Shown here piece by piece: positions 1-64,000 of a DNA stretch of 64,000 nt (its first letter is position 1; each line of letters opens with the position of its first letter). The stretch lies in contig JAJFFT010000006.1 in NCBI GenBank assembly GCA_021776525.1, forward strand, positions 620,001-684,000. Reading direction: 5' to 3'. The notes beneath the pieces were generated by a model. It had not been told where the DNA came from. It was given only the letters and a program-made list of their open reading frames with translations, and did not search any database. The translations under genes and the position numbers were made by a program. This stretch comes from Robiginitomaculum sp. Lineage in GTDB: Bacteria; Pseudomonadota; Alphaproteobacteria; Caulobacterales; Maricaulaceae.

Positions 1-445
1 GTTTTTCTTTGCGGTGCTGTTTAGCACGTTGATAGAGCGCATCATTATAACCGTAGGCACCATAATCATGACTGGCGCTGCCATCGCTATACCCACTGCT
101 GTACCCAACGCTGAATCTTGATGCCAGTTCGTAAGGATAATACCCTTTGAAGCCGTTCTCATACCCATAACGGTCAAAGCGCCCGCTCGCTAGCGTGTCC
201 ATATAAATAGTCAAAACCGGGTCATATGTCTTCCCATCGGCGTTTATCGTCGTGGCGACATTATTGTGCCCAGTTTCGTTCGCACTCACTTTGAGCGCAC
301 CAAGACCATTGACCAGGGTGTCCGTTGCACTGTCCTTGTTGTCGCTCAGTTTAAAGTCGTTAATCGGTTTGTTGTCAGTGGCGTAAGCTGATGAAAACGC
401 CAAGCTTGCACCAAGCACTAAGGGGGTGACGACGTATTTATGCAT
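1..445 (-). CDS. Exported Tyr/Gly-rich hypothetical protein, C-terminus beyond window
   Basis: The reading frame runs from an ATG at 445 down to the window edge without a stop, giving about 148 residues. The first ~22 residues are a signal peptide: MHK, a hydrophobic run, then an SSAYA cleavage motif. The mature part begins with a polar Asp/Asn/Lys segment and later becomes rich in Tyr, Gly and Ser (GYSSGYSDGSASHDYGAYGY), ending in a basic stretch. I recognise no domain family. An exported surface or periplasmic role is inferred from the signal peptide only. No strong ribosome binding site is obvious. The gene is incomplete in this window. Confidence 0.7.
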   Translation of the reverse strand, partial: MHKYVVTPLVLGASLAFSSAYATDNKPINDFKLSDNKDSATDTLVNGLGALKVSANETGHNNVATTINADGKTYDPVLTIYMDTLASGRFDRYGYENGFKGYYPYELASRFSVGYSSGYSDGSASHDYGAYGYNDALYQRAKQHRKEK

Positions 446-568
446 AATATCCTGTAATCCTCATAAAACTCAGTTACAGCCCCAAAGACACGTTAATGTA
501 TTTTTCTTTGGTGATAAACACAAATAGGATCGCCGAATAAAATGAAAAGACAATCTTGTTTCTTCATA

Positions 569-1561
569 TCACAATTTATCTCTAGAGTTATTTTTCCCCA
601 ATAAGGGCCCTAGGGCAAACCCGGTATCAAAATAGTCGTTTCGCCAATCGGGGCGTAATCGATCCAGCAATAAGGCCTCGCCCGCACCCAGTGCATAAAA
701 ACTGATGCGGCGGTTCTTGGTCATATCCAAGTGTTCAAGGTTGCGGCGCACTCTGGTCCGCAAATTTATTGCCAGCGCAGAATAATCATAAGGGCTGCGA
801 CTACGTTTGGCGTGTTCGATGGCCGCTTCGGCCAGTGCAATCTCGCTATAACGTGCCACGCCCTCCTGCCAAAGCAGAAATTCGGCATAACGCGTTTCGT
901 TGGAATTAAGGTGAGCGAACGCCTCGCGGCGAACCTGGCGATAACTCAGCACAAGTCTTTGAAAATGATTGTCTTCAGTAGCCGATAAGGCTCTGGCCAG
1001 CATCAGCCCCATGAGGGCAAAACGCCGCGCCACCTCAGGATCGCCATAAGGAAAAGGAAGGTCCAATACTTTCGTGCGCGTGTTATCAGAGCTAGCAAGC
1101 TCTAAGGTTTTTCGATGGTTTATATATTGGGGTTGGCTGGCTTGTAATTGATGAAAATGCTCATGCAACAGCGTAGAAATCCATGCGGTTTCATTGCCCT
1201 CGGTCAGACGCGGCGCGCCGATAACCACGGTCGAGCGGCCATCCACAGCCGGCCATGTCGCTTTGCTGTCTGTGGCCAATTGGCGCGGACGGGATTTAAG
1301 CCTGCACTGTGTTTGGGGCTCAACCCCAAGGGAGGTGAACCCGGTCGCCGGGCCATCAGGGCAAAATAACACGCTGGTGTCTTGGCCGACAAACAATACC
1401 GGAAACGGCGTTCTGGAAAAGCCCGGCCAAATGGTATCGCCCTCAGATTGGGTGATGGCGCGTGCCTCTGCAATCAACGGGGCGATGGCCTGCACAGGGC
1501 TGAGCGGTCTGCTAAGCTGCCAAAATAGGGAGAGCGTAACACTTAGGGCAAGCATGGGCAT
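569..1561 (-). CDS. Putative membrane-anchored HExxH zinc metalloprotein
   Basis: The protein has 330 residues with a hydrophobic N-terminus (signal peptide or anchor). At residues 133-137 there is HEHFH inside LLHEHFHQLQ, a textbook HExxH zinc motif. About 95 residues later WQEGVARYSE (around residue 233) offers a glutamate in the place of the third ligand of gluzincins, whose pattern is HExxH followed by an E in a second helix. I cannot assign it to a named peptidase family. Its substrate is unknown. It lies just downstream of grpE on the same strand (20-nt gap), so it may be read through from hrcA-grpE. A second start at residue 3 is equally possible. Confidence 0.6.
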   Translation of the reverse strand: MPMLALSVTLSLFWQLSRPLSPVQAIAPLIAEARAITQSEGDTIWPGFSRTPFPVLFVGQDTSVLFCPDGPATGFTSLGVEPQTQCRLKSRPRQLATDSKATWPAVDGRSTVVIGAPRLTEGNETAWISTLLHEHFHQLQASQPQYINHRKTLELASSDNTRTKVLDLPFPYGDPEVARRFALMGLMLARALSATEDNHFQRLVLSYRQVRREAFAHLNSNETRYAEFLLWQEGVARYSEIALAEAAIEHAKRSRSPYDYSALAINLRTRVRRNLEHLDMTKNRRISFYALGAGEALLLDRLRPDWRNDYFDTGFALGPLLGKNNSRDKL

Positions 1562-1581
1562 AGCCTAAGCACAAAACCTGT

Positions 1582-2217
1582 TTAGGCCGTGGTGTCCACA
1601 TTGCTGCCTGGCTCGGCATCGCTTTCGCTAGCCGCTTCGGGGTCCAGCGGAACCGGTGCCTGACCCGAAGAGACAGCCACCATGGCGGCGCGCAAAGTAC
1701 GGTCGCCCAGAAGGTATCCAGGTTGGATCACTTCGACGACTTCACCAGCCGGTGCCGTTGATGGAATTTGCGCCACAGCCTGATGATGGTTGGGGTTAAA
1801 TTTTTCGCCTTTGGGATCAATTTTGCGGACCCCATGACGATCCAGCGCCACATGCAAAGTTTTATCCGTCAGCTCTACACCCGAAATCAATCCACCCAAA
1901 GCCTCGGAGGCGTGGTCGCGGGCATCATCAGAGATGGCCGCCAGTGCCCGGGCAAGATTATCTGCAACATCCAAAAGATCGCGGGCCAGACCGGTCACCG
2001 CATACTTGCGGGCATCGGCGATTTCCCGTGCGGCGCGCTTGCGGGTGTTTTCCGCCTCTGCGGCTACGCGGAACATTTGTTCTCTGGTTTTGGCCAATTC
2101 CTCGCGCAGGTCAGGCTCCTGCTCGACGGCACCGGCGTCCAATGCTTCAACGTTATCGTCGACCTCGGTTTCAGGCGTTTCAGTCTCGGTCTGATTGTTT
2201 TCGTTTTCACTCATCAT
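1582..2217 (-). CDS. grpE: Nucleotide exchange factor GrpE
   Basis: GrpE is the ADP-release factor of DnaK in the cytoplasmic heat-shock chaperone cycle. The 211-residue protein has the family layout: an acidic, low-complexity N-terminus (NQTETETPETEVDDN), a long coiled-coil helix (REELAKTREQMFRVAAEAENTRKR split across residues ~38-62), and a C-terminal beta domain with FNPNHHQAV and PGYLLGDRTLRAAMVAV, the DnaK-contacting signature. Length is normal for alphaproteobacteria. It follows hrcA after 7 nt on the same strand, so the two form an operon. Two adjacent ATG codons are possible starts. A Pro/Glu/Asp-rich tail is ordinary for the family. Confidence 0.96.
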   Translation of the reverse strand: MMSENENNQTETETPETEVDDNVEALDAGAVEQEPDLREELAKTREQMFRVAAEAENTRKRAAREIADARKYAVTGLARDLLDVADNLARALAAISDDARDHASEALGGLISGVELTDKTLHVALDRHGVRKIDPKGEKFNPNHHQAVAQIPSTAPAGEVVEVIQPGYLLGDRTLRAAMVAVSSGQAPVPLDPEAASESDAEPGSNVDTTA

Positions 2218-2224
2218 CTTCGTC

Positions 2225-3298
2225 CTATTTTCCGCTCAGGCGATCTAATACATGCCCAACCGCGCGCGCCGTGTAATCCACCATGGGAATCACCCGCGCA
2301 TAATTTATCCGTGTCGGACCAATAACACCAAGAGCACCAATGATCCGTCTTTCACTATCCATATAGGGTGCAACGATGACGCTGGAACCCGACAAACTGA
2401 ATAAAGCGTTCTCCGAGCCGATAAAAATCTTCACACCCGGCGCGTCTTGCGCCTGATCCATGAGATTGACCATTTCTTTTTTACGTTCAAGGTCGTCAAA
2501 CAGGTAACGTATGCGTTCCAGATCAATATCTGCCTCTACGGAGCCCAACAGGTTCGAACGTCCCCGTACAATCAGTGTGCGTTCAGAGGACGGCCCGCCG
2601 GCCCATTCGGCCAAACCGTTGGTAATCAAATTTTCGGCCGCTTTATCAAGAGCACTGGTATGACTGGCAATGTCTTTGAGAATGTCTTTGCGCGCCTCAT
2701 CCAGCGTGCGCCCTTTGAGGCGTGAAGACAGATAATTCCCGGCTTCACTCAACGCCGCAGGGGTTGCGCCAGGTGGTGGTGTCATCAGCCGGTTTTCAAC
2801 ACTGCCATCTTCATAGACCAGTACGGCCAGTGTCTGGCCCGCCGAGATGGATACAAACTCCACATGACGCAGAGCACTTTCATGAACCGGTGCCAGCACC
2901 AGCCCTGCGCCGCCCGCAAGACCGGATAACAATGTGGATGCTTCGGTCAAGGCCTGATCCAGTGTGGCGCCTTGGGCGCGCACGCGGGTATCAATATCGC
3001 GCTGTTCGGTTTTAACCAGATCGCCGATTTGCAGCAAGCCATCGACAAACAGGCGCAAACCGGCCTGGGTTGGCAGGCGCCCAGCGCTAACATGGGCTGA
3101 GGTGAGAAGGCCCATAGAGGCCAGATCCGCCAAAGTGTTGCGGATTGAGGCCGAAGACAGCCCGGTTTTGCCGTGTTGTGCCAAAGTGCGTGAGCCGACG
3201 GGTTCACCATCACCCAGATAGGATTCTACCAGTTCACGAAAGATTTCACGTGAACGAGCATCCAATGCACTTAGCGGGGATAGGGGCGTTGTCTCCAT
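2225..3298 (-). CDS. hrcA: Heat-inducible transcription repressor HrcA
   Basis: HrcA represses groESL and other class I heat-shock operons by binding CIRCE elements. The N-terminal winged helix is clear: LDARSREIFRELVESYLGDG, EPVGSRTLAQ, then a recognition segment with SSASIRNTLADL. A GAF-like middle domain follows, and the C-terminal part carries the conserved IGSEN and GPTRINYARVI segments near the end. I chose the ATG at 3298 (357 residues) because it leaves about 11 residues before the conserved LDARSREIF. A GTG at 3319 is an alternative. It is transcribed divergently from rph, an order common in alphaproteobacteria. I did not find a CIRCE element upstream, so autoregulation is not supported here. 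Confidence 0.95.
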   Translation of the reverse strand: METTPLSPLSALDARSREIFRELVESYLGDGEPVGSRTLAQHGKTGLSSASIRNTLADLASMGLLTSAHVSAGRLPTQAGLRLFVDGLLQIGDLVKTEQRDIDTRVRAQGATLDQALTEASTLLSGLAGGAGLVLAPVHESALRHVEFVSISAGQTLAVLVYEDGSVENRLMTPPPGATPAALSEAGNYLSSRLKGRTLDEARKDILKDIASHTSALDKAAENLITNGLAEWAGGPSSERTLIVRGRSNLLGSVEADIDLERIRYLFDDLERKKEMVNLMDQAQDAPGVKIFIGSENALFSLSGSSVIVAPYMDSERRIIGALGVIGPTRINYARVIPMVDYTARAVGHVLDRLSGK

Positions 3299-3408
3299 AA
3301 GAGTAGGAATGCCAAGCACACAGCTTTCGTCAAGGGTAAAGCAATCGAGTATTGCAGTCTTGGGTCAGGCGTTTATGTACAGCCATTCGAAGTTTACGGA
3401 GTTTCCTC

Positions 3409-4131
3409 ATGCGCGCATCTGGCCGCCAAAATAACGAATTACGACAGTTTAGTTTCGAAACCGGGATTATGCCCTATGCCGAAGGTTCATGCTTGGTGCA
3501 GTTCGGCAATACCCATGTTTTGTGTTCCGCAAGCGTTGAGAGCCGCGTGCCACCATGGATGCGTGGCAGCGGTAAAGGCTGGGTGACGGCGGAATATGGC
3601 ATGTTGCCGCGCTCGACCCACAGCCGTATGCGGCGCGAGGCGACGGCCGGCAAACAAAGTGGCCGCACGCAGGAAATTCAACGCCTGATCGGGCGGTCCT
3701 TGCGGGCTGTGATTGATCTTGAGGCCCTGGGTGAGCGCCAGATTGTGCTCGATTGTGATGTGATGAAGGCTGATGGCGGTACGCGCACAGCCAGCATTTG
3801 CGGGGCCTGGGTGGCGCTTAAGCTGGCCTGTCAGGGCTTGCTCAAAGAAGGCCTGATCACAATAGACCCCGTCTATGACATGGCGGCGGCCATATCTTGC
3901 GGCGTGGTCGACGATATACCTGTGCTGGACCTTGAATATGAGGAAGACAGCCGCGCTCAGACCGATGCGAATTTCGTGCTGTCCGGCACTGGCGGCATTA
4001 TCGAAGTGCAAGCCACCGCCGAAGATAAACCGCTGGCCTTTGATGATTTTGATGCCCTGATGGTGTTGGCGCGTCAGGGGTGCACAGAGATTTTCGCGGC
4101 GCAAAAGAAAGCTGTTGAGGCCGCTACATAA
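3409..4131 (+). CDS. rph: Ribonuclease PH
   Basis: RNase PH is a phosphate-dependent 3'-5' exoribonuclease that trims tRNA 3' ends. The start is the ATG at 3409 ([12 protein letters not shown]), preceded by an ACGGAG ribosome binding site. That gives 240 residues, against the ~238 usual for the family. Visible family segments include the N-terminal RPH-like [13 protein letters not shown], the substrate-binding [33 protein letters not shown], and [18 protein letters not shown], which carries the active-site Asp residues. An upstream in-frame start at 3352 would add 19 non-conserved residues and is unlikely. The gene ends 8 nt inside the convergent UbiH-type gene. Confidence 0.96.
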
Positions 4132-5347
4132 ACAGGCGCGGCCGTGCGGGCAATTTATTGGCCAGCAAACCTGAGATTGGTGTTCTGGTCAGTTTAGCCA
4201 TAATAATGTCTTTACCGGGCTGAAAAGCCTGCGCGGCATGCAAGGCGGCTTTGCGTGCCAAACGCGCCGGCAAGGTGGTATTGGTATAAAGCGCCATCAT
4301 TTTTTCGGTCATTTGGTATAGCGGCCAGCACAAACGTCGGTGGTCGCGCTCATAGGCTTTTAAGGCTCCGGCAGCACCAATGTCGCGGCCTTTGGCCAAT
4401 GCCATACGTAAATGCCCGGCCAGATTGGCAACACCCTGAATGCCAAAATTAAACCCGTGTGCGGTGACCGGGTGCATGCCCACGGCTGCATCTCCGATCA
4501 GAACCAGCCGATCCGTACAAAAATTGCACGCATATACGCCAACCAGGGGATAGGCGCGGCGCTCGCCATTGCATTCAAGCCCGCCCAAAAGGCCTTTCAA
4601 GCGAACTTCAGTGGCACGAGCATAGGCGTCATCGTCCATGTCCATAAAGGTGCTGGCGGTTTCGGCGGCAAAGGTTTGCACAATTGAGGCTTTATTGCCA
4701 TTGATCGGCAAGACGGCTAATCCACCGTCATAACGAAATAATTCGTGGGCAATGTGGTGGTGTGGTTTTTCATGCTTCATGCGCCCGACAATCATGGTTT
4801 GCCCAAAGTCATGCATGTCGGCCATGATGCCACTGCTTTGGCGAATCTTTGAAAACCGGGTGTCGGCGGCTACGGCCAAGGCCCCGGTAAAGACGGTGCC
4901 ATCGCTTAAAGCCATCGTGACGCTCGTATCACTGCGATGCAGGGCGCTGACCTCTGCGCCACAAAAAAGGGTAATATTGGCCTTGGTCTTGGCGACATCA
5001 TAAAGAGCTTTACGGATAAAATGGTTCGAGATGATATTACCAAGACGGTCTGATCCGGTCCGCGCAGGATCGAACACCAGGCTTGAAGGGGCGTCTCCGT
5101 CATGGACTTTGGCACACCGGATCGGTGAAACCTGATCCGGGTCAATATGTTGCCATGCCCCCAGTGTATCCAGAATCTGCCGGGATTTTTCTGAAAGCGC
5201 GATGTCGCGGCCGTCAAAGGCCGGATTGGCCAGAGATTTCTCGGACTGGCGGTCAAAAATCGCAATTTTTTGCCCCATGTCCGCCATCAGACTGGACAAT
5301 GCCAATCCAGCCGGACCGGCGCCGACTACAAGAATATCGTAAACCAT
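4124..5347 (-). CDS. UbiH/UbiF/COQ6-family FAD-dependent monooxygenase
   Basis: A 407-residue flavoprotein hydroxylase of the ubiquinone-biosynthesis type. The N-terminal dinucleotide motif [10 protein letters not shown] is at residues 8-17. A second FAD motif, ADTRFSKIR, is near residues 161-169, and the pyrophosphate-contacting [20 protein letters not shown] is near 282-300, which matches the GD-AH-H-P-GQG region of UbiH-like enzymes. Such enzymes hydroxylate the aromatic ring of the quinone precursor at the membrane surface. Which ring position (C5, C6 or C1) cannot be told from sequence alone. It overlaps the end of rph by 8 nt in convergent orientation. No other ubiquinone gene is in the window. 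Confidence 0.88.
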
Positions 5348-5451
5348 GGGGCCCCTCCGTATTTTGACAAAATGTCAAAACCATAAGGTGCCAGCTTACG
5401 CTGGTTTTAGCGCAACGGGACGTGTGCAATTTGTCGCAGGCAGTACGGCCT

Positions 5452-8400
5452 TTAGGTCACAATATGTGCGGCCAATTCGCTCATTTGCGTATTGGCAATG
5501 GCCAGCTTGGCCAGCGTCCAGTCGCCGGTAGCGTCCAGTTCGTCAAAGGTCTGCATGGTCTTGGTCGCCAGCGCGCCATTGGCATCTTTCCAGGCATGAA
5601 CGATCTCTTGCGCCCACACAGCGTTCTGCGTCTCACCATTGCTCCGCGGTTGTTTGCCGTTTTGTGTGGCGTGGGCAATGGCCGAAGCCGTTAGGCCCCG
5701 CTGGGCGCTGTAGAGATCTTCGATCAGGCGACGTACCGCCAGCCGGTCCCAACGCTGGTCGGTGTCCAGCATCCCCGCCGCACCGCGCAAACGGTCAAAA
5801 CAGAACTGATCCCCAAAGGCATGGTAAAGGGCCGCCACAGCCTGCACGGGCCAGTTTTCTTTGTCGGCCATATCCAAAATATCGGTTGCCGATATCAGGG
5901 GGCGCAACATGGCAACATCGCGGGCCAGATCGGTGGGGGCGCCATCACCTTCAAAACGGGCGATGCGTTTGGTAATGCGCTGGTTTTCAAAGGGCGAAAT
6001 AAAGGTATCAATATCAGCGCACAGGCCAGAAATACCGCCCTGATATTTGGCAATAAAGGCATCAAGATCGCGGGTCGCGGATCCAAACCGCCGGGCCAGC
6101 CAATAGCTTTCGCGGCGCACCAGGCGCATGACTTCGCGATGCAGCTCGTAAAGGCCTTTTACCGGGGCTTTGTTATCATAGGCATTGATGCGGGCAATCA
6201 AGGCATCAAAGCCAAATAAATGCCGGCTGGCCTCAAAGGCACGGGCGGCATCGGCAACACCAACCCCCGCACCAGCGGCCAGACGATAGATAAAGGTCGG
6301 GCCGCCCTGATTAACAATATCATTGACCAGAACGGTTGAGATAATCTCGCGGCGCAGCCGGTGGTTTTCACGTTCTTCGGTGTATCCCTGCACTGCGTGC
6401 GGGAAGTAGTTGGTCAGCAAGGGCGCAAAATGAGGATCGTCGGGCAGGTCGGTTTCCAGCAATTCCTCGACCAGGGTGTTTTTGGCATAGGCCATCAAAG
6501 TGGCTATTTCCGGTCGGGTCAGTGATTCACCTGATTTTCGCCGGGTCAGCATTTCATCGGACGAGGGCAGGCCCTCGACGACGCGGTCCAACTGGCCCTT
6601 GTCTTCAAGACTGACCATATAGCGTTCAAACGGTTCCATATCGAATTTGGCGGTTAACTGGGCCATAGAAAGCGCCAGTGTCTGATCATAATTGTGTGCC
6701 AGGACGTGTTCAGCCACATCGTCAGTCATCGAGGCCAGAACGTCATTGCGCCCATCCGTGGTCAGCTTGCCGGCGCGAATGGCGGTGTTCAGCAGAATTT
6801 TTAAGTTCACCTCGTGATCCGAAGTGTCCACCCCGGCTGAATTATCCACAAAGTCCGCATTGATGCGGCCACCCGCTTTGGCGAACTCTATTCGCCCTGC
6901 ATGGGTAATGCCCAAATTGGCGCCTTCGCCGATCACTTCGGCGCGCACTTTTCCTGCGTTAACGCGAATGGCATCATTGGCCTTGTCGCCCACTTGCCAG
7001 TCCTGCTCGTCAGCACTTTTGATATACGTGCCAATGCCGCCAAACCATAAGAGGCCGCATTTCGCCTGTAACAAGGCATGGATGATATCGTTGGGTGCAG
7101 CAGCATCGCCGGTAAGACCTGTCAGGGCACGCATTTCATCCGATAACGGGATGGATTTTGCACCGCGACTGAATATACCGCCGCCTTTGGAGATCAGCTT
7201 CTTATCATAGTCCTGCCAAGAGGTTCGCGGCAGGTCAAACAAACGTTTGCGCTCGTCCCAATTGGCTTTTGCATCACCCGGGTCCGGGTCAATGAAAATA
7301 TCCCGGTGATCAAACGCAGCCAGCAGGCAGGTTTCTTTGGAAAGCAACATGCCGTTGCCAAAAACGTCGCCGGACATGTCGCCTACACCGATGGTGGTAA
7401 ACGGCTCTGTTTGAATGTCGGTGCCGATTTCCCTGAAATGACGTTTTACAGCTTCCCATGCGCCGCGCGCGGTAATACCCATTTTTTTATGGTCATAACC
7501 AACCGAGCCGCCAGATGCGAAGGCATCATCAAGCCAGAAGCCATATTCTTCAGCCATGGCATTGGCGATATCAGAAAATGTGGCCGTGCCTTTGTCGGCG
7601 GCAACAACCAGATACGGGTCATCCTCATCCCAGATCACCAGATTATCGGGATGCACGACTTTACCAGCGGTATCCAGCGTGTCTGTTAAATCCAGAAGGC
7701 CGCGTATAAAGCTCTTATAGGCGTTAATACCTTCAGCCTGGATTTCATCACGGGTGCCATTACGGGGCAGGTTTTTGGGGAAAAACCCGCCTTTTGAGCC
7801 TACCGGGACGATAACGCTGTTTTTCACCTGTTGGGCTTTGACGAGGCCCAATACTTCGGTGCGAAAATCATCGCGCCGGTCTGACCAGCGCAAGCCGCCG
7901 CGGGCCACAGGGCCAAACCGTAAATGCACGCCTTCGACGCCGGGCGACCAGACAAAAATTTCGCGGTATGGTTTGGGTGCCGGCAGAGTTTCCAGAGACC
8001 GGCTGGCAATTTTGATGGATATGCGGCTCAAAGGTTCGCCGCTATCATCGCGCTGATAAAAGCTGGTGCGTTGTATAGCGCAAATCAGACGCATCAAACG
8101 ACGCAATACCCGGTCATGGTCAAGGCTGGGGACCTTATCCAGACAAGCAATGATATTGGTGCAGATATTGTCCTGCTCAGTTTGGCGCATTTCCAGCGTT
8201 TTATGTTCCCCCGGTTTGAAGCGGGTGCGCGCCAGATCCAGCAGCAGGCTGGAAATTTTTGGATTTTCCGCCAAAGCTTCTTCTTGCACGCGTTGGGATG
8301 GATCCAGACCTGATTGTGCCCGGTATCGTGCACAGGTGCGCAAGAATGCGGCGCTGCGCCAGTTTACGCCAAGGCGCAAGACCAGCTTGTTAAAGCCATC

Positions 8401-10359
8401 ATTTTCTGAACGATCGCTCCAAATGGCGACAAGCGCATCTTGAACCGGCTCGGCAATGCGTTCCAGGTCCAGAACTTCACCGTCCGAACTGCGCAACTCA
8501 AAAGCATGGACCCAGACCGGATCGCGATCTTTGGGCTTAACCGGATAACTGGCCTCGGTCAGGGCTTCAAACCCCATGGTTTCAAAGATCGGCATCACAT
8601 CCGATAATGGCAGGCAATGCCCGGCTTTATAAAGCTTGATACGGATAAGGTCGGATTTGTCATCGTCCAGGCGGTAAAGCCGGGCAGATAATCCGGGGGC
8701 TTCATCCAGCTTTTCAATATGGGCGATATCAATCAGGGTTTCGTTGGCGTGATAGGCTTCTTTATAGCCCGCAGAGAATGCCCCGCGGTATGAGCCCAAG
8801 ACATCCAGAACCCCTGTGGGAGCACTATCTTCGCGTGCCGCAGATTCGAGCCGGTCATGCCAGGTGCGGGCAAGCTGCGCGATTTCGCGCTCTAACTGCG
8901 CCAGATCAGGGTCCAGATGGCTTTTTGGGTTTAGGCCGATAATGATGTGCACACGGGCCAGCGGACCATCACCAAAATGCGGGTAATAGGCTGACAAACG
9001 CCCGCCATAGGCGGCGCGCACCAGCTCGCCAACGTCTTCACGTAATTGCGTGTTATAGTGCTCGCGCGGAATAAACACAAAGACCGAGACAAAACGGTCA
9101 AATCGATCGCGGCGCACAAACAGCTTTGGCCGTGGCCGGTCGTTCAAATGCAAAATACCACGGCTGATTTCCAGCAATTCAGCTTCGCTGATCTGGAACA
9201 ATTCATCGCGGGGGTAGTTTTCGACAATATTTTGCAATTTTTTGGCATTATGAGTGCCTGGGCCTCGTTGTGCACGCATCAGCACCCGACGCACTTTGCG
9301 GCGGATCAACGGCACATCTCTGGCCATACGGTCATAAGCTTCGGCGGTGAAAAGACCGACAAAGCGGGTTTCCCCGGTGACCTGTCCATCCTCACGCCAA
9401 TGTTTGACGCCGATATAGTCCATATAAATACGCCGGTGCACACGCGACCGCATGTTGGATTTGGCGACGATTAGCGGCGTTGGCTCGTTCAAAAATTCCT
9501 GAATGGCTGGGGCCAGCATGCTGGGTTCTGACCCGCGGCGCAGAACGTTGGCATCATCATCGCGCAAAAGGCCAAGGCCGCTGCCTACGACAATGTCCGG
9601 CTCGGCATGCAGCAATTCACCATTTTCACTGACTGGAAATGTATAACGGCGTGAGCCCAAAAAGGCGAAGTGCTCATCGCGCAACCAACGCAGAAACTCG
9701 ATACACTCAGCAACTTCTTCTTCTGGTGCAGTGCTTGGTGCCTCGTGCAGCTCTTCTATGGCGCGATTCATTTCGGCGCGCATACCCATCCAGTCGTCAA
9801 CAGCCACCTCAACATCGGTCAATGTGGCACGAATACCGTCCAGCACCTTTGTGCGGCGGTTTTGACTTAATGGCTCGAACTGAACCTGGATCATGCTTTC
9901 GCGAATGGCCGGGGCATTGGTGTCCCGTTCACCTGATTCGGAACGGCCAAGATCAATGACCGGATGGAACATGGCCAATGTGTTGACGCCCCATTGGGCC
10001 AGTTCACCCATGACCGAATCAACAAGAAAAGGTTTGTCGCCAATGATGATTTCCAAAACATCGCGACCCAATGAGGTATCGTCTGCGGTTTTGCCCGGAC
10101 GTATGCGTGCCAGTGTTTCACCGGGTTTGCGCACATTGCCATATTCCCAGAACCGAACGGCACCAGCCAGAACATCATCAATGCTCAGGCCTTCTATATC
10201 TTCGGCAACAGCATCCTCGTGCACCAGCTTCAGGTATCGGCGTGCTTCGTGTGAAAGTGTACCCTTGTGATGCAAAGGCGCCCCTGCCGAACCTTCGGCA
10301 AGGGCGAGAAAATCTTCAACACCAAAAGCATGCTTCGTTGAGCCGTTCGCCTTGTTCAT
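5452..10359 (-). CDS. gdhZ: NAD-specific glutamate dehydrogenase, large (180-kDa) type
   Basis: This is the giant NAD-GDH found in alphaproteobacteria and pseudomonads. It converts glutamate to 2-oxoglutarate and ammonia during growth on amino acids. I start it at the ATG at 10359 because AAGGAGG lies 6 nt upstream, giving 1635 residues. Using the longer frame would add 26 poorly conserved residues. The long N-terminal part contains regulatory ACT-like and other modules. The catalytic core is marked by FGPVARGGLRWSDRRDDF, KAQQVKNSVIVPVGSKGGFF (catalytic lysines), and GVGDMSGDVFGNGML of the nucleotide fold. A helical domain follows to the C-terminus. It is monocistronic, with a 1.1-kb change of subject on both sides. 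Confidence 0.96.
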   Translation of the reverse strand: MNKANGSTKHAFGVEDFLALAEGSAGAPLHHKGTLSHEARRYLKLVHEDAVAEDIEGLSIDDVLAGAVRFWEYGNVRKPGETLARIRPGKTADDTSLGRDVLEIIIGDKPFLVDSVMGELAQWGVNTLAMFHPVIDLGRSESGERDTNAPAIRESMIQVQFEPLSQNRRTKVLDGIRATLTDVEVAVDDWMGMRAEMNRAIEELHEAPSTAPEEEVAECIEFLRWLRDEHFAFLGSRRYTFPVSENGELLHAEPDIVVGSGLGLLRDDDANVLRRGSEPSMLAPAIQEFLNEPTPLIVAKSNMRSRVHRRIYMDYIGVKHWREDGQVTGETRFVGLFTAEAYDRMARDVPLIRRKVRRVLMRAQRGPGTHNAKKLQNIVENYPRDELFQISEAELLEISRGILHLNDRPRPKLFVRRDRFDRFVSVFVFIPREHYNTQLREDVGELVRAAYGGRLSAYYPHFGDGPLARVHIIIGLNPKSHLDPDLAQLEREIAQLARTWHDRLESAAREDSAPTGVLDVLGSYRGAFSAGYKEAYHANETLIDIAHIEKLDEAPGLSARLYRLDDDKSDLIRIKLYKAGHCLPLSDVMPIFETMGFEALTEASYPVKPKDRDPVWVHAFELRSSDGEVLDLERIAEPVQDALVAIWSDRSENDGFNKLVLRLGVNWRSAAFLRTCARYRAQSGLDPSQRVQEEALAENPKISSLLLDLARTRFKPGEHKTLEMRQTEQDNICTNIIACLDKVPSLDHDRVLRRLMRLICAIQRTSFYQRDDSGEPLSRISIKIASRSLETLPAPKPYREIFVWSPGVEGVHLRFGPVARGGLRWSDRRDDFRTEVLGLVKAQQVKNSVIVPVGSKGGFFPKNLPRNGTRDEIQAEGINAYKSFIRGLLDLTDTLDTAGKVVHPDNLVIWDEDDPYLVVAADKGTATFSDIANAMAEEYGFWLDDAFASGGSVGYDHKKMGITARGAWEAVKRHFREIGTDIQTEPFTTIGVGDMSGDVFGNGMLLSKETCLLAAFDHRDIFIDPDPGDAKANWDERKRLFDLPRTSWQDYDKKLISKGGGIFSRGAKSIPLSDEMRALTGLTGDAAAPNDIIHALLQAKCGLLWFGGIGTYIKSADEQDWQVGDKANDAIRVNAGKVRAEVIGEGANLGITHAGRIEFAKAGGRINADFVDNSAGVDTSDHEVNLKILLNTAIRAGKLTTDGRNDVLASMTDDVAEHVLAHNYDQTLALSMAQLTAKFDMEPFERYMVSLEDKGQLDRVVEGLPSSDEMLTRRKSGESLTRPEIATLMAYAKNTLVEELLETDLPDDPHFAPLLTNYFPHAVQGYTEERENHRLRREIISTVLVNDIVNQGGPTFIYRLAAGAGVGVADAARAFEASRHLFGFDALIARINAYDNKAPVKGLYELHREVMRLVRRESYWLARRFGSATRDLDAFIAKYQGGISGLCADIDTFISPFENQRITKRIARFEGDGAPTDLARDVAMLRPLISATDILDMADKENWPVQAVAALYHAFGDQFCFDRLRGAAGMLDTDQRWDRLAVRRLIEDLYSAQRGLTASAIAHATQNGKQPRSNGETQNAVWAQEIVHAWKDANGALATKTMQTFDELDATGDWTLAKLAIANTQMSELAAHIVT

Positions 10360-10505
10360 GGCGATCCTCCTTGCTCCGTGCCCGGGGTGATTGATCAGGG
10401 AAACACCAGGCAGAATCGGCCGCGTATTAGGCCTCAAACGTGCCTAGCGCAAGAACAATTATGAAGAAGTAAATTGCATCGGTTTTTTCGATAAATTGAT
10501 GCGTT

Positions 10506-10550
10506 TTCAAATAAAGTGGGCCGCCAGACGGGGACAGTGTCCGGCGGCCC
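10506..10550 (-). terminator. Rho-independent terminator of the 32-codon gene
   Basis: Bases 10518-10550 form a GC-rich inverted repeat, GGGCCGCCAGAC pairing with GTCCGGCGGCCC (one mismatch), around a short G-rich loop. Read on the minus strand it is followed by a T-rich stretch. It lies about 60 nt past the stop of the small gene at 10612-10710 and upstream of the glutamate dehydrogenase, so it insulates the two. Confidence 0.7.
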
Positions 10551-10611
10551 GTGTCAGGCCCCGCTTTGCAGGCTGGGGGGACGCACGCGCAGGCCTGAAA
10601 TCAATTTTGAA

Positions 10612-10710
10612 TCAGCTGATAAAAAGCTGATTGTCGTGGACACCCAATGCCAAACAGCCGGTCACAATCAGAATAGCCAACGCAAATACGCTTGCTCCAA
10701 ACCCTTTCAT
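10612..10710 (-). CDS. 32-residue membrane peptide or mini-lipoprotein
   Basis: A short frame starts at the ATG at 10710 with an AGGAGA ribosome binding site about 7 nt upstream and stops at 10612. It encodes MKGFGASV, then a hydrophobic run (FALAILIVTGCLALGV), then the polar tail HDNQLFIS. The run could be a single membrane helix. VTGC at residues 16-19 also fits a lipobox, so an entericidin-like tiny lipoprotein is possible. The good ribosome binding site, own terminator and position in an otherwise empty 0.6-kb gap favour a real gene. I recognise no family. The remaining gap (10360-10505 and 10711-10957) shows no other gene. Confidence 0.55.
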   Translation of the reverse strand: MKGFGASVFALAILIVTGCLALGVHDNQLFIS

Positions 10711-10957
10711 GACGCTTCTCCTGTATGTTGTGCGTGTCTACTCACCCCATATAGGACTGCTTAGAGGGGATTTGCACCACACGTCACGTCACAAGAACGT
10801 GAGGACTGTATTGGGGCGGTAATGGGTCAATGCCTTTTATGTATGAGCGCCGTTGGTCGCGAATTTCTAACCGTTGGGCGTCATCATCATCGCGACCAAT
10901 AAATGTTTATCAAACGTGATCAATTTGGTGCAGTGCGCCGGCATTTTTCCCGCAGGT

Positions 10958-12016
10958 TCACAATCCGGGTTTGGGGTTGAGCACCAGGCCTTTTTCAGGG
11001 TGCCCGTCCTGTGATAAAAGCACGGCCACAGGTCTTGTGTTTTTGAACTGCGCCAGGATGATCATCAACATGACCGTCAGCGGTGCCGAGAGAAACATCC
11101 CCGGCAGACCCCATATTGCCCCCCAGAGCGAAAGCATGAGGATCACCACCAGCGTAGAGAGGTTCATGCTGTCGCCCTGCATGCGTGGCACCATGAAATT
11201 GCCGATGGAGAATTGCCAAAAACCAACGCCGGCAAAAATGATGGCCGGTTGCCAGTAATTTGAAAATTGTACCAGTGCAAAAAGCACGGGAAATAAAGTG
11301 CCGATCAGCGGACCGATAGTTGGCACATAACCCAGAAGAAAGATCACAAAAGCCCAGAACAGCGCCTGATCCATTCCAACCAGTTTCATGGTGATATAAC
11401 AGCCCACTGCTGTGATTGCCCCTGTGAAGCTTTGCACCCACAAATACGAGCCCATGGCATGGCGCATTGAGGCACTGATGGCGGCGGCGCGGGAGCGCCC
11501 GTCCGGATCAGGAAACAGGGCATCCAGTTTTTTGGGAAAATTAGATTGGGCTGAGAATAAAAACGCCACATAAATGGCCACAAACAGGGCATCAGACGCC
11601 AGTGAGCGCACAGATGCGGCAAGGTCAGCCAGAAACGCCCCCGGATTGATACGGACCAGAAGCTGGCCCATGGTCGGTGCATCGGTTTTACCCACCAGAG
11701 CATAAACATCGTGCAGAAGAACGTTCAGCCGCGCCCCATAGGCGCTGCCGTTTGAGGCAATGTCGCTGGCCGTGGCGGCCAGCACGGCACCAATGACCAC
11801 CACCGAAAACCCGACGACACTGAGGGCAATGCTGAGGGCCAACCAGCGTGGGATAATGTGCAGGCGATGCTCAATTTCTTCGGCAACACCATCAATGACC
11901 AGCCATAAGAATACGGCCAGCGCAAACGGGGCCAGCACATCACGGAACCAGTACATGCCAGTGATCACGGCCGCTGTGGCCAGTATAAGAACACCGGTTC
12001 GTGTTGCCGTATCCAT
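10958..12016 (-). CDS. AI-2E family (PerM-like) membrane transporter
   Basis: A 352-residue polytopic membrane protein of the AI-2E transporter/PerM family (PF01594). It has the family order: two N-terminal helices separated by PFALAVFLWLVIDGVAE, a soluble-looking middle region, then a C-terminal set of helices with LGYVPTIGPLIGTLFPVLFAL (residues split), the conserved proline/glycine stretch, and the ending segment LWGAIWGLPGMFLSAPLTVML. Substrates in the family vary (autoinducer-2, sodium/proton exchange), so none is claimed. The ATG at 12016 is chosen because AAGGGAGAC lies upstream of it. A start at 12043 is possible. It is divergent from the HerA-like ATPase gene. Confidence 0.9.
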   Translation of the reverse strand: MDTATRTGVLILATAAVITGMYWFRDVLAPFALAVFLWLVIDGVAEEIEHRLHIIPRWLALSIALSVVGFSVVVIGAVLAATASDIASNGSAYGARLNVLLHDVYALVGKTDAPTMGQLLVRINPGAFLADLAASVRSLASDALFVAIYVAFLFSAQSNFPKKLDALFPDPDGRSRAAAISASMRHAMGSYLWVQSFTGAITAVGCYITMKLVGMDQALFWAFVIFLLGYVPTIGPLIGTLFPVLFALVQFSNYWQPAIIFAGVGFWQFSIGNFMVPRMQGDSMNLSTLVVILMLSLWGAIWGLPGMFLSAPLTVMLMIILAQFKNTRPVAVLLSQDGHPEKGLVLNPKPGL

Positions 12017-12180
12017 GCGTTGTCTCCCTTGGACCCAGGACACATGATCTCATGAACGGGGGCGGTATGCCAAGGGTGTAATGGCGCGGTGGATGTGATC
12101 TTCTTTGCAAATAGATTGCCCAGCCTCACGCACCCCATTAGTCTTTATGCAAATCAGATAGGCAGAAGTGAGAAGTGGGC

Positions 12181-13719
12181 ATGGATGATGCGATTTTCAT
12201 CGGCGGGGCAGATGATGGCAGTGCACAAGGGTTATTGTTAAAACGTGCCAATCGCCATGGCTTGATCGCTGGGGCTACGGGGACAGGCAAGACTGTAACT
12301 TTACAAATCCTGGCCCAGGGTTTTGCAGATCAGGGCGTGCCGGTGTTTTGCGCCGATGTGAAGGGCGATCTGAGTGGCGTTTGTGTGCCGGGCTCGGCAC
12401 GCCATAAATTGCACGACAAACTGTTGGCTCGGGCCGAAAAAATTGGCCTTGAAAACTATGTTTATGAAGCCGCTCCGACAGTGTTCTGGGATCTGTTTGG
12501 GAAAAAAGGCCATCCGGTGCGGACCACTATTTCTGAAATGGGACCGATTCTGCTGGCACGCCTGATGGATTTAAACGACACCCAGGAAGGGGTGTTGACG
12601 ATTGCTTTTGCGATCGCCGATGAAGAAAACCTGATGTTGCTGGACCTTAAAGACCTGCGTGCGTTATTGGTATTTATGGCCGAAAATGCCAAAGACATTT
12701 CAGCTGATTATGGCAATGTCACACGCGCCAGTGTGGGGGCCATTCAACGCCGCCTTCTGGTGATGGAACGCGATGGGGCCGAGCAGTTTTTTGGCGAACC
12801 GGCACTGGAATTTACCGACTTCATGCGCGTTGGTCTTGATGGCCGCGGCATGGTCAACATTCTGGACGCCACCACCCTGATCCAGAACCCTCGTCTGTAT
12901 GCCATATTTCTTTTGTGGTTGCTGTCTGAATTATTTGAAGAACTGCCCGAGGTCGGTGATCCGGATAAACCCAAATTGGTGTTCTTTTTCGATGAGGCGC
13001 ATTTGTTGTTCAAATACGCCCCAAAGGCCCTGATGGACACCATCGAACAAGTGGTCAAACTGATCCGATCGAAAGGCGTTGGGGTTTATTTTGTGACGCA
13101 AAATCCGCGCGATATTCCTGATGCCGTGCTGGCACAATTGGGCAACCGCATTCAGCACGCTTTGCGCGCCTATACGCCCAATGAACGCAAGGCCGTGCGT
13201 GCTGCCGCCAACTCATTTCGCACCAACCCTGCATTTGATACCGAAGAAACCATCACCCAGTTGGGTGTCGGCGAGGCGCTGGTCTCGACATTGGACGCCA
13301 AGGGGCGTCCTAACATGGTGGCCCGCACATTGATCCGCCCGCCGGCGTCCCGGCTTGGCCCGGCGAATGATGCAGAGCGCAAAGATGTGATGGATGCCAG
13401 CCCGGTTGCCGGGCGCTATGAGAAGGCCATTGATCGCGATAGTGCCTATGAAGCTTTGGAGCGCCGCGCCTCCAAACGTGAAGAAGAACAAGCCCGGCTG
13501 GAAGCCGAAGAACGGGAACGCAAAGACCGTGAACAACGCGCCAAAGATAAAGAGCGTTCTCGCGGGCGCGGATATGGCCGGGCTCCGGCGCGGCGCAGGC
13601 GTTCATCGCGCCGACAATCATATGGTGAAGCTGCCGTCAAAAGTGCTCTGCGTCAGGCCACACGTCAGGTGACCAGAGAGCTTGTGCGGGGCCTGCTGGG
13701 CGGTTTGCTCCGTCGCTAA
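12181..13719 (+). CDS. HerA/YjgR-type ATPase (DUF853)
   Basis: A 512-residue P-loop ATPase of the YjgR/DUF853 group, related to HerA-FtsK helicase-translocases. Walker A is [15 protein letters not shown] near residues 28-42, Walker B is [12 protein letters not shown] near 260-271, and [20 protein letters not shown] is the sensor-like strand typical of HerA. The C-terminus is a highly charged, helical Glu/Arg region ([20 protein letters not shown]) followed by a basic [18 protein letters not shown] tail, suited to nucleic acid or oligomer contact. An upstream GTG at 12175 would add two residues. Its cellular role in bacteria is not settled. It is followed after 24 nt by an alcohol dehydrogenase gene. 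Confidence 0.9.
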
Positions 13720-13743
13720 TCAGCAAAACAGAAAGAGAAAAAA

Positions 13744-14898
13744 ATGAACAGTTTCACTTTTGAAACGGTCAGCCGGATCAGCGTTGGTGCCGGTTTATGC
13801 ACCCACATTGATGAGCGCCTCGGCGCTCTTGGGGATATGCGTCGGGTCGGCATAATCACAGATCAGGGTATTATCAAAGCGGGTCTGTTGAACGGTTTGT
13901 TGGACGCCTTGAGCGCGGCTCAAAAAGAGGTCTGGGTCTACGATCAGGTCACTGCCGATCCCCCGTCTCGTATGGTGAAAAGTGCGGCGCAGGAGATGAG
14001 TGCATTTGCCCCTGATTGTATCATCGGCATTGGCGGCGGCAGCACTATGGATACGGCGAAAATTGTCGCGGTATTGTGCGCTGGTAATCAACCTTTGGGT
14101 GCGCTTTATGGCTTTGATCAGGTCACAGAATCGCGCTTGCCACTGGTGCTTATTCCTACAACCGCAGGTACAGGGTCCGAAGTCACGCCGATCTCTGTTT
14201 TAACCCGCGACAATGGCGAAAAGGTCGGGATAATCTCATCCAAGCTTTATGCTGACCTTGCCCTTGTTGACCCCGAACTGACTCTAAGCCTGCCACAACA
14301 TATCACTGCGGCAACCGGGGTTGATGCCATGGTACACGCCATTGAATCCATGACGTCGGCGCGCCTCAAAAACCCGATGTCAGACAGCCTGGCCCTGATT
14401 GCGTTGCAACGTCTGCACGGGGCGATCGAGCGCGCCTGCCTGCATGGTGATGACATAGAGGCCCGCACGCAAATGTTGCTGGGGGCTTTGCAGGCCGGAC
14501 AGGCTTTTGCCAATGCTCCGGTCGGGGCCATACACGGTTTGGCCTACCCCATCGGTGGTCAGTTTCATGTCAGTCACGGTCTTTCCAATGCTCTGGTTAT
14601 GCCTCATGTGATGCGGTTTAACGTCCAAAAAGCGGCCCCGGTATACGCGCAAATTCATGACGCACTGGGGCTAAAAGGGGCCGGTAATGACGCGGCCAAA
14701 GCCGAGGTGTTGATCGACGAGCTGGAGCGGATATGCGTTGCCATTGGCATCGAGCGGCACCTGGCTCAGGTCGGGATTGCACACACTGATCTAGCCGCGA
14801 TGGCCGACGAGGCGATCACCATAGAGCGACTGTTGGTCAACAACCCCGTGGTGATGACTCGCGATGACATTTATAGGCTTTATGAGGCCGCGCTTTGA
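13744..14898 (+). CDS. Iron-containing alcohol dehydrogenase
   Basis: A 384-residue type III (group III, Fe-dependent) dehydrogenase. The NAD-binding region contains GIGGGSTMDTAK and IPTTAGTGSEVTPIS. Metal ligands are offered by DAMVHAIESM and by the His residues of GAIHGLAYPIGGQFHVSHG (the H-x3-H-x-like cluster and the second His). The enzyme class oxidises or reduces primary alcohols, aldehydes, lactaldehyde or 1,3-propanediol. The substrate here is unknown. It has an AG-rich ribosome binding site and overlaps the next gene by 3 nt, so the four genes from 12.2 to 17.5 kb are probably co-transcribed. Confidence 0.93.
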   Translation: MNSFTFETVSRISVGAGLCTHIDERLGALGDMRRVGIITDQGIIKAGLLNGLLDALSAAQKEVWVYDQVTADPPSRMVKSAAQEMSAFAPDCIIGIGGGSTMDTAKIVAVLCAGNQPLGALYGFDQVTESRLPLVLIPTTAGTGSEVTPISVLTRDNGEKVGIISSKLYADLALVDPELTLSLPQHITAATGVDAMVHAIESMTSARLKNPMSDSLALIALQRLHGAIERACLHGDDIEARTQMLLGALQAGQAFANAPVGAIHGLAYPIGGQFHVSHGLSNALVMPHVMRFNVQKAAPVYAQIHDALGLKGAGNDAAKAEVLIDELERICVAIGIERHLAQVGIAHTDLAAMADEAITIERLLVNNPVVMTRDDIYRLYEAAL

Positions 14899-15338
14899 GT
14901 ACCCGGCCACAGACGCGCAGCGATTATCGTTCGTTCTTGGATATGCCTACACGGTGGGCCGATAATGATATTTATGGCCATGTGAACAACACCGCCTATT
15001 ACGGATTTTTTGACACGGCGGTAAACCGCTATTTGATTGAAGCCGGTGCGCTTGATCTTGAAGACGGTACCCAGATCGGTCTGGTGGTCGAAACCGGCTG
15101 CCAGTATTTTGCGCCTTTGGCTTTTCCCGATGTGCTCAGCATTGGTTTGCGCGCTGAACACATAGGCCGTACAAGTGTTATCTATGGTCTTGGTGTGTTC
15201 GCCAAAGATGAACAAACAACCAGTGCACAAGGCCGGTTCGTACATGTTTATGTTGACCGGCAAAGCCGCAAACCAATGCCATTGCGCGAAGCTTTGCGCA
15301 AAGCGGTGATGGCGATTGATGGAGGGGATGGGACATGA
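14895..15338 (+). CDS. Acyl-CoA thioesterase of the 4HBT/FadM type
   Basis: A 147-residue hot-dog-fold thioesterase. The active-site segment MPTRWADNDIYGHVNNTAYYG carries the Asp (DNDIYGHVNN) and the H-V-N-N signature of the 4-hydroxybenzoyl-CoA thioesterase/YbgC/FadM group. The start is a TTG at 14895 that overlaps the TGA of the alcohol dehydrogenase gene. Its 3' end overlaps the ATG of the acylase gene by 4 nt. Such enzymes hydrolyse acyl-CoAs in the cytoplasm. The acyl chain specificity is not readable from sequence. Translational coupling to both neighbours is likely. Confidence 0.88.
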   Translation: MSTRPQTRSDYRSFLDMPTRWADNDIYGHVNNTAYYGFFDTAVNRYLIEAGALDLEDGTQIGLVVETGCQYFAPLAFPDVLSIGLRAEHIGRTSVIYGLGVFAKDEQTTSAQGRFVHVYVDRQSRKPMPLREALRKAVMAIDGGDGT

Positions 15339-17497
15339 AAAAAGCCGCGATAGTTTTGGTTTCTGTAGGCGCCTTGATTGGGCTTGTGGTCTTGATGATG
15401 GTTGCCTCTCCGCCGCGCCATTTGGTTGATGTTGAAGCTTTACGTGCAAAGGCAAACACCTATTCGGCTAATATAATCCGTGATGATTTGGGCGTGCCGC
15501 ATGTTTATGGTCATCGTGATGCGGATACGGCTTTCGGGTTGGCCTATGCCCATGGTGAGGATGATTGGCAAACTATCGAAGCTATGGTGCTGGCGTCGCG
15601 TGGACATCTGGCGCGCTATGAAGGTTTGGCCGGAACACAGACCGATTATCTGGTGCATTTATTTCGTATTAAGGAACTGGTTGATGAGAAGTATGAAACA
15701 GACCTGGCTCCTAAAACGCGGGCTTTGTTGGCGGGTTATGCTGCGGGTCTGAACCTTTATGCTCTGGACCATCCAGATACGGTGCGCCCCGGTGTTTTGC
15801 CAATAACCGCCAAAGATGTGGTGGCTGGGTTTGTGTTTCGCTCGCCGTTTTTTTACGGCTTACAGGATGAGCTGGCGGCACTGTTTGCGGACGAGCCTGC
15901 ACAGACCATATCCCTGCAAGACAGTGACAACGCGTTTTTAACCACACCCATGCCCAATCCACACATGGGGTCGAACGCTTTTGCCGTGGCACCATCACGC
16001 AGCACGGACGGGGCCACCCGTCTGGTGATCAATTCGCATCAACCCTATAGCGGCCCTGTGGCCTGGTATGAGGTCCATGCCGTTTCGGATGAGGGCTGGA
16101 ATGCCGCGGGCGGGATTTTCCCGGGCACACCAGTAATTTTGCATGGCTTTAACCAAAATTTGGGGTGGGCACATACGGTCAATAAACCCGACCTGACAGA
16201 TATTTACGTACTGAAAATCAATCCCAAAAACAAAAACGAATACTGGTTTGATGGGGAGTGGAAACACTTTGAACGCACGACAGCCCATATGCGGGTTAAA
16301 CTCTGGGGGCCGTTCAGCGTGTCTATTCCCAAGGCGGTTTTGTGGTCCGTCTATGGCCCGGTTTTACAGGTCAAGCACGGCACTTATGCCATCCGCTTTT
16401 CCGGCCTTTATGAAATTCGTGCTGTCGAGCAATGGTACAGGATGAATCTGGCGTCAAATTTTACTGAGTGGCGCGCCGCCATGGCGACCAACGCCATCCC
16501 CAGCCTGAACGTGGTTTATGGTGATCGGCAAGGCAATATTGGCTATTTCTATAACGCTAAAATGCCAAAACGTCAGGGCGGCTTTGACTGGCAGTCCTGG
16601 CTGCCGGGCGACACCTCGCAGACCCTTTGGCAGGGATTTGAATCACCGACGACGCTGCCCAATGTAATCAATCCACCATCTGGTTTTGTGGCTAACGCCA
16701 ACAATACGCCATTTCGGTCCAGCGGGATGGACGATAACCCCAACCCGGCGGCCTATTCGGTGCGTTATGGGATTGAACATTATATGACAAATCGGGGCCA
16801 CAGGCTGATCGAGCTTCTGGATACTGGTGCGTTGATTGGTGCCGACGAAATAGAACGTATCAAATATGATCTGGCCTATTCCTCGCTTTCCGAAGTGGCG
16901 CGCTTGGTCCGCGAAATTGGATCGCTGGATGTTTCAGACGACGCATTACTGACCCGCGCCCAAGCCCAGCTTGTGTCGTGGGATCTGCAGACCGATCAGG
17001 ACAATAGATCCGCAGCGCTTGGGGTTTTGGTGGCCTTAAAGTGTATCAAGCAAAATGCTGATGGTGATCCATGGGTAATGGACCCACGGGCGGCGCTAAC
17101 AAGCTCAGCCGAGGATTTGATCAACCATTATGGACGATTGGATGTGCCCTGGGGAGAGATTAGCCGGATGCGCCGCGGCAATGTCGATATGCCCCTTGAT
17201 GGTGGCCCAGACATTTTGCGCGCCGTCTACAGCGCCGGTCATGAGCTTGAGGATGATGGTAAAATGACGGCCGTGGCAGGTGATACGTACATTGTACTGG
17301 TTGAGTGGGACGCTGATGGCCAGCTACGGGCCCGCTCCCGCCATCAGTTTGGCAGTGCCACAATAGATAAAACCTCGCCGCATTATGATGATCAGGCCGG
17401 GCCATTTGCCAAAAAAACTTTACGCGATTTTCCCTTCACAGCAGAGGCGCTGGCCCAAAAGACCGAGCGCACCTATCATGTTGGCGGCATCGAATGA
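15335..17497 (+). CDS. Penicillin-acylase-family Ntn hydrolase, exported
   Basis: A 720-residue precursor of the penicillin amidase (S45) family. The N-terminus is a signal or anchor helix (AAIVLVSVGALIGLVVLMMV). The alpha-chain segment IIRDDLGVPHVYGHRDADTAFG is typical. The self-processing site is at MGSNAFAV, so Ser213 becomes the N-terminal nucleophile of the beta chain. Downstream, WAHTVNKPD and the Asn of VYGDRQGNIGYFY match the oxyanion and substrate region. Members cleave amides such as penicillins, N-acyl-homoserine lactones or acyl-amino acids. Activity cannot be chosen here. It is last in the 12.2-17.5 kb operon, joined to the thioesterase by an ATGA overlap and a GGAGGGG ribosome binding site. 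Confidence 0.92.
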   Translation: MKKAAIVLVSVGALIGLVVLMMVASPPRHLVDVEALRAKANTYSANIIRDDLGVPHVYGHRDADTAFGLAYAHGEDDWQTIEAMVLASRGHLARYEGLAGTQTDYLVHLFRIKELVDEKYETDLAPKTRALLAGYAAGLNLYALDHPDTVRPGVLPITAKDVVAGFVFRSPFFYGLQDELAALFADEPAQTISLQDSDNAFLTTPMPNPHMGSNAFAVAPSRSTDGATRLVINSHQPYSGPVAWYEVHAVSDEGWNAAGGIFPGTPVILHGFNQNLGWAHTVNKPDLTDIYVLKINPKNKNEYWFDGEWKHFERTTAHMRVKLWGPFSVSIPKAVLWSVYGPVLQVKHGTYAIRFSGLYEIRAVEQWYRMNLASNFTEWRAAMATNAIPSLNVVYGDRQGNIGYFYNAKMPKRQGGFDWQSWLPGDTSQTLWQGFESPTTLPNVINPPSGFVANANNTPFRSSGMDDNPNPAAYSVRYGIEHYMTNRGHRLIELLDTGALIGADEIERIKYDLAYSSLSEVARLVREIGSLDVSDDALLTRAQAQLVSWDLQTDQDNRSAALGVLVALKCIKQNADGDPWVMDPRAALTSSAEDLINHYGRLDVPWGEISRMRRGNVDMPLDGGPDILRAVYSAGHELEDDGKMTAVAGDTYIVLVEWDADGQLRARSRHQFGSATIDKTSPHYDDQAGPFAKKTLRDFPFTAEALAQKTERTYHVGGIE

Positions 17498-17565
17498 CAG
17501 ATCAGGCTGGCCTGTGTGCGTAAAGGGCCTCGCTTGTTTTCAAAAGCCGCTCTAAGGTACTGGCA

Positions 17566-18309
17566 ATGTCTGATTTTTTATCGGCCCGTGCAACAGGCCC
17601 GAAAGGGCAAAGCCGGGCATTTCTGTTTTGCGATCACGCAACCAATGCTCTGCCGGGCCGGTATGGGTCTTTGGGCCTGAGCATCGATCAGGTTGATGAC
17701 CATATTGCCTATGATCCGGGAGCCGGGGCGGTGACTTTGGCCCTGGGCGAACGTCTTAATGCGCGCTCTGTGCATTGCGGTTATTCCCGTCTTCTCATTG
17801 ACCCTAACCGTGGTCTGGACCGTGATGACCTTGTTCTTGAAGAAAGCGATAGTGTCGCCATTCCCGGTAATCAGAAACTGGACTGGGAAGAGCGCGAATA
17901 CCGGATCAAGACGTTTTATCGCCCTTATCACGACTTTCTGGATCACGAGCTGGATACCCATGAGGCACAGGTCGAAGACCCGCTGATTATTTCAATACAC
18001 AGTTTTTGTCGGGCCTTGCGATGTCGGGACAGCCACCGGCCCTGGCAAGTTGGTGTTTTGTGGAAAGACGACGAAAACAGTGCGCGTCAGGTTATTGATG
18101 AATTGCGTCAAAATGGTTTGAGTGTGGGCGATAATGAACCTTATTCTGCCAAATTATATAACTACACAGTGGATCGCCATGTTGGTGCCCGGGGGCTGCG
18201 GCATTTGACACTGGAGATCCGTCAGGATTTGATTGCCGATGAAAACCATGTCCGGCAATGGGCCGATGTGCTTGCAGAGCCTTTGCAGGCCCTTTTAGGA
18301 ACACGCTAG
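17566..18309 (+). CDS. N-formylglutamate amidohydrolase family
   Basis: A 247-residue protein of the N-formylglutamate amidohydrolase family (PF05013, related to HutG). Recognisable features are FCDHATNALPGRYGSLGLS near residues 21-39, where the family has its N-terminal metal His; the D-H-I-AYDPGA strand; HCGYSRLLIDPNRG; and IISIHSFCRALR. It lies 26 nt ahead of a GCS2/YbdK-type ligase, a pairing seen in other bacteria and suggesting a joint pathway that is separate from histidine utilisation. No hut gene is near, so HutG function is not implied. The natural amide substrate is unknown. Confidence 0.9.
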   Translation: MSDFLSARATGPKGQSRAFLFCDHATNALPGRYGSLGLSIDQVDDHIAYDPGAGAVTLALGERLNARSVHCGYSRLLIDPNRGLDRDDLVLEESDSVAIPGNQKLDWEEREYRIKTFYRPYHDFLDHELDTHEAQVEDPLIISIHSFCRALRCRDSHRPWQVGVLWKDDENSARQVIDELRQNGLSVGDNEPYSAKLYNYTVDRHVGARGLRHLTLEIRQDLIADENHVRQWADVLAEPLQALLGTR

Positions 18310-18335
18310 TGAACGCATAACAGGGGGGGGTACAC

Positions 18336-19484
18336 ATGATACCAATATTGACCTTAGGCATTGAGGAAGAATATCTCATCGTCGACCCGGAAACCGGCAA
18401 TCTTGCTACGGACCCGCCGAAAGGTTTGTTTGAAGACTGTAGAGCCGAGCTTGGCGGCGGGGTCACCCCTGAGTTTTTAAAATGCCAGATCGAGATTGCC
18501 ACGCCAGTTTGTGAAACGATTTCCGAGGCCCGGCGTCACCTGGTGGCCATGCGTTCCTGTATCAAGCGAACCGCCCGTAAATACGACCTGGAACTGATGG
18601 CGGCCTCTACGCATCCTTTTGCCAATTGGTACGGCCAACGTCATACCGATGGCCCGCGCTATGAAAAACTGGATGCGGATATGCAGGGCGCCATTCGGCG
18701 TATGTTGATTTGCGGCATGCATGTTCATGCTGGGATTGAAGACCCGGACATGCGCATCGATCTGATGAACCAGATGCGTTATTTCCTGCCCCATTTGCTG
18801 GCGCTTTCCACCTCCTCGCCCTTCTGGCAGGGTCATAAAATGGGCATGATGTCTTACCGCACAACGGTGTGGGATGGCATGCCCCGCAATGGCATTCCAG
18901 ACCGGTTTGAAAGCTGGGGCGAATATGAGCGTTTATGCAAGCGGCTGATCATGGCCGGGGTTATCGAAGACAGCTCAAAAATCTGGTGGGATTTGCGTCC
19001 CTCGGCACGGTTTCCGACACTGGAAATGCGGATCACCGATGTTTGCCCCCGTTTGGAAGATGCACTGTGCGTTGCGTCTATTTATGTTTGCCTGTTGCGC
19101 ATGTTGTCCCGCTTAAAACGCGCCAATATGAAATGGCGGGTTTATCCGCGCCTGCTGGTTCAGGAAAACCGCTGGCTAGCTTCGCGCTTTGGTGTGAATG
19201 GCCGGTTGGTGGATTTGGGCAAGGGCGAGCAAACTCCGTTTGCAGCACTGCTTGAGGAAATATTGGAAATCATCGAAGAAGATGCCGTGGCGCTCGACTG
19301 TCTGGAAGAGGTGCGCCATGCCCGAAAAATCATCGAGCGGGGATCTTCTGCCAGCCAGCAATTGGCGGTTTTTGAAAGCGAATTGCAAGGTGGTGCAAGC
19401 AAGCAAGAGGCCTTGAAAAGCGTCGTTGATCACCTGATTTTTGAAACGGCTGCGGACCTCCCCGATGCGGGCCATACGGCCTGA
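18336..19484 (+). CDS. Carboxylate-amine ligase, GCS2 (YbdK) type
   Basis: A 382-residue ATP-dependent ligase of the glutamate-cysteine ligase 2 family. The N-terminus LTLGIEEEYLIVDPETGNL carries the Glu cluster for magnesium. Other landmarks are EIATPVCETISEARRHL, GMHVHAGIEDPDMRIDLMNQ, and WWDLRPSARFPTLEMRITDVC, which contributes catalytic and metal residues. YbdK-type enzymes form a carboxylate-amine bond, and some have weak gamma-glutamylcysteine activity. The partner here is probably the product of the upstream amidohydrolase gene or its precursor. The length is in the family range. The gene ends 95 nt before the ABC ATPase gene. Confidence 0.9.
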   Translation: MIPILTLGIEEEYLIVDPETGNLATDPPKGLFEDCRAELGGGVTPEFLKCQIEIATPVCETISEARRHLVAMRSCIKRTARKYDLELMAASTHPFANWYGQRHTDGPRYEKLDADMQGAIRRMLICGMHVHAGIEDPDMRIDLMNQMRYFLPHLLALSTSSPFWQGHKMGMMSYRTTVWDGMPRNGIPDRFESWGEYERLCKRLIMAGVIEDSSKIWWDLRPSARFPTLEMRITDVCPRLEDALCVASIYVCLLRMLSRLKRANMKWRVYPRLLVQENRWLASRFGVNGRLVDLGKGEQTPFAALLEEILEIIEEDAVALDCLEEVRHARKIIERGSSASQQLAVFESELQGGASKQEALKSVVDHLIFETAADLPDAGHTA

Positions 19485-19579
19485 TTGATGCATGATATGA
19501 GGCAGGTGCGCAGAGTGATTGGCCTAGGCATTTCTGTGGGTTAGTGTATTTGCGTTCTGCGTTATTTATAGGAAAAATT

Positions 19580-21430
19580 ATGTCAAAGACCCCTCCTGTT
19601 CTTGATGTTCGCGACCTGCATGTTCGCTTTGAAACTTCTGATGGTGAGGTGCATGCCGTCAAAGGGGTTAACCTGACCATCAAGCCTGGTGAATGCGTTG
19701 GGGTGGTCGGCGAATCCGGGTCCGGTAAAAGCCAGACCTTTCTGGCGGCCATGGGATTGTTGTCCCAGAACGGCAAGGCCGACGGCGAGATTAAGTTTTG
19801 TGGCCAGGACATATTGAACGCCTCGCATAAAACGCTCAACAACGTGCGCGGCGCCCGTATGAGCATGATCTTTCAAGACCCGCTGACCTCACTTACGCCG
19901 CATATGCGGGTTGGTGCGCAAATGGCTGAGGTGTTGGCCATTCATGAAAGCTTACGCGGCGAGGTGGCGCACAAACGCTGTCTGGACTGGCTGGACCGGG
20001 TCCGCATTCCAGAGGCGGCACGCCGACTGACCCAGTATCCGCACGAGCTTTCGGGCGGTATGCGCCAACGCGTGATGATTGCTATGGCCATGTTGTGCGA
20101 GCCTGAATTGTTAATCGCTGACGAGCCGACGACGGCGCTGGATGTCACTGTGCAGGCTCAGGTGCTGGACCTGATGAACGACCTCAAAGCCGATATCGGT
20201 GCAGCGATTGCGCTGATTACCCACGATATGGGTGTGGTGGCACGTATGTGTGACAAAATCTATGTCATGGAAAAGGGCGTATACGTTGAAAATGGCTCGG
20301 CAGACGACATTTTTTATACACCCAAAAGCGATTATACCAAGCTGTTGCTGGAGGCCATGCCGCGTCTGGACCGTCCAGATCGTCCAGGCCGGGTGGCATT
20401 GCCGCCTTATAAGGCCAAAGATGGTGAGCAACCATTATTGAACGTTGATGATGTCAAAGTTTACTTTCCGGTTCGCATGGGCGGCGGGATTTTTCCAAAA
20501 ACCCGGCCCTTGCGTGCCGTGGACGGGGTCAGCTTTTCCTTGAATGCCGGCGAAACCCTGGGCGTGGTGGGCGAATCCGGTTGCGGTAAATCCACTTTGG
20601 CGCGCGCGGTTCTTAAACTGGTTCCGGTCAAAGATGGCGTGGTCAGCTGGATGGGCAGCAATCTTCTGGAGGCCGACAAAGAGGCCCTGCGTAAGGAACG
20701 TAAGGACCTGCAAATCGTTTTTCAGGACCCGCTAGCTTCCCTTGATCCACGGATGAGCATTGGCCAGTCCATCGCCGAGCCCCTGAAAACATTTCGCCCC
20801 GATATGGAGCACAAAGAGCGGCAGCAAAAAGTGCGCGAGGCCATGGTCCGCGTCGACCTGGACACGGCGATGATCAATCGTTACCCGCACGAACTGTCCG
20901 GTGGCCAGAACCAGCGTGTGGGCATCGCCCGGGCGATGATTTTAGAGCCAAAATTGGTTATTTGCGATGAGGCTGTTTCGGCACTCGATGTGTCCGTTCA
21001 GGCACAAATCATTGATTTGCTTATTGAATTGCAAAAATCATCAGGATTGTCGATGATCTTTATCAGCCATGATCTGGCCGTGGTGCGTGAAATATCGCAC
21101 CGGGTCATGGTGCTTTATCTTGGCCGTGTGGTGGAGATGGCCGGACGAACGGACATTTATGAAGACGCCCGCCACCCCTATACCAAGGCCTTGATCAGTG
21201 CCGTTCCAATCCCTGACCCCAAGGCTGAGCGCAAACGCAAGCGCGTGGTCCTGGACGGTGATTTGCCTTCACCACTGGATAGTCGCGCCCCTCTGCATTT
21301 CTTAGGTTCCAAAGTCATAAATGACGCTGATGCCGTGCAATACAAGCCGCAATTGATCGAGGTAACGCCGGATCATTTTGTTGCCGAACACGACCCATGC
21401 GAAACCTCAAAAGGATTGTCGGTATCATGA
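19580..21430 (+). CDS. Double ABC-transporter ATPase of the peptide/opine (GsiA/YejF) type
   Basis: Two ATPase modules in one 616-residue chain. Module 1 has Walker [10 protein letters not shown] and signature LSGGMRQR with [16 protein letters not shown]. Module 2 has [19 protein letters not shown] and [15 protein letters not shown]. Each is followed by the oligopeptide-type C-terminal extension ([17 protein letters not shown] in module 2). The start at 19580 has AGGAAAAATT before it. Such proteins energise uptake of peptides, glutathione or microcins together with two permeases and a binding protein. None of these partners is in the window, so it is an orphan energiser here. It shares an ATGA overlap with the next gene. 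Confidence 0.93.
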
Positions 21431-21930
21431 GCGAGCGAACGCCAGAATCGCCGGGTCCAGAATCGCCGGGTCCAAAATCGCCGGGTATCGTCTTTCCGCC
21501 GCCGCTGTTGTTTGCCCTCATAGGCTTTGGCGGCTGGCTTGCGGCACGGTATTATCCCGCTTTACGTTTTGAGGTGCCACTATGGTTACAAGCCATTGGG
21601 ACATTGATGGCTTTTGTCGGCATCGGGCTGGAATTTTGGACTTTGGGGCTTTTTAAGCGCGCCAAAACCTCGGCCCTACCATGGCAGGGCGATCAGGCGC
21701 TGGTCGCAACAGGTGCCTATAAAGTGTCGCGCAACCCCATGTATGCCGGCATGTTGTTGTTGGTCACGGGCCTGTGCCTTGGTCTGGGCTTGACCCTTTC
21801 GCTTGTCCTTATTCCTTTTGGTGCGCTGGTCATCGACCGGGTAGTGATCAGGGCCGAAGAGCGTTATCTGACCACCCGTTTTGGTGATGCGTATCTGGAC
21901 TATTGCAAGACCGTGCGCCGCTGGCTCTAG
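21427..21930 (+). CDS. Isoprenylcysteine-methyltransferase-like membrane methyltransferase
   Basis: A 167-residue membrane protein of the ICMT/phospholipid methyltransferase superfamily. Several helices precede YKVSRNPMYAGMLLLVTG, the conserved SRNPMYxG segment, and the C-terminus ends with RAEERYLTTRFGDAYLDYC, matching the E-E-x-L-x5-G-x2-Y SAM-binding motif. Bacterial members methylate membrane lipids or unknown acceptors. The start at 21427 gives an ATGA overlap with the ABC gene. A start at 21397 would overlap by 34 nt. Residues 5-20 are three copies of PESPG-like repeats, encoded by three near-identical 15-bp units at 21442-21486. Confidence 0.85.
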   Translation: MSERTPESPGPESPGPKSPGIVFPPPLLFALIGFGGWLAARYYPALRFEVPLWLQAIGTLMAFVGIGLEFWTLGLFKRAKTSALPWQGDQALVATGAYKVSRNPMYAGMLLLVTGLCLGLGLTLSLVLIPFGALVIDRVVIRAEERYLTTRFGDAYLDYCKTVRRWL

Positions 21931-22302
21931 ACGTAAGCCTTGACCCAAATTGCACCAGTATAGTTACACCTGTCCGGGCGGGGATAAATTATTTTCTGGG
22001 TATTAAGCGAGGGGCAATAAGGGGTAATTTGCCATATTTAAGGGTCTGTTCAGGGGCATTTTACCTGATTTTCGGTTCATTTAAGGGACCAATAAAGGGT
22101 TAATGAGGGGTAAATGCGTTTTCTTTGCCCCTCGTATAGTCCTTGCACAACTTATCCTCGGCATGATCCCGGCGAAAGCAAGCGCCGGTATGGTGGTTTT
22201 GTTGATTTACCAAACTTATCCCACACCCGTCAAAAGCGTATATACTTTTCGTCTTAGATATTGTGAATATCTGCCGCTTATACTGTATGTTATGAAGGCA
22301 TT
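21931..22302 (+). other. 372-bp gene-free region with phased G-tracts and a 10-bp inverted repeat
   Basis: I see no credible gene here. A pair of inverted 10-mers, CGAGGGGCAA at 22008-22017 and TTGCCCCTCG at 22125-22134, encloses an AT-rich segment with seven GGG or GGGG tracts starting at 22011, 22021, 22042, 22053, 22085, 22097 and 22107. The spacings (10, 21, 11, 32, 12, 10) are near multiples of one DNA helical turn. The part nearest the GIY-YIG gene is AT-rich and could hold its promoter. The function is unknown. Confidence 0.5.
22161..22195. repeat. Degenerate palindromic intergenic repeat, left of GIY-YIG gene
   Basis: The segment contains CCGGCG (22169-22174) and CGCCGG (22183-22188) around an 8-nt loop, with flanking CATGAT and TATGGT reminiscent of the GTCAT-type ends of the repeats at 22627 and 23582. 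It looks like an eroded copy of the same repeat class. Confidence 0.5.
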
Positions 22303-22596
22303 ATGCAAAAACGGCCCTGCGTTTATATCTTGTCGAGCAAACCAAACGGTACGCTTTATATCGGCGTGACCAGCAATTTGCCCAAACGCATATGGGAACA
22401 CCGCCAAAGCGTGGCAGATGGCTTTACCAAAAAGCACGGTGTCAAAACGCTGGTCTATTATGAAGTGCACGAGACAATGCTTGCCGCCATTGCCTGCGAA
22501 AAACAGATTAAAAGCTGGAAACGGGACTGGAAAATAAACTGCATCATCAAAGCCAATCCAAATTGGCTTGATCTGTATGACGAGATTTGTGGGTAG
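22303..22596 (+). CDS. GIY-YIG domain endonuclease-like protein
   Basis: A 97-residue stand-alone GIY-YIG nuclease domain of the UPF0213/YhbQ-like group. The defining strands are CVYILSSKPNGTLYIGVTSN (VYIL and LYIGVTSN replacing GIY and YIG), followed by the catalytic Arg in LPKRIWEHR and the Tyr/Glu region YYEVHETMLAAIACEKQIKSW, whose Glu is the metal ligand. Small genes of this type are frequent, often in several copies, in alphaproteobacterial genomes. Their biological role is unclear. The gene is flanked by palindromic repeats on both sides (22161 and 22627), suggesting a shared history with those repeats. Confidence 0.9.
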   Translation: MQKRPCVYILSSKPNGTLYIGVTSNLPKRIWEHRQSVADGFTKKHGVKTLVYYEVHETMLAAIACEKQIKSWKRDWKINCIIKANPNWLDLYDEICG

Positions 22597-22626
22597 TCTT
22601 ATAAGATCACATATATTTACACACTG

Positions 22627-22698
22627 CCGTCACCCCGGCGAAGGCCGGGGCCTATTTTGATTCATCACAATGGATTGCGGCCTTCGCCGCAATGACGG
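22627..22698. repeat. 72-bp composite palindromic repeat (two hairpins, BIME-like)
   Basis: The unit begins CCGTCA and ends TGACGG, inverted. Inside are two perfect hairpins: CCCCGGC-GAAG-GCCGGGG (22633-22650) and ATTGCGGC-CTTC-GCCGCAAT (22674-22693). The two tetraloops are complementary, so the whole can fold as two hairpins or one long stem. This form (a CCGGGG-type arm and an ATTGCGG-type arm ending in TGACGG) is a common intergenic repeat class in alphaproteobacteria. It lies just after the GIY-YIG gene and 4 nt past the end of the DUF4238 gene. Confidence 0.85.
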
Positions 22699-22701
22699 GT
22701 T

Positions 22702-23562
22702 CTATTCAAAAGAAATTTTTTGTCTGTCAACATTTCTTGCGAGCGAAACAAGAAGCTTTTTGGACGTAGAAATGACCGTTTTTGACATTATGTACCAGTG
22801 CTCATTTAAACGTCTCACATCACGTTTATCTAAAGGTAAAACCATGGCTTGTGCATTTGGTCCCACGGGCGTAATGGCGTACTTTGGATGAATAGGAATC
22901 CAAGTTCCTTTTTGATTATTATCTTCAACCTTTCCAACTTTAAAACTAAGAGAAGGTAAAATGAAACTATTGCCCGCGGGGGCAACACCAATAATTACGC
23001 CTAAATTTTGCAAATTCTGTAGAACACTATCTGTCTGGTAAGCTCGTGCCATTTGTACGGCATTGTTTTTCATAGCCTCGTCAATTCTTAAATTATTAGT
23101 ATAGTTTTTTGCTTTTTTTGGACTGCGCCCTTTATCTATCAAAACTGCGGTGAGTTTGTTCTTAAAGTTTGCAATATCTAAGTTGTCAAAATAAGGCTTC
23201 CAAATATCAGGATGCCGTTTGTAGGCATTATATAAATAAAATTGCCATAATTGCCTGCGTGCCCCTTGATTTAACTTTGGAGCATTACCACTCTCCAAGA
23301 TCGAGATAATTTCTCGTGTCAGTTCGCATGCCGCATGGTCAAGTTTAGAATAAAATTCACTCTCCAAAAGAGTGTCACGTTTTCCATTTTTTGCTTTTAA
23401 GGCATATAGATCTCTCAATACATTTAGCGTTTTTGGATTCCGTTCGACAGCCTCTATAAGGAGGTTATTTTTGCGCAATACCGCATTTACTAACCCATTA
23501 TCTTGGCCCCAAAGGCGCATTTGCCATTGTGGAATATAATGGTGTTTTCTCGGATCAGACAT
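22702..23562 (-). CDS. DUF4238 domain protein, AT-rich
   Basis: A 286-residue soluble protein that opens with RKHHYIPQWQMRLW, the hallmark HHYIPQ motif of DUF4238. The rest is helical and Lys/Asn-rich. The function of the family is unknown; its members are scattered and often found near mobile or defence genes. Base composition is clearly lower in GC than the flanking genes, with many A/T-ending codons, which suggests recent arrival. It is bounded by palindromic repeats at 22627-22698 (past its stop) and 23582-23611 (20 nt before its start), and has no operon partner. Confidence 0.85.
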   Translation of the reverse strand: MSDPRKHHYIPQWQMRLWGQDNGLVNAVLRKNNLLIEAVERNPKTLNVLRDLYALKAKNGKRDTLLESEFYSKLDHAACELTREIISILESGNAPKLNQGARRQLWQFYLYNAYKRHPDIWKPYFDNLDIANFKNKLTAVLIDKGRSPKKAKNYTNNLRIDEAMKNNAVQMARAYQTDSVLQNLQNLGVIIGVAPAGNSFILPSLSFKVGKVEDNNQKGTWIPIHPKYAITPVGPNAQAMVLPLDKRDVRRLNEHWYIMSKTVISTSKKLLVSLARNVDRQKISFE

Positions 23563-23581
23563 GCATTACGTATATACCAAA

Positions 23582-23611
23582 GCGTCATACCGGCGCAGAC
23601 CGGTATGACGC
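23582..23611. repeat. 30-bp perfect palindromic repeat
   Basis: GCGTCATACCGG (23582-23593) and CCGGTATGACGC (23600-23611) are perfect inverted 12-mers around a 6-nt loop. It belongs to the same GTCAT-CCGG-TGAC class as the repeat at 22627. It sits between the start of the DUF4238 gene and the end of acs and could also act as a transcription barrier. Confidence 0.85.
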
Positions 23612-23653
23612 GGAGGCAAGAATCGGGATGGTGCTGGGACGAGTATCACACCC

Positions 23654-25591
23654 CTACCTATTCATCCGGTTTTCAATCAAATCATCAACCACGGCGGGTT
23701 CGGCGAGGGTGGAAATGTCGCCAAGATTGCCATAGTCATTTTCGGCGATTTTGCGCAAAATGCGCCGCATGATCTTGCCGGAGCGGGTTTTGGGCAGGCC
23801 CGGTGCAAATTGCAACAGATCCGGCGTAGCGATGGGTCCGATCTCGGTGCGCACATGTTTGCGCAATTCGGCCCGCAACTCGTCCGATGGTCCAAACCCG
23901 CTCATCAGCGAGACATAAACATAAATGCCCTGGCCCTTAATGTCGTGGGGATAGCCGACCACGGCGGCTTCGGAAACGGCGGGGTGAGACACCAGCGCGC
24001 TTTCCACCTCGGCGGTCCCCATACGGTGGCCGGAAACATTGAGGACATCATCCACCCGCCCGGTAATCCAGTAATAGCCGTCTTCGTCACGCCGACAGCC
24101 ATCGCCGGTAAAATAAAGCCCTGGATAGGTGATAAAATAGGTATCAACAAAGCGCTGGTGATCCCCATAAACGCTGCGCATCTGCCCCGGCCATGAGCCT
24201 TCGATACAGAGATTTCCCGATGCCGCGCCACTAATTTCCTTGCCATCTGCATCGACCAGCAAGGGCTTGATACCAAAGAAAGGCCGGGTGGCGGAACCCG
24301 GTTTAAGCGCCGTAGCCCCCGGCAGCGGCGTGATCATAATGCCGCCAGTTTCGGTTTGCCACCATGTATCGACGATGGGGCAGCGCCCTTCGCCCACCAC
24401 GTCGTAATACCAGTCCCAGGCTTCGGGGTTAATCGGCTCGCCGACCGTACCCAAAAGCCGCAAGGATGAGCGATCGGTTTTTGTAACAAAGTCATCGCCG
24501 GCACCCATCAAAGCGCGAATGGCGGTTGGCGCGGTGTAGATAATATTGACCTGATGCTTGTCGCAAACCTGCCAGAAACGGGACGCATCAGGATAGTTGG
24601 GTACGCCCTCGAACATCAGCGTGGTGGCCCCATTGGCCAGTGGTCCATAGACAATATAGCTGTGCCCGGTAACCCAACCGACATCGGCGGTGCACCAGTA
24701 AATATCGCCGTCATGATAATCAAACACATATTGGTGGGTCATTGCGGCATAAACCAGATAACCGCCGCACGTATGCAACACGCCCTTGGGCTTGCCGGTT
24801 GAGCCAGAGGTATAGAGAATAAACAGCGGGTCTTCGGCGTTCATAGGTTCCGCAGGGCAATCCTTTGAGACCGCGCGTGCAGCGTCTTCATAGACCACAT
24901 CGCGGCCCGCTTGCATGGCCACATTGGCACCGGTGCGCGTGATGGTAATCACCGTGGTCACATCGGGGCATTGTTCCAGCGCCTTGTCCACATTGGTTTT
25001 TAAGGGAATGGTTTTGCCGCCGCGCACCCCTTCGTCAGCAGTGATGATACAGGTGGAGGTGCAATCGAGTATGCGTCCGGCCAAAGCTTCTGGCGAAAAG
25101 CCGCCAAACACTACCGAATGCACCGCGCCAATACGGGCGCAGGCCAACATGGCATAGGCGGCCTCGGCCACCATTGGCATGTAGAGCGTCACCCGGTCGC
25201 CTTTTTTAACGCCGCGGCTTTTAAGTACATTGGCAAAACGGCAGACATGTTCGTGCAATTCACGATAGCTGATGTGTTTGGACACACCCGGATCATCGCC
25301 TTCCCAGATGATCGCGGTTTGATCGCCGCGTTTCTCCAGATGCCTGTCGATGCAGTTATAAGAGACATTCAGCGCGCCATCGGCATACCAGCGCACATGC
25401 AGATTATCCGTATCAAAACTGCAATCAGAAACCTGGCTATAGGGCGTGAACCAGTCCAGCCGCTTGCCTTGCTCGCCCCAAAAGGCGTCAGGGTCTTTGA
25501 TCGAGGCGGCATACATGCGCTCGTATTCGCGATTATCAGCAAAGGCGCGTTTTGCCCACGCGTCTGTTACGGGATAGGTTTTGGTGTCCAT
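23654..25591 (-). CDS. acs: Acetyl-CoA synthetase
   Basis: The enzyme makes acetyl-CoA from acetate, ATP and CoA. The 645-residue length is normal. The N-terminal region ([19 protein letters not shown]) is typical of Acs. ANL-superfamily motifs are present: [20 protein letters not shown] (ATP loop), [19 protein letters not shown] (acetate and adenylate site), and [20 protein letters not shown]. Near the C-terminus, [18 protein letters not shown] contains the lysine that is acetylated to switch off Acs in other bacteria. A GAGGG ribosome binding site precedes the ATG. It is divergent from the kelch lipoprotein gene. No acetyltransferase/deacetylase partner is adjacent. Confidence 0.97.
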
Positions 25592-25672
25592 GATCGCCCT
25601 CGTTTATTTTGCTTGGCCCCACTGTCCTTCCTGTGTGAGACTGGAACAAGAAAAGAAAACAGTGAGACATTT

Positions 25673-26740
25673 ATGCGTTTTTCTATCAGCCTTTTGGCTG
25701 CTTTGACCAGCTTTGTTGTCGGGTGCGCCTCGCCCGCACAAGTCCCGGTACCGGATGGTGTGATTGCCACTTTGCCAGAACCCATCAGCAATAACGCAAT
25801 CGCGTTGGTTGGCGATACGCTTTACGCATTTAGCGGCCTGCACGCGGGTAAAAGCTGGGCCGATGTGACCGCAGATGCCTATGCTTGTGATCTTGCGGGT
25901 GGCACGTGCCGTACCATCGCGCCGCTGCCCGACGGGCTGGGGCGGCTGGCTGCAAATGCCGCGACCTTGGGCGGGAAAGTATATATTTTTGGCGGCTACA
26001 GCGTTGCCGAAGATGGGGCAGAAAAATCAACGCCTGAGGTTTGGGTATTCGACCCAAAAGCCGAGACCTATGCCCGCGCGCCGGATATGCCTGTGCCTGT
26101 GGATGACGCGGTGGTTCTCAAGTTTGCAGATCGTTATTTACTGCTCATTTCAGGTTGGCATGACACTGATAATGTCGCCGATGTGCAGGTGTTGGATACA
26201 CATGAAAACCGCTGGTTTGCCGCCACGGCTTTTCCGGGTGCACCAGTATTTGGTCATGCGGGCGCAATCAGCGGCGATCGTTTGCTGATCTGCGGCGGGG
26301 TGAAAGTGGTGCCGCCAATAGCCCCGCAAAAACGGCGCAGTTTTGTGCTTTCCTCCTCTTGCTGGGCAGGAAAGATTAGCGAGAATGCGCAAGAAATTAC
26401 CTGGAGCAAAGCGGGCGCTGCCGCCCCCGGCGCGGCCTATCGACGGGCTGCGATCACTCTGCCTGGCGGGGACTTCCTGTTTTATGGCGGGGCATTAAAC
26501 CCTTATAATTATGACGGTGTTGGCTATGACGGCGTGCCAAGCGCGCCGCTGGCCCGCATGGATATTGCCCGTTTGGGCGATGCGGGTCAGGTGCACTGGC
26601 AACAGGATCACGCTCCGGCGGGTATGGATTATCGCGGTGGTGTATACTGGCGCGGTGCGCTGATCACAATTGGCGGTATGGATGATAACCAGATCGTGAT
26701 GGATGCGGTGCGCGCTATCCCTTTGCCGCCGCATCAATGA
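25673..26740 (+). CDS. Kelch-repeat lipoprotein
   Basis: A 355-residue secreted protein starting at the ATG at 25673 (MRFSISLLAALTSFVVGC); the lipobox VVGC predicts lipid attachment. The mature part is a beta-propeller with kelch repeats, seen in blocks such as GGKVYIFGGYSV, VWVFDPKAETYARAPDMPVP, RLLICGGVKVV and FLFYGGALNPY. It resembles the NanM/mutarotase-like periplasmic kelch proteins, but no sialic acid gene is near, so that function is not supported. The longer upstream frame back to 25118 lies inside acs and is not coding. It overlaps the convergent decarboxylase gene by 26 nt. Confidence 0.85.
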   Translation: MRFSISLLAALTSFVVGCASPAQVPVPDGVIATLPEPISNNAIALVGDTLYAFSGLHAGKSWADVTADAYACDLAGGTCRTIAPLPDGLGRLAANAATLGGKVYIFGGYSVAEDGAEKSTPEVWVFDPKAETYARAPDMPVPVDDAVVLKFADRYLLLISGWHDTDNVADVQVLDTHENRWFAATAFPGAPVFGHAGAISGDRLLICGGVKVVPPIAPQKRRSFVLSSSCWAGKISENAQEITWSKAGAAAPGAAYRRAAITLPGGDFLFYGGALNPYNYDGVGYDGVPSAPLARMDIARLGDAGQVHWQQDHAPAGMDYRGGVYWRGALITIGGMDDNQIVMDAVRAIPLPPHQ

Positions 26741-28142
26741 ACGCTTTACCGGCATCCAGAATATGCTGGAAAAAATTATCTATATCGGCGTTGTCCACCG
26801 CATCATTGGCAATCAAAAGGCGGATAGAAACGCGACCCTTTATGGTGCACAGCCCGACCATGGCGGTGCCGCTCTCATAGAGGCGCTGGCGAATGGCGCT
26901 GTTCAGATCATCCTCGTCCATGCCATCCGGGGCGCGGTGGATAAAATTGATATTAAAGCTTTCTCGGGGCACCAACATTTCAAGCTGAGGGGTTTTTTGC
27001 ACCACCCCTTCGGCATAAGCGGCCTTGGCGAGAAAGCATTCTATACGAGCAACAAAGCCCGCGCGACCGTAAAACTTCCACGATAAAAACAGCTTTAATA
27101 TATCCACATGACGCCCGCATTGCAGCGATAACGCCCCCAGGTCTGCGGGGCGTTCATTATCCTGGCCCCGGAAAATATAATCATCATTGCCGCTATTGAC
27201 CGTGGCTTGCAAAATTCCGGCGCGGTTGTTGATCAGCAATAGATTACAGACCATCGGAATGCTGTGCATTTTATGAAAGTCAAAGGTGAAGCTATCGGCC
27301 TGATCAAGTCCCGGCAGGTATTGCTCGGTTAGCTCTTTTGACAGAAAAACCGTGCCGCCCCAGGCCCCATCCACATGCACCCACAGATCCAGACTTAAAC
27401 GATCACGCAGCGCACAAATTTCGCCCACCGGGTCATAGGCGCCGCGCACCGTGGTTGCCGCCGTTGTGCCAATGAAGAACGGGATTTTACCTGCTGCCTT
27501 GGCGGCAAGAATAGCCTCTTCCAGTGCCTCCAGACGCATGCGCCCATGACCGTCCACAGGCACTTTGATCAGGTTTTCAGCGCCAATGCCCAACACATTG
27601 ACCGCCTTATCCATGGAATAATGCGCCTCGGCATTGACGAAGGCGACCAATGGCGGCGTACCAAAAAGGCCGTCCTTCTTGGCACTTTGCACCACCAGAT
27701 TACGCGCCGCCATCATGGCCACCAGATTGCCATTGGACGAGCCCGTGGTCATTTGCCCCTCGCCATTGTCAAACCCTGCCAGGCTAAGAAATTCGTCGAT
27801 CAGGTATTTTTCCATCTCGGTAGAGACAGGCGCAGATTCAAACGTACAGGCCGAGGTGTGGGCAATGGTGCTGATGAACTCGCCAATCATGGCCGGCATG
27901 TTGGCATCTGCCCACATACGGTTCCAAAATTGTGGGTGCCCGGTTTTGACCGCATAGCGCAAATATTCATCAACCCAAGCAAACAGGGCGTCATAATCGT
28001 AAGGCGGGCTCTGGCGTTTCAAGTTCAGTTTATCACGTAAGTTTTGCGGTGATTCATAGGCCACCACAGGGCCGTTTTTCTGTTCTGCCCGATAGGTCTT
28101 CAGAATATCAAACAGCCGGGCGAACGCATCAGAATCGGTCAT
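26715..28142 (-). CDS. PLP-dependent group II amino-acid decarboxylase
   Basis: A 475-residue pyridoxal-phosphate enzyme of the glutamate/tyrosine/aromatic amino acid decarboxylase family. The PLP-binding lysine lies in SFTFDFHKMHSIPM (H-K pair). Upstream, TTGSSNGNLVAMMAARN and WVHVDGAWGG contribute phosphate and ring contacts. I use the ATG at 28142 (MTDSDAFARLF), because the 25 residues encoded upstream look non-conserved. The substrate cannot be assigned; candidates are glutamate, 2,4-diaminobutyrate or an aromatic amino acid. Its stop lies within the end of the kelch gene on the other strand. Confidence 0.88.
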   Translation of the reverse strand: MTDSDAFARLFDILKTYRAEQKNGPVVAYESPQNLRDKLNLKRQSPPYDYDALFAWVDEYLRYAVKTGHPQFWNRMWADANMPAMIGEFISTIAHTSACTFESAPVSTEMEKYLIDEFLSLAGFDNGEGQMTTGSSNGNLVAMMAARNLVVQSAKKDGLFGTPPLVAFVNAEAHYSMDKAVNVLGIGAENLIKVPVDGHGRMRLEALEEAILAAKAAGKIPFFIGTTAATTVRGAYDPVGEICALRDRLSLDLWVHVDGAWGGTVFLSKELTEQYLPGLDQADSFTFDFHKMHSIPMVCNLLLINNRAGILQATVNSGNDDYIFRGQDNERPADLGALSLQCGRHVDILKLFLSWKFYGRAGFVARIECFLAKAAYAEGVVQKTPQLEMLVPRESFNINFIHRAPDGMDEDDLNSAIRQRLYESGTAMVGLCTIKGRVSIRLLIANDAVDNADIDNFFQHILDAGKAFIDAAAKG

Positions 28143-28309
28143 GTAAATGCTTCGGTTTTCTGTAAAATTAGACCATACCACCCTTGGTGAAATTGAAAAG
28201 CCTGTGCAGTTAAACAAGTTTAGTTTGTCTATAAAAGAAAGTAAGAGTTATTATTCATGAATGATGTATTTGAAGTAAACTCATAAAGAGTCGCTATTGT
28301 TGCGCTTGA

Positions 28310-29872
28310 ATGCTACCGTACTTCCTAACGGGGAGATTACGGGTGTTATTTCGGGGAAAGGCTCGCTCAAGACGGGCCAATGCGCGTGGTCGTGCAGATC
28401 ATTCACGACCGCATTACACAGGTGTTCGCGGCGCACAAATACATGTGCTAAGCCGTCGTGCTGCGGCGCGGGCCGCGGGGGCGTTGCGCCATGCCGACCC
28501 ATTAGCCACGGCGGCCATCGGTCTGACGCGTATGCAAATCGTTGCGTTGTATGGCCTTTTGGCCATGACCGGTGGGCTATTATGCTTGGCGCCCTACAGT
28601 ATGGCTATACTGGTCCATCATGCCTTGTGGGCCTTCTTTGCGGCATCCATTGTTTTTCGTGCCGTTTTATTGACCTTGCCTGCGCCTGATTATGCCTCTG
28701 GGGCGTTTCCAGCAAAAGATGATCTTCCGGTCTATACTGTACTGATCCCGCTATATCAGGAAACCGAAGTGTTAGAGGTTTTGCAAAATGCCGTCGATGG
28801 TTTGCATTACCCGACAGCGAAATTGGATATAAAACTGCTCTTGGAGGCCGACGACATAGCCACCATTCGGGCTGTGGCTCGATTGCCTCTTGGGCCTCAT
28901 TGGGAGGTGCTTATTGTGCCAGATGTAGGCCCAAAAACTAAACCCAAAGCCTTGAACGCCGGGCTAAGCCGGGCACGAGGCGCGTTTGTGACGATTTACG
29001 ATGCCGAGGATCGCCCGCATCCCGATCAGCTTATGCACGCGGCGCGGGCCTTTGCGGCTGATCAGAGCGGCCGGCTGGGCTGTGTACAGGCCCCACTGGG
29101 GTATTATAACGCTGCCCAGAACTGGCTGACACAGCAGTTTGCGCTGGAATATGCTGCCCATTTTCAGGTCCTGGTTCCGGCTATGTCACGTCTTGGCCTG
29201 CCCTTTCCTTTGGGCGGAACCAGTAATCATTTTCGCCTCTGCGCCCTGCGGGCTGTCGGTGGGTGGGATCCTTATAACGTGACCGAAGATGCCGATCTGG
29301 GTTATCGCCTCAATGCCAATGGCTGGCGATTGGGGGTGATTGCCCCGCCAACGGGGGAAGAGGCTGTGTCGCGTATTCTGCCCTGGCGACGCCAACGATC
29401 GCGCTGGCTCAAAGGTTATGTGCAGACTATGGGGGTGCATATGCGCCGCCCGGCCAAAGAAAACGCGCTGGCCGGGGCATTCTCCATGGCTGCGACATTG
29501 GGCACAGCGGTTATTGCGGCCTTGGGTCATGCCTCGTTTATGATCATTATGGCCGGGCTGTTGCTGCTTGGTCCCCGGTTTGGACCTGTCTTTCCCGTTA
29601 TTGATTTTGGCTTGGCCGTGGCCGGGCTCCTGGTGGGTATAAGCGTACTGGCGGTGGGGGCAAAGCGGGCCGGACTGGCCTTTTCTTTTTGGGACTTACC
29701 GGGGGCTGTGCTCTATTGGCCATTGCAAAGCTGGGCCATGGCCAAGGCCATATGGGATCTTTTCGCCCGGCCCTTTCATTGGGAAAAAACCACCCACGGC
29801 CAATGCCCGCAATTGGCGGTGTTGATCGCACCTGTGTCGCCTCTTGATCAACGCAGGCAAATGCACACATAA
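28310..29872 (+). CDS. Membrane family-2 glycosyltransferase (cellulose-synthase-like)
   Basis: A 520-residue processive-type GT2. The N-terminal ~75 residues are basic, then come two membrane helices. The catalytic domain starts at YTVLIPLYQETEVLEVLQ and contains TIYDAEDRPHPDQ (D-x-D), NVTEDADLGYR (T-E-D catalytic base) and PWRRQRSRWLKGYVQ (QxxRW-like). Several helices follow, and FHWEKTTHGQ near the end matches the C-terminal W-x-K-T-x-H-G of related exopolysaccharide GT2 enzymes. The start is uncertain: an ATG at 28310 is used, but a later start is possible. It makes an undefined surface glycan. Confidence 0.87.
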   Translation: MLPYFLTGRLRVLFRGKARSRRANARGRADHSRPHYTGVRGAQIHVLSRRAAARAAGALRHADPLATAAIGLTRMQIVALYGLLAMTGGLLCLAPYSMAILVHHALWAFFAASIVFRAVLLTLPAPDYASGAFPAKDDLPVYTVLIPLYQETEVLEVLQNAVDGLHYPTAKLDIKLLLEADDIATIRAVARLPLGPHWEVLIVPDVGPKTKPKALNAGLSRARGAFVTIYDAEDRPHPDQLMHAARAFAADQSGRLGCVQAPLGYYNAAQNWLTQQFALEYAAHFQVLVPAMSRLGLPFPLGGTSNHFRLCALRAVGGWDPYNVTEDADLGYRLNANGWRLGVIAPPTGEEAVSRILPWRRQRSRWLKGYVQTMGVHMRRPAKENALAGAFSMAATLGTAVIAALGHASFMIIMAGLLLLGPRFGPVFPVIDFGLAVAGLLVGISVLAVGAKRAGLAFSFWDLPGAVLYWPLQSWAMAKAIWDLFARPFHWEKTTHGQCPQLAVLIAPVSPLDQRRQMHT

Positions 29873-29878
29873 AGCGCC

Positions 29879-30094
29879 ATGACGGTTTCAACGACTTTGA
29901 TAGTTCTGGCCCTTTCGGTGGGCCTCTTTGCGCTGGGGGCATGGCGCGACAGTCGCCCGCGCGAAGCCGGAAACCCCCGGCTGTTCAGCTGGAAGCCGGT
30001 TTATATGATCGCCCTCGTTGTGGGTATTTTGATGCTGGTGCATTTGGCCAATATGATTGGCTTTGAGACGGGCAAGGGCCGCGGCCGGTTTTAG
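29879..30094 (+). CDS. Small two-helix membrane protein
   Basis: A 71-residue protein begins 6 nt after the glycosyltransferase stop, so the two are probably co-translated. Residues 6-22 (TLIVLALSVGLFALGAW) and 42-59 (MIALVVGILMLVHLANMI) are two membrane spans; a basic loop with DSRPREAGNPRL lies between, and the tail is KGRGRF. No family is recognised. It may assist the upstream glycosyltransferase, but this is inference from position. Confidence 0.6.
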   Translation: MTVSTTLIVLALSVGLFALGAWRDSRPREAGNPRLFSWKPVYMIALVVGILMLVHLANMIGFETGKGRGRF

Positions 30095-30238
30095 GTGTTA
30101 CATTGCGATCTTGCGTAACGGGGTACGCTCCGGCACACTTGCGCCATAAGGCAATCATTTGAATAAGTAGCATCCGGGATGACACGCCTTAAGAATGATC
30201 GAGCATTAGAGGCCAGAAAATGACCCTTCGCCTACTGA

Positions 30239-30715
30239 TTATGGGGCCTTATGAGCTTCCAGCTCGATCTCGATCATAAATTCTGGCAGGGCAAGGCCCT
30301 TGACCTCCAGCCAGCTTCCGGTCGGGAATTGCTTGGTGTATATGGTGTTTCTGTAAGCGGACACTTCCAGGAATTTTGCCATCTGGGTGGTAAAGACGTT
30401 CTCGACGACGACATCATCGAAGCTATAGCCATAATGCGCCAGCACCTTGCCCAGATCATCATAGGCATTTTTCATCTGCTGTTCCAGATCGCCAATGGCG
30501 GTCGGATTGCCCTTGGCATCCATACTGACGGCACCCGAAATTTTGATGTCATTGCCAATTTTGACAGCATGGGTATATCCGTAGGCCTTTTCGACCTCCG
30601 GACGTAAATTGAAGTATTCTGGCGCTTCAGTCTTTGAGACTCTGCTTTGGTCCGCGCAGCCTGACAGTATCAGTAACGCGATCGCCCCCACGTATAGTCG
30701 TGCAGAATGTTTCAT
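30239..30715 (-). CDS. RidA (YjgF/YER057c) family lipoprotein
   Basis: A 158-residue protein joining a lipoprotein signal (LLILSGCAD) to a RidA-type fold. The family is normally cytoplasmic and hydrolyses reactive enamines. The fold is recognised from HAVKIGNDIKISGAVSMDA, NAYDDLGKVLAHYGYSFDDV, VFTT and LPEFMIEIELEAHK. The usual PAR segment, whose Arg is essential in RidA itself, is PTG here (KQFPTGSWLEV), so classical deaminase activity is doubtful. It lies between a small membrane protein and an exported M24 peptidase with no shared operon. A periplasmic or outer-membrane location is predicted. Confidence 0.82.
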   Translation of the reverse strand: MKHSARLYVGAIALLILSGCADQSRVSKTEAPEYFNLRPEVEKAYGYTHAVKIGNDIKISGAVSMDAKGNPTAIGDLEQQMKNAYDDLGKVLAHYGYSFDDVVVENVFTTQMAKFLEVSAYRNTIYTKQFPTGSWLEVKGLALPEFMIEIELEAHKAP

Positions 30716-30793
30716 TATATGCCCCCGTATTTGTGCGCAATAAACCCTATTTGGGGAAAGGGGGCAACGGCTTATAAAGCGTGTGTGCTACTT

Positions 30794-32134
30794 TTATTTG
30801 ATCAAATGAAAACGGGTTTGGCGACCATCAATATAACGCACATTTTCTCCGTCAAAAAACGCATCTTCTTCCAGCATGATGCGAATTTCCTGGTCCTCCC
30901 ATTCGGGGATTGTCACCAGGGCCGATAACTCGATTGACCAGGCGGCATTTGCATTGATCGGATAATCCCCGCCGCTTTTTACACCGTCCTGTTGGTCCCA
31001 CATACCAATGGTTGCCCCGGCCCCATGGCCATGAAAACCGATGGGGTGGGTGTAAACCCAGGGCTTGATACCCTCTGCAATGGCTGCGGCGCGTGTTTTG
31101 GCCAGCACCGCATTGCCGCCCATGCCGGTCTTGAAATTACTGGTCAGAATGTCCTGTAAACGATTGCCCACCGCCAGTGCGTTTTTCAGGCCGGTTGGCG
31201 CATCCTTTTCGCCGGGTCTCAGCACATAGGCATGGTGCTGGGTGTCAGAATTGAGGCCCATATAGGTGATGCCAAAATCCAGATGAATCAGGTCTCCGGG
31301 CTGGATCACATCGGCGCTGTCAGTATCAAACAGGGTCAACATGCCGGTATCGCTTTGGGCGGGGTTGTGGCGCTGTATTGCAATAGAGGGGTGAAACCAT
31401 GTGGTGACGCCATGCGCCCGGATGGTATCGCGAAACCACCAGACAAGATCAGTCACCGTGGTTGTGCCGGGCGTGATGGTTTTGGATGACAGGCCCTCAT
31501 AAATGATGGCGTGGGCCAGCCCGACAATATGCGGATAATACTCCATTTCCGCAGGCGTACGCCGTTCCAGCCAGCCAATGGCCAGCGCCGGGTCAAAGGT
31601 CAGGCGGCTTTGCCATTTTTGACCCAGCGTTTTGACGAGGCGCTGGTGCTGGCTGTGGGTCAGACCATCGGCCAGAGCGAAGGTGTCCGAGACATTGACG
31701 GCAATTTTTTTAGGGTCACGTTCGGCGATGATATCGGCCAGACGTTTCCATTGATCAGGCTCAGCTTCGGGGTCCCAGGCGGCCTTGAACACTTCACCCA
31801 CCGCATAACGGCTGACCGCCAAACGCTCGACGTTCTGCCCATCGTCGTAAAACACCAAAATGGTTTGCCGCCGCGCCGACATCCAGTCAGACGGCAACAT
31901 AGTGGTCAGCACCGGATCGTCATTATATTCACGCGCCAGGACCAGCCACATATCAATGCCGCGCTCGCGCATCAAAGCCGGGACCAGCGTATCAAGCCGG
32001 GTTTTCAGCCATTGGTCACGCAGCCCGGCGCGCTCCTGCATGGAAAAGACGGTGGGGTAGGTGCTGGTTTCTGTTGCCTTGACCGAAACGGTGGGCGCGG
32101 CCAGTAACACCATTATGCTCAGCAGGGTTTTCAT
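30794..32134 (-). CDS. Exported M24-family (Xaa-Pro aminopeptidase-like) metallopeptidase
   Basis: A 446-residue pita-bread-fold peptidase with an N-terminal signal peptide (KTLLSIMVLLAAPTVSVKA). Metal-ligand positions are visible: LIHLDFGITYMGLNSDTQ (two Asp), THPIGFHGHGAG (His), AWSIELSALV (Glu) and IMLEEDAFF (Glu). Family members remove residues N-terminal to proline or act as creatinases or prolidases. The signal peptide makes this a periplasmic member. It is 79 nt from the RidA-like gene and 20 nt from the GNAT gene, but its start has only a weak ribosome binding site, so operon membership is unclear. Confidence 0.88.
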   Translation of the reverse strand: MKTLLSIMVLLAAPTVSVKATETSTYPTVFSMQERAGLRDQWLKTRLDTLVPALMRERGIDMWLVLAREYNDDPVLTTMLPSDWMSARRQTILVFYDDGQNVERLAVSRYAVGEVFKAAWDPEAEPDQWKRLADIIAERDPKKIAVNVSDTFALADGLTHSQHQRLVKTLGQKWQSRLTFDPALAIGWLERRTPAEMEYYPHIVGLAHAIIYEGLSSKTITPGTTTVTDLVWWFRDTIRAHGVTTWFHPSIAIQRHNPAQSDTGMLTLFDTDSADVIQPGDLIHLDFGITYMGLNSDTQHHAYVLRPGEKDAPTGLKNALAVGNRLQDILTSNFKTGMGGNAVLAKTRAAAIAEGIKPWVYTHPIGFHGHGAGATIGMWDQQDGVKSGGDYPINANAAWSIELSALVTIPEWEDQEIRIMLEEDAFFDGENVRYIDGRQTRFHLIK

Positions 32135-32154
32135 TATGCGCCTTGTTTCTGTTT

Positions 32155-32613
32155 CTACAGGTCTACCGTCATGAAACAGCTTAGAGGGTCAAGACGGTAA
32201 TCGGCAAATGGATTGCAATATTCAAACCCGTAACGACGATAGAGGGCCTGCGCTGGGGCGAATTCGTCCTGGGTTCCGGTTTCCAGACTAAGCCGTCTAT
32301 AGGATCGCTGGCGCGCTGTTTCGATGATGTGCCCTAACAAGCGCGAAGCAACGCCTTTTCTGTGGTGGCTTTTATGGGTGCGCATGGATTTTATTTCTCC
32401 GTGGGAGCTATTGATCTCCTTTAAGGCACCACACCCCAATAAATGCCCGTTCTGCCGTGCCACCCAAAACGTCATGTCCGGGGCTTTCAAGGCTTCCAGA
32501 CCCAGCGTGTGATTGCTTTCGGGCGGTGAAATGCCTGCCATATCATGCAAATGCGCCGTAACGAGCGCCACCACATCTGGTTTGCCAAGGTCTTCGTTAA
32601 TGATGTGGATCAC
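32155..32613 (-). CDS. GNAT-family N-acetyltransferase, SoxR-linked
   Basis: A 152-residue GCN5-type acetyltransferase. The acetyl-CoA pyrophosphate loop is HRKGVASRL (R/Q-x-x-G-x-A/G). The preceding strand (GCGALKEINSSHGEIKSM) and the C-terminal ALYRRYGFEYC motif are standard. The acceptor is unknown; the sequence resembles the PhnO/YsnE-like group that acetylates small molecules. It overlaps the VOC gene by 4 nt and sits behind a SoxR-type promoter, so it is expected to rise with redox-cycling drugs or nitric oxide. Confidence 0.88.
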   Translation of the reverse strand: MIHIINEDLGKPDVVALVTAHLHDMAGISPPESNHTLGLEALKAPDMTFWVARQNGHLLGCGALKEINSSHGEIKSMRTHKSHHRKGVASRLLGHIIETARQRSYRRLSLETGTQDEFAPAQALYRRYGFEYCNPFADYRLDPLSCFMTVDL

Positions 32614-33068
32614 TTCATCAGGCTTCCGTTTTCAGACATCTTTCCCAACAGTGTAAAAAAACTTTGCCGCCATGGATAGGTCTTGGGTTGATAACTGACC
32701 ACTTCAAACTCAATCCCATCAGAATCGCGAAAGTAAAACCGTCGGCCCGGCTCATATTCTCCAAAATTATAGGTTTCAAACCCGGCTCTGTTGACTCTGC
32801 GCTCGACCTTTTCCAGATCATCAACCACAACCCCCACATGGTTCAGACCTTTGGCGTGTTTGCCTTCGCCCCTTTCTGGTTGTGATGGTGAACCTTTAGA
32901 ATAAACCGCAAGGTATGAGTTCTTTCCACCGACATGAACGGTATGCCCGCTGTTTGTGGCTTTGCCTGACCATCGGATGGTCCAACCGAACAAGGCGCTC
33001 AGGCGCTCAGCGGTTTTGCCCGGGTTACTGACGGTGATGTTGATATGTTCCAATATGCCTGCGGTCAT
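32610..33068 (-). CDS. VOC (glyoxalase/bleomycin-resistance) family protein, SoxR-linked
   Basis: A 152-residue VOC protein. The N-terminal GILEHINITVSNPGKTAERL and C-terminal GLNHVGVVVDDLEKVERR, with FYFRDSDGIEFEVVSY at the end, are the two beta-alpha-beta-beta-beta halves, with His and Glu metal-ligand candidates. Functions in the family range from methylglyoxal detoxification to antibiotic binding. The promoter upstream has a SoxR box (33121-33142), so this is the first gene of a predicted SoxR target operon with the GNAT gene. Frame and spacing make it the translation-coupled partner of GNAT. Confidence 0.88.
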   Translation of the reverse strand: MTAGILEHINITVSNPGKTAERLSALFGWTIRWSGKATNSGHTVHVGGKNSYLAVYSKGSPSQPERGEGKHAKGLNHVGVVVDDLEKVERRVNRAGFETYNFGEYEPGRRFYFRDSDGIEFEVVSYQPKTYPWRQSFFTLLGKMSENGSLMK

Positions 33069-33113
33069 AATCTTTTCCTGTTTTTTATTGTGACGTATTT
33101 TCTCACTTGCCTC

Positions 33114-33144
33114 AGCCTACGACCTCAAGTTAACTTGAGGTCAA
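33114..33144 (-). promoter_or_regulatory. SoxR-type promoter (19-bp spacer) for the VOC-GNAT operon
   Basis: Reading the minus strand, a -35 TTGACC (33144-33139) is followed by a 19-bp spacer and a -10 TAGGCT (33119-33114). The overlong spacer is the mark of MerR/SoxR-activated promoters, which need DNA distortion to be used. The TTGACC-TCAAG-GTTAAC... arrangement matches the architecture of the E. coli soxS promoter. Transcription would start about 40 nt before the VOC start codon at 33068. Confidence 0.75.
33121..33142. promoter_or_regulatory. SoxR operator (22-bp perfect palindrome)
   Basis: GACCTCAAGTT paired with AACTTGAGGTC is a perfect inverted repeat. Its core CCTCAAGTTAACTTGAGG is identical to the SoxR box of the E. 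coli soxS promoter. It lies between the divergent soxR and VOC-GNAT genes, inside the long spacer of the VOC promoter. Confidence 0.9.
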
Positions 33145-33166
33145 GAGGTTTTTTCAGGAGGCGTAT

Positions 33167-33625
33167 ATGCCCTTGCCACGCAAGGTTTTTTTGATCGGAA
33201 AAGTTGCGGCCAGAACCGGAATATCGGTTTCGGCCATTCGTCATTACGAGGCCGAGGGGCTTATAAAGTCCATGCGGGACCAAGGTGGTCGGCGGGTTTT
33301 CGCTCCGGCTGATATTCGTCGCATATCCTTTATCATCATCACCCAGAAACTGGGGTTCTCACTTAAGGAAATTCGCGCAGAGCTTGGCTTGCTGCCAGAT
33401 GGACGCACGCCAACAAAGCGGGATTGGGAACGCATGAGCCGCAGCTTTGGGCATAAAATCGATGACCGTATCAAGACGTTGGAACTGTTGAGGGAAAAGC
33501 TCACCGGCTGCATCGGGTGCGGGTGTTTGTCCTTGAAAAAATGCGCGCTTTATAACACCAAAGACATTGCCGGCCAGCGCGGTTCTGGCCCGCGATATTT
33601 GATGGGAGACAAGCCTGCAACTTGA
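33167..33625 (+). CDS. soxR: Redox-sensing transcription activator SoxR
   Basis: A 152-residue MerR-family regulator. The N-terminal helix-turn-helix is KVAARTGISVSAIRHYEAEG followed by RRVFAPADIRRISFI. The C-terminal iron-sulfur loop CIGCGCLSLKKC has the SoxR spacing C-x2-C-x-C-x5-C for a [2Fe-2S] cluster. Oxidation of the cluster by redox-cycling agents activates transcription. An AGGAGG ribosome binding site precedes the ATG at 33167. It is divergent from, and shares a 98-bp intergenic region with, the VOC-GNAT operon that it most likely controls. No soxS is present, as expected outside enteric bacteria. Confidence 0.96.
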   Translation: MPLPRKVFLIGKVAARTGISVSAIRHYEAEGLIKSMRDQGGRRVFAPADIRRISFIIITQKLGFSLKEIRAELGLLPDGRTPTKRDWERMSRSFGHKIDDRIKTLELLREKLTGCIGCGCLSLKKCALYNTKDIAGQRGSGPRYLMGDKPAT

Positions 33626-33652
33626 CGTATGTCAGGCGGGGTGGGATATAAG
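33622..33652 (+). promoter_or_regulatory. Candidate promoter upstream of leader peptide and SDR gene
   Basis: TTGACG (33622-33627) and TATAAG (33647-33652) are good -35 and -10 matches, separated by 19 bp, or 18 bp if ATATAA is used. The predicted start near 33659 would put the leader-peptide ribosome binding site GAGGAG almost at the 5' end of the RNA. The -35 overlaps the soxR stop codon. Confidence 0.45.
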
Positions 33653-33673
33653 ACCATCTTGAGGAGAAAGACT

Positions 33674-33697
33674 ATGAACAAGCGTAACCGCTCGTAA
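33674..33697 (+). CDS. Seven-codon leader peptide MNKRNRS
   Basis: ATG at 33674 to TAA at 33695-33697 encodes MNKRNRS and is preceded by the strong site GAGGAG (33661-33666) with 7-nt spacing. It lies between a candidate promoter and the short-chain dehydrogenase start at 33765. The good ribosome binding site on so short a frame, with its stop inside alternative stem sequences, suggests a regulatory leader rather than a functional protein. It has two Arg and one Lys codon but no run of a single amino acid. Confidence 0.4.
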   Translation: MNKRNRS

Positions 33698-33750
33698 TCG
33701 GTAAAGACGAAACGAGGGCAAACCCACGCCCAAAATTTCTTTTCTCTTTT
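33687..33750 (+). promoter_or_regulatory. Possible attenuator-like structured leader of the SDR gene
   Basis: Three mutually related pairings are visible: ACCG (33687-33690) with CGGT (33699-33702); CTCGT (33691-33695) with ACGAG (33712-33716); and GGGC (33716-33719) with GCCC (33728-33731), followed by a T-rich run ending near 33750. The first two cannot coexist, and the last resembles a weak terminator. Translation of the leader peptide would cover the first segments. The stems are short, so this is tentative. Confidence 0.3.
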
Positions 33751-33764
33751 CAGGACAATCAAAA

Positions 33765-34544
33765 ATGACACGACTGACAGGCAAGACATGCCTTGTAACC
33801 GGTGCCGCGCGCGGTATTGGCGAGGCCATCGCATGCGCATTCATCAAAGAGGGTGCAAAGGTATATGTGACCGATATTGAAGTCGCCTCCGGCCAAAAAA
33901 CCGCGCAAAACCTCGGTGCGGCTTTTCTCAAACTGGATGTGGCCAGTGAAACCGACTGGGCACAAATCGCCAAAGCCGTTCCGAAACTGGATGTGCTGGT
34001 CAATAATGCCGGCATTACTGGCTTTGAAGACGGTGTTGTGGCGCATGATCCCGAACATGCGTCTTTGGCCGACTGGCGGGCTGTGCATGCGGTGAATACC
34101 GACGGCACGTTTTTGGGTTGCCGCTATGGCATTGCCGCCATGCGGGGTCGCGGGGCCGGTGCGATCATCAATATTTCCTCGCGCTCTGGCATGGTCGGTA
34201 TACCGGGGGCAGCGGCTTATGCTGCATCCAAGGCGGCGATCCGAAATCACAGCAAAACCGTGGCGCTTTATTGCGCACAAAACGGCCTCAATATCCGCTG
34301 TAACTCCATCCATCCGGCGGCAATCCTCACCCCGATGTGGGAGCCTATGCTGGGCGATGGCCCGGACCGTGCGGCCCGCATGAAAGCGTTTGTCGCGGAG
34401 ACACCAATGCAGCGTTTTGGCACGGCGTGCGAGGTGGCGGCACTGGCGGTTTTGCTGGCCTCGGACGAGGCGGCCTATATCACCGGGTCGGAGCTGACCA
34501 TTGATGGCGGCTTGCTTGCTGGATCGGCGGCGACACCCGGCTAA
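33765..34544 (+). CDS. Short-chain dehydrogenase/reductase
   Basis: A 259-residue classical SDR. The cofactor loop is [10 protein letters not shown] (residues 12-21), the structural NNAG motif is VNNAGITGF, the catalytic Ser is in INISSRSGM, and the Tyr-Lys pair is in [20 protein letters not shown]-like [14 protein letters not shown] ends the protein. Asp in VTDIEVASG after the second strand favours NAD over NADP. The substrate is unknown. The gene follows a leader region with a short peptide and ends just before a strong hairpin terminator. Confidence 0.93.
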
Positions 34545-34560
34545 GGCAAGGCGAAGGCAT

Positions 34561-34595
34561 AAAAAGCAAAGGGGCGTTAAGCCCTTTTGCTTTTT
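34561..34595 (+). terminator. Rho-independent terminator after the SDR gene
   Basis: AAAAAGCAAAGGGGC pairs with GCCCTTTTGCTTTTT (one G-T pair) around the loop GTTAA. The downstream T-tract ends the plus-strand transcript. The A-tract upstream gives a weak reverse terminator as well. Confidence 0.85.
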
Positions 34596-34662
34596 CCTGT
34601 TAGTGCCCAGTATTTGTGGTAGAACGCCCCGCATAAACATTAAAACCGTTATTGGGGCAATA

Positions 34663-35409
34663 ATGATCCTGCGCCGCGTCATCAAGCATTTTCGTAATCA
34701 GGAATGGACCGCGATTTTTCTTGATTTCCTGATCGTCGTGGTCGGGGTGTTTGTTGGGTTGCAGGTACAAAACTGGAATGAGCGGCGCGGTGATCGGGAG
34801 GAATATAACCGGGCACTTGACCGCCTTGATGTTGAGATCAACACCAATCTTGCCATGCTCGATACATTTGATCCCCAAGTTATAAAATCTCTGCAAATCG
34901 TCGGAAATGCCTTTGACGTCTTGCAATCTTGTATTGATAGCAAAGAAAACCGTAAAACGATTGAAGACAATTTTGATTATCTTCAATTCACCTTCGGGCT
35001 GCATTTACAGCGCAATGCATTGAAGGATCTGACCGAAAACCCAACGTTGCTAGCGCAACAATCAATCACGGAACGCAAACGTTTTGCTGAAATGCTATTT
35101 AATTTCGATTTTCTGCAACAAGAATCTGATTTTCTTGAAAATCAGCCACACAAAAATATTCTGGCTGATATCTCGATCATTAGTGTTGGAGCCATGAAAA
35201 AGTTTTCTGCCCAATATTACGGTTATGAGTATTCGAATTCAGGAAGACGAATGTTTTTAAATGTCCCGATTGATGAAGCTTGCCAAAACAATCAACTGAT
35301 CAAAAACTTTTATCTTTGGGAGGCGCTCCAGTCGGAGTTCCCAGATTTATCAAAAAAACTTCGCCACGAACTTGAAAAAACAAAAGTCCTCTTAGAGACC
35401 CGCAAATGA
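34663..35409 (+). CDS. Membrane-anchored protein of the DUF6090-like group
   Basis: I start this at the ATG at 34663 (MILRRVIKHFRNQEW), giving 248 residues. The longer frame back to 34501 covers the SDR terminator. One membrane helix, TAIFLDFLIVVVGVFVGLQV, is followed at once by QNWNERRGDREEYN and a long helical region. The N-terminal plan (basic residues, one helix, W-N-E-R) matches the DUF6090-like family, of unknown function. The C-terminal part is Lys/Phe/Asn-rich and lower in GC. It ends 10 nt before the helicase gene. Confidence 0.7.
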   Translation: MILRRVIKHFRNQEWTAIFLDFLIVVVGVFVGLQVQNWNERRGDREEYNRALDRLDVEINTNLAMLDTFDPQVIKSLQIVGNAFDVLQSCIDSKENRKTIEDNFDYLQFTFGLHLQRNALKDLTENPTLLAQQSITERKRFAEMLFNFDFLQQESDFLENQPHKNILADISIISVGAMKKFSAQYYGYEYSNSGRRMFLNVPIDEACQNNQLIKNFYLWEALQSEFPDLSKKLRHELEKTKVLLETRK

Positions 35410-35419
35410 CCCTGAGTCC

Positions 35420-36748
35420 ATGAGCAAAGCCCCGCCAGTATCCTCCATAAATCACGATATCTATGCGCCCGTTATGGATGTGCTGGAAAATAGTCGCGCC
35501 AATGTCTATCTGACGGGGCGGGCCGGGACAGGCAAAACCACCTTGTTAAAATCCTTTGTGGCCCGCCACCGTGAAACGACGGCGGTTCTGGCACCGACCG
35601 GCATTGCCGCGGTTAATGCTGGTGGCCAGACCGTGCACTCGTTTTTTCGTCTACCGCCGCGATTGATCGAACCATCGGATGTTAAACGTATTCGCTATGC
35701 CCGGGCGCTGCGAGCCATTGATACGCTTGTAATCGACGAAGTGTCGATGATCCGCGCTGATGTAATGGCGGCGATTGATCTCTCACTGCGGCTTAACCGT
35801 GATGTGGATGCCCCTTTTGGCGGGGTGCAAATGGTGTTGGTTGGCGATCCCTATCAGCTCCCCCCGGTGATCGAACAGGGCCTTTCGGGCTATCTGGAAG
35901 AAACCCATGGGGGCAGCTATTTCTTTTCGCCGCCGGCCTTTCGGGACGGCAATTTTCGGCTGATTGAACTGACCGAAGTGTTTCGCCAGTCCGACCCGGT
36001 GTTTCTGGATATTCTGGCCGGGGTACGCAGCGGCGAAATGGACCAAAATCAGAACGAAATTCTTTCGGCTCAGGTCAGCGCACTGGATCCGGTAAGCGCC
36101 AGCCAGACCCATGTGGTGCTGACCGGCACCAACAAGGCCGCCTTTGATATCAATCATCGCCGCCTTGAGGCTTTGCCCGGCAATGCCATGGCCTATGAGG
36201 CACGGGTCAATGGTGAGTTTGATCAACGTCTGTTTCCCACTGAATCACCGCTTTATCTGAAGCCCAAGGCGCGGGTGATGATGTTGAAAAACGATCCGGA
36301 CAAACGTTGGGTGAATGGCACATTGGCGACCATTACCCGGATCGCGCAAAATTCCATGTATATTGATATTGATGGCGCAGAACACGAGGTTGAACCGGCC
36401 AGTTGGGAACGCATTAAATACGGCTATGATGATACAAAAAAAGAGCTGAAAAAGGATGTGGTCGGGACGTTCAAACAATACCCTTTGCGGCTGGCCTGGG
36501 CACTGACCATCCACAAATCGCAAGGCCAGACGCTGGACAAGGTTTATATTGATCTGCGCCGTGGTCTTTTTGCCCATGGGCAGGCCTATGTGGCGCTCAG
36601 CCGTTGTCGCACGCTGGAGGGGTTGGCGCTATCGCGACCCTTGCAGGCGCGTGATCTTAATATGGATCGTCGGGCTTTGGCCTTGGGGCGGTTATCAGAT
36701 GTACACGAATATCCGGGCTGTCGTATGGCGGTTCTGGAGGAGGAATGA
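35420..36748 (+). CDS. Pif1/RecD2-like superfamily 1 helicase
   Basis: A 442-residue SF1B-type helicase. Walker A is LTGRAGTGKTTLLK (residues ~29-42), motif Ia is LAPTGIAAVNAGGQTVHSFF, Walker B is TLVIDEVSMI, motif III is VLVGDPYQLPPV, and near the C-terminus WALTIHKSQGQTLDKVYIDL and AYVALSRCRTLEGL are motifs V and VI. This is the arrangement of bacterial Pif1-like 5'-3' helicases without an extra accessory domain. It may work on replication forks or G-quadruplexes; no specific role is shown. DUF3088 follows 4 nt later. Confidence 0.92.
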   Translation: MSKAPPVSSINHDIYAPVMDVLENSRANVYLTGRAGTGKTTLLKSFVARHRETTAVLAPTGIAAVNAGGQTVHSFFRLPPRLIEPSDVKRIRYARALRAIDTLVIDEVSMIRADVMAAIDLSLRLNRDVDAPFGGVQMVLVGDPYQLPPVIEQGLSGYLEETHGGSYFFSPPAFRDGNFRLIELTEVFRQSDPVFLDILAGVRSGEMDQNQNEILSAQVSALDPVSASQTHVVLTGTNKAAFDINHRRLEALPGNAMAYEARVNGEFDQRLFPTESPLYLKPKARVMMLKNDPDKRWVNGTLATITRIAQNSMYIDIDGAEHEVEPASWERIKYGYDDTKKELKKDVVGTFKQYPLRLAWALTIHKSQGQTLDKVYIDLRRGLFAHGQAYVALSRCRTLEGLALSRPLQARDLNMDRRALALGRLSDVHEYPGCRMAVLEEE

Positions 36749-36752
36749 CAGG

Positions 36753-37097
36753 ATGAAAGATACTCTTTATTTGCTGGCTCCGGGTTTTGCGGACAATGAC
36801 CGGCGCGAATTTTGTCCCGAATGCGCTGAAATGTGGGGTGTGTTGTCCTATTTCCCGGCCATTAAGGAGGCATTGGATATCTGTTATCAGCCGATCGAGC
36901 GCCCTCGTGCCGATCTGGTTTCGCGTCTGGGCGAGCGGCATCAGAATTGTCCAACGCTTATCCTTGCCGATGACGCAGATGCGGGGCCGCAGGCGCGGGT
37001 CCGCGAAGCTGGCGGATACAGGTTCATCAACAATGCCCGCGATATCGCCAAATATTTTGCCCACCGGTATGGCACGCCTTACCCGCGCGGCTCTTGA
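36753..37097 (+). CDS. DUF3088 protein
   Basis: A 114-residue soluble protein starting at the ATG at 36753 after GGAGGAGGAATGACAGG. The sequence MKDTLYLLAPGFADNDRREF with the CPECAE motif and IERPRADLVSRLGERHQNCP matches DUF3088, which resembles a thioredoxin-like fold carrying a C-x-x-C (residues ~23-26). Its function is unknown. It is the last gene of a helicase-DUF3088 pair and is convergent with the SEL1 operon. Confidence 0.8.
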   Translation: MKDTLYLLAPGFADNDRREFCPECAEMWGVLSYFPAIKEALDICYQPIERPRADLVSRLGERHQNCPTLILADDADAGPQARVREAGGYRFINNARDIAKYFAHRYGTPYPRGS

Positions 37098-37105
37098 GTT
37101 ATGGC

Positions 37106-37339
37106 CTAAATCAGCATTTCCAGCGGCAGCAAATCCGGATGGTGGGTTTCAGGCTTATTGCGTACCAAAAGCCGCAAAAGGGTGGGGATGAAAAACAGAA
37201 TCAACCCGATCCGAACAACCGATCCGATGCCGGTCACGCCGGTCAACGACAATGCGGGTGCAAGAAAAAACAACATTATCAATACGGCCAGCGTGATCAG
37301 AGCATTGCCGGTAAAGGGCGCATCGGCAAAGGCGTTCAA
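37106..37339 (-). CDS. Small two-helix membrane protein after the SEL1 operon
   Basis: A 77-residue frame with two hydrophobic spans, ALITLAVLIMLFFLAPALSL and VVRIGLILFFIPTLLRLLV, and a polar tail. It begins at a TTG at 37339, 22 nt past the stop of the SEL1-repeat gene at 37362, so it could be the seventh operon gene. The reading frame extends a little upstream, and the true start may differ. No family is recognised. Confidence 0.45.
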   Translation of the reverse strand: MNAFADAPFTGNALITLAVLIMLFFLAPALSLTGVTGIGSVVRIGLILFFIPTLLRLLVRNKPETHHPDLLPLEMLI

Positions 37340-37361
37340 GCGCTGGGTTATTGGGGCAAAT

Positions 37362-38786
37362 CTATTGCTCGCACGGTTTCAAGAAGAAATTGCGATCACT
37401 GTCATCACCGCCAGTCACAACAACTTTCAACACCTCTGGCTTAACCTGTTCCAGCATCAACCACCCATCGACCCAATTCGCCGGATGAACTTCGACATTG
37501 GTGTCATCAAGCGCGGTATAGGGCGCGGGCCCTTCTTCAAAGCCGTCAAACATAATGGTCGCGGCGGTATTGCCGATAATGGTGGCAATCAGCTCATTGC
37601 CTTTAAAGCTAAAAGTGGCATACCCACGGCCATCATGGTCGGCACAGGCATTGCCTAACAGGTCTGTGCTTTCCCGATAACCGCCTTTGCCATCCTCTTC
37701 GACCACGCCCCATTTGCCGACAATCCAATTTGGTTTTTGAGGGACCTTTAAGGCTTGCGGCGTTATGCCAGCCTCATTTTTTAACGCATTCAATTTTCCT
37801 AAGGCGTCGCTGCGAACATATTGCCAGTCATTATCAATTAAAATGGCATCATCGCCGACACGATCCATGATATCCTGATAGAGATTTGCGGCGCGTTGCC
37901 GATCCTGCGTCACACCAAGACCAACATCATAGGCTTTGGCCAGTTCCAGCTCTGCCTTGAAATGTCCCAATTTCATGGCGCGCATATAATACATGGCGGC
38001 CTGACCATGATCCGCATTATTCAAATAAGCGATGGCGGCGGCATATACGTTATCCATACCGCCTTGTGCAGCGGCCTTTAAGGCCCACTTAATATGTTGA
38101 TCTTTCTTCCACTGGCGTTGAGCGCTCTCATTTGCTGGCCAGTCTTTTAGGTTCTCTTTGGAGAAAATTTTTTGCGTCACTGCCGGACCACCATAGCGGA
38201 ACATAATGCCATAGGCGATTTGCGCCGGGGCATAGCCCTGATCGGCTGATAACTTTAGCCATTTAGCCTGATAGCGATAGCGCTCAAGTTTGTCTGAAAA
38301 ACCAGAACCCAACTTTCTCATTTCGAATTGGGCCATGGCATTGCCGTTTTGTGCCGCCTTTTCAATAAACTCACGCCCTTCCTTTATTTGCTCTTCATTG
38401 CCGGCGCGGCGAATTAATTTAGCGAACTCGATTTTGCCTTCAATCATATTGTTATCCAGATACGGTTGCAGGATTTTCTGGATCAGAGCGTAATTTTTAA
38501 CATCATAGGCATTTTTAATAGCCTTTTTATGCCAGGCCCAAGCTGTGGGCACGGATTGCGTTACACTATACCCACCAAGATAGAGATTACCGACCAGCCA
38601 TTGCGCCTCGATAAACCCGGGCTTGGCATAGCTGTTGGCGTGGAGTAGCAAGATTTTGTAGGCCTTGGCATAGTCCTGCGCCTGATAGGCCTTGAAGCCA
38701 TCCTCCATGGTCTCTTGCGCAAGGGCGGATGTTCCGGTCAGCGTTAATGCTAAGCCAATAACGAGTTTTATTAAAATTGACTTCAT
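37362..38786 (-). CDS. Exported SEL1-repeat protein with C-terminal beta domain
   Basis: A 474-residue protein with a signal peptide ending TGTSALAQE. The first part is a series of about seven helical SEL1-type repeats (for example AKAYKILLLHANSYAKPGF, AQIAYGIMFRYGGP, AELELAKAYDVGLGV). The last ~125 residues are non-repetitive and beta-rich, starting WIVGKWGVVEEDG and ending FFLKPCEQ, with two cysteines (NAC and KPC) that could bond in the periplasm. The start of that region resembles lipocalin-like domains. SEL1 repeats serve as protein-protein scaffolds. It is the sixth gene in the operon, 4 nt after the preceding stop. Confidence 0.85.
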   Translation of the reverse strand: MKSILIKLVIGLALTLTGTSALAQETMEDGFKAYQAQDYAKAYKILLLHANSYAKPGFIEAQWLVGNLYLGGYSVTQSVPTAWAWHKKAIKNAYDVKNYALIQKILQPYLDNNMIEGKIEFAKLIRRAGNEEQIKEGREFIEKAAQNGNAMAQFEMRKLGSGFSDKLERYRYQAKWLKLSADQGYAPAQIAYGIMFRYGGPAVTQKIFSKENLKDWPANESAQRQWKKDQHIKWALKAAAQGGMDNVYAAAIAYLNNADHGQAAMYYMRAMKLGHFKAELELAKAYDVGLGVTQDRQRAANLYQDIMDRVGDDAILIDNDWQYVRSDALGKLNALKNEAGITPQALKVPQKPNWIVGKWGVVEEDGKGGYRESTDLLGNACADHDGRGYATFSFKGNELIATIIGNTAATIMFDGFEEGPAPYTALDDTNVEVHPANWVDGWLMLEQVKPEVLKVVVTGGDDSDRNFFLKPCEQ

Positions 38787-38790
38787 GATC

Positions 38791-39486
38791 CTATTCCAGA
38801 CCTTTCAGACCTTGCACCGCATCGCGCCAGCCGGCATCAGCGGATTTTTGCATCCATGATTTTGCGGCCATCAAGTCCTCATCCACGTCCAGGCCGTATT
38901 GATAACGAATGGCCAGCTTGTACATGGCGGCGGGCTGGCCCTGATCAGCCGCCGTTTTTAGCCATTTCAGCGCGGCGCTCTGGTCGGTGCCATAAAGCTT
39001 GTCTGCGCCCAGATAGTCCTCGGCAATAAGAAAGGCGGCTTCGCCGGAAAGGGGATAGGTCAAGCCGCTTAAGGTCTGGTGCTGTTCGTCCATGGCGTTT
39101 TGCGCCGCATTTTCCAGCCAGTCTCGATATATGGCCTTGTCTGCATCAGAGGCGTGCCCTTCAGCACTTTTAATATGGGCCACATAGACTTGCGCATGGA
39201 CATTGCCGGCCTGCGCCAGCTTTTGCAAAGCTTCATCACTTTTTGCGCCAGACAACAGCGCCTTTTGAAAGGCGGCGCGTGGATCGCCCGCTGTTACGGC
39301 CTTTTGCAGTTTATCCTTGTCGGCTTTCAGCTTGCGCCGCACTTGCCCTTCAAGCTTTTTCATCGCGGCTTCATCGTTCTGCGCAGCTTTTTGCACGGTG
39401 TCTTGTGTGCTTTGCGTGTCTGCACTGCCACCACAGGCCGTGAGCACAAGTCCGGTTATCAGGGGCATCCATAAGTGTTTCATCAT
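38791..39486 (-). CDS. SEL1-repeat lipoprotein
   Basis: A 231-residue lipoprotein: the signal MKHLWMPLITGLVLTAC has a VLTAC lipobox. A long charged coiled-coil-like segment with many Lys/Asp (KLEGQVRRKLKADKDKLQKA) is followed by SEL1 repeats, the clearest being ALKWLKTAADQGQPAAMYKL and AKSWMQKSADAGWRDAVQGL. It is the fifth gene of the operon and the only one with a lipobox. It may anchor the system to a membrane. Confidence 0.82.
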   Translation of the reverse strand: MMKHLWMPLITGLVLTACGGSADTQSTQDTVQKAAQNDEAAMKKLEGQVRRKLKADKDKLQKAVTAGDPRAAFQKALLSGAKSDEALQKLAQAGNVHAQVYVAHIKSAEGHASDADKAIYRDWLENAAQNAMDEQHQTLSGLTYPLSGEAAFLIAEDYLGADKLYGTDQSAALKWLKTAADQGQPAAMYKLAIRYQYGLDVDEDLMAAKSWMQKSADAGWRDAVQGLKGLE

Positions 39487-39503
39487 TTGTCCTTTTCGCG
39501 CGG

Positions 39504-40316
39504 TTATTCTTCCAGCCAGTTATAGATAAAGTCCGGGATTTGGTCATGATTGTATTTGTCCAGGCGTTTCAGCCCGCCAAAATAAATACGTTTCACAGTG
39601 GTGAATTCGGCTTCTGTCAGGCCTTCATTTGCTACGCCATAACGCGCCGAAAGTTCTTCGCGCAAGGGTTTATAGGCATTGCTGATTTTAGATTTTTCCC
39701 AGCTTGGCTGAAATTTTATGGCGACGAATTCCTCAATACCATCGCGCTTTTTTGGATCTTGGTCATAGATCTGCACCAATTGCTTCATGGGCGGAGCGGC
39801 TAGCCCCCAAAAAGCATCTGATGGCTCGTTTCTGGGGGTTTTCTGGCATTGCGTATAAAACCGGGTGGTCTGTTCTCGGAAATCGAAAAATGGATTCGCC
39901 GGTTCCAGCTCTTTTGAAACCGATCTAAATAAAGCCATGGCACTTTTCACAACACCGCAAGCCTCATCGTTTTTAACCCCAAGGCGCACCGCATTCCATT
40001 TTGCCTGATGGTAAGCGGCACTGGCCGCATAAAGCATCCAATGGTCCAGCTCGTTGTTCTGGGACCATGAAATCGTCTTCCCGTCTTTTTTGGCCTGTTC
40101 GATTATTACGGCCAGGGGCTGGCCATGATTATAGGCGAATATTTTTGCCTCCCCGCAGGCATTTTCCAGCTCTGGGATCGGCGCGGAATTGATGGGGCCA
40201 ATACAGGTTTCATACGTGGAGGGGACTTCCAACTCGTCGGCAAAGGCTGTTGATGACAGGCATAGTCCAAGCGTGAGAATAAGAGAGGCGCGGGCGAATT
40301 TGTGAGGGGCAACCAT
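39504..40316 (-). CDS. Exported hypothetical protein within the SEL1 operon
   Basis: A 270-residue protein beginning at the ATG at 40316, 10 nt after the preceding SEL1 gene; a start 54 nt further upstream would overlap that gene. The signal peptide ends LSSTAFADEL. The mature protein has cysteine pairs (ETCIGP, ENACGE, DEACGV, YTQCQK) and no clear SEL1 repeats. I recognise no domain. It is the fourth gene of a six-gene block of exported proteins, so it probably works with the repeat proteins on either side. Confidence 0.7.
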   Translation of the reverse strand: MVAPHKFARASLILTLGLCLSSTAFADELEVPSTYETCIGPINSAPIPELENACGEAKIFAYNHGQPLAVIIEQAKKDGKTISWSQNNELDHWMLYAASAAYHQAKWNAVRLGVKNDEACGVVKSAMALFRSVSKELEPANPFFDFREQTTRFYTQCQKTPRNEPSDAFWGLAAPPMKQLVQIYDQDPKKRDGIEEFVAIKFQPSWEKSKISNAYKPLREELSARYGVANEGLTEAEFTTVKRIYFGGLKRLDKYNHDQIPDFIYNWLEE

Positions 40317-40326
40317 CGCCAGCCCG

Positions 40327-40968
40327 TTATTCCACGCCGAGTTGTTCAAGGGCGGCAATGGCATCGCCATAGCCCTGGTCGGCGGCTTTTTTAATCCAGC
40401 TTATGCCCGTATCCGTATCGGCTTCCCGGCCTTGCCCGTTATAATACATCACCCCCAAATTGTGTTGGGCGGCGGCATAGCCCTGATCGGCTGCGGCTGT
40501 GTACCATTTCAGGGCTTGGCTGTCGGACTGTTCTACCCCTTCACCTTTGTCATACATGAATGCGAGATTGTATTGCGCTTCCAACATGCCTTGCTCGGCG
40601 GCTTTTTCATACCAATAGGCGGCGGTTTTTGAGGACTTTTCAACGCCCTGAGCATTGTCATACATCAGGCCAAGATTGTATTGCGAATGCTTCATGCCCT
40701 GTTTGGCGGCGGCTGTGTACCATTTGAACGCCAGAGCATCAGATTGCTCTACGCCTGTGCCGTTATCATAAAATACGCCCAGATTATGCTGGGCCTCTAT
40801 ATTGCCTGCTTGGGCCGCCTTTTCGAACCATTTTGCCGCTTTGGCATAATCTTTGGCTTGGTAGGCCTTGATGGCGTTTTCATAGGGGCCAGCAAAGGCC
40901 GACACGGGTAACAGCCCACATAGTGCGGCAACCATCATGCCCATGACCCATTTGTGTATGATTTTCAT
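40327..40968 (-). CDS. Exported SEL1-repeat protein, 213 residues
   Basis: A signal peptide (ending PVSAFAGPYE) is followed by about five regular SEL1 repeats of 36 residues with the pattern AA..G...AQ.NLG..Y..G.GV, such as ALKWYTAAADQGYAAAQHNL. The repeats are nearly uninterrupted, making this a pure scaffold. The beginning GPYENAIKAYQAKDYAKA is shared with the 468-residue paralogue upstream (GPYEDAAKASRAKEYSKA), indicating duplication. It is the third gene of the operon. Confidence 0.9.
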   Translation of the reverse strand: MKIIHKWVMGMMVAALCGLLPVSAFAGPYENAIKAYQAKDYAKAAKWFEKAAQAGNIEAQHNLGVFYDNGTGVEQSDALAFKWYTAAAKQGMKHSQYNLGLMYDNAQGVEKSSKTAAYWYEKAAEQGMLEAQYNLAFMYDKGEGVEQSDSQALKWYTAAADQGYAAAQHNLGVMYYNGQGREADTDTGISWIKKAADQGYGDAIAALEQLGVE

Positions 40969-40986
40969 AGCTTTGTCCTACTCATT

Positions 40987-42393
40987 TTATCGACTCACAT
41001 TCGAGCCAAGGCAGCGCGTTGGCGGTTTGTAGCTATAAGTGTGATACTGGCCACTACGCCGGGCGGCTTCCAGATTTCCGCGATAGGCCAATTTATCACA
41101 CTCGCGCTTTTGGCGGGCCACTCTGGCTTTAATTGCGTCCAAATTGGCCACCATCTGATCCCAGCGGGCCTCTCTCATAGCTTTATCTTTATAGAATTTA
41201 AGCACGGATTTGGCATCAGAATTGCCCATGTCAGCGGCGACCTGATAGAGCTGTAAGGCTTTTTCCTTGTCCTGTTCCACACCGTGTCCATCATCATACA
41301 TGGTGGCAAACATATAGACGCCCTCGGGGTCGTCTTCATAAACAGCGCTGGTATACAGACGGTAGGCCTCGGTATAATTGCGGGGCATGCCAAGCCCGTA
41401 ATTATACATATCGCCCAAAGCCACCATGGCCTCGGAATTCTCCCGACTAACGGCCAGCTCATACCAGGCTTTTGCCTGTTTATAGTCCTGTACGTTTTTG
41501 GCGCCTTTATAGACATGGCCCAGATTGACCATGGCGGCGACATCGCCAGCCAAGGCGCGTTTTTTCCATACTGTGATGGCGCCCTTATAGTCTTTTTTCA
41601 AGTAAGCGATATAAGCCTCATCGCCCAGCTTATCATTGGTAATGCCTAACGCTTCCAGTTTCTCTTTGGCATAGTCACTGCCCATGGCGGCGGCTTGTTT
41701 ATAAAGCTCAATACCTTGTTTTTTATCGGTATTTACACCCTTGCCATAATAGTACATTTCGCCCAGAAAGGCGCGGCCCTTGGCATCGCCATTATCGGCG
41801 GCATCGGCATAAAGCTTGGCGGCTTTACGATAATCCTTTTTTGTCCCTTCTCCGTTTTCATACATGATGCCCAGGGATGTCCGACCTGAATTATTGCCGT
41901 AATCAGCCGATTTTTGGTACCATTTCAGCGCCTTGGCATAGGACCTTTTGACCCCATCAGCATTTTTATAGGCATAGCCCACATCATAGGCGGCTTTCTT
42001 GTGGCCTTGCTTGGCGGCGGCCAGATACCAGGTAAATGCCGCTTTATGGTCCTTAGGTGTTCCATCCCCGAAATAGTATAATTTGGCCAATTCATACTGG
42101 CTGTCCACATCACCATTACGGGCGGAGCGATCATACCAGTAAAATGCTTTTTCGTAGGATTTCTCTACGCCCTGCCCCTTGCGATAAAACGTGCCCATAT
42201 ACCATTGCGCATCATCATTATCAGCTTCGGCCAAGGGCCGGAAAAGGGCAACGGCCTTGCTATACTCTTTGGCACGAGAGGCCTTTGCGGCATCTTCATA
42301 GGGGCCGGATAAAGCCGCCGTTGGTATAAGGGCGCACAGCATGAATATTAGCGCCCCTGCGCCCCATTTTCTTACCTGATATGTGATTGTCAT
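40987..42393 (-). CDS. Exported SEL1-repeat protein, 468 residues
   Basis: The start is the ATG at 42393, which overlaps the TGA of the upstream gene (ATGA) with GGAG 6 nt before it. A signal peptide is followed by about ten SEL1 repeats (for example KAFYWYDRSARNGDVDSQYEL, AIELYKQAAAMGSDYAKEK-type units) and a C-terminal non-repeat tail (KRECDKLAYRG, ending near PPTRCLGS) with two cysteines. The start of the mature protein resembles that of the 213-residue gene. It is the second gene of the operon. Confidence 0.87.
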   Translation of the reverse strand: MTITYQVRKWGAGALIFMLCALIPTAALSGPYEDAAKASRAKEYSKAVALFRPLAEADNDDAQWYMGTFYRKGQGVEKSYEKAFYWYDRSARNGDVDSQYELAKLYYFGDGTPKDHKAAFTWYLAAAKQGHKKAAYDVGYAYKNADGVKRSYAKALKWYQKSADYGNNSGRTSLGIMYENGEGTKKDYRKAAKLYADAADNGDAKGRAFLGEMYYYGKGVNTDKKQGIELYKQAAAMGSDYAKEKLEALGITNDKLGDEAYIAYLKKDYKGAITVWKKRALAGDVAAMVNLGHVYKGAKNVQDYKQAKAWYELAVSRENSEAMVALGDMYNYGLGMPRNYTEAYRLYTSAVYEDDPEGVYMFATMYDDGHGVEQDKEKALQLYQVAADMGNSDAKSVLKFYKDKAMREARWDQMVANLDAIKARVARQKRECDKLAYRGNLEAARRSGQYHTYSYKPPTRCLGSNVSR

Positions 42394-44291
42394 GGACATC
42401 TCCAAGTGCCACTGGTGTCGTGATAGCCCCAGGCGTTTTTGCCGGGGTTGGCCCGACACGCCTTGCCGCGTGCTTGGTTGATGGCCTTAAAACCCCAAGG
42501 GTCATCGCCGCGCTCTTTTGCTCTACGCGCACGCATTGCCGCCATTGAGCGCTTTTTCTGGGCCTTGTAATCAGCCTGTGATTTGCCGCTGGCGATATCG
42601 GCGAGGGCCTGTTCTGCGTCCGCATAGTCATGGGTATACGCTTTTTCGTACCAGATTTTGGCTTTTTCAAACTTGCCGTTCTTCTCATAGATAACACCGC
42701 GCCAGTATTCGGCTTCGGGATAGCCACTTTCCGACGCGTGTTTGAACCATTTATCTCGTTCATTGGCATTGGCGGTGACGCTTTCGCCATATTCATACAT
42801 CTGCCCCAGCAAGGTTTGCGCGATAGGTAGACCGCCAGTGGCCGCTTTTTTCAGCCAATCAAAACCCGTGTTTTCATTTTTTGAAACGCCGGTGCCGCCT
42901 CTATAGAGAAGGCTAAGGGTGTACATGCCCGAAAGGTCACCGCCCTCCGCGCCTTTTTGCACCCACTGCGCCCCAGTTTCATAGTTTTGCGCCACACCGC
43001 GCCCGGCAAGATACATTTTGCCAAGCCGGACCGCGCCCAGTGCAGAACCCAGATCGGCGGCACGACGATAGAGTTTGGCTGCACGTGTGCTATCTTGAGC
43101 AACACCGCGCCCTTCATCGGCTAGCTGGCCCAGGCTGACCATGGCATCGGGATAATCCTGATCAACGGCCATCTGGTAAAGCTTGGCCGCAACCTGGTCG
43201 TTTTGCGGAACGCCCAGGCCTTTCTCGACCATATCGCCAAGCCCGAACTGGGCGGCGGCCAGGCCCGCCTCAACGGCTTTTTCATAAAGGCCAACGGCCT
43301 TTTTATAATTAGTTTGCACACTGCGACCATTGGCATACATGAACCCAAGATTGGCTGACCCTGTTGGCTCATCCTGATCTGCGGCCTTTTGAAACAGCGC
43401 AAAGGCTTTTGCATCGTCCTGTTTCACGCCCTTGCCCTGTAAATAGGCAAGGCCCAGCGCACTTTGCGCTTTGGGGTGGTTTTGCGTGGCGGCCTTTTCA
43501 AACCATTGGGCGGCGGCTTTGTCGCTTTGCCGCCCGCCCTGACCCAGTTGCGCCATGGTGCCAACGGTAAACTGAGACTTGGCATCACCGGCCTTGGCCT
43601 CTTTTTCAAGTGTTTTTCGCGCCTTTTTGAAATCGCCCTTGGCGTAGGCCGTCATGCCTTTCAGGTATCCGGCACTGCCGGCGCCAGAGGCCAATTCATC
43701 ATTGACCGCAGCCAGCATTTTTGCCGCTTCGGCATTACCTTGTGCTACGGCCATTTGCAGGTATTTCTGGGCCTTTTTCATGTCTTTCAGCACGCCATTG
43801 CCCATGCCGTATTGCACGCCGATATAAAGCTGGCCGTAAGCAGAGCCGCCATCAGCTGCCAACTTGTTCCATTTGGCGGCGCGTGCCGGGTCTTTGGGTA
43901 TGCCGGATGTCCCCAGATACAAGAGCATGCCCAGCGATTGCTGCGCATCAACATAACCGTTTTCACCCGCTTTTTCCCACCAAAGGGCCGCCTTTTGGGC
44001 ATCCTGTTTGAAATAAATACCCTGGCTGTACATATAACCTAGGGTAAACTGTGCCCGTGCATGGCCGTTTTGGGCCAGTGGTAGCCAGATATCGACGGCA
44101 CGTTTGTCATTGCCGCTGTTTTTAGCGCGCAAACCGTCCTGAAAGGTGCCAATTTCGACCGCTTTATCGCGTTCGGCGCGCTCGGCATCGGTCAGTGTGA
44201 TGCTTGGTTCTTGCGCCCATGCCGGGAAAGCGGCTGGGCTGGTCAAAGCACACAGTGCAACACTGAGACTCAATATGGTTTTGCGGCCCAT
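42390..44291 (-). CDS. Exported SEL1-repeat protein, 633 residues, first operon gene
   Basis: A large exported repeat protein. The signal peptide ends PAAFPAWAQE. From residue ~60 to ~570 there are about 14 SEL1 repeats, for example AQSALGLAYLQGKGVKQDDA and AAQFGLGDMVEKGLGVPQN. The last ~60 residues are basic and then form a cysteine-containing tail (ARGKACRANPGKNAW, GTWRCP). AGGAG lies 6 nt before the ATG. It is the first gene of the operon. The upstream 140 bp separates it from a LuxR-hydrolase fusion on the same strand. Confidence 0.88.
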   Translation of the reverse strand: MGRKTILSLSVALCALTSPAAFPAWAQEPSITLTDAERAERDKAVEIGTFQDGLRAKNSGNDKRAVDIWLPLAQNGHARAQFTLGYMYSQGIYFKQDAQKAALWWEKAGENGYVDAQQSLGMLLYLGTSGIPKDPARAAKWNKLAADGGSAYGQLYIGVQYGMGNGVLKDMKKAQKYLQMAVAQGNAEAAKMLAAVNDELASGAGSAGYLKGMTAYAKGDFKKARKTLEKEAKAGDAKSQFTVGTMAQLGQGGRQSDKAAAQWFEKAATQNHPKAQSALGLAYLQGKGVKQDDAKAFALFQKAADQDEPTGSANLGFMYANGRSVQTNYKKAVGLYEKAVEAGLAAAQFGLGDMVEKGLGVPQNDQVAAKLYQMAVDQDYPDAMVSLGQLADEGRGVAQDSTRAAKLYRRAADLGSALGAVRLGKMYLAGRGVAQNYETGAQWVQKGAEGGDLSGMYTLSLLYRGGTGVSKNENTGFDWLKKAATGGLPIAQTLLGQMYEYGESVTANANERDKWFKHASESGYPEAEYWRGVIYEKNGKFEKAKIWYEKAYTHDYADAEQALADIASGKSQADYKAQKKRSMAAMRARRAKERGDDPWGFKAINQARGKACRANPGKNAWGYHDTSGTWRCP

Positions 44292-44433
44292 GTTTGGCTC
44301 CTATTTCTTTTTTTGAACAGCACAAAGACCAGCACGCATATGTCCCCGCGTGCGGTCCCCCCATCCTGATTATGTCTATAATGTAAAGCGCCGAACCTGC
44401 TTGTGCTTCACCCCTGGGGGGTAAAGTTCGGGC

Positions 44434-46221
44434 CTAGTCTCTGCGCGCCAGTGCGCACAGGGCTTCGATGATACGTGCGGGATCCTGATAAAGGATATTA
44501 TACCCGGCATCGTCCAATATTTCTATTGTGTGATTGGTGTTACTGCGCACATAGTCGGCAACGAATTTCGCCCCCATCAAGTGGCAATGCCGTCCGTGGA
44601 CCCAAGCTTGCGGGCAATCAACGGCCTTTAAATCATCCTGCCAGTCGGCCATTTGTGAGCGCCCGTCATGGACAAAGGCCTCTGCGCCTTGTTGCACAAG
44701 ATGGAACATACCTTCAGATAATTTTGGCTGTATTTCCGGATCATGGATACAGGGGTGATCGCATTCTGAGGGTGCGTAATGATCTTCGAAGAAGGCCTGC
44801 ATGCCTTTCTTGCGGTAGGTTTTCATGCCCATGGTGGCAATGAGTTTGACCACCGATGGCGCATGGCGCGAGGCGACAGACATCATGCGCGCCTGTTTGG
44901 TCATAAAGCGGATGTGTTCGGCGTTCAAAGGAATGCCGGCACCGATCAGCATCATGCCGTATACTTGTTGTTCAATCTGTTTGGCCAGTCGAAAGGCGTG
45001 GCTGGCACCGCCATGATGTGCCGTGATGATGATATTGGCGCCAAGGTCCAGATGATTGACCAAAGTCACAGCATCGGCACAGGTTGTGGTGTCGTAATCC
45101 TTTTTTGGGGCGGGCTGGCTGGTATAACCGAAATGTGGCCGAGACGGGGCGATGACGCGAAAGCCGTTGGTCAGAAACCCGCGGATCATATTATCCAGAA
45201 AAAACGGACCTTGGAAAAACCCATGGATAAACAGCACGGGCTGTCCCTTAGGATCGCCATATTCGTAATAGGCCAGTGTCCGCCCATCAGGAACCGACAG
45301 CATGTGCAGGTTTTTGCGCGGCGTAATCCAGTTGTCGTGACTTGTCTGGTCCAGTGTCAGGGTTTCTGACAAGCCGATGACATAGGCAATACTGGTACAC
45401 AGATGCGCCAGTTCGGTCATCTTGGCACAGCCGGCTTTGCGCAATATGGCCTTGGCCTGGGTTTTGATTGTATCAACAGAACGGTGTCGGGCCTGGGCTA
45501 TTTCTTTATGGTTCTGCCCGTTTAAAATGCCTTGCAAAACCAGACCCTCGCTATCGCTGAGCGCCAGGGCATTTTGCAGGCTTTTGAAAATCGCCGGTGA
45601 CCAGTCAAAATATGACAGGCTGATGTGCAGGCCGGTTTTTTCCTGACCAACAGGGACGGCGCGGCAAAACCCAAACGCGTTTTGCGGGGTGTCTGTTTCT
45701 ATTTGCAGATAGACAATCCGCTCAAGGTTTTGGACGCCTGCCGATATTTCCTTGAGGATTTCACGCAGTGCCGTGAGGCTGTCAAAGCTCAGCGGTAGAT
45801 TGTCCAAAAACGCGTTTGGCATGCCGTCGAGCAGGTTTTGGGCCTTGGTATTGGCGGTCAAAACGCGCCCTTCGCTGGATAAAATCAACTGCGCATGGTG
45901 CTCGATAGACAGGCCCAGCTTGTCCTGGCCTGCCTGACGGGCAATCAGGTCTTCCAGACGGTTGATATGGATTTCCAGATGCGGATCCAGGTCCGCAAAA
46001 AACGGCAGGTTTTTTGTGACGACTGCATTTTTCTGGTCTTCAAACAGATAGTTGTTGGCGCTTTCCAGTAAAGCATCCAGCCGATCAACGTCTTCGGATA
46101 CGTGATAGGCCTGATCCAGAAGGTCAAGCATTCGACTTTGTGTTTCGGTCCCCAAAACACGTACTCCCATTCGTCGCACTGTCCCCTTACGCAGCTTAGG
46201 GTTGGCGGTGCACATTTTCAA
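44434..46221 (-). CDS. LuxR-type regulator fused to a degenerate alpha/beta-hydrolase fold
   Basis: A 595-residue chain in three parts. Residues ~10-215 are PAS-like. Residues ~218-280 (LSDSEGLVLQGILNGQNHKE, SVDTIKTQAKAILRKAG) are a LuxR helix-turn-helix. Residues ~300-595 have the alpha/beta-hydrolase fold, with HGFFQGPF in the oxyanion position. The nucleophile elbow, normally G-x-S-x-G, is AHHGG (401-405), with His403 in place of Ser. Near the expected acid there is HGRHCHLMG instead of G-x-x-D, and the final His position reads AGYNILY. So all three triad residues seem lost, and a ligand-sensing role is likely. The start is uncertain (46221 or 46170). It is co-directional with the sulfotransferase gene, 40 nt away. 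Confidence 0.8.
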   Translation of the reverse strand: MKMCTANPKLRKGTVRRMGVRVLGTETQSRMLDLLDQAYHVSEDVDRLDALLESANNYLFEDQKNAVVTKNLPFFADLDPHLEIHINRLEDLIARQAGQDKLGLSIEHHAQLILSSEGRVLTANTKAQNLLDGMPNAFLDNLPLSFDSLTALREILKEISAGVQNLERIVYLQIETDTPQNAFGFCRAVPVGQEKTGLHISLSYFDWSPAIFKSLQNALALSDSEGLVLQGILNGQNHKEIAQARHRSVDTIKTQAKAILRKAGCAKMTELAHLCTSIAYVIGLSETLTLDQTSHDNWITPRKNLHMLSVPDGRTLAYYEYGDPKGQPVLFIHGFFQGPFFLDNMIRGFLTNGFRVIAPSRPHFGYTSQPAPKKDYDTTTCADAVTLVNHLDLGANIIITAHHGGASHAFRLAKQIEQQVYGMMLIGAGIPLNAEHIRFMTKQARMMSVASRHAPSVVKLIATMGMKTYRKKGMQAFFEDHYAPSECDHPCIHDPEIQPKLSEGMFHLVQQGAEAFVHDGRSQMADWQDDLKAVDCPQAWVHGRHCHLMGAKFVADYVRSNTNHTIEILDDAGYNILYQDPARIIEALCALARRD

Positions 46222-46261
46222 CTTTTATCTAGCGGTGTGCCGCCCCATGGCTTTGCAGGTA

Positions 46262-47836
46262 TTACTTGGCCAAAGGTCCAAGGGCCTGTTTCAACGTATC
46301 AAGGCGATCGCCATATTTCTTCCAGCGGTCGATCGACCCCGCATAAAGCGGTTGGCGCACCTGAACCGAACTGGCCGTGGAAACCGGGGCGGCGTTCTCA
46401 TGAAAACGCAAACAGGCCTCATCCCAGCTTAAATCACAAAATTCCAGCAGGTTTCGGGTCTGGTTTTCCTGGTCATGGACGATGTTTTCATAGTGAATTT
46501 CCATAAACCGGTCGGCGGGCAGCACGACCCGCCAATGGGCCATTAAGGTGTCGAACTGGCGGTAAAACTGGGCCGTATCATCGAGGTCATAAGCGTAATT
46601 ATAATAAGAGTATTGCACCGTGAATAATTGTCGATAATTGCTGAGGCAGCTGTCCATGGCGCCCCGGCGCAGGGCAATCAGTCGTGCATTGGGCAAAGCG
46701 CGATGGATCAAACCGGCATAAAAGAAATTCAACGGCATTTTATCGGTCATGCGGGGCGCACCGCGGGCCAGCTCACGGGTATTTTTAACATAATCTGCAC
46801 CGACCTGATCCAAGGGCAGGGTTGCTGCATTGATCAGGGTTTGGGGGTCCAAAACCATGTTCGATGGTGTTTGCGCGGCGTCTTTGATCAGGCCAGCAAA
46901 GGCGTTGAGTTCACCGGCGGCGGTCACGTCAGGATGCGAGGACAAGATGCGGTCCACGAGTGTGGTCCCTGTTCGGGGCAGGCCAAAAACAAAAATAGGC
47001 GCGGCATCTGTGGCGGGGTCTGATTTGACGGGCGGAGTCTGATGTTTTTTAGCCGCAGCAAACAGCGGAGCATAAGCATCAGCGGTGTTGCCCAATTCTT
47101 GCCGCTTGGCGGCTTTGGCTTTGTGTAACCAGACAAGGCTTTGCGCAAAATTTCCTGTATCTTCCAATGACTTGGCGATGGCGTGGCCAAAATGCAGGGC
47201 AGCATCGGCATTGTCTTTGCTTTTCTCAAAAAGCCCGGTCAGCGTTTCAATATGGTTGTCGTCAATGCTTTGCCGCCCCAGCGATATCAGTGAAGACCAG
47301 GCCCTGTGGTGTTTTGGGTCGCGTTTCAAGGTTTCGCGATAGGCCGCTTTGGCGCGTATGAAGCGGCCTAAAAACTGTTGTGATGCAGCCAGATTGTAAT
47401 GAAAATTCGCAGGTTTCGGGTCGAGAGAAACGGCCCTTTCAAAAAAGGGTACGGCCTTTTCGTGATAACCTGTTCGGCTGTACACAACACCAATCGTGTC
47501 GGCGATTATGGCATCATCAATAGTGAGGCCGGCGGCCCGATCAGCAGTTTTTTTAGCCTGGTTTTGCAAACCCAGTACGGTCAGGGAGCGGGCATGATAT
47601 GCCAGATATTCGACACGGTCCGGGGCCAGCTCGACTGCCCTGGAAAACAGCTCCTGTGCCTTGGTATGATTGCCATGTTCGGCGGTCAGGAAGCCAAGAA
47701 GGCAATAGGGAACAGGGTCGTTAACGTCCGCATGGATCATGGACAGAGCGTCCGCATGTACGGCTTCAAAACGTTTTTCGGCGAGGCGCTTAATCCCGAT
47801 TTTCAGACGGTTCGTCGAGTGATTCTTGATTGACAT
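46262..47836 (-). CDS. TPR-containing sulfotransferase
   Basis: A 524-residue protein. Residues ~40-230 hold TPR repeats (AQELFSRAVELAPDRVEYLA, AVPFFERAVSLDPKPANFHY). The C-terminal half is a sulfotransferase: FVFGLPRTGTTLVDRIL is the 5'-phosphosulfate loop and RRGAMDSCLSNYRQLF the 3'-phosphate region for PAPS. Such proteins are often found beside TonB-dependent receptors in alphaproteobacteria. The acceptor is unknown. It is 40 nt from the LuxR-hydrolase gene on the same strand and divergent from the TonB-dependent receptor gene. Confidence 0.92.
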   Translation of the reverse strand: MSIKNHSTNRLKIGIKRLAEKRFEAVHADALSMIHADVNDPVPYCLLGFLTAEHGNHTKAQELFSRAVELAPDRVEYLAYHARSLTVLGLQNQAKKTADRAAGLTIDDAIIADTIGVVYSRTGYHEKAVPFFERAVSLDPKPANFHYNLAASQQFLGRFIRAKAAYRETLKRDPKHHRAWSSLISLGRQSIDDNHIETLTGLFEKSKDNADAALHFGHAIAKSLEDTGNFAQSLVWLHKAKAAKRQELGNTADAYAPLFAAAKKHQTPPVKSDPATDAAPIFVFGLPRTGTTLVDRILSSHPDVTAAGELNAFAGLIKDAAQTPSNMVLDPQTLINAATLPLDQVGADYVKNTRELARGAPRMTDKMPLNFFYAGLIHRALPNARLIALRRGAMDSCLSNYRQLFTVQYSYYNYAYDLDDTAQFYRQFDTLMAHWRVVLPADRFMEIHYENIVHDQENQTRNLLEFCDLSWDEACLRFHENAAPVSTASSVQVRQPLYAGSIDRWKKYGDRLDTLKQALGPLAK

Positions 47837-47926
47837 GACAAGCTTCTATACAGGTTTAGTGCTATGGTCTTGTCGCTTGGTTACGCAATGTGCCGAAATT
47901 ATGCAAATTTGTGGTACTATAGCCTG

Positions 47927-48099
47927 TTGCGAAAAGGCATCACTGGTACAATACTTGGGGTCAAACGCGAAAATATTTGGTGAAACGCCAAATTTTAGAT
48001 CATAAGTTACTCCATATGCCTTTTAGAGGCATAAAATTCGGATGACGGCCCAAGGTGTTTGGTACCCGACCGACAAATAACAAAGGGGGCCGTTCTATT
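47927..48099 (+). promoter_or_regulatory. Candidate promoter and two-hairpin 5' leader of the TonB-dependent receptor gene
   Basis: TTGCGA (47927-47932) and AATACT (47950-47955), 17 bp apart, form a weak -35/-10 pair. Downstream are two inverted repeats with 7-nt loops: ATTTGG-N7-CCAAAT (47975-47993) and TATGCC-N7-GGCATA (48015-48033). Both would be in the 5' leader, about 107 and 67 nt before the ATG. The purine-rich AAAGGGGG upstream of the start is the likely ribosome binding site. The stretch 47837-47926 holds no gene. Confidence 0.4.
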
Positions 48100-50562
48100 A
48101 TGAAACGTCATCTTACTCTCAAAAATTCTATGAAGCTGTCTGCCAGCGCGCTTGTGCTGGGGACCATGTCCATGGGTATGGCTAATGTGGCTTATGCCCA
48201 GAACGCCAGCGAAAACGTCAAGGAAGATGCAATCGTGGTTACCGCGACCCGTCGCGAAGGCACGGTACAGGATGTGCCGATCAATATTGCCGCCGTAGGC
48301 GAAGCACAGATTGAGGAACAGGGCTTTACTGACATTTCTGAAGTTCTATCCTACGTGCCGGGCATCAACGTGATTGATCAGGGTGGTCGGAACGGGAACA
48401 ATATTATTGTTCGCGGTTTGAATGCCAATCCAATCGGTCAGGGCTCTGGGAATGACGTCAGCGGCACGGTGGCCACCTATCTTGGTGAAGTGCCCATGGC
48501 ACTGGATTTTAAACTGAATGACATGCAACGGGTCGAGGTTCTGCTTGGGCCACAAGGCACGCTGTATGGCGCCGGAACGTTGAGTGGTGCCATCCGGTAT
48601 ATTCCAAACAAGCCTGATTTTAGCGGTCAGATGTTTGAAGTGCGCGCTGATGCGTTCACCACTAAAAAGAGCAGCGGTGTCAGCACAGACGTCGGCATGA
48701 CCTTCAATTTGCCAGTTTCTGATACTTTGGCGATCCGCGGTTCTGCTGATTATCGCAATGAAGTTGGTTTTATTGATTATCCGTTTGTTGTTCAACAGAT
48801 CGGTGTTTCTGAACCAGATCCAGACTTTACAGACGCAAATGCCCGCGCCGCAAATTTCCGCCCGGCAAAAGACGTTAACGGTCAGGAAGTGGCTTCTGGC
48901 CGGTTGGCCGTTCGCTGGCAGCCCGTCGATGCACTTGATGCAACGCTGACCTATTATTTCCAGAATGAAAACAATGAAGGCCGTTCGGTATCCAGTTTTC
49001 GCGGGGAAGTCCCAACAGGGCGTTATGAATCCGCCAGCCGTGTACTTGAGCCAAACCGTGAAAAGAACGAGCTTCTGGCCCTTGAAATCACCGCCGACCT
49101 TGGCTTTGCTGAATTGACATCTGCCACGGGTCTTGGCCAGTTTAAAGAAAATGGCCAACGTGACCAGACTGACCTTTTGATCAGCCTGGAATATTCTTAT
49201 GAAACCTTCCCAACGTTTACGGCCTTCACGTTTGAAGACCAGAAGGACAACTTCTTTAATCAGGAAGTACGTTTGGTTTCCTCTGGCGACAAGCGTTACA
49301 ACTGGATTATCGGCGGTTTTTACAACAAGGCAGAGTCCGTATCCTCATCATCTGAGTTTACACCGGGTTATGCCCAGTTTGCCGGGTTTAACCGCCCTGA
49401 TAACCTCGAGTATTTTTCAGCAGGTGCCAGCCGACTGGTCGAAAAAGCCGTATTTGGTGAAGTTGGGTTTGACATCACCGACAAATGGCAGATCACCGCA
49501 GGTGGCCGCTATTACAAATACAATCTACAGGTTTCCAGTTCTGTTGACTTCCCATTGTTTGACCCCGGCTTTATTGCTGCCGGTCTGAAGGAAGTAAAAG
49601 GGCGTCCGTTTGACCCGAATTTGGGCCAGCGTGATAATGGGACGTTGTTCAAGATCAACACCTCATACCATGTTACAGACGACGCATTGCTCTATGCCAC
49701 GGTCAGCGAAGGCTTCCGTATCGGCGGCAGTAATGGCGGCGGCCCTTGCCCTGTCTTTGACCCCAATGCCTCACAAGGCAATTGTAATCTGGCACCCGGT
49801 CAGCAATTTGGCCCTGGTCCGAACGATTTCGCCCAATTTGATGAGCGCTCGTTTGGTCCTGACGGTACTCGCAATTATGAATTGGGTGCCAAGACGGAAT
49901 GGCTTGATGGGGCATTGGTCCTGAACGGTGCTTTGTTCTACGTCAAATGGAGCCAGCCGCAATTGTCATCGGCGACGGTGAATGCATCTGTGCCGATCAC
50001 CATTAACGCCAATGGCGCCAAGACCCAGGGCTTCGAGTTCAATGGTTCCTGGCAGGCCACCGAACAATTCCGTCTTCGCGGCAGTTACAGCTATACCAAG
50101 AGCCAGCTGACCTCTGATGTTCCATCCCTGATCCGGACCTTTACGCCTCCTGGTTTTTCCACGGCGTTTGAAGATGGCCTGGATGGTGATCGACTGCCGG
50201 GTTCTCCGAAGACACAATTCTCGTTCTTTGGGACCTATGACATGCCGATGGATAACGGGAATGAGTTGCATTTCAATGCCGGGTATTCCTGGCAGGGTAA
50301 TGTGCTGTCTAGAACAGGTGCACGTGGTAATAGCCTGACATTGCCAAGCTTTGGTGTTGCCAATGCATCAATTGTTTATGATGCGGATGATTGGTCTATG
50401 ACTCTTTATGCCAACAATCTGTTTGATAAATTCGCAGAAACCGGCGTTCAATCAACACGACTGTCTAACCAGACCGTTCTTGGCTCTTCCGTACGCAGCT
50501 ATTTGACTAATGTGATCACACCACGATCCATTGGTCTTCGCGCACGATACAAATTTCAATAA
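48100..50562 (+). CDS. TonB-dependent outer-membrane receptor
   Basis: An 820-residue receptor starting at the ATG at 48100. The signal peptide ends VAYAQNAS. A TonB-box-like segment (EDAIVVTATR) is followed by the plug: EVLSYVPGINVID, NIIVRGLNANPIG, QRVEVLLGPQGTLYGAGTLSG and IRYIPNKP. The rest is beta-barrel with many YxxN-type strands, ending in ARYKFQ with a terminal aromatic. It resembles the sphingomonad-type receptors of the IPR000531/TonB-dep_Rec family; the imported ligand is unknown. It is divergent from the sulfotransferase gene and followed by a terminator. Confidence 0.95.
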   Translation: MKRHLTLKNSMKLSASALVLGTMSMGMANVAYAQNASENVKEDAIVVTATRREGTVQDVPINIAAVGEAQIEEQGFTDISEVLSYVPGINVIDQGGRNGNNIIVRGLNANPIGQGSGNDVSGTVATYLGEVPMALDFKLNDMQRVEVLLGPQGTLYGAGTLSGAIRYIPNKPDFSGQMFEVRADAFTTKKSSGVSTDVGMTFNLPVSDTLAIRGSADYRNEVGFIDYPFVVQQIGVSEPDPDFTDANARAANFRPAKDVNGQEVASGRLAVRWQPVDALDATLTYYFQNENNEGRSVSSFRGEVPTGRYESASRVLEPNREKNELLALEITADLGFAELTSATGLGQFKENGQRDQTDLLISLEYSYETFPTFTAFTFEDQKDNFFNQEVRLVSSGDKRYNWIIGGFYNKAESVSSSSEFTPGYAQFAGFNRPDNLEYFSAGASRLVEKAVFGEVGFDITDKWQITAGGRYYKYNLQVSSSVDFPLFDPGFIAAGLKEVKGRPFDPNLGQRDNGTLFKINTSYHVTDDALLYATVSEGFRIGGSNGGGPCPVFDPNASQGNCNLAPGQQFGPGPNDFAQFDERSFGPDGTRNYELGAKTEWLDGALVLNGALFYVKWSQPQLSSATVNASVPITINANGAKTQGFEFNGSWQATEQFRLRGSYSYTKSQLTSDVPSLIRTFTPPGFSTAFEDGLDGDRLPGSPKTQFSFFGTYDMPMDNGNELHFNAGYSWQGNVLSRTGARGNSLTLPSFGVANASIVYDADDWSMTLYANNLFDKFAETGVQSTRLSNQTVLGSSVRSYLTNVITPRSIGLRARYKFQ

Positions 50563-50584
50563 GCTTTAAGCATTTTGAAACGGA

Positions 50585-50610
50585 AACGGGGCCTGCGGGC
50601 CCCGTTTTTT
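50585..50610 (+). terminator. Rho-independent terminator after the TonB-dependent receptor gene
   Basis: CGGGGCC and GGCCCCG form a 7-bp GC stem around a TGCG loop and are followed by a TTTTTT run, 23 nt after the stop codon at 50562. Confidence 0.92.
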
Positions 50611-50700
50611 GTTCAAGTAATGGTGAACTGATGGGGCTGGTTTTATCAGCTCATGCCGGTCTATGATCATTATTCACACCAACCTGACTGGACATGCCCA

Positions 50701-51585
50701 ATGACTGATGCCCCCGAATATACGCCGCCAAAAATCTGGACTTGGGAGGCTGATAATGGCGGGCGTTTTGCCAGCATCAACCGCCCTGTGGCGGGTCCAA
50801 CGCACGAAAAAGACTTGCCTGTCGGCAAGCATCCATACCAGCTTTATTCTCTGGCAACACCAAATGGCGTCAAAGTTACGGTGATGCTCGAAGAGTTATT
50901 AGCACTGGGACACAAAGGCGCTGAATATGATGCCTGGATGATCAACATCATGGAAGGCGACCAGTTTGGCAGCGGCTTTGTTGATGTAAATCCAAATTCT
51001 AAAATCCCGGCATTGATGGACCACAGCACCACGCCGCCGACACGGATTTTCGAATCCGGCGCCATGTTGCTTTATCTGGCTGAGACATTTGGTGAATTTT
51101 TACCCACCGAGCCGGCCAAGCGGACCGAATGCCTGTCCTGGCTGTTCTGGCAAATGGGCAGCGCACCTTATCTGGGCGGTGGCTTTGGCCATTTTTATGC
51201 CTATGCCCCTGTGAAGATACAATACTGCATTGATCGTTTTGCCATGGAGGTGAAACGCCAACTGGACGTTTTAAATCGCCATCTTGCAGACAACACCTAT
51301 ATGTGCGGCGACGAATACACCATCGCAGATATGGCCATCTGGCCCTGGTATGGCGCGGTGGTGAAGGGCCTTGTTTATGACGCGGCCGAGTTTTTGCAAA
51401 CGCACGAATATACGCATGTGGTGCGTTGGACAGATGCCATTGCCGAACGCCCGGCGGTCAAGCGTGGACGCATGGTCAACCGCGCCTGGGGTGAACCAGA
51501 AAGCCAATTGCTGGAGCGCCATGACGCCAATGATTTTGAAACGAAGACGCAGGATAAGGTCGATCATGGTGATGGGGACGATTGA
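50701..51585 (+). CDS. yghU: YghU-type glutathione transferase/disulfide reductase
   Basis: A 294-residue nu-class GST. The conserved start IWTWEADNGGRFASINRPVAG, followed by GPTHEKDLPVGKHP and QLYSLATPNGVKVTVMLEELL, closely follows E. coli YghU, which reduces disulfides with glutathione. LGGGFGHFYAYAPVKI and ERPAVKRGRMVNR are also shared. I use the ATG at 50701 because the sequence after it matches the family start; an earlier start at 50653 adds 16 residues. The stop TGA overlaps the ATG of the next gene by one base (TGATG). Confidence 0.95.
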   Translation: MTDAPEYTPPKIWTWEADNGGRFASINRPVAGPTHEKDLPVGKHPYQLYSLATPNGVKVTVMLEELLALGHKGAEYDAWMINIMEGDQFGSGFVDVNPNSKIPALMDHSTTPPTRIFESGAMLLYLAETFGEFLPTEPAKRTECLSWLFWQMGSAPYLGGGFGHFYAYAPVKIQYCIDRFAMEVKRQLDVLNRHLADNTYMCGDEYTIADMAIWPWYGAVVKGLVYDAAEFLQTHEYTHVVRWTDAIAERPAVKRGRMVNRAWGEPESQLLERHDANDFETKTQDKVDHGDGDD

Positions 51586-52580
51586 TGTTCAAAACTGTGC
51601 CAGGGTCAATTGTGTTGAGAGTGATTATCGCATGGTGTGCCTTGGCCGTTTTTGGGGCCTCTGTTGCACAAAGCGCGGGTGTTGATGATCTGATCACATT
51701 TCAGGATGTTTTGCGTCCGGGCTCTGACGAGGCTTACCGCAAAACCTATAAGACCCTTGCCTGGTCATCAGATGAACGCGCCATTATCCAAAAACATTTT
51801 CAACGGATATATGCGCTGGCCCCCGGCCTGCTTTATCGGGGCGCATCAGACCACAGCATTGCGCTTTATCGTGTTGACTTGCCGACCTATGCGAAGGGCG
51901 GTGTGCAATTGATCGTGATTGATAAAAAGGCTTTTCTCTATCCAAACTACTCAACCCGCGTGATCTTGCACGAACTTGTTCATACCGCCGACAGTTATGG
52001 GAAGTTGTCTGGTTCAGAGGCGTTTCGAGCGCTTTATGAGCCCAAAATACTGGCTGCACGAAACCTGTTGCGCGGCGAAGGGTTAACCCCTTCCACAGCT
52101 GCAGCCTTACCTTTGGGTGAGCGTCGAAAATATATCGAACGCCTGATCAGGGAAAAAACCGGCCTGCCCAGTGCCTATGCAGCCCGTAATTTGTCCGAGT
52201 GTTTGGCTGAGGTTATGTCTTTCTGGCTTTTGCCGGAATATAAATATACCCCCCCGGCACAAATGGTTGAATGGCTAACACCGATCGTAAAGGGGCCAGG
52301 TGAAGTTGATCCACTGGAGGTGCAATTTCGCAAAGCAAAAGCCTTAATACGGTCCGGCAGGATAAAAACCGCAATTGCACAGTTTTCCCGTGTCATCCGT
52401 GCCGATCCAGGCTTTTACCAAGCCTATTCCATGCGCGGTTATCTGTACCTCAAAATCAATAAAAACAAATTGGCCGTGCAGGATTTGAAACAGGCCCATG
52501 ACCTGATTTCACCCTATCAAAGTGATTATGGCTTTTATGACTCAGAGTGGAGACGGGTCGCTAATCTTGTCAAACAATAG
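51585..52580 (+). CDS. Exported HExxH protein with C-terminal TPR-like region
   Basis: A 331-residue protein with a signal peptide (FGASVAQSAGV). HELVH at residues 129-133 is a zinc-type motif, and SECLAEVMSF (Glu205 or Glu209) is a candidate third ligand. After it a TPR-like segment occurs: VQFRKAKALIRSGRIKTAIA and VIRADPGFYQAYSMRGYLYL. The family is not recognised. It shares a TGATG junction with yghU and is therefore probably co-translated with it; a TTG at 51582 is another possible start. Function is unknown, plausibly a periplasmic peptidase. Confidence 0.65.
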   Translation: MFKTVPGSIVLRVIIAWCALAVFGASVAQSAGVDDLITFQDVLRPGSDEAYRKTYKTLAWSSDERAIIQKHFQRIYALAPGLLYRGASDHSIALYRVDLPTYAKGGVQLIVIDKKAFLYPNYSTRVILHELVHTADSYGKLSGSEAFRALYEPKILAARNLLRGEGLTPSTAAALPLGERRKYIERLIREKTGLPSAYAARNLSECLAEVMSFWLLPEYKYTPPAQMVEWLTPIVKGPGEVDPLEVQFRKAKALIRSGRIKTAIAQFSRVIRADPGFYQAYSMRGYLYLKINKNKLAVQDLKQAHDLISPYQSDYGFYDSEWRRVANLVKQ

Positions 52581-52665
52581 TGATCTTTCGGTACTGGCTC
52601 ATTGTGGCAATGATCGACTAATGATTTTGGGTCATTTCAGATGAAGCTGTCTATAGCCATTGAAC

Positions 52666-52739
52666 TGGAGCGGGTGAAGGGAATCGAACCCTCGTATTCA
52701 GCTTGGGAAGCTGCTGCTCTACCATTGAGCTACACCCGC
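52666..52739 (-). tRNA. glyU: tRNA-Gly, anticodon CCC
   Basis: The minus-strand sequence folds as a full cloverleaf: acceptor GCGGGTG with CACCCGC, the D arm GTAGCTCAATGGTAGAGC, an anticodon loop TTCCCAA giving CCC, a variable region, and the T arm with GGTTCGATTCC. The discriminator is T, and CCA is encoded at the 3' end (52668-52666). It matches the tRNA-Gly(CCC) class (glyU in E. coli). No sign of an element integrated at its 3' end was seen. Confidence 0.96.
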
Positions 52740-52757
52740 ATCGCGTTTTAGAAGATT

Positions 52758-52785
52758 ATTATAGCTTGTCCGCCGGGTGCGCCAA
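52758..52785 (-). promoter_or_regulatory. Promoter of tRNA-Gly(CCC)
   Basis: On the minus strand TTGGCG (52785-52780) and a perfect TATAAT (52763-52758) are 16 bp apart. The -10 is 18 nt before the mature 5' end of the tRNA. Confidence 0.7.
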
Positions 52786-52891
52786 GCCGGGCTGTGCAGC
52801 TATAGCCTGTATGGTGCTCTCATGAGGCATATATTGTTGTGCGGTCGCCTTAGGTATAGTGTTGCAGGACGCGCAAGTGAGGGAGATGTAT

Positions 52892-53425
52892 ATGCGGATC
52901 AGATCTATTGCCTTGGTCAGCAGTTCTATTGTTCTAATGCTGAGCGGCTGCACACAAGGCGCAATCAACGGACAGGCGTCGGTTGCTCGCGCAGAAAAGG
53001 CGCCGAACGGAATTTCTTTGCCACAAGGTTATAAGAATTGGCGGGTGATAGCCGTTAGCCATCGTACGGATAATGAAACGCTGCGGGCTATTTTGGGTAA
53101 TGATATTGCCATTGAAGCGTCGCGTGCAGGCCAAACCAACCCCTGGCCCAAAGGTGCAGTATTAGGCAAGCTGGTCTGGAAGGATATGGTTCGCGAAGAT
53201 GACTGGCCTGAGGCTACCGTGCCCGGAAAGTTCCTGGTGGCCGAGTTTATGCTCAAAGATCGGGAACGCTTTGCCAAAACCGGTGGGTGGGGTTATGCGC
53301 GCTGGCTTGGTGACCAGCAAAAACCCTATGGAGAAGATGCCAGTTTCGCACAGGAATGCTATGCCTGTCACACGCCGATGAAAGACCGGGATTATGTGTT
53401 TACGCACCCGGTGACACTGCCATAA
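52892..53425 (+). CDS. Cytochrome P460 family lipoprotein
   Basis: A 177-residue protein from the ATG at 52892 (GGAG 7 nt upstream). The N-terminus RIRSIALVSSSIVLMLSGC has the lipobox LSGC. Near the C-terminus ECYACHTPMKDRDYVFT is the c-type heme motif CxxCH with the flanking residues of the cytochrome P460 family; upstream, AVLGKLVWKDM is the family's other conserved strand. P460 proteins oxidise hydroxylamine or act as cytochrome c'-beta that binds nitric oxide. Which of these applies cannot be told. It ends at a terminator shared with the convergent M13 peptidase gene. Confidence 0.88.
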   Translation: MRIRSIALVSSSIVLMLSGCTQGAINGQASVARAEKAPNGISLPQGYKNWRVIAVSHRTDNETLRAILGNDIAIEASRAGQTNPWPKGAVLGKLVWKDMVREDDWPEATVPGKFLVAEFMLKDRERFAKTGGWGYARWLGDQQKPYGEDASFAQECYACHTPMKDRDYVFTHPVTLP

Positions 53426-53458
53426 AAAACCCCGCGCCGGGTGTGCCGACGCGGGGTT
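53424..53458 (-). terminator. Terminator between the P460 and M13 peptidase genes
   Basis: AACCCCGCG (53428-53436) pairs with CGCGGGGTT (53450-53458). On the minus strand the T-run (complement of 53424-53429) follows, ending the M13 transcript. The stem may also stop plus-strand transcription. Confidence 0.85.
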
Positions 53459-53481
53459 CTGATTATGGTCTGATCAATAAT

Positions 53482-55554
53482 TTACCAGATTTTGACCCGC
53501 TCTTCCGGGGGCAGATACATGGCATTGTCAGGCTGTACATCAAAGGCTGTGTACCAGGCATCCATATTACGCACGATACCATTGGCACGATATTCGCCCG
53601 GTGAATGCGGGTCTGTTGTCAGGCGATTGATGAGCGTTTCATCACGCATTTTGCGTCGCCAGATCTGTCCCCAGGACAAGAACAGACGCTGATCACCGCT
53701 ATAGCCGTCGATCACAGGCGCTTCCTTGCCCTTGAGTGAAAGCTTGTAGGCCGTATAGGCAAAGTTCAAGCCGCCCAGGTCGCCGATGTTTTCGCCCATG
53801 GTCAGATCACCCTTAACATGATGGCCTTCCAGTGGTTCAAACTGGTCGTATTGTGCACCCAGCTTAGCGGCACGTTCGTCAAAGGCTTTGGCATCTTCTT
53901 CTGTCCACCAGTCTCGTAACAGGCCGGTGCCGTCAGATTTGCGGCCCTGATCATCAAATCCGTGTCCCATTTCATGACCAATTACGGCGCCAATACCACC
54001 ATAATTGACCGCAGGGTCTGCATTGGGGTCAAAGAAAGGGGCCTGCAAAATTGCCGCCGGAAAGACAATCTCATTGCGGGTCGGCGAGTAATAGGCATTG
54101 ACAGTTTGCGGGCTCATAAACCATTCGTTTTTGTCAATTGGCCCACCCAGTTTGGAAATCTGATCATTATAGGCCCACATATTGCCGGCACGGATATTGC
54201 CGATCAGGTCATCACGCTTGATCTGCATGGATGAATAGTCTTTCCAGACATCAGGGTAACCGATCTTGGGCGTAAACGCAGCCAGTTTGGCGTGGGCCTC
54301 GACCTTGGTTTCCGGTGACATCCATTCCAGCTTGTCGATATGCTGGCCCAGCGCGGTGCGCAGGTTTTCAACCAGCTCGACCATTTTAGTTTTTGATTCT
54401 GGCGGGAAATGCTTTTTCACATAGACCTGACCAATGGACTCGCCGACTGTATTACTGACCAGTGAAACGCCGCGTTTCCAGCGGTCACGCTGTTTCGGCT
54501 GGCCACGTAATGTTTTTCCATAAAAGGAAAAATTCTCTTCGTCATATATAGCGGGCAGTTGTGCCGCGTAATTCGACAGGGTTTTAAAGGTCAAAAATGC
54601 CTGCCAGTCTTTAACCGGTGTGTCAGCAAAAATTTTGGCAATTTTTGGAAAAGCGCTTTTTTCCTGTACAATCAGGGTGTTCAAATCGCCAAGGCCTGCG
54701 GCCTCAGCGGCGTGGTGCCAGGGGAAGCCGGGGGCATAGGTATCCAGCTCATCTAGCGTCATCTTGTTATAGGTCAAATCGCGATTGCGGCGGTCTTTGC
54801 GTTCCCAGTGCGCTTCGGCCAGCTTGGTTTCAATGGCCATAATGGTATCGGCCTTGCCGCTGGCATCATCAATGCCGGCGAGGTCCAGCATGTTGGCCAT
54901 GTGTTTGATATAGGCGGCGCGGATATCCTTGAAACGCTGGTCGTCTTTTAAGTAATAATCACGATCCGGCAGGCCCAGACCGGCATGGCCCATATAGAAG
55001 GCGTACTGGTCAGGCTGTTTGGAATCAATGTTTACAAAGCCACCAAAGATCGAGCCGGCTTGCATGTCGGCGGCCATCATCAAGGTGGTTACATCATCAT
55101 GGGTTGTGGCGGCGTTGATTTTATCAAAATCGCCCTGCAACGGCTCCAAACCCCTCAGCTCGATAGTTTTTGTGTCCATGAAGCTGGCAAACAGATCGCC
55201 GATTTTCTGCTCTGCAGAACCAGGCGCGGCGGTTTTTGCTGCGGCATCTTCAATAATGGCTTTGACCTGTTTTTCCGAACGTTCAGCCAACACCGTAAAC
55301 GAGCCATAATTCGTGCGGTCTTCGGGGATTTCGAATGTGTCGAGCCAAGTGCCGTTGACATAACGATAAAAGTCATCGCCGGGGGTAATGCTTTCGTTCA
55401 TGGCAGTGGAATCTATACCAAAACTGCCCAGCTCTGCTTTGGCCGCGACCGCCGCTTTCTCATCCTGATCTGCTGAATTCTGGGCTTGATTGGCTGGTGT
55501 GCACGATGCCAGCACGGCAAATGTAGCCGCCGTAATTAAAAGATGCTTTTTCAT
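53482..55554 (-). CDS. M13-family zinc metallopeptidase (neprilysin/PepO type), lipoprotein
   Basis: A 690-residue extracytoplasmic peptidase. The signal MKKHLLITAATFAVLASC has a LASC lipobox, and I start at 55554 accordingly. Catalytic motifs are complete: IGHEMGHGFDDQGRKSDGT (HExxH), GENIGDLGGLNFAYTAYKL (E-x3-D), and NAYYSPTRNEIVFPAAI (N-A-Y-Y). The C-terminus VKIW matches the end of the family, although the Cys usually preceding it is absent. It degrades peptides outside the cytoplasm. It is 98 nt past the RND pump operon on the same strand; it may be an independent gene. Confidence 0.93.
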   Translation of the reverse strand: MKKHLLITAATFAVLASCTPANQAQNSADQDEKAAVAAKAELGSFGIDSTAMNESITPGDDFYRYVNGTWLDTFEIPEDRTNYGSFTVLAERSEKQVKAIIEDAAAKTAAPGSAEQKIGDLFASFMDTKTIELRGLEPLQGDFDKINAATTHDDVTTLMMAADMQAGSIFGGFVNIDSKQPDQYAFYMGHAGLGLPDRDYYLKDDQRFKDIRAAYIKHMANMLDLAGIDDASGKADTIMAIETKLAEAHWERKDRRNRDLTYNKMTLDELDTYAPGFPWHHAAEAAGLGDLNTLIVQEKSAFPKIAKIFADTPVKDWQAFLTFKTLSNYAAQLPAIYDEENFSFYGKTLRGQPKQRDRWKRGVSLVSNTVGESIGQVYVKKHFPPESKTKMVELVENLRTALGQHIDKLEWMSPETKVEAHAKLAAFTPKIGYPDVWKDYSSMQIKRDDLIGNIRAGNMWAYNDQISKLGGPIDKNEWFMSPQTVNAYYSPTRNEIVFPAAILQAPFFDPNADPAVNYGGIGAVIGHEMGHGFDDQGRKSDGTGLLRDWWTEEDAKAFDERAAKLGAQYDQFEPLEGHHVKGDLTMGENIGDLGGLNFAYTAYKLSLKGKEAPVIDGYSGDQRLFLSWGQIWRRKMRDETLINRLTTDPHSPGEYRANGIVRNMDAWYTAFDVQPDNAMYLPPEERVKIW

Positions 55555-55651
55555 AAGGTGTTTTCCTCTGTTTCCCATGCAAACTTAGCGGTAAAGCCCC
55601 TGGCTGCAAGAACCAGAGGCTTTTCCAATATTAATTGTTGTTAATGTCGAG

Positions 55652-58600
55652 CTATTCAGCGGGTAGAACCTCCAAATGGTCGACATCTTCATCGGTCAAT
55701 TCTTCCAGGCTGGTACCAAACTTGGGCTGTTGGACGCCCGTAATCAGCCAGACGAAGAAGCGGCGAATGTCGGCGCCAATGGCATACAGTGCCGGCACAA
55801 AGAACAGGGTCACAAACAAGGCAAACAATACCCCGTATGAGAGACCGATAGCCACCGGGATCAACACCTGAGCCTGAATGGATTTTGCCATCAACAAAGG
55901 CAATAAACCAACAAAGGTCGTCAGCGAGGTCAGGATGATCGGGCGGAACCGTTCGGTCCCGGCCTCGACCAGCGCTCGCGCGCCGCCGACGCCCTTTTCC
56001 CGTAATCGGTTCACGTAATCAACCAGCACCAGATTGTCATTCACCGCCACTCCGGCTGCGGCCATGAAGCCCAACAAAGAGAACAGGTTCATGGATTGAC
56101 CAAGCACCAGATGGCCCAGGACGGCACCCATAAAGCAGAAGGGAATGGCCGCCAGCAAAATAAGCAAAGGCTGGGCATAAGAGCGAAAGGCAATCGCCAC
56201 CAGGATATAGGCAACACCAAAGGCGATCAGCGAAAGGGTAATCAGTTCTTTCATGAACTCAGCCTGGCCTTGCGCCCGGCCAATATTACCCCGATGCACT
56301 TTGGGGTTATCAGCGTCAAAATCAACAAAGAAGTTTTCCTTCATGTCTTTTTGAATTTCGCCAATCCGTTCATTGACCACTTCGGCACTGACGATAATGG
56401 CGCGTTGGCGCTCACGTCTCAAAATCTGGCTGATGCCCGGTGCAAAATGCATTTCTGCGACGGAATACAACGGTACTTCACGGCCATCAGAAGCGCGAAT
56501 ACGCATTTTTTTCAAGAAATCCAGAGATTCGCGATCGGACCGTGGATAGCGGACAAACACCCGCACATCCTTGCCATCACGCGGCAGGCGTTGCACTTCA
56601 TCGCCAAAGAATCCTTGACGAACCTGACGTGCCACATCGGTAATGGTGATCCCCAGGGTTTCGGCACCAGGTTTCAGATTAAACTGGACCTCATCTGTGG
56701 CGGACTGGCTGTCGTTGACGACATTATACACACCGTCATAGCTGCGCAGGCGCGCCATCAGCTCATCCGCCGCCTTGGTCAAGGCGTCCATATCAGTGGA
56801 GTTTAGAACAAATTCCAAGGGCGGACCATTATTGTTTTGCAAGTACTCAACAGTGATTTTCTCTGCATCGGGTACTGCGCCGATCAGTTCGCGCAGGCGC
56901 GCTGCCGTATCTTTGGCACTGAGCGCACGTGTTTCTGGCGGCACCAATTTGACCAGCGCCAGAACATTGTTTTCGCGGGCGCGGGTATACCAGTTTTCAA
57001 CCAGAGTTTTTCCGCCCTCGCTGACCTCTTCCTCCAGCGCCTTCTCGGCCGCCTGAATTTGTGCCAGGACTTCCATTGAGCGCGCATAAGGCGTGCCTTG
57101 TGGCAAGGTCACATCAATATTGATCTGATCAGACTCAGTTTCCGGCATGAAGGTGAACTTCATAATGCCCGTGGTCATCAGGCCAACCGACATAATCGCT
57201 GTGGCAATGAACAACGATGCCGTCAGATAGCGCCGACGTACGGCAAACTTCATCATGGGCCGATAAACGTGGTGTGCGAACCACAAGATGCTGTCTGCAA
57301 TTTTTGCCTGAAAACGGGCTAATCGCGTATTGGGGTTATAGGGTTTCAGGTGTGATAAATGTGAAGGCAAGATCAGCAGTGATTCAACCAAAGAGAAGAA
57401 CAAAGCCAAGATCACCACAAGGGAGATGGCCTTGGTAAATTCCTTGGTGGCGCCGGAAAGGTACATCCATGGCGCAAAGAAAATCATCGTGGTGAGAACG
57501 GCAAAGATCACCGGCTTGAGCACCATTTGCGTGCCTGAAACCACAGCATCTAAGCCTTGTTCACCTTCTTCGGTTTTTCGGTGAATGGCCTCGCCGACAA
57601 TAATGGCATCATCCACGATAACCCCGATCACCAGTAAGAAGGCAAAGGTGGAAATCATGTTGAACGAGACACCCAGAAGGGGCAGTAAGGCCAGCCCGCC
57701 GGCAAAGGCCGTGGCAATGCCTGCGGCCACCCAAAGGGCAATCGCCGGGCGCAAAAACAACATCAACGTGATCAACACCAAAATCAGGCCTGAAAAGAAA
57801 TTTGAGGCAATGGTGTGAATACGGGAATTATAGGCAATTGAGGAATCATTCCACAAAGTCAGGGACACCCCTTCGGGTAACTGGTCACGTTTTTTCTCAA
57901 TATAGGCATTGACCCCTTTGGCGATCTTCACGACGTCCATTTTGGGGCCGCTCATCACATTAACCAGAACGGCGCGTTCACCATTCATGGTGGCCAGTAT
58001 GTTCACTTGGGAAAACCCGTCTTTGACGTTGGCGACATCACTAACGCGAATGGCCGCGCCGTCGGGCGTCTGGCGGATAATGATCTTGTTGAAATCGTCA
58101 CGATTGTCGGCCCGCTGGCGCGTACGCAATTGCATGTCGCCCAGTTTGGTGCGGATATTGCCCGAAGAAATGTTGATTGAGGTGCCACGAATAGCCTGGG
58201 TGACATCTGAAAAACTCAGGCCATAGCGGCGCAAGGATTCTTCGGTCACCTCAATAGAGACTTCTTCATCGCGTGTCCCAAACAATTCGACTTGTGGCAC
58301 GCCGGGGATAAGCGCAATTTCGCGGCGCACCTCTTCGGCGAGACGGGATAACACCCGCTCATCCACATCGCCGGACACGGCCACGCGCATCAGCTCACTA
58401 TTGTTGGCAAACAGTCGTAATTGCGGCTCTTCTGCGGCGATTGGAAACGTCGTAATAGAATCAATTTCGCGTTTCACTTCTTGCAGAAAGTCGGCACTGT
58501 TGAGGTCCTGATCGCCAATGACAATCAGCGAACCAACACTTTCCGAGGCCACAGACCACATCTTGTCGATGCCTTTAACCCGGCTGACCGCCTCTTCCAT

Positions 58601-58801
58601 ACGGACGACGATCTGGTCTTCAATATCCTGGGGAGAGGCGCCCAGCCACAATACGCTGACCCGAGCGCCCGGGAATTCCACATAAGGATCCAGCTCGCGT
58701 TCAATACGTACATACCCCACCAACCCGGCAATCAGGATGGCAATCATCAGAAGGTTGGCGGCAACTTTATTCTGTGCCCACCATTTTATTATACCGTTCA
58801 T
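55652..58801 (-). CDS. RND multidrug efflux permease (HAE1 type)
   Basis: A 1049-residue inner-membrane RND transporter. The N-terminus WWAQNKVAANLLMIAILIAG is the first helix. The TM4 proton-relay motif is VIGVIVDDAIIVGEAIHRK (D-D pair). Two large periplasmic loops and twelve helices follow the AcrB plan. It belongs to the HAE1 group but its drugs are unknown. It is the last of three genes (OMF-MFP-RND), 12 nt after the MFP stop, forming a complete tripartite system. Confidence 0.95.
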   Translation of the reverse strand: MNGIIKWWAQNKVAANLLMIAILIAGLVGYVRIERELDPYVEFPGARVSVLWLGASPQDIEDQIVVRMEEAVSRVKGIDKMWSVASESVGSLIVIGDQDLNSADFLQEVKREIDSITTFPIAAEEPQLRLFANNSELMRVAVSGDVDERVLSRLAEEVRREIALIPGVPQVELFGTRDEEVSIEVTEESLRRYGLSFSDVTQAIRGTSINISSGNIRTKLGDMQLRTRQRADNRDDFNKIIIRQTPDGAAIRVSDVANVKDGFSQVNILATMNGERAVLVNVMSGPKMDVVKIAKGVNAYIEKKRDQLPEGVSLTLWNDSSIAYNSRIHTIASNFFSGLILVLITLMLFLRPAIALWVAAGIATAFAGGLALLPLLGVSFNMISTFAFLLVIGVIVDDAIIVGEAIHRKTEEGEQGLDAVVSGTQMVLKPVIFAVLTTMIFFAPWMYLSGATKEFTKAISLVVILALFFSLVESLLILPSHLSHLKPYNPNTRLARFQAKIADSILWFAHHVYRPMMKFAVRRRYLTASLFIATAIMSVGLMTTGIMKFTFMPETESDQINIDVTLPQGTPYARSMEVLAQIQAAEKALEEEVSEGGKTLVENWYTRARENNVLALVKLVPPETRALSAKDTAARLRELIGAVPDAEKITVEYLQNNNGPPLEFVLNSTDMDALTKAADELMARLRSYDGVYNVVNDSQSATDEVQFNLKPGAETLGITITDVARQVRQGFFGDEVQRLPRDGKDVRVFVRYPRSDRESLDFLKKMRIRASDGREVPLYSVAEMHFAPGISQILRRERQRAIIVSAEVVNERIGEIQKDMKENFFVDFDADNPKVHRGNIGRAQGQAEFMKELITLSLIAFGVAYILVAIAFRSYAQPLLILLAAIPFCFMGAVLGHLVLGQSMNLFSLLGFMAAAGVAVNDNLVLVDYVNRLREKGVGGARALVEAGTERFRPIILTSLTTFVGLLPLLMAKSIQAQVLIPVAIGLSYGVLFALFVTLFFVPALYAIGADIRRFFVWLITGVQQPKFGTSLEELTDEDVDHLEVLPAE

Positions 58802-58813
58802 CGTCAGCTCTCC

Positions 58814-60085
58814 TTAGTTGGCCACAGGTACATCGGTGGTGGCCTGGGCCACGGCGGTGTGTTCGACGGCTTCAATTTTCATGCCTTCAGCAGCGGCGCG
58901 CACTGGCGACGTAATCACCTTGTCGTCCAGCGTGATGCCGGCAAGCAGAACGGCCCGCTCACGATTTGACGAGACGACTGAAACCTTTTTCATCGTCAGC
59001 GTGTTATCTGCTTTGGCCACATAGACTGTATTGTCACCACGCAAGGCTGTGCGGGGCACCACCAAGGCACCTGGGATTTCCCGGCCCACAACATGGGCGT
59101 TAACGAAAAGCCCTACGGCCAAAGGCATGCCATCGTCTGCACCGGCCCCATAGGGGTCTTCGATCTGGACAAAGGCAAAGAGAACACGTGTGCGTGGATC
59201 AATGGCCGCGTCTGTGCGGGCAATGCGGCCGCTCCAATGACGTTCTTTACCAGCCACAATGGCCGATAATTCGACTTTTGGTCCGGGATTGTCTTTGCTT
59301 TCCAAATAGGCCAACGGCAGACCTAGCTGGCTCAGCTCGGTATCAGTCAGAGGCAGGCGCACTTCGACAACCTGTGTGGCAAAAATCCGTCCCAGACGTG
59401 TGCCTACAGTCACATATTGACCAAAATCGGCATTTCTGTTGCGGACACGCCCGGTAAATGGTGCCCGGATGACCGTACGCGAGAGTTGCAGTTGAGCATC
59501 AGACAGGCTGGCATTGGCAGAATCCAGTGCTGCCTGGGCCTCGGCCATTTGTGGCAGGCGCAATGTCAAAGCAGACGCTTCGCCTTCGCCCAGTTCAGCC
59601 CAATCCCGTTTGGCAATCTCTGATTCTGCCTTTTCGCGTGCTAAACGCTGTTCGGCCTGGGCCACTTGGGCTTCGGCCTGAATAACGCGCAGGCGGAAAT
59701 CAGCAGGTTCAATGCGAACCAGAACGTCACCCTTGTTGAAGAACCCACCATCAATAAAACCGGGTGCCACATATACGATCTTGCCAGAAATTTGTGGCAC
59801 CGCATCAATTTCAGTTTGTGGCCGCACCTCGCCCTGGGTATTGATCGCCAGGTGCACGGTTTCTCTTTTTGGCGAGGCAACCAGAACAGCAGCAGGTTTT
59901 AATTCTTCAGCTTTTTTTTCTGGTTTGGGTTTCAAAGCCCCCATAATCATTACGCCAGCGACGCCGCCAACAATAACCACGACGGGCAGAGCGAAAACAA
60001 TCATCCGCCACAAGAACAGTGCAGGGTTCTTCTGCTTGCGTTTTTGGGATGTATTGGCCGCTGTTAAGGGTTCCTGGGTGTTCAT
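58814..60085 (-). CDS. RND efflux periplasmic adaptor (membrane fusion protein)
   Basis: A 423-residue HlyD/AcrA-type adaptor. One N-terminal helix (LFLWRMIVFALPVVVIVGGV) anchors it. Then come the lipoyl-like domain (EVRPQTEIDAVPQISGKIVY), an alpha-hairpin rich in Gln/Ala/Glu (AEAQVAQAEQRLAREKAESE), and beta-barrel segments such as RAPFTGRVRNRNADFGQYVT. It links the OMF and RND proteins. Its start overlaps the OMF stop by 4 nt, giving translational coupling. Confidence 0.94.
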   Translation of the reverse strand: MNTQEPLTAANTSQKRKQKNPALFLWRMIVFALPVVVIVGGVAGVMIMGALKPKPEKKAEELKPAAVLVASPKRETVHLAINTQGEVRPQTEIDAVPQISGKIVYVAPGFIDGGFFNKGDVLVRIEPADFRLRVIQAEAQVAQAEQRLAREKAESEIAKRDWAELGEGEASALTLRLPQMAEAQAALDSANASLSDAQLQLSRTVIRAPFTGRVRNRNADFGQYVTVGTRLGRIFATQVVEVRLPLTDTELSQLGLPLAYLESKDNPGPKVELSAIVAGKERHWSGRIARTDAAIDPRTRVLFAFVQIEDPYGAGADDGMPLAVGLFVNAHVVGREIPGALVVPRTALRGDNTVYVAKADNTLTMKKVSVVSSNRERAVLLAGITLDDKVITSPVRAAAEGMKIEAVEHTAVAQATTDVPVAN

Positions 60086-61494
60086 AGTGACATGTCCTCA
60101 TCGACAATTGCGGCGGTTTTGACCGCCTGCGTATTAAAACTTCCGGCGATTGCCAAATGCAGGCGCACGCGGTTTGCCGCACGTTCTTTATTGGCGGCGA
60201 TATGCTGGCTTTCGGCGTTAATGCGTCGGCGTTGGGCATCCAAAAGCTCAAAGATGGTGCCAACACCGCGGCCATACTCGCGCACGGCCAGTTTTTCGGC
60301 TTCACGGGCTTCAATTGCCGAGACGTGAAGCGCATCTTCGCGCCGTGCCAGATAGGTTTCACCATCCAGAGCATCTTCGGCTTCGCGCCAGGCCCTTAAA
60401 ACCAGGTTGGCATAGGTTTGAATCTGCTCGCGTTGCACAGCACGGGCGCGTTTGACGTCAGCTTTTAAAGCACCGCCCCGAAACAAGGGCTGAGTTAAAT
60501 TGCCTAGCAATTGCCCAACCAATGTATCCAGATCAAAGAGGTCGGAAACATTGCTGCCGCTGGTTGCCGCAGAGGGGGAGAATGACAGTCGGGGCAGTAG
60601 AGCCTTGCGGGCTTCGCTGGCGCGCAGTCCTGCCGAGGTTAAACGGGCTTCGGCAGAGATAATGTCGGGGCGGCGCGTCAACAGGTCAGCGGGTGTGCCA
60701 AGACCCGAAAGCGGGCCAAGGCTTGGCAGCTCTTGTGCGGCCTTGAGGGCTTTGGCGGGGTAGCGCCCCAACAGTAATTCAAGACGGCGGGTGGCATTGG
60801 CCTGTTGTTGTTCGCGCAGGGCCAAATTGGCCTCTGAACCGGCCAAAGCCGAGCGTGCCAGACGAACATCCAACGAGCTGGACACGCCGCGGGCGTAACG
60901 CCGCCCGACGAGGCGTTCAGAGCGTTGACGTGATTGTAAATCATCATTGGCTAATGCCACTTGCTGGCCACCCTCGATCAGATCAAACCAGGCTTGTGTG
61001 GTTTGACCGGCTATAGAGAGGCGCGCTGCATCATAATCGGCCTTTGCGGCACGAACATCGGACGATCCGGCATTTGCCCGGTCTTTCAGACGTCCCCACA
61101 AATCAGCTTCCCAACTGACAGAGAGCGCGGCGCTGTAACCGGTTGTATCGGGTGCATTTTGAATAAGGGTGCGTGTGCCTTGTGCGCTAAAATCAAGTGT
61201 GGGGAGGCGCGATGCGGCACTGGTTATGGCAAGGGCTTGTGCTTGTGTCACGCGTTCGGCACTGGCCAGTACATCGTGATTATTCAACAGGGCCTCGTTC
61301 ACCAGCGCACTTAAAGTGACGTCATGAAACGCGGCCAGCCAATCGGTGGCCATGGCGTTAACGGCCCCGGCCTGGCTTTGCCATTGACCTGGTGCTTGTA
61401 AACGCATGGTTTGTGTTTGCTCTGGCGCTGTTGGCATGCTTGCGCAGGCGCTCAAACTGAATAATGCGGCTGTCATCAGCCATGTCTTAGGCAT
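60082..61494 (-). CDS. RND outer-membrane factor (NodT/OprM-type lipoprotein)
   Basis: A 470-residue TolC-fold channel. The start at 61494 gives MPKTWLMTAALFSLSACAS with lipobox LSAC; the longer frame to 61563 lacks a signal peptide. The typical DLWGRLKDRANAGSSDV motif, QAWFDLIEGGQQVALA and RRPDIISAEARLTSAG are visible. It is the first gene of the pump operon, with a recognisable promoter (61532-61559) upstream. Confidence 0.92.
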   Translation of the reverse strand: MPKTWLMTAALFSLSACASMPTAPEQTQTMRLQAPGQWQSQAGAVNAMATDWLAAFHDVTLSALVNEALLNNHDVLASAERVTQAQALAITSAASRLPTLDFSAQGTRTLIQNAPDTTGYSAALSVSWEADLWGRLKDRANAGSSDVRAAKADYDAARLSIAGQTTQAWFDLIEGGQQVALANDDLQSRQRSERLVGRRYARGVSSSLDVRLARSALAGSEANLALREQQQANATRRLELLLGRYPAKALKAAQELPSLGPLSGLGTPADLLTRRPDIISAEARLTSAGLRASEARKALLPRLSFSPSAATSGSNVSDLFDLDTLVGQLLGNLTQPLFRGGALKADVKRARAVQREQIQTYANLVLRAWREAEDALDGETYLARREDALHVSAIEAREAEKLAVREYGRGVGTIFELLDAQRRRINAESQHIAANKERAANRVRLHLAIAGSFNTQAVKTAAIVDEDMSL

Positions 61495-61804
61495 TCTTTG
61501 TCCCCGGGAGTTAAAACTGGTTGTTGAGTGGACCATAAGTTGTGCATCGCGAATGTCAATCAATATTTATTGATAAACAACAAATATTTCATGAATTTCA
61601 TAAACTAACCACCCTCTTGTCATCTTCCTTTTATGTATGGCGCCTTGGGAAAGTGCGCGTTGCGCATCGTTTCGTTCCAAGGGGCGCAATATTATAAGGA
61701 TGCGCCACAATTGCCTTTTGGATGCAGTACGTGGATAAAAAGACGGTATTAAGGACGTTCTGGTTCATTCTTGTGTTAACTCTGAATGCGTTCGTAAGGG
61801 CGGT
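61495..61804 (-). promoter_or_regulatory. Divergent regulatory region between the RND operon and the kinase gene
   Basis: For the RND operon, minus-strand TTGACA (61559-61554) and TATGGT (61537-61532) form a -35/-10 pair with a 16-bp spacer, 38 nt before the OMF start. Just upstream of the -35, ATCAAT-ATTT-ATTGAT (61559-61574) is an inverted repeat in an operator-like place. A second inverted repeat, GGCGCA (61683-61688) and TGCGCC (61701-61706), lies closer to the kinase gene. No gene is seen in the 310 bp. Confidence 0.55.
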
Positions 61805-63097
61805 ATGACGATGACAAAAAATATCTTTGCGGTTCTGATTGCCGGGTTTGCACCATTGTTTCTTATTGGCAGTGTTGGGGCGCCCGTGGTGGCGGGTTTG
61901 TGGGTTGGTCTGGCTGCGGCGGTTCTGGTCTTGCTGGTCTTGCGGGTTCCTCTACCGCCTCTGGTGGTGCCTTCTTCGCAAGAAACCGAAATTGAAGAAC
62001 AGCGCCCGAACCAGGCTGAGCAGGTACTTGGCACATTGCCTGATCCGGTGATTTTGATAGACGAGAAAGATCGGGTCTGTTTTGCCAATGCGGCGGCACA
62101 GGCCATTTACCCCGGATTTGAATCTGGGGTTTTGTTATCGGTTTTTGTCCGTCATCCCGAAGTTCTTGCACTGGCGGCGCGTGCCCGCAAAAAAGGCGGC
62201 CCACACGCGTTACGTTTTGCTTTACGCCGCCCCGCGCCCCGCTTTTTAAGGGTGGTCGCGTTAACGCTAGGCGATGGGCAATACGCGTTGGTTTTTCAGG
62301 ATGAAACTGAATTGCACCATGCCGAGCACTTGCGTGCAGGGTTTCTGGCCAATGTCAGCCACGAGCTGCGCACACCGCTGGCATCACTAAGCGGTTATAT
62401 TGAAACCTTGAGCGGCCATGCCAAGGATGATGCACAAGCGCGGGACAAATTTCTGGGGATTATGGCCGACCAGGCTGGGCGAATGGGCCGCTTGATTGAT
62501 GATATCCTATCGCTCAGCCGTATTGAAATGGACGAGCATCAGGTCCCGCGGGATCACGTCGATCTTAATGCGGTCATAATCGACGTGGTTGATGCGCTGG
62601 CTCCGGTGGCAAAGGGGCGCGATGTGACTCTGTTCGTTGATTTGCCGGATATACCCGTTCCGGTCATCGGGGAGCGCGACCAGCTGATCCAGATTGTCCA
62701 GAACTTAATCGACAATGCCATAAAATACACGCCGCGCGGTAAAAAGGTTGAGATCATTTTGACCGGGAAAACAGACCGGCAAAGCCCGGATTTTGTGCGC
62801 AAGGCCATGGGGGACACGGCGCCGCGCCTGCACATTGTCGAGGCCCCACGCTCTGGTGTGCAGGACTTTGCCATGCTGCGCATACGCGATTCTGGCCCTG
62901 GCATTGATGATCAGCATTTGCCGCGCCTCGGAGAGCGCTTTTACAGGGTTGAGGATGGCAAGACGGCCGAACGTTCTGGAACAGGCCTGGGGCTGGCAAT
63001 TGTCAAACATATCGTCAACCGTCATCGCGGTGCGTTAAGCGTGCAAAGCAAGCCTGGCCTGGGGACTGTGTTTACGGTGGCGCTGCCGCGCCGCTGA
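61805..63097 (+). CDS. PhoR-like sensor histidine kinase
   Basis: A 430-residue kinase. Two N-terminal helices (residues ~5-45) are followed by a PAS domain (QVLGTLPDPVILIDEKDRVC), then the H-box LANVSHELRTPLASLSGYI with phospho-His186, N-box VQNLIDNAIKYTP, and G-boxes IRDSGPGIDD and GTGLGLAIVKHIV. The layout and sequence resemble PhoR of alphaproteobacteria. No phoB, pst or phoU gene is adjacent, so the name is not certain. A following small gap leads to a convergent regulator gene. Confidence 0.85.
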   Translation: MTMTKNIFAVLIAGFAPLFLIGSVGAPVVAGLWVGLAAAVLVLLVLRVPLPPLVVPSSQETEIEEQRPNQAEQVLGTLPDPVILIDEKDRVCFANAAAQAIYPGFESGVLLSVFVRHPEVLALAARARKKGGPHALRFALRRPAPRFLRVVALTLGDGQYALVFQDETELHHAEHLRAGFLANVSHELRTPLASLSGYIETLSGHAKDDAQARDKFLGIMADQAGRMGRLIDDILSLSRIEMDEHQVPRDHVDLNAVIIDVVDALAPVAKGRDVTLFVDLPDIPVPVIGERDQLIQIVQNLIDNAIKYTPRGKKVEIILTGKTDRQSPDFVRKAMGDTAPRLHIVEAPRSGVQDFAMLRIRDSGPGIDDQHLPRLGERFYRVEDGKTAERSGTGLGLAIVKHIVNRHRGALSVQSKPGLGTVFTVALPRR

Positions 63098-63101
63098 TTG
63101 C

Positions 63102-63638
63102 TCAGCGGGTAAAGCCATCTAGAGGCCGGCGAAGTTTTTGGGATTGTGGTGTAGGTAAATAAAGCGTCGCGGGGGGGCAATGTTCAACTAAGACCTTGCG
63201 CCGCACCAAATTCGCACGCGCCAGGTCTTTTAATGACAATGAGAGGGCCCGATCCGTAACGTGTATGATCCCGCGGCGAAGGTCGGAGAATGATCTAGCC
63301 TCCTCAAGGGCGTCTATAATAGGCAATGTCCAACGTCTTCGTAAAAGCGGTAATACGTCTTGTTGTTCGCCATAGCGAATAACCTCTAAGGTGAGCGGGC
63401 CGAGTTTCTCGCCCAAGGGTGTGCGCAGATATTCCGGTCGCAAAGGGTGCCCGTGCCCGGGGTTTTCTTTGAGAAGGCCCAACATGATCAAATGTGCTAT
63501 GGCGGTTCTGATGGAGATCGGGCTGGTTTGCAGCTGTTTTGCCAGAGGGTGCGTTCTCGCTATTGCCCCTTTTTCGAGCGCGCCAAGAACTGGCAATGCC
63601 CAGCCTTTTTGAGTGAGGTCTATGAGTAAGTTTGACAT
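63102..63638 (-). CDS. Tandem HxlR-type winged-helix regulator
   Basis: A 178-residue protein with two winged-helix halves. The first (GWALPVLGALEKGAIARTHP, LQTSPISIRTAIAHLIMLGL) and the second (RRWTLPIIDALEEARSFSDL, VTDRALSLSLKDLARANLVR) share the W-x-L-x-I/V-x-x-A-L-E pattern. HxlR family proteins are normally single-domain dimers, so this is a fused dimer or a pseudo-dimer. The start ATG overlaps the operator-like palindrome at 63637-63648. It is divergent from the VOC gene and probably represses it and itself. Confidence 0.7.
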   Translation of the reverse strand: MSNLLIDLTQKGWALPVLGALEKGAIARTHPLAKQLQTSPISIRTAIAHLIMLGLLKENPGHGHPLRPEYLRTPLGEKLGPLTLEVIRYGEQQDVLPLLRRRWTLPIIDALEEARSFSDLRRGIIHVTDRALSLSLKDLARANLVRRKVLVEHCPPATLYLPTPQSQKLRRPLDGFTR

Positions 63639-63660
63639 AATATATTATTGTTACTATAAA
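63632..63660 (+). promoter_or_regulatory. Near-consensus promoter with a palindromic spacer for the VOC gene
   Basis: TTGACA (63632-63637), a 17-bp spacer and TATAAA (63655-63660) match the sigma-70 consensus. The spacer includes a perfect 12-bp palindrome, ATAATATATTAT (63637-63648), which overlaps the start codon of the divergent regulator gene. A repressor bound there would block both genes. Confidence 0.75.
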
Positions 63661-63686
63661 AAATTATGTTCCTCAAGGAGATTCTA

Positions 63687-64000
63687 ATGACCGCACCCAC
63701 ATATGCCAATGACCTGGTTCTATCTTTCCCGTCCACAGACCTGAAACGCACTCGCGACTGGTATGAGCGCCACCTTGGCTTCATGTACAGATTTACGGCA
63801 GAGGCTATCGGTTGGATGGAACTTCACTCGCATATGCAAGGTGTGCATCTGGGTTTTGCTTTAAACACAGAGCCCAAACCCGGCAATTGCGTGCCGGTCA
63901 TTGGTGTGGTTGATCTGGACGATGCGCGTCAGACATTAGAGGACGCCGGGGTGTCCTTTGACGGTGATACAATTGTTATACCAGGCATGGTCAAGCTGGC
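63687..64000 (+). CDS. VOC-family protein, partial at window end
   Basis: The gene begins at the ATG at 63687 with AAGGAG 6 nt upstream and remains open at the edge (about 104 residues). DLVLSFPSTDLKRTRDWYER and HLGFMYRF are the first VOC half, and IGVVDLDDARQTLEDAGVSF begins the second. It is divergent from the tandem HxlR-type regulator, so it is likely its target. Its substrate is unknown. Confidence 0.85.
   Translation, partial: MTAPTYANDLVLSFPSTDLKRTRDWYERHLGFMYRFTAEAIGWMELHSHMQGVHLGFALNTEPKPGNCVPVIGVVDLDDARQTLEDAGVSFDGDTIVIPGMVKL

Follow-up and report, generated by a model that had tools for sequence, protein, structure and literature searches.

A variable array of tandem exported Sel1-like repeat genes in a Robiginitomaculum-like marine genus

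Tandem genes for exported Sel1-like repeat (SLR) proteins have been described as strain-variable in Haemophilus influenzae (PMC4792463), and three adjacent SLR genes of Pseudomonas aeruginosa are described as immunity genes of a type VI secretion system (T6SS; PMC9022076, PMC13133936). The gene run analyzed here lies in a 64,000-nucleotide stretch of a Robiginitomaculum sp. draft genome (the window), and its closest precedents are slrV/msf in Haemophilus and PA5086-5088, the Pseudomonas genes for SLR immunity proteins; given these precedents, the original prediction that the run belonged to no recognizable described system was too strong. The papers cited name tandem exported SLR genes of pathogens, while the array here belongs to a marine lineage known in this analysis only from draft genomes.

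The run comprises six minus-strand genes, whose sizes were all confirmed as predicted, together with the short gaps of 4 to 18 nt or ATGA overlap between them (in order, -4, 18, 10, 17, and 4 nt):

Gene A, 44291-42390, minus strand: 633-aa exported SLR protein with 10 Sel1 repeats and a non-Sel1 C-terminal tail
Gene B, 42393-40987, minus strand: 468-aa exported SLR protein with 7-8 Sel1 repeats and an ATGA overlap with A
Gene C, 40968-40327, minus strand: 213-aa exported SLR protein with 5 Sel1 repeats
Gene D, 40316-39504, minus strand: 270-aa exported protein of no known family
Gene E, 39486-38791, minus strand: 231-aa predicted lipoprotein (LTAC lipobox) with 1-2 Sel1 repeats
Gene F, 38786-37362, minus strand: 474-aa exported protein, an SLR-like solenoid followed by a predicted all-beta C-terminal domain (about 350-474)

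Export signals, judged by eye, are present in all six proteins, in agreement with the predicted signal peptide or lipobox on each. Sel1 repeats had been assigned to five of them; this held for A, B, C, and E, which exceed the curated Pfam cut-off for PF08238 (E-values of 1e-69, 5e-60, 8e-46, and 8e-9, respectively), but F fell just short (1.6e-6; 28.8 bits against a cut-off of 30.7), and D showed no Sel1 repeat in the Pfam search and no Pfam or NCBIfam match. A two-helix membrane protein of 77 aa (37339-37106, TTG start) had been put forward as a possible seventh member, but we dropped it because it has no relative in the 26 neighbor loci fetched, its only match covering 28 residues at an E-value of 0.4. 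Other Sel1 stretches of the genome are scattered over seven places (E up to 0.001), whereas five Sel1 genes lie inside 7 kb at the array and their order recurs in other species, so that the cluster is not sensibly explained by chance. Given their same-strand tandem arrangement and conserved order, A to F form one operon-like array.

We compared the array across 18 draft genomes of the Robiginitomaculum-like genus, the source genome (G000) included. The gene order, whose conservation the original prediction had proposed as a check, is not confined to the source genome, as versions of the array are present in 6 of the 18, but the set of members varies:

G000: A-B-C-D-E-F
G002: C-D-E-x-F
G005: B-C-E-F
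G007: A-B-C
G010: A-x-B-C'
G013: x-x-x-B-x-E-x (divergent)

The body of A is absent from G005, A and B from G002, and D, E, and F from G007, and the genes flanking the array differ between species. A full orthologue of A occurs in G007 (77% identity), with its 3' part at a contig end in G010 and remnants of its start and signal peptide in G005 and G002. Orthologues of B were found in G005, G007, G010, and G013 (68-79%); outside the genus (43 relatives), none of the matches listed at E up to 1e-20 exceeds 39%. C is represented in G002, G005, and G007 (72-81%) and at about 50% in G010, E in G002 (81%), G005 (73%), and G013 (44%), and F in full in G002 (75%) and G005 (80%). G011 has a partial relative of F that covers the N-terminal part, and G015 one that covers the C-terminal part (38%); a search of 385 class genomes at E ≤ 0.001 detected the C-terminal domain in no other genome. 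D is present in only two genomes, its sole orthologue among 60 relatives being that of G002 (90%), and a search of 384 other class genomes returned only two marginal matches (E-values of 9e-4 and 3e-3). The dN/dS ratio lies between 0.09 and 0.25 in 17 of 18 orthologue pairs, the remaining pair (E against G013) being saturated, and by this measure the intact orthologues are under purifying selection.

These patterns bear on the prediction that the block encodes a multi-protein periplasmic assembly, with A to F as obligate subunits of one envelope machine. The operon-like layout, the conserved order, the export signals throughout, and the single lipoprotein anchor would all suit such a machine, as would the SLR fold, which usually mediates protein-protein contacts. 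Obligate subunits are not expected to be lost as they are here, however: A, A and B together, D, or D-E-F is gone in sister species while the others persist under purifying selection, and the low synonymous divergence of D described below points to piecemeal exchange. The assembly is therefore unsupported, and we consider it quite unlikely; variable content combined with purifying selection on the surviving genes argues instead for separately acting exported SLR proteins, and the set resembles a toolkit of changeable content more than it does the parts of one machine. It is very improbable, on the other hand, that the repeat genes duplicated in tandem in a selfish or near-neutral way and do nothing jointly. 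SLR genes are easy to duplicate, those of slrV included, and A, B, and C are paralogues with mutual identities of 34-44%, but purifying selection largely refutes this explanation, and order and orthology are held over several species, with the upstream element and leader kept.

Between G000 and G002, the pS of D is 0.23 (0.16-0.29), compared with 0.55-0.67 for four chromosomal genes, which suggests that D was exchanged between species later than the neighboring chromosome; toward the same genome, F is at baseline (0.57), and C and E (0.44 and 0.45) are intermediate. E may perhaps have been exchanged recently as well, its pS toward G005 being 0.34 (0.26-0.43) against 0.44-0.69 for six chromosomal genes. 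None of the values for B, C, and F toward G005 (0.49, 0.44, and 0.45) is below that of the lowest chromosomal gene (0.44), and we dropped a recent exchange of F in this direction since that gene (34501-35409) is equally low. The signal of exchange is uneven across the array genes.

Several routes of mobility were also considered. A relocation of gene H (below) together with the array was weakened by the presence of the G005 PIF1 helicase on the contig of the array, about 19 kb away, so that the sites in G000 and G005 may represent a single rearranged region. We rejected a phage or plasmid origin because neither D nor F has a confirmed relative on viral contigs, D has no relative on plasmids, and F matched five plasmid records at 26-29% identity, which reflects generic SLR similarity. 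Among repeats of at least 16 nt flanking the array unit nothing resembles a target-site duplication, and no recombinase was recognized among the flanking genes scanned.

Three features mark the upstream end of the array:

Gene H, 44434..46221, minus strand: 595-aa fusion of a LuxR-type HTH and an alpha/beta-hydrolase (Pfam GerE and Abhydrolase_1), directly upstream of the array; candidate regulator
Inverted-repeat element, 44405..44423, minus strand: 19 nt, TACCC-N5-GGGTGAAGC, about 110 nt upstream of A
Leader of A, 44208..44291, minus strand: start and signal-peptide codons of A (28 codons), kept in mini-ORFs of relatives without the body of A

A single copy of the 19-nt element lies upstream of the array in each of G000, G002, G005, and G007, but not at the G013 array; no match occurs in 13 of the other genomes, and a reversed-pattern control matched none of the 18. 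The one extra match, in G011, sits inside a 212-aa ORF, presumably TetR-like, and was taken as chance. In an alignment of the upstream regions, 15 of the 20 columns at the element are invariant, compared with 23 of the 115 other ungapped columns and 7 in the next best separate 20-column window, and the hairpin into which the element folds has an energy of -10.7 to -13.1 kcal/mol (z of -1.8 to -3.2). Promoter-like and terminator-like sites were within 1 standard deviation of shuffled sequences.

Orthologues of H (63-71% identity) occur in 6 of the 18 genomes, the source counted, and all four genomes with the element at the array carry one. H stands directly upstream of the array in G000, G002, and G005; it is unlinked in G007, G012 and G004 have it without an array, and the stretches fetched around its relatives outside the genus (30-36% identity; four loci in three genomes) hold no Sel1 gene, all of which led us to reject H as an obligate partner of the array. 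We infer that this LuxR-hydrolase acts on the conserved element.

Four arrays have in common the element and the codons for the start and signal peptide of A. In the two of them that lack the body of the gene, these codons persist in a mini-ORF: in G005 it has 36 codons, the start region of A being fused in frame to the last 8 codons of the gene, and in G002 it has 29 codons and an ATGA overlap into C. The arrangement suggests that the genes after A are translationally coupled to its start, such that deletions survive if they keep that start and end at the next one. These observations come from draft assemblies, with the element at four loci, the mini-ORFs at two, and the link to H at three. 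A more speculative possibility, to which we assign a low probability, is that the element and the A start and signal codons constitute a fixed leader cassette feeding exchangeable exported SLR genes, members being inserted, deleted, and swapped behind a translated mini-ORF whose stop codon touches or overlaps the start of the following gene, with the LuxR-hydrolase as a sensor that switches on the whole set. On this view, the array would be an arsenal of periplasmic binders that is built in modules, exchanged horizontally, and equipped with a landing pad of its own.

Our preferred explanation, held tentatively and at somewhat less than even probability, is that the array encodes a changeable set of paralogous exported SLR binders plus accessory exported genes behind a shared upstream region, the binders acting as independent catchers that probably neutralize or shield. 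Expression would begin from a shared start, the inverted-repeat element followed by the beginning of A; each protein alone would be a catcher in the periplasm or tethered to the outer membrane, and its groove would hold a ligand conserved inside its own orthologue group. The most likely task would be to bind incoming proteins and neutralize or shield against them, by analogy with the tandem SLR immunity proteins of PldB but with no cognate toxin alongside. In favor of such a groove, 32 of 139 non-consensus positions vary between orthologues in the first repeat helix (the groove side) compared with 134 of 315 in the second (p = 6e-5). A groove that is conserved would be expected for a conserved ligand more than for an arms race, and in this respect counts against a neutralizing role.

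Toxin-neutralizing or shielding binders are only weakly favored. No toxin gene was recognized by Pfam in or beside the array among the flanking genes of the window. T6SS was the secretion system examined, with the sheath family PF05943 as its sole marker; the family is in none of the 18 genomes, 11 of which are at least 90% complete, and an Escherichia coli control was positive. This makes self-immunity to a T6SS unlikely and leaves only orphan immunity. In sequence and Foldseek searches, generic SLR proteins outrank PA5086 (6lch), and PADLOC gave one weak match and nothing meaningful. A Klebsiella Sel1 protein, described as toxic when expressed in E. coli, has been proposed as an effector, the opposite of an immunity role (PMC12469244). 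A literature search joining "Sel1-like repeat" and "polyimmunity" found no match, and none of the matches listed for the taxon names of this lineage involves Sel1.

Alternatively, the proteins could act at the surface or in the periplasm in encounters with a eukaryotic host or grazer, as several SLR proteins with dosage-additive effects on uptake or survival (compare msf/slrV, LpnE, DipA, or Hcp proteins). The anatomy matches slrV locus 1, described as tandem exported SLR genes, 0-4 per strain, with remnants and interspersed non-SLR genes (PMC4792463), and the best structural and sequence matches of F include c5321 (4bwr) and Legionella LceB/LpnE. The low-confidence model of F (mean pLDDT 60, with the C-terminal domain mostly below 50) predicts a helical solenoid from about 27 to 340, followed by strands from about 355 to 470, and its best Foldseek matches are Sel1 proteins with TM-scores of only about 0.2. 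However, these matches are driven by generic SLR similarity and this marine genus has no host link here, so we regard such a role as unlikely.

We judge it similarly improbable that the proteins are adaptors of an envelope or resistance pathway, controlling exopolysaccharide export, a sensor kinase, flagellar or stalk assembly, or metal tolerance. NCBIfam models for MerG, MotX, AlgK, and ExoR do match A, B, and C, as expected for many SLR proteins, but scores are far under the curated cut-offs (A scores highest, with MerG 132 of 350 bits, MotX 78 of 330, AlgK 77 of 700, and ExoR 60 of 450), the flanking genes scanned include no recognized polysaccharide, kinase, flagellar, or mercury gene, and occurrence as an array in only 6 of the 18 genus genomes is unlike a core envelope function.

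The array represents a variable design with a readable evolutionary record, consisting of a shared start, deletions that spare the leader ORF, and a hint that genes were exchanged one by one. It opens two questions to testing: do SLR arrays serve as repertoires of independent binders, and does translational coupling to a leader peptide allow an operon to lose its first gene while the others stay expressed?

Like PA5086-PA5088 (Tli5b1-3), which are described as conferring immunity to the P. aeruginosa T6SS effector PldB and as a multi-copy "stockpiling" of immunity (PMC13133936, PMC9022076, PMC12771364), the array consists of adjacent SLR genes, three in that case. There, the toxin gene adjoins in an organism with a T6SS; here, no Tle5/PldB effector or other toxin is recognized, the sheath family was found in none of the 18 genomes, and the sequence similarity is generic. 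The layout is also that of homogeneous polyimmunity loci (Zhang et al. 2012, PMC3482391), with same-strand tandem paralogues, short gaps, no recognized toxin genes between them (D and the x genes having no assigned function), and content that varies among close relatives; unlike in those loci, however, the passages of that study that treat Sel1 place it as a repeat of toxin proteins and not as an immunity family. The sel1-bearing dif modules of Acinetobacter plasmids (PMC6449649) offer a precedent for SLR genes moving as cassettes, although the array here is chromosomal and multi-gene. The likeness to slrV locus 1/msf of nontypeable H. influenzae, which is one of locus description and not of Haemophilus sequence, lies in signal-peptide SLR genes in tandem at one main locus, in variable number and with remnants where lost; slrV locus 1 is further described as having interspersed unrelated ORFs, one coding for a two-transmembrane protein, and its members mostly share a two-cysteine C-terminus (PMC4792463). 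The array varies in the same manner, with different sets in its six genomes and remnants of A in two, between species here and between strains in Haemophilus. Unlike slrV, several of its members are larger (up to 10 repeats), and it has a conserved upstream element and a retained A leader and adjoins a LuxR-hydrolase gene in three of the six genomes.

Our comparative sequence analysis leads us to read this array of exported Sel1-like repeat (SLR) genes as encoding separately acting binders that would share one start rather than form one machine, because related genomes lack individual members or blocks of the array while the genes they retain stay under purifying selection; for the same reason, the periplasmic multi-protein assembly of the original prediction was not borne out. 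Its account of the gene layout held, with six minus-strand genes, A to F in transcription order, separated by a 4-nt overlap and then gaps of 18, 10, 17, and 4 nt, and with export signals that were assessed by eye and predicted in all six proteins (five signal peptides and one lipobox). The attribution of SEL1 repeats to five of the proteins stands for A, B, C, and E, with F just under the Pfam cut-off. Among 26 fetched loci there was no relative of a proposed seventh gene (77 aa; best match E 0.4), which was therefore left out of the array.

Genes of the array and the gene upstream of it
44291 to 37362, minus strand: array of six genes, A to F
A, minus strand: 633 aa, Pfam Sel1 above curated cut-off
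B, minus strand: 468 aa, Pfam Sel1 above curated cut-off
C, minus strand: 213 aa, Pfam Sel1 above curated cut-off
D, minus strand: 270 aa, no Pfam Sel1
E, minus strand: 231 aa, Pfam Sel1 above curated cut-off, LTAC lipobox
F, minus strand: 474 aa, Pfam Sel1 at 28.8 bits (cut-off 30.7)
H, ending 142 nt upstream of A: fusion of LuxR-type HTH and alpha/beta hydrolase (Pfam)

An AlphaFold model of F built from two sequences (mean pLDDT 60) has a helical solenoid at ~27-340 and, at the C-terminus, an all-beta domain that is poorly modelled; in Foldseek the model matched the Sel1 proteins 4bwr, 8sxq, and 6deh best, at TM-scores of only ~0.2. Elsewhere in the same genome, a probably broken Sel1 gene (G000:C1:281920-282135; L068, ~3921-4136) has two repeats, a TAG within one of the two matches, and an ORF of only 69 aa.

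The gene order is not confined to the window genome (G000): versions of the array occur in at least 6 of the 18 genomes of the genus, and shared genes keep the same order and strand in all genomes compared. Since the other assemblies are mostly fragmented drafts, further arrays could be hidden. The genus is called Robiginitomaculum-like here because its one named relative, the MAG NORP54, shares the array sequence of G005.

Array versions by genome (x, other array gene; C', a ~50% relative of C)
G000: A-B-C-D-E-F
G002: C-D-E-x-F
G005: B-C-E-F (same array sequence in Robiginitomaculum sp. MAG NORP54)
G007: A-B-C
G010: A(end)-x-B-C', on a short contig
G013: x-x-x-B-x-E-x, more divergent

Orthologues of B are found at 68 to 79% in four other genomes of the genus; outside it, none of the matches listed for 43 relatives is above 39%. 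Of 61 genomes searched, 2 have D, the window genome being one of them, and 384 other genomes of the class gave two marginal matches. The C-terminal domain of F was found in no other genome among 385 sampled from the class and, within the genus, in G002, G005, and, at 38%, G015. The array as such thus looks genus-restricted, assembled from a widespread repeat. Other proteins at these loci include a 398-aa exported-looking protein with no Pfam match between E and F of G002 (L024:10798-11994) and, in the array of G013, a protein of 209 aa (L027:2581-3210) that is weakly D-like (36% across 50 aa; E ~5e-4 when four proteins were compared). Two tandem SLR genes in G014 (L058:8079-9253) have no obvious N-terminal signal peptide, and their products, unlike those of the window array, are probably cytoplasmic.

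Values of dN/dS were 0.09 to 0.25 in 17 of 18 window-gene/orthologue pairs (A to F and H), the remaining pair, E versus G013, being saturated. In TPR-like solenoids the groove is lined by the first helix of each repeat. Among non-consensus positions of A, B, and C (commonest residue under 60%), 32 of 139 vary among orthologues in the first helix versus 134 of 315 in the second (pooled p = 6e-5; single families p = 0.06, 0.05, and 0.003), a grouping picked after the per-position values were seen. Because the groove side varies less, the ligand may be specific to, and conserved within, each orthologue group.

Evidence for a shared start comes from four genomes, in which we aligned the regions before A (G000 and G007), B (G005), and C (G002). 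Outside one 20-column block they have largely diverged, with 23 of 115 ungapped columns invariant; that block, an inverted repeat, has 15 invariant columns, the most of any window, and the next separate window has 7. Each of the four genomes has a single copy of the pattern TACCC-N5-GGGTGAAGC, at the array, with one extra match within an ORF of G011 and none in the other 13 genomes of the genus; a reversed control had no match in any of the 18. The element is absent from the G013 array, and the G010 contig does not reach the upstream end of its array. The start of A follows the element in the aligned regions, and two genomes retain it as a mini-ORF. In G005, which lacks the body of A, the signal-peptide codons are fused in frame to the last eight codons of A, giving a 36-codon ORF whose stop is 2 nt short of the B ATG; in G002, a 29-codon ORF, mostly the start of A, has an ATGA overlap with the start of C. 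That two distinct deletions both keep a leader ORF up to the next start codon is suggestive, though only that, of selection for translational coupling.

Orthologues of H (63 to 71%) are present in 6 of the 18 genomes, the window genome included. H adjoins the array in G000, G002, and G005 and is unlinked in G007, which has the element without adjoining H, so the element belongs with the array and not with the H end. H also occurs without an array in G012 and in G004, which has a single SLR gene nearby. All four genomes with the element at the array carry H (4/4 versus 2/14, p ~0.005; with the G011 match, 4/5 versus 2/13, p ~0.02; hand calculations ignoring kinship), making H a reasonable, if unproven, candidate regulator.

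Judged against chromosomal genes, D looks recently exchanged in one genome pair: between G000 and G002 its synonymous difference (pS) is 0.23 (95% bootstrap, 0.16 to 0.29), compared with 0.55 to 0.67 for four chromosomal genes, 0.72 for H, and 0.44, 0.45, and 0.57 for C, E, and F. E has perhaps been exchanged as well, with a pS of 0.34 (0.26 to 0.43) between G000 and G005, where six chromosomal genes give 0.44 to 0.69, H 0.66, and B, C, and F 0.49, 0.44, and 0.45. Values for the other array genes are intermediate or inseparable from the lowest chromosomal ones. A scan of flanking genes recognised no recombinase, and the unit is not bordered by repeats of ≥16 nt.

At least two array sites are indicated. 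In G002 and G007 the array lies near the same epimerase-like gene, a neighbourhood present in G012 with H and without the array (neighbours paired by eye from N-terminal sequences). In the window, H and the array lie between DUF3088/PIF1 helicase genes and a sulfotransferase/TonB pair; the distance from PIF1 to an M13 peptidase gene is 16.7 kb, versus ~4 kb in G017, which has neither array nor H there. The pair, a TPR-sulfotransferase gene (46262-47836, minus strand) divergent from a TonB-dependent receptor gene (48055-50562, plus strand), is kept in G007, where its piece of contig has neither H nor the array. The G005 array adjoins an SLR/epimerase pair found elsewhere in G000 and G002; PIF1 is ~19 kb away on the same contig, so a single rearranged region may underlie the sites in G000 and G005. 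Relocation of the array between sites is a suggestion rather than a result. Elsewhere in the window, a DUF4238 gene (22702-23562, minus strand) lies inside a low-GC stretch (22001-24000; GC 0.447 versus ~0.55 either side), possibly a recent acquisition.

As to function, we place first, with low confidence, binders that would neutralise or shield; factors that face a grazer or host, and adaptors of the envelope, rank below them. No toxin gene was recognised at the array, and a T6SS sheath was found in none of the 18 genomes. A Klebsiella Sel1 protein proved toxic in E. coli and is a proposed effector (PMC12469244). In layout the array matches the polyimmunity loci described by Zhang et al. (PMC3482391), but in passages of that work Sel1 appears as a toxin repeat only. 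The original prediction recognised no described system, but two precedents fit, as far as the excerpted reports describe them. PA5086-5088 are three SLR proteins, encoded side by side, that serve as immunity proteins to PldB (PMC13133936, PMC9022076, PMC12771364), and the slrV/msf locus of H. influenzae holds zero to four tandem signal-peptide SLR genes per strain, with remnants where genes were lost and unrelated ORFs interspersed (PMC4792463).
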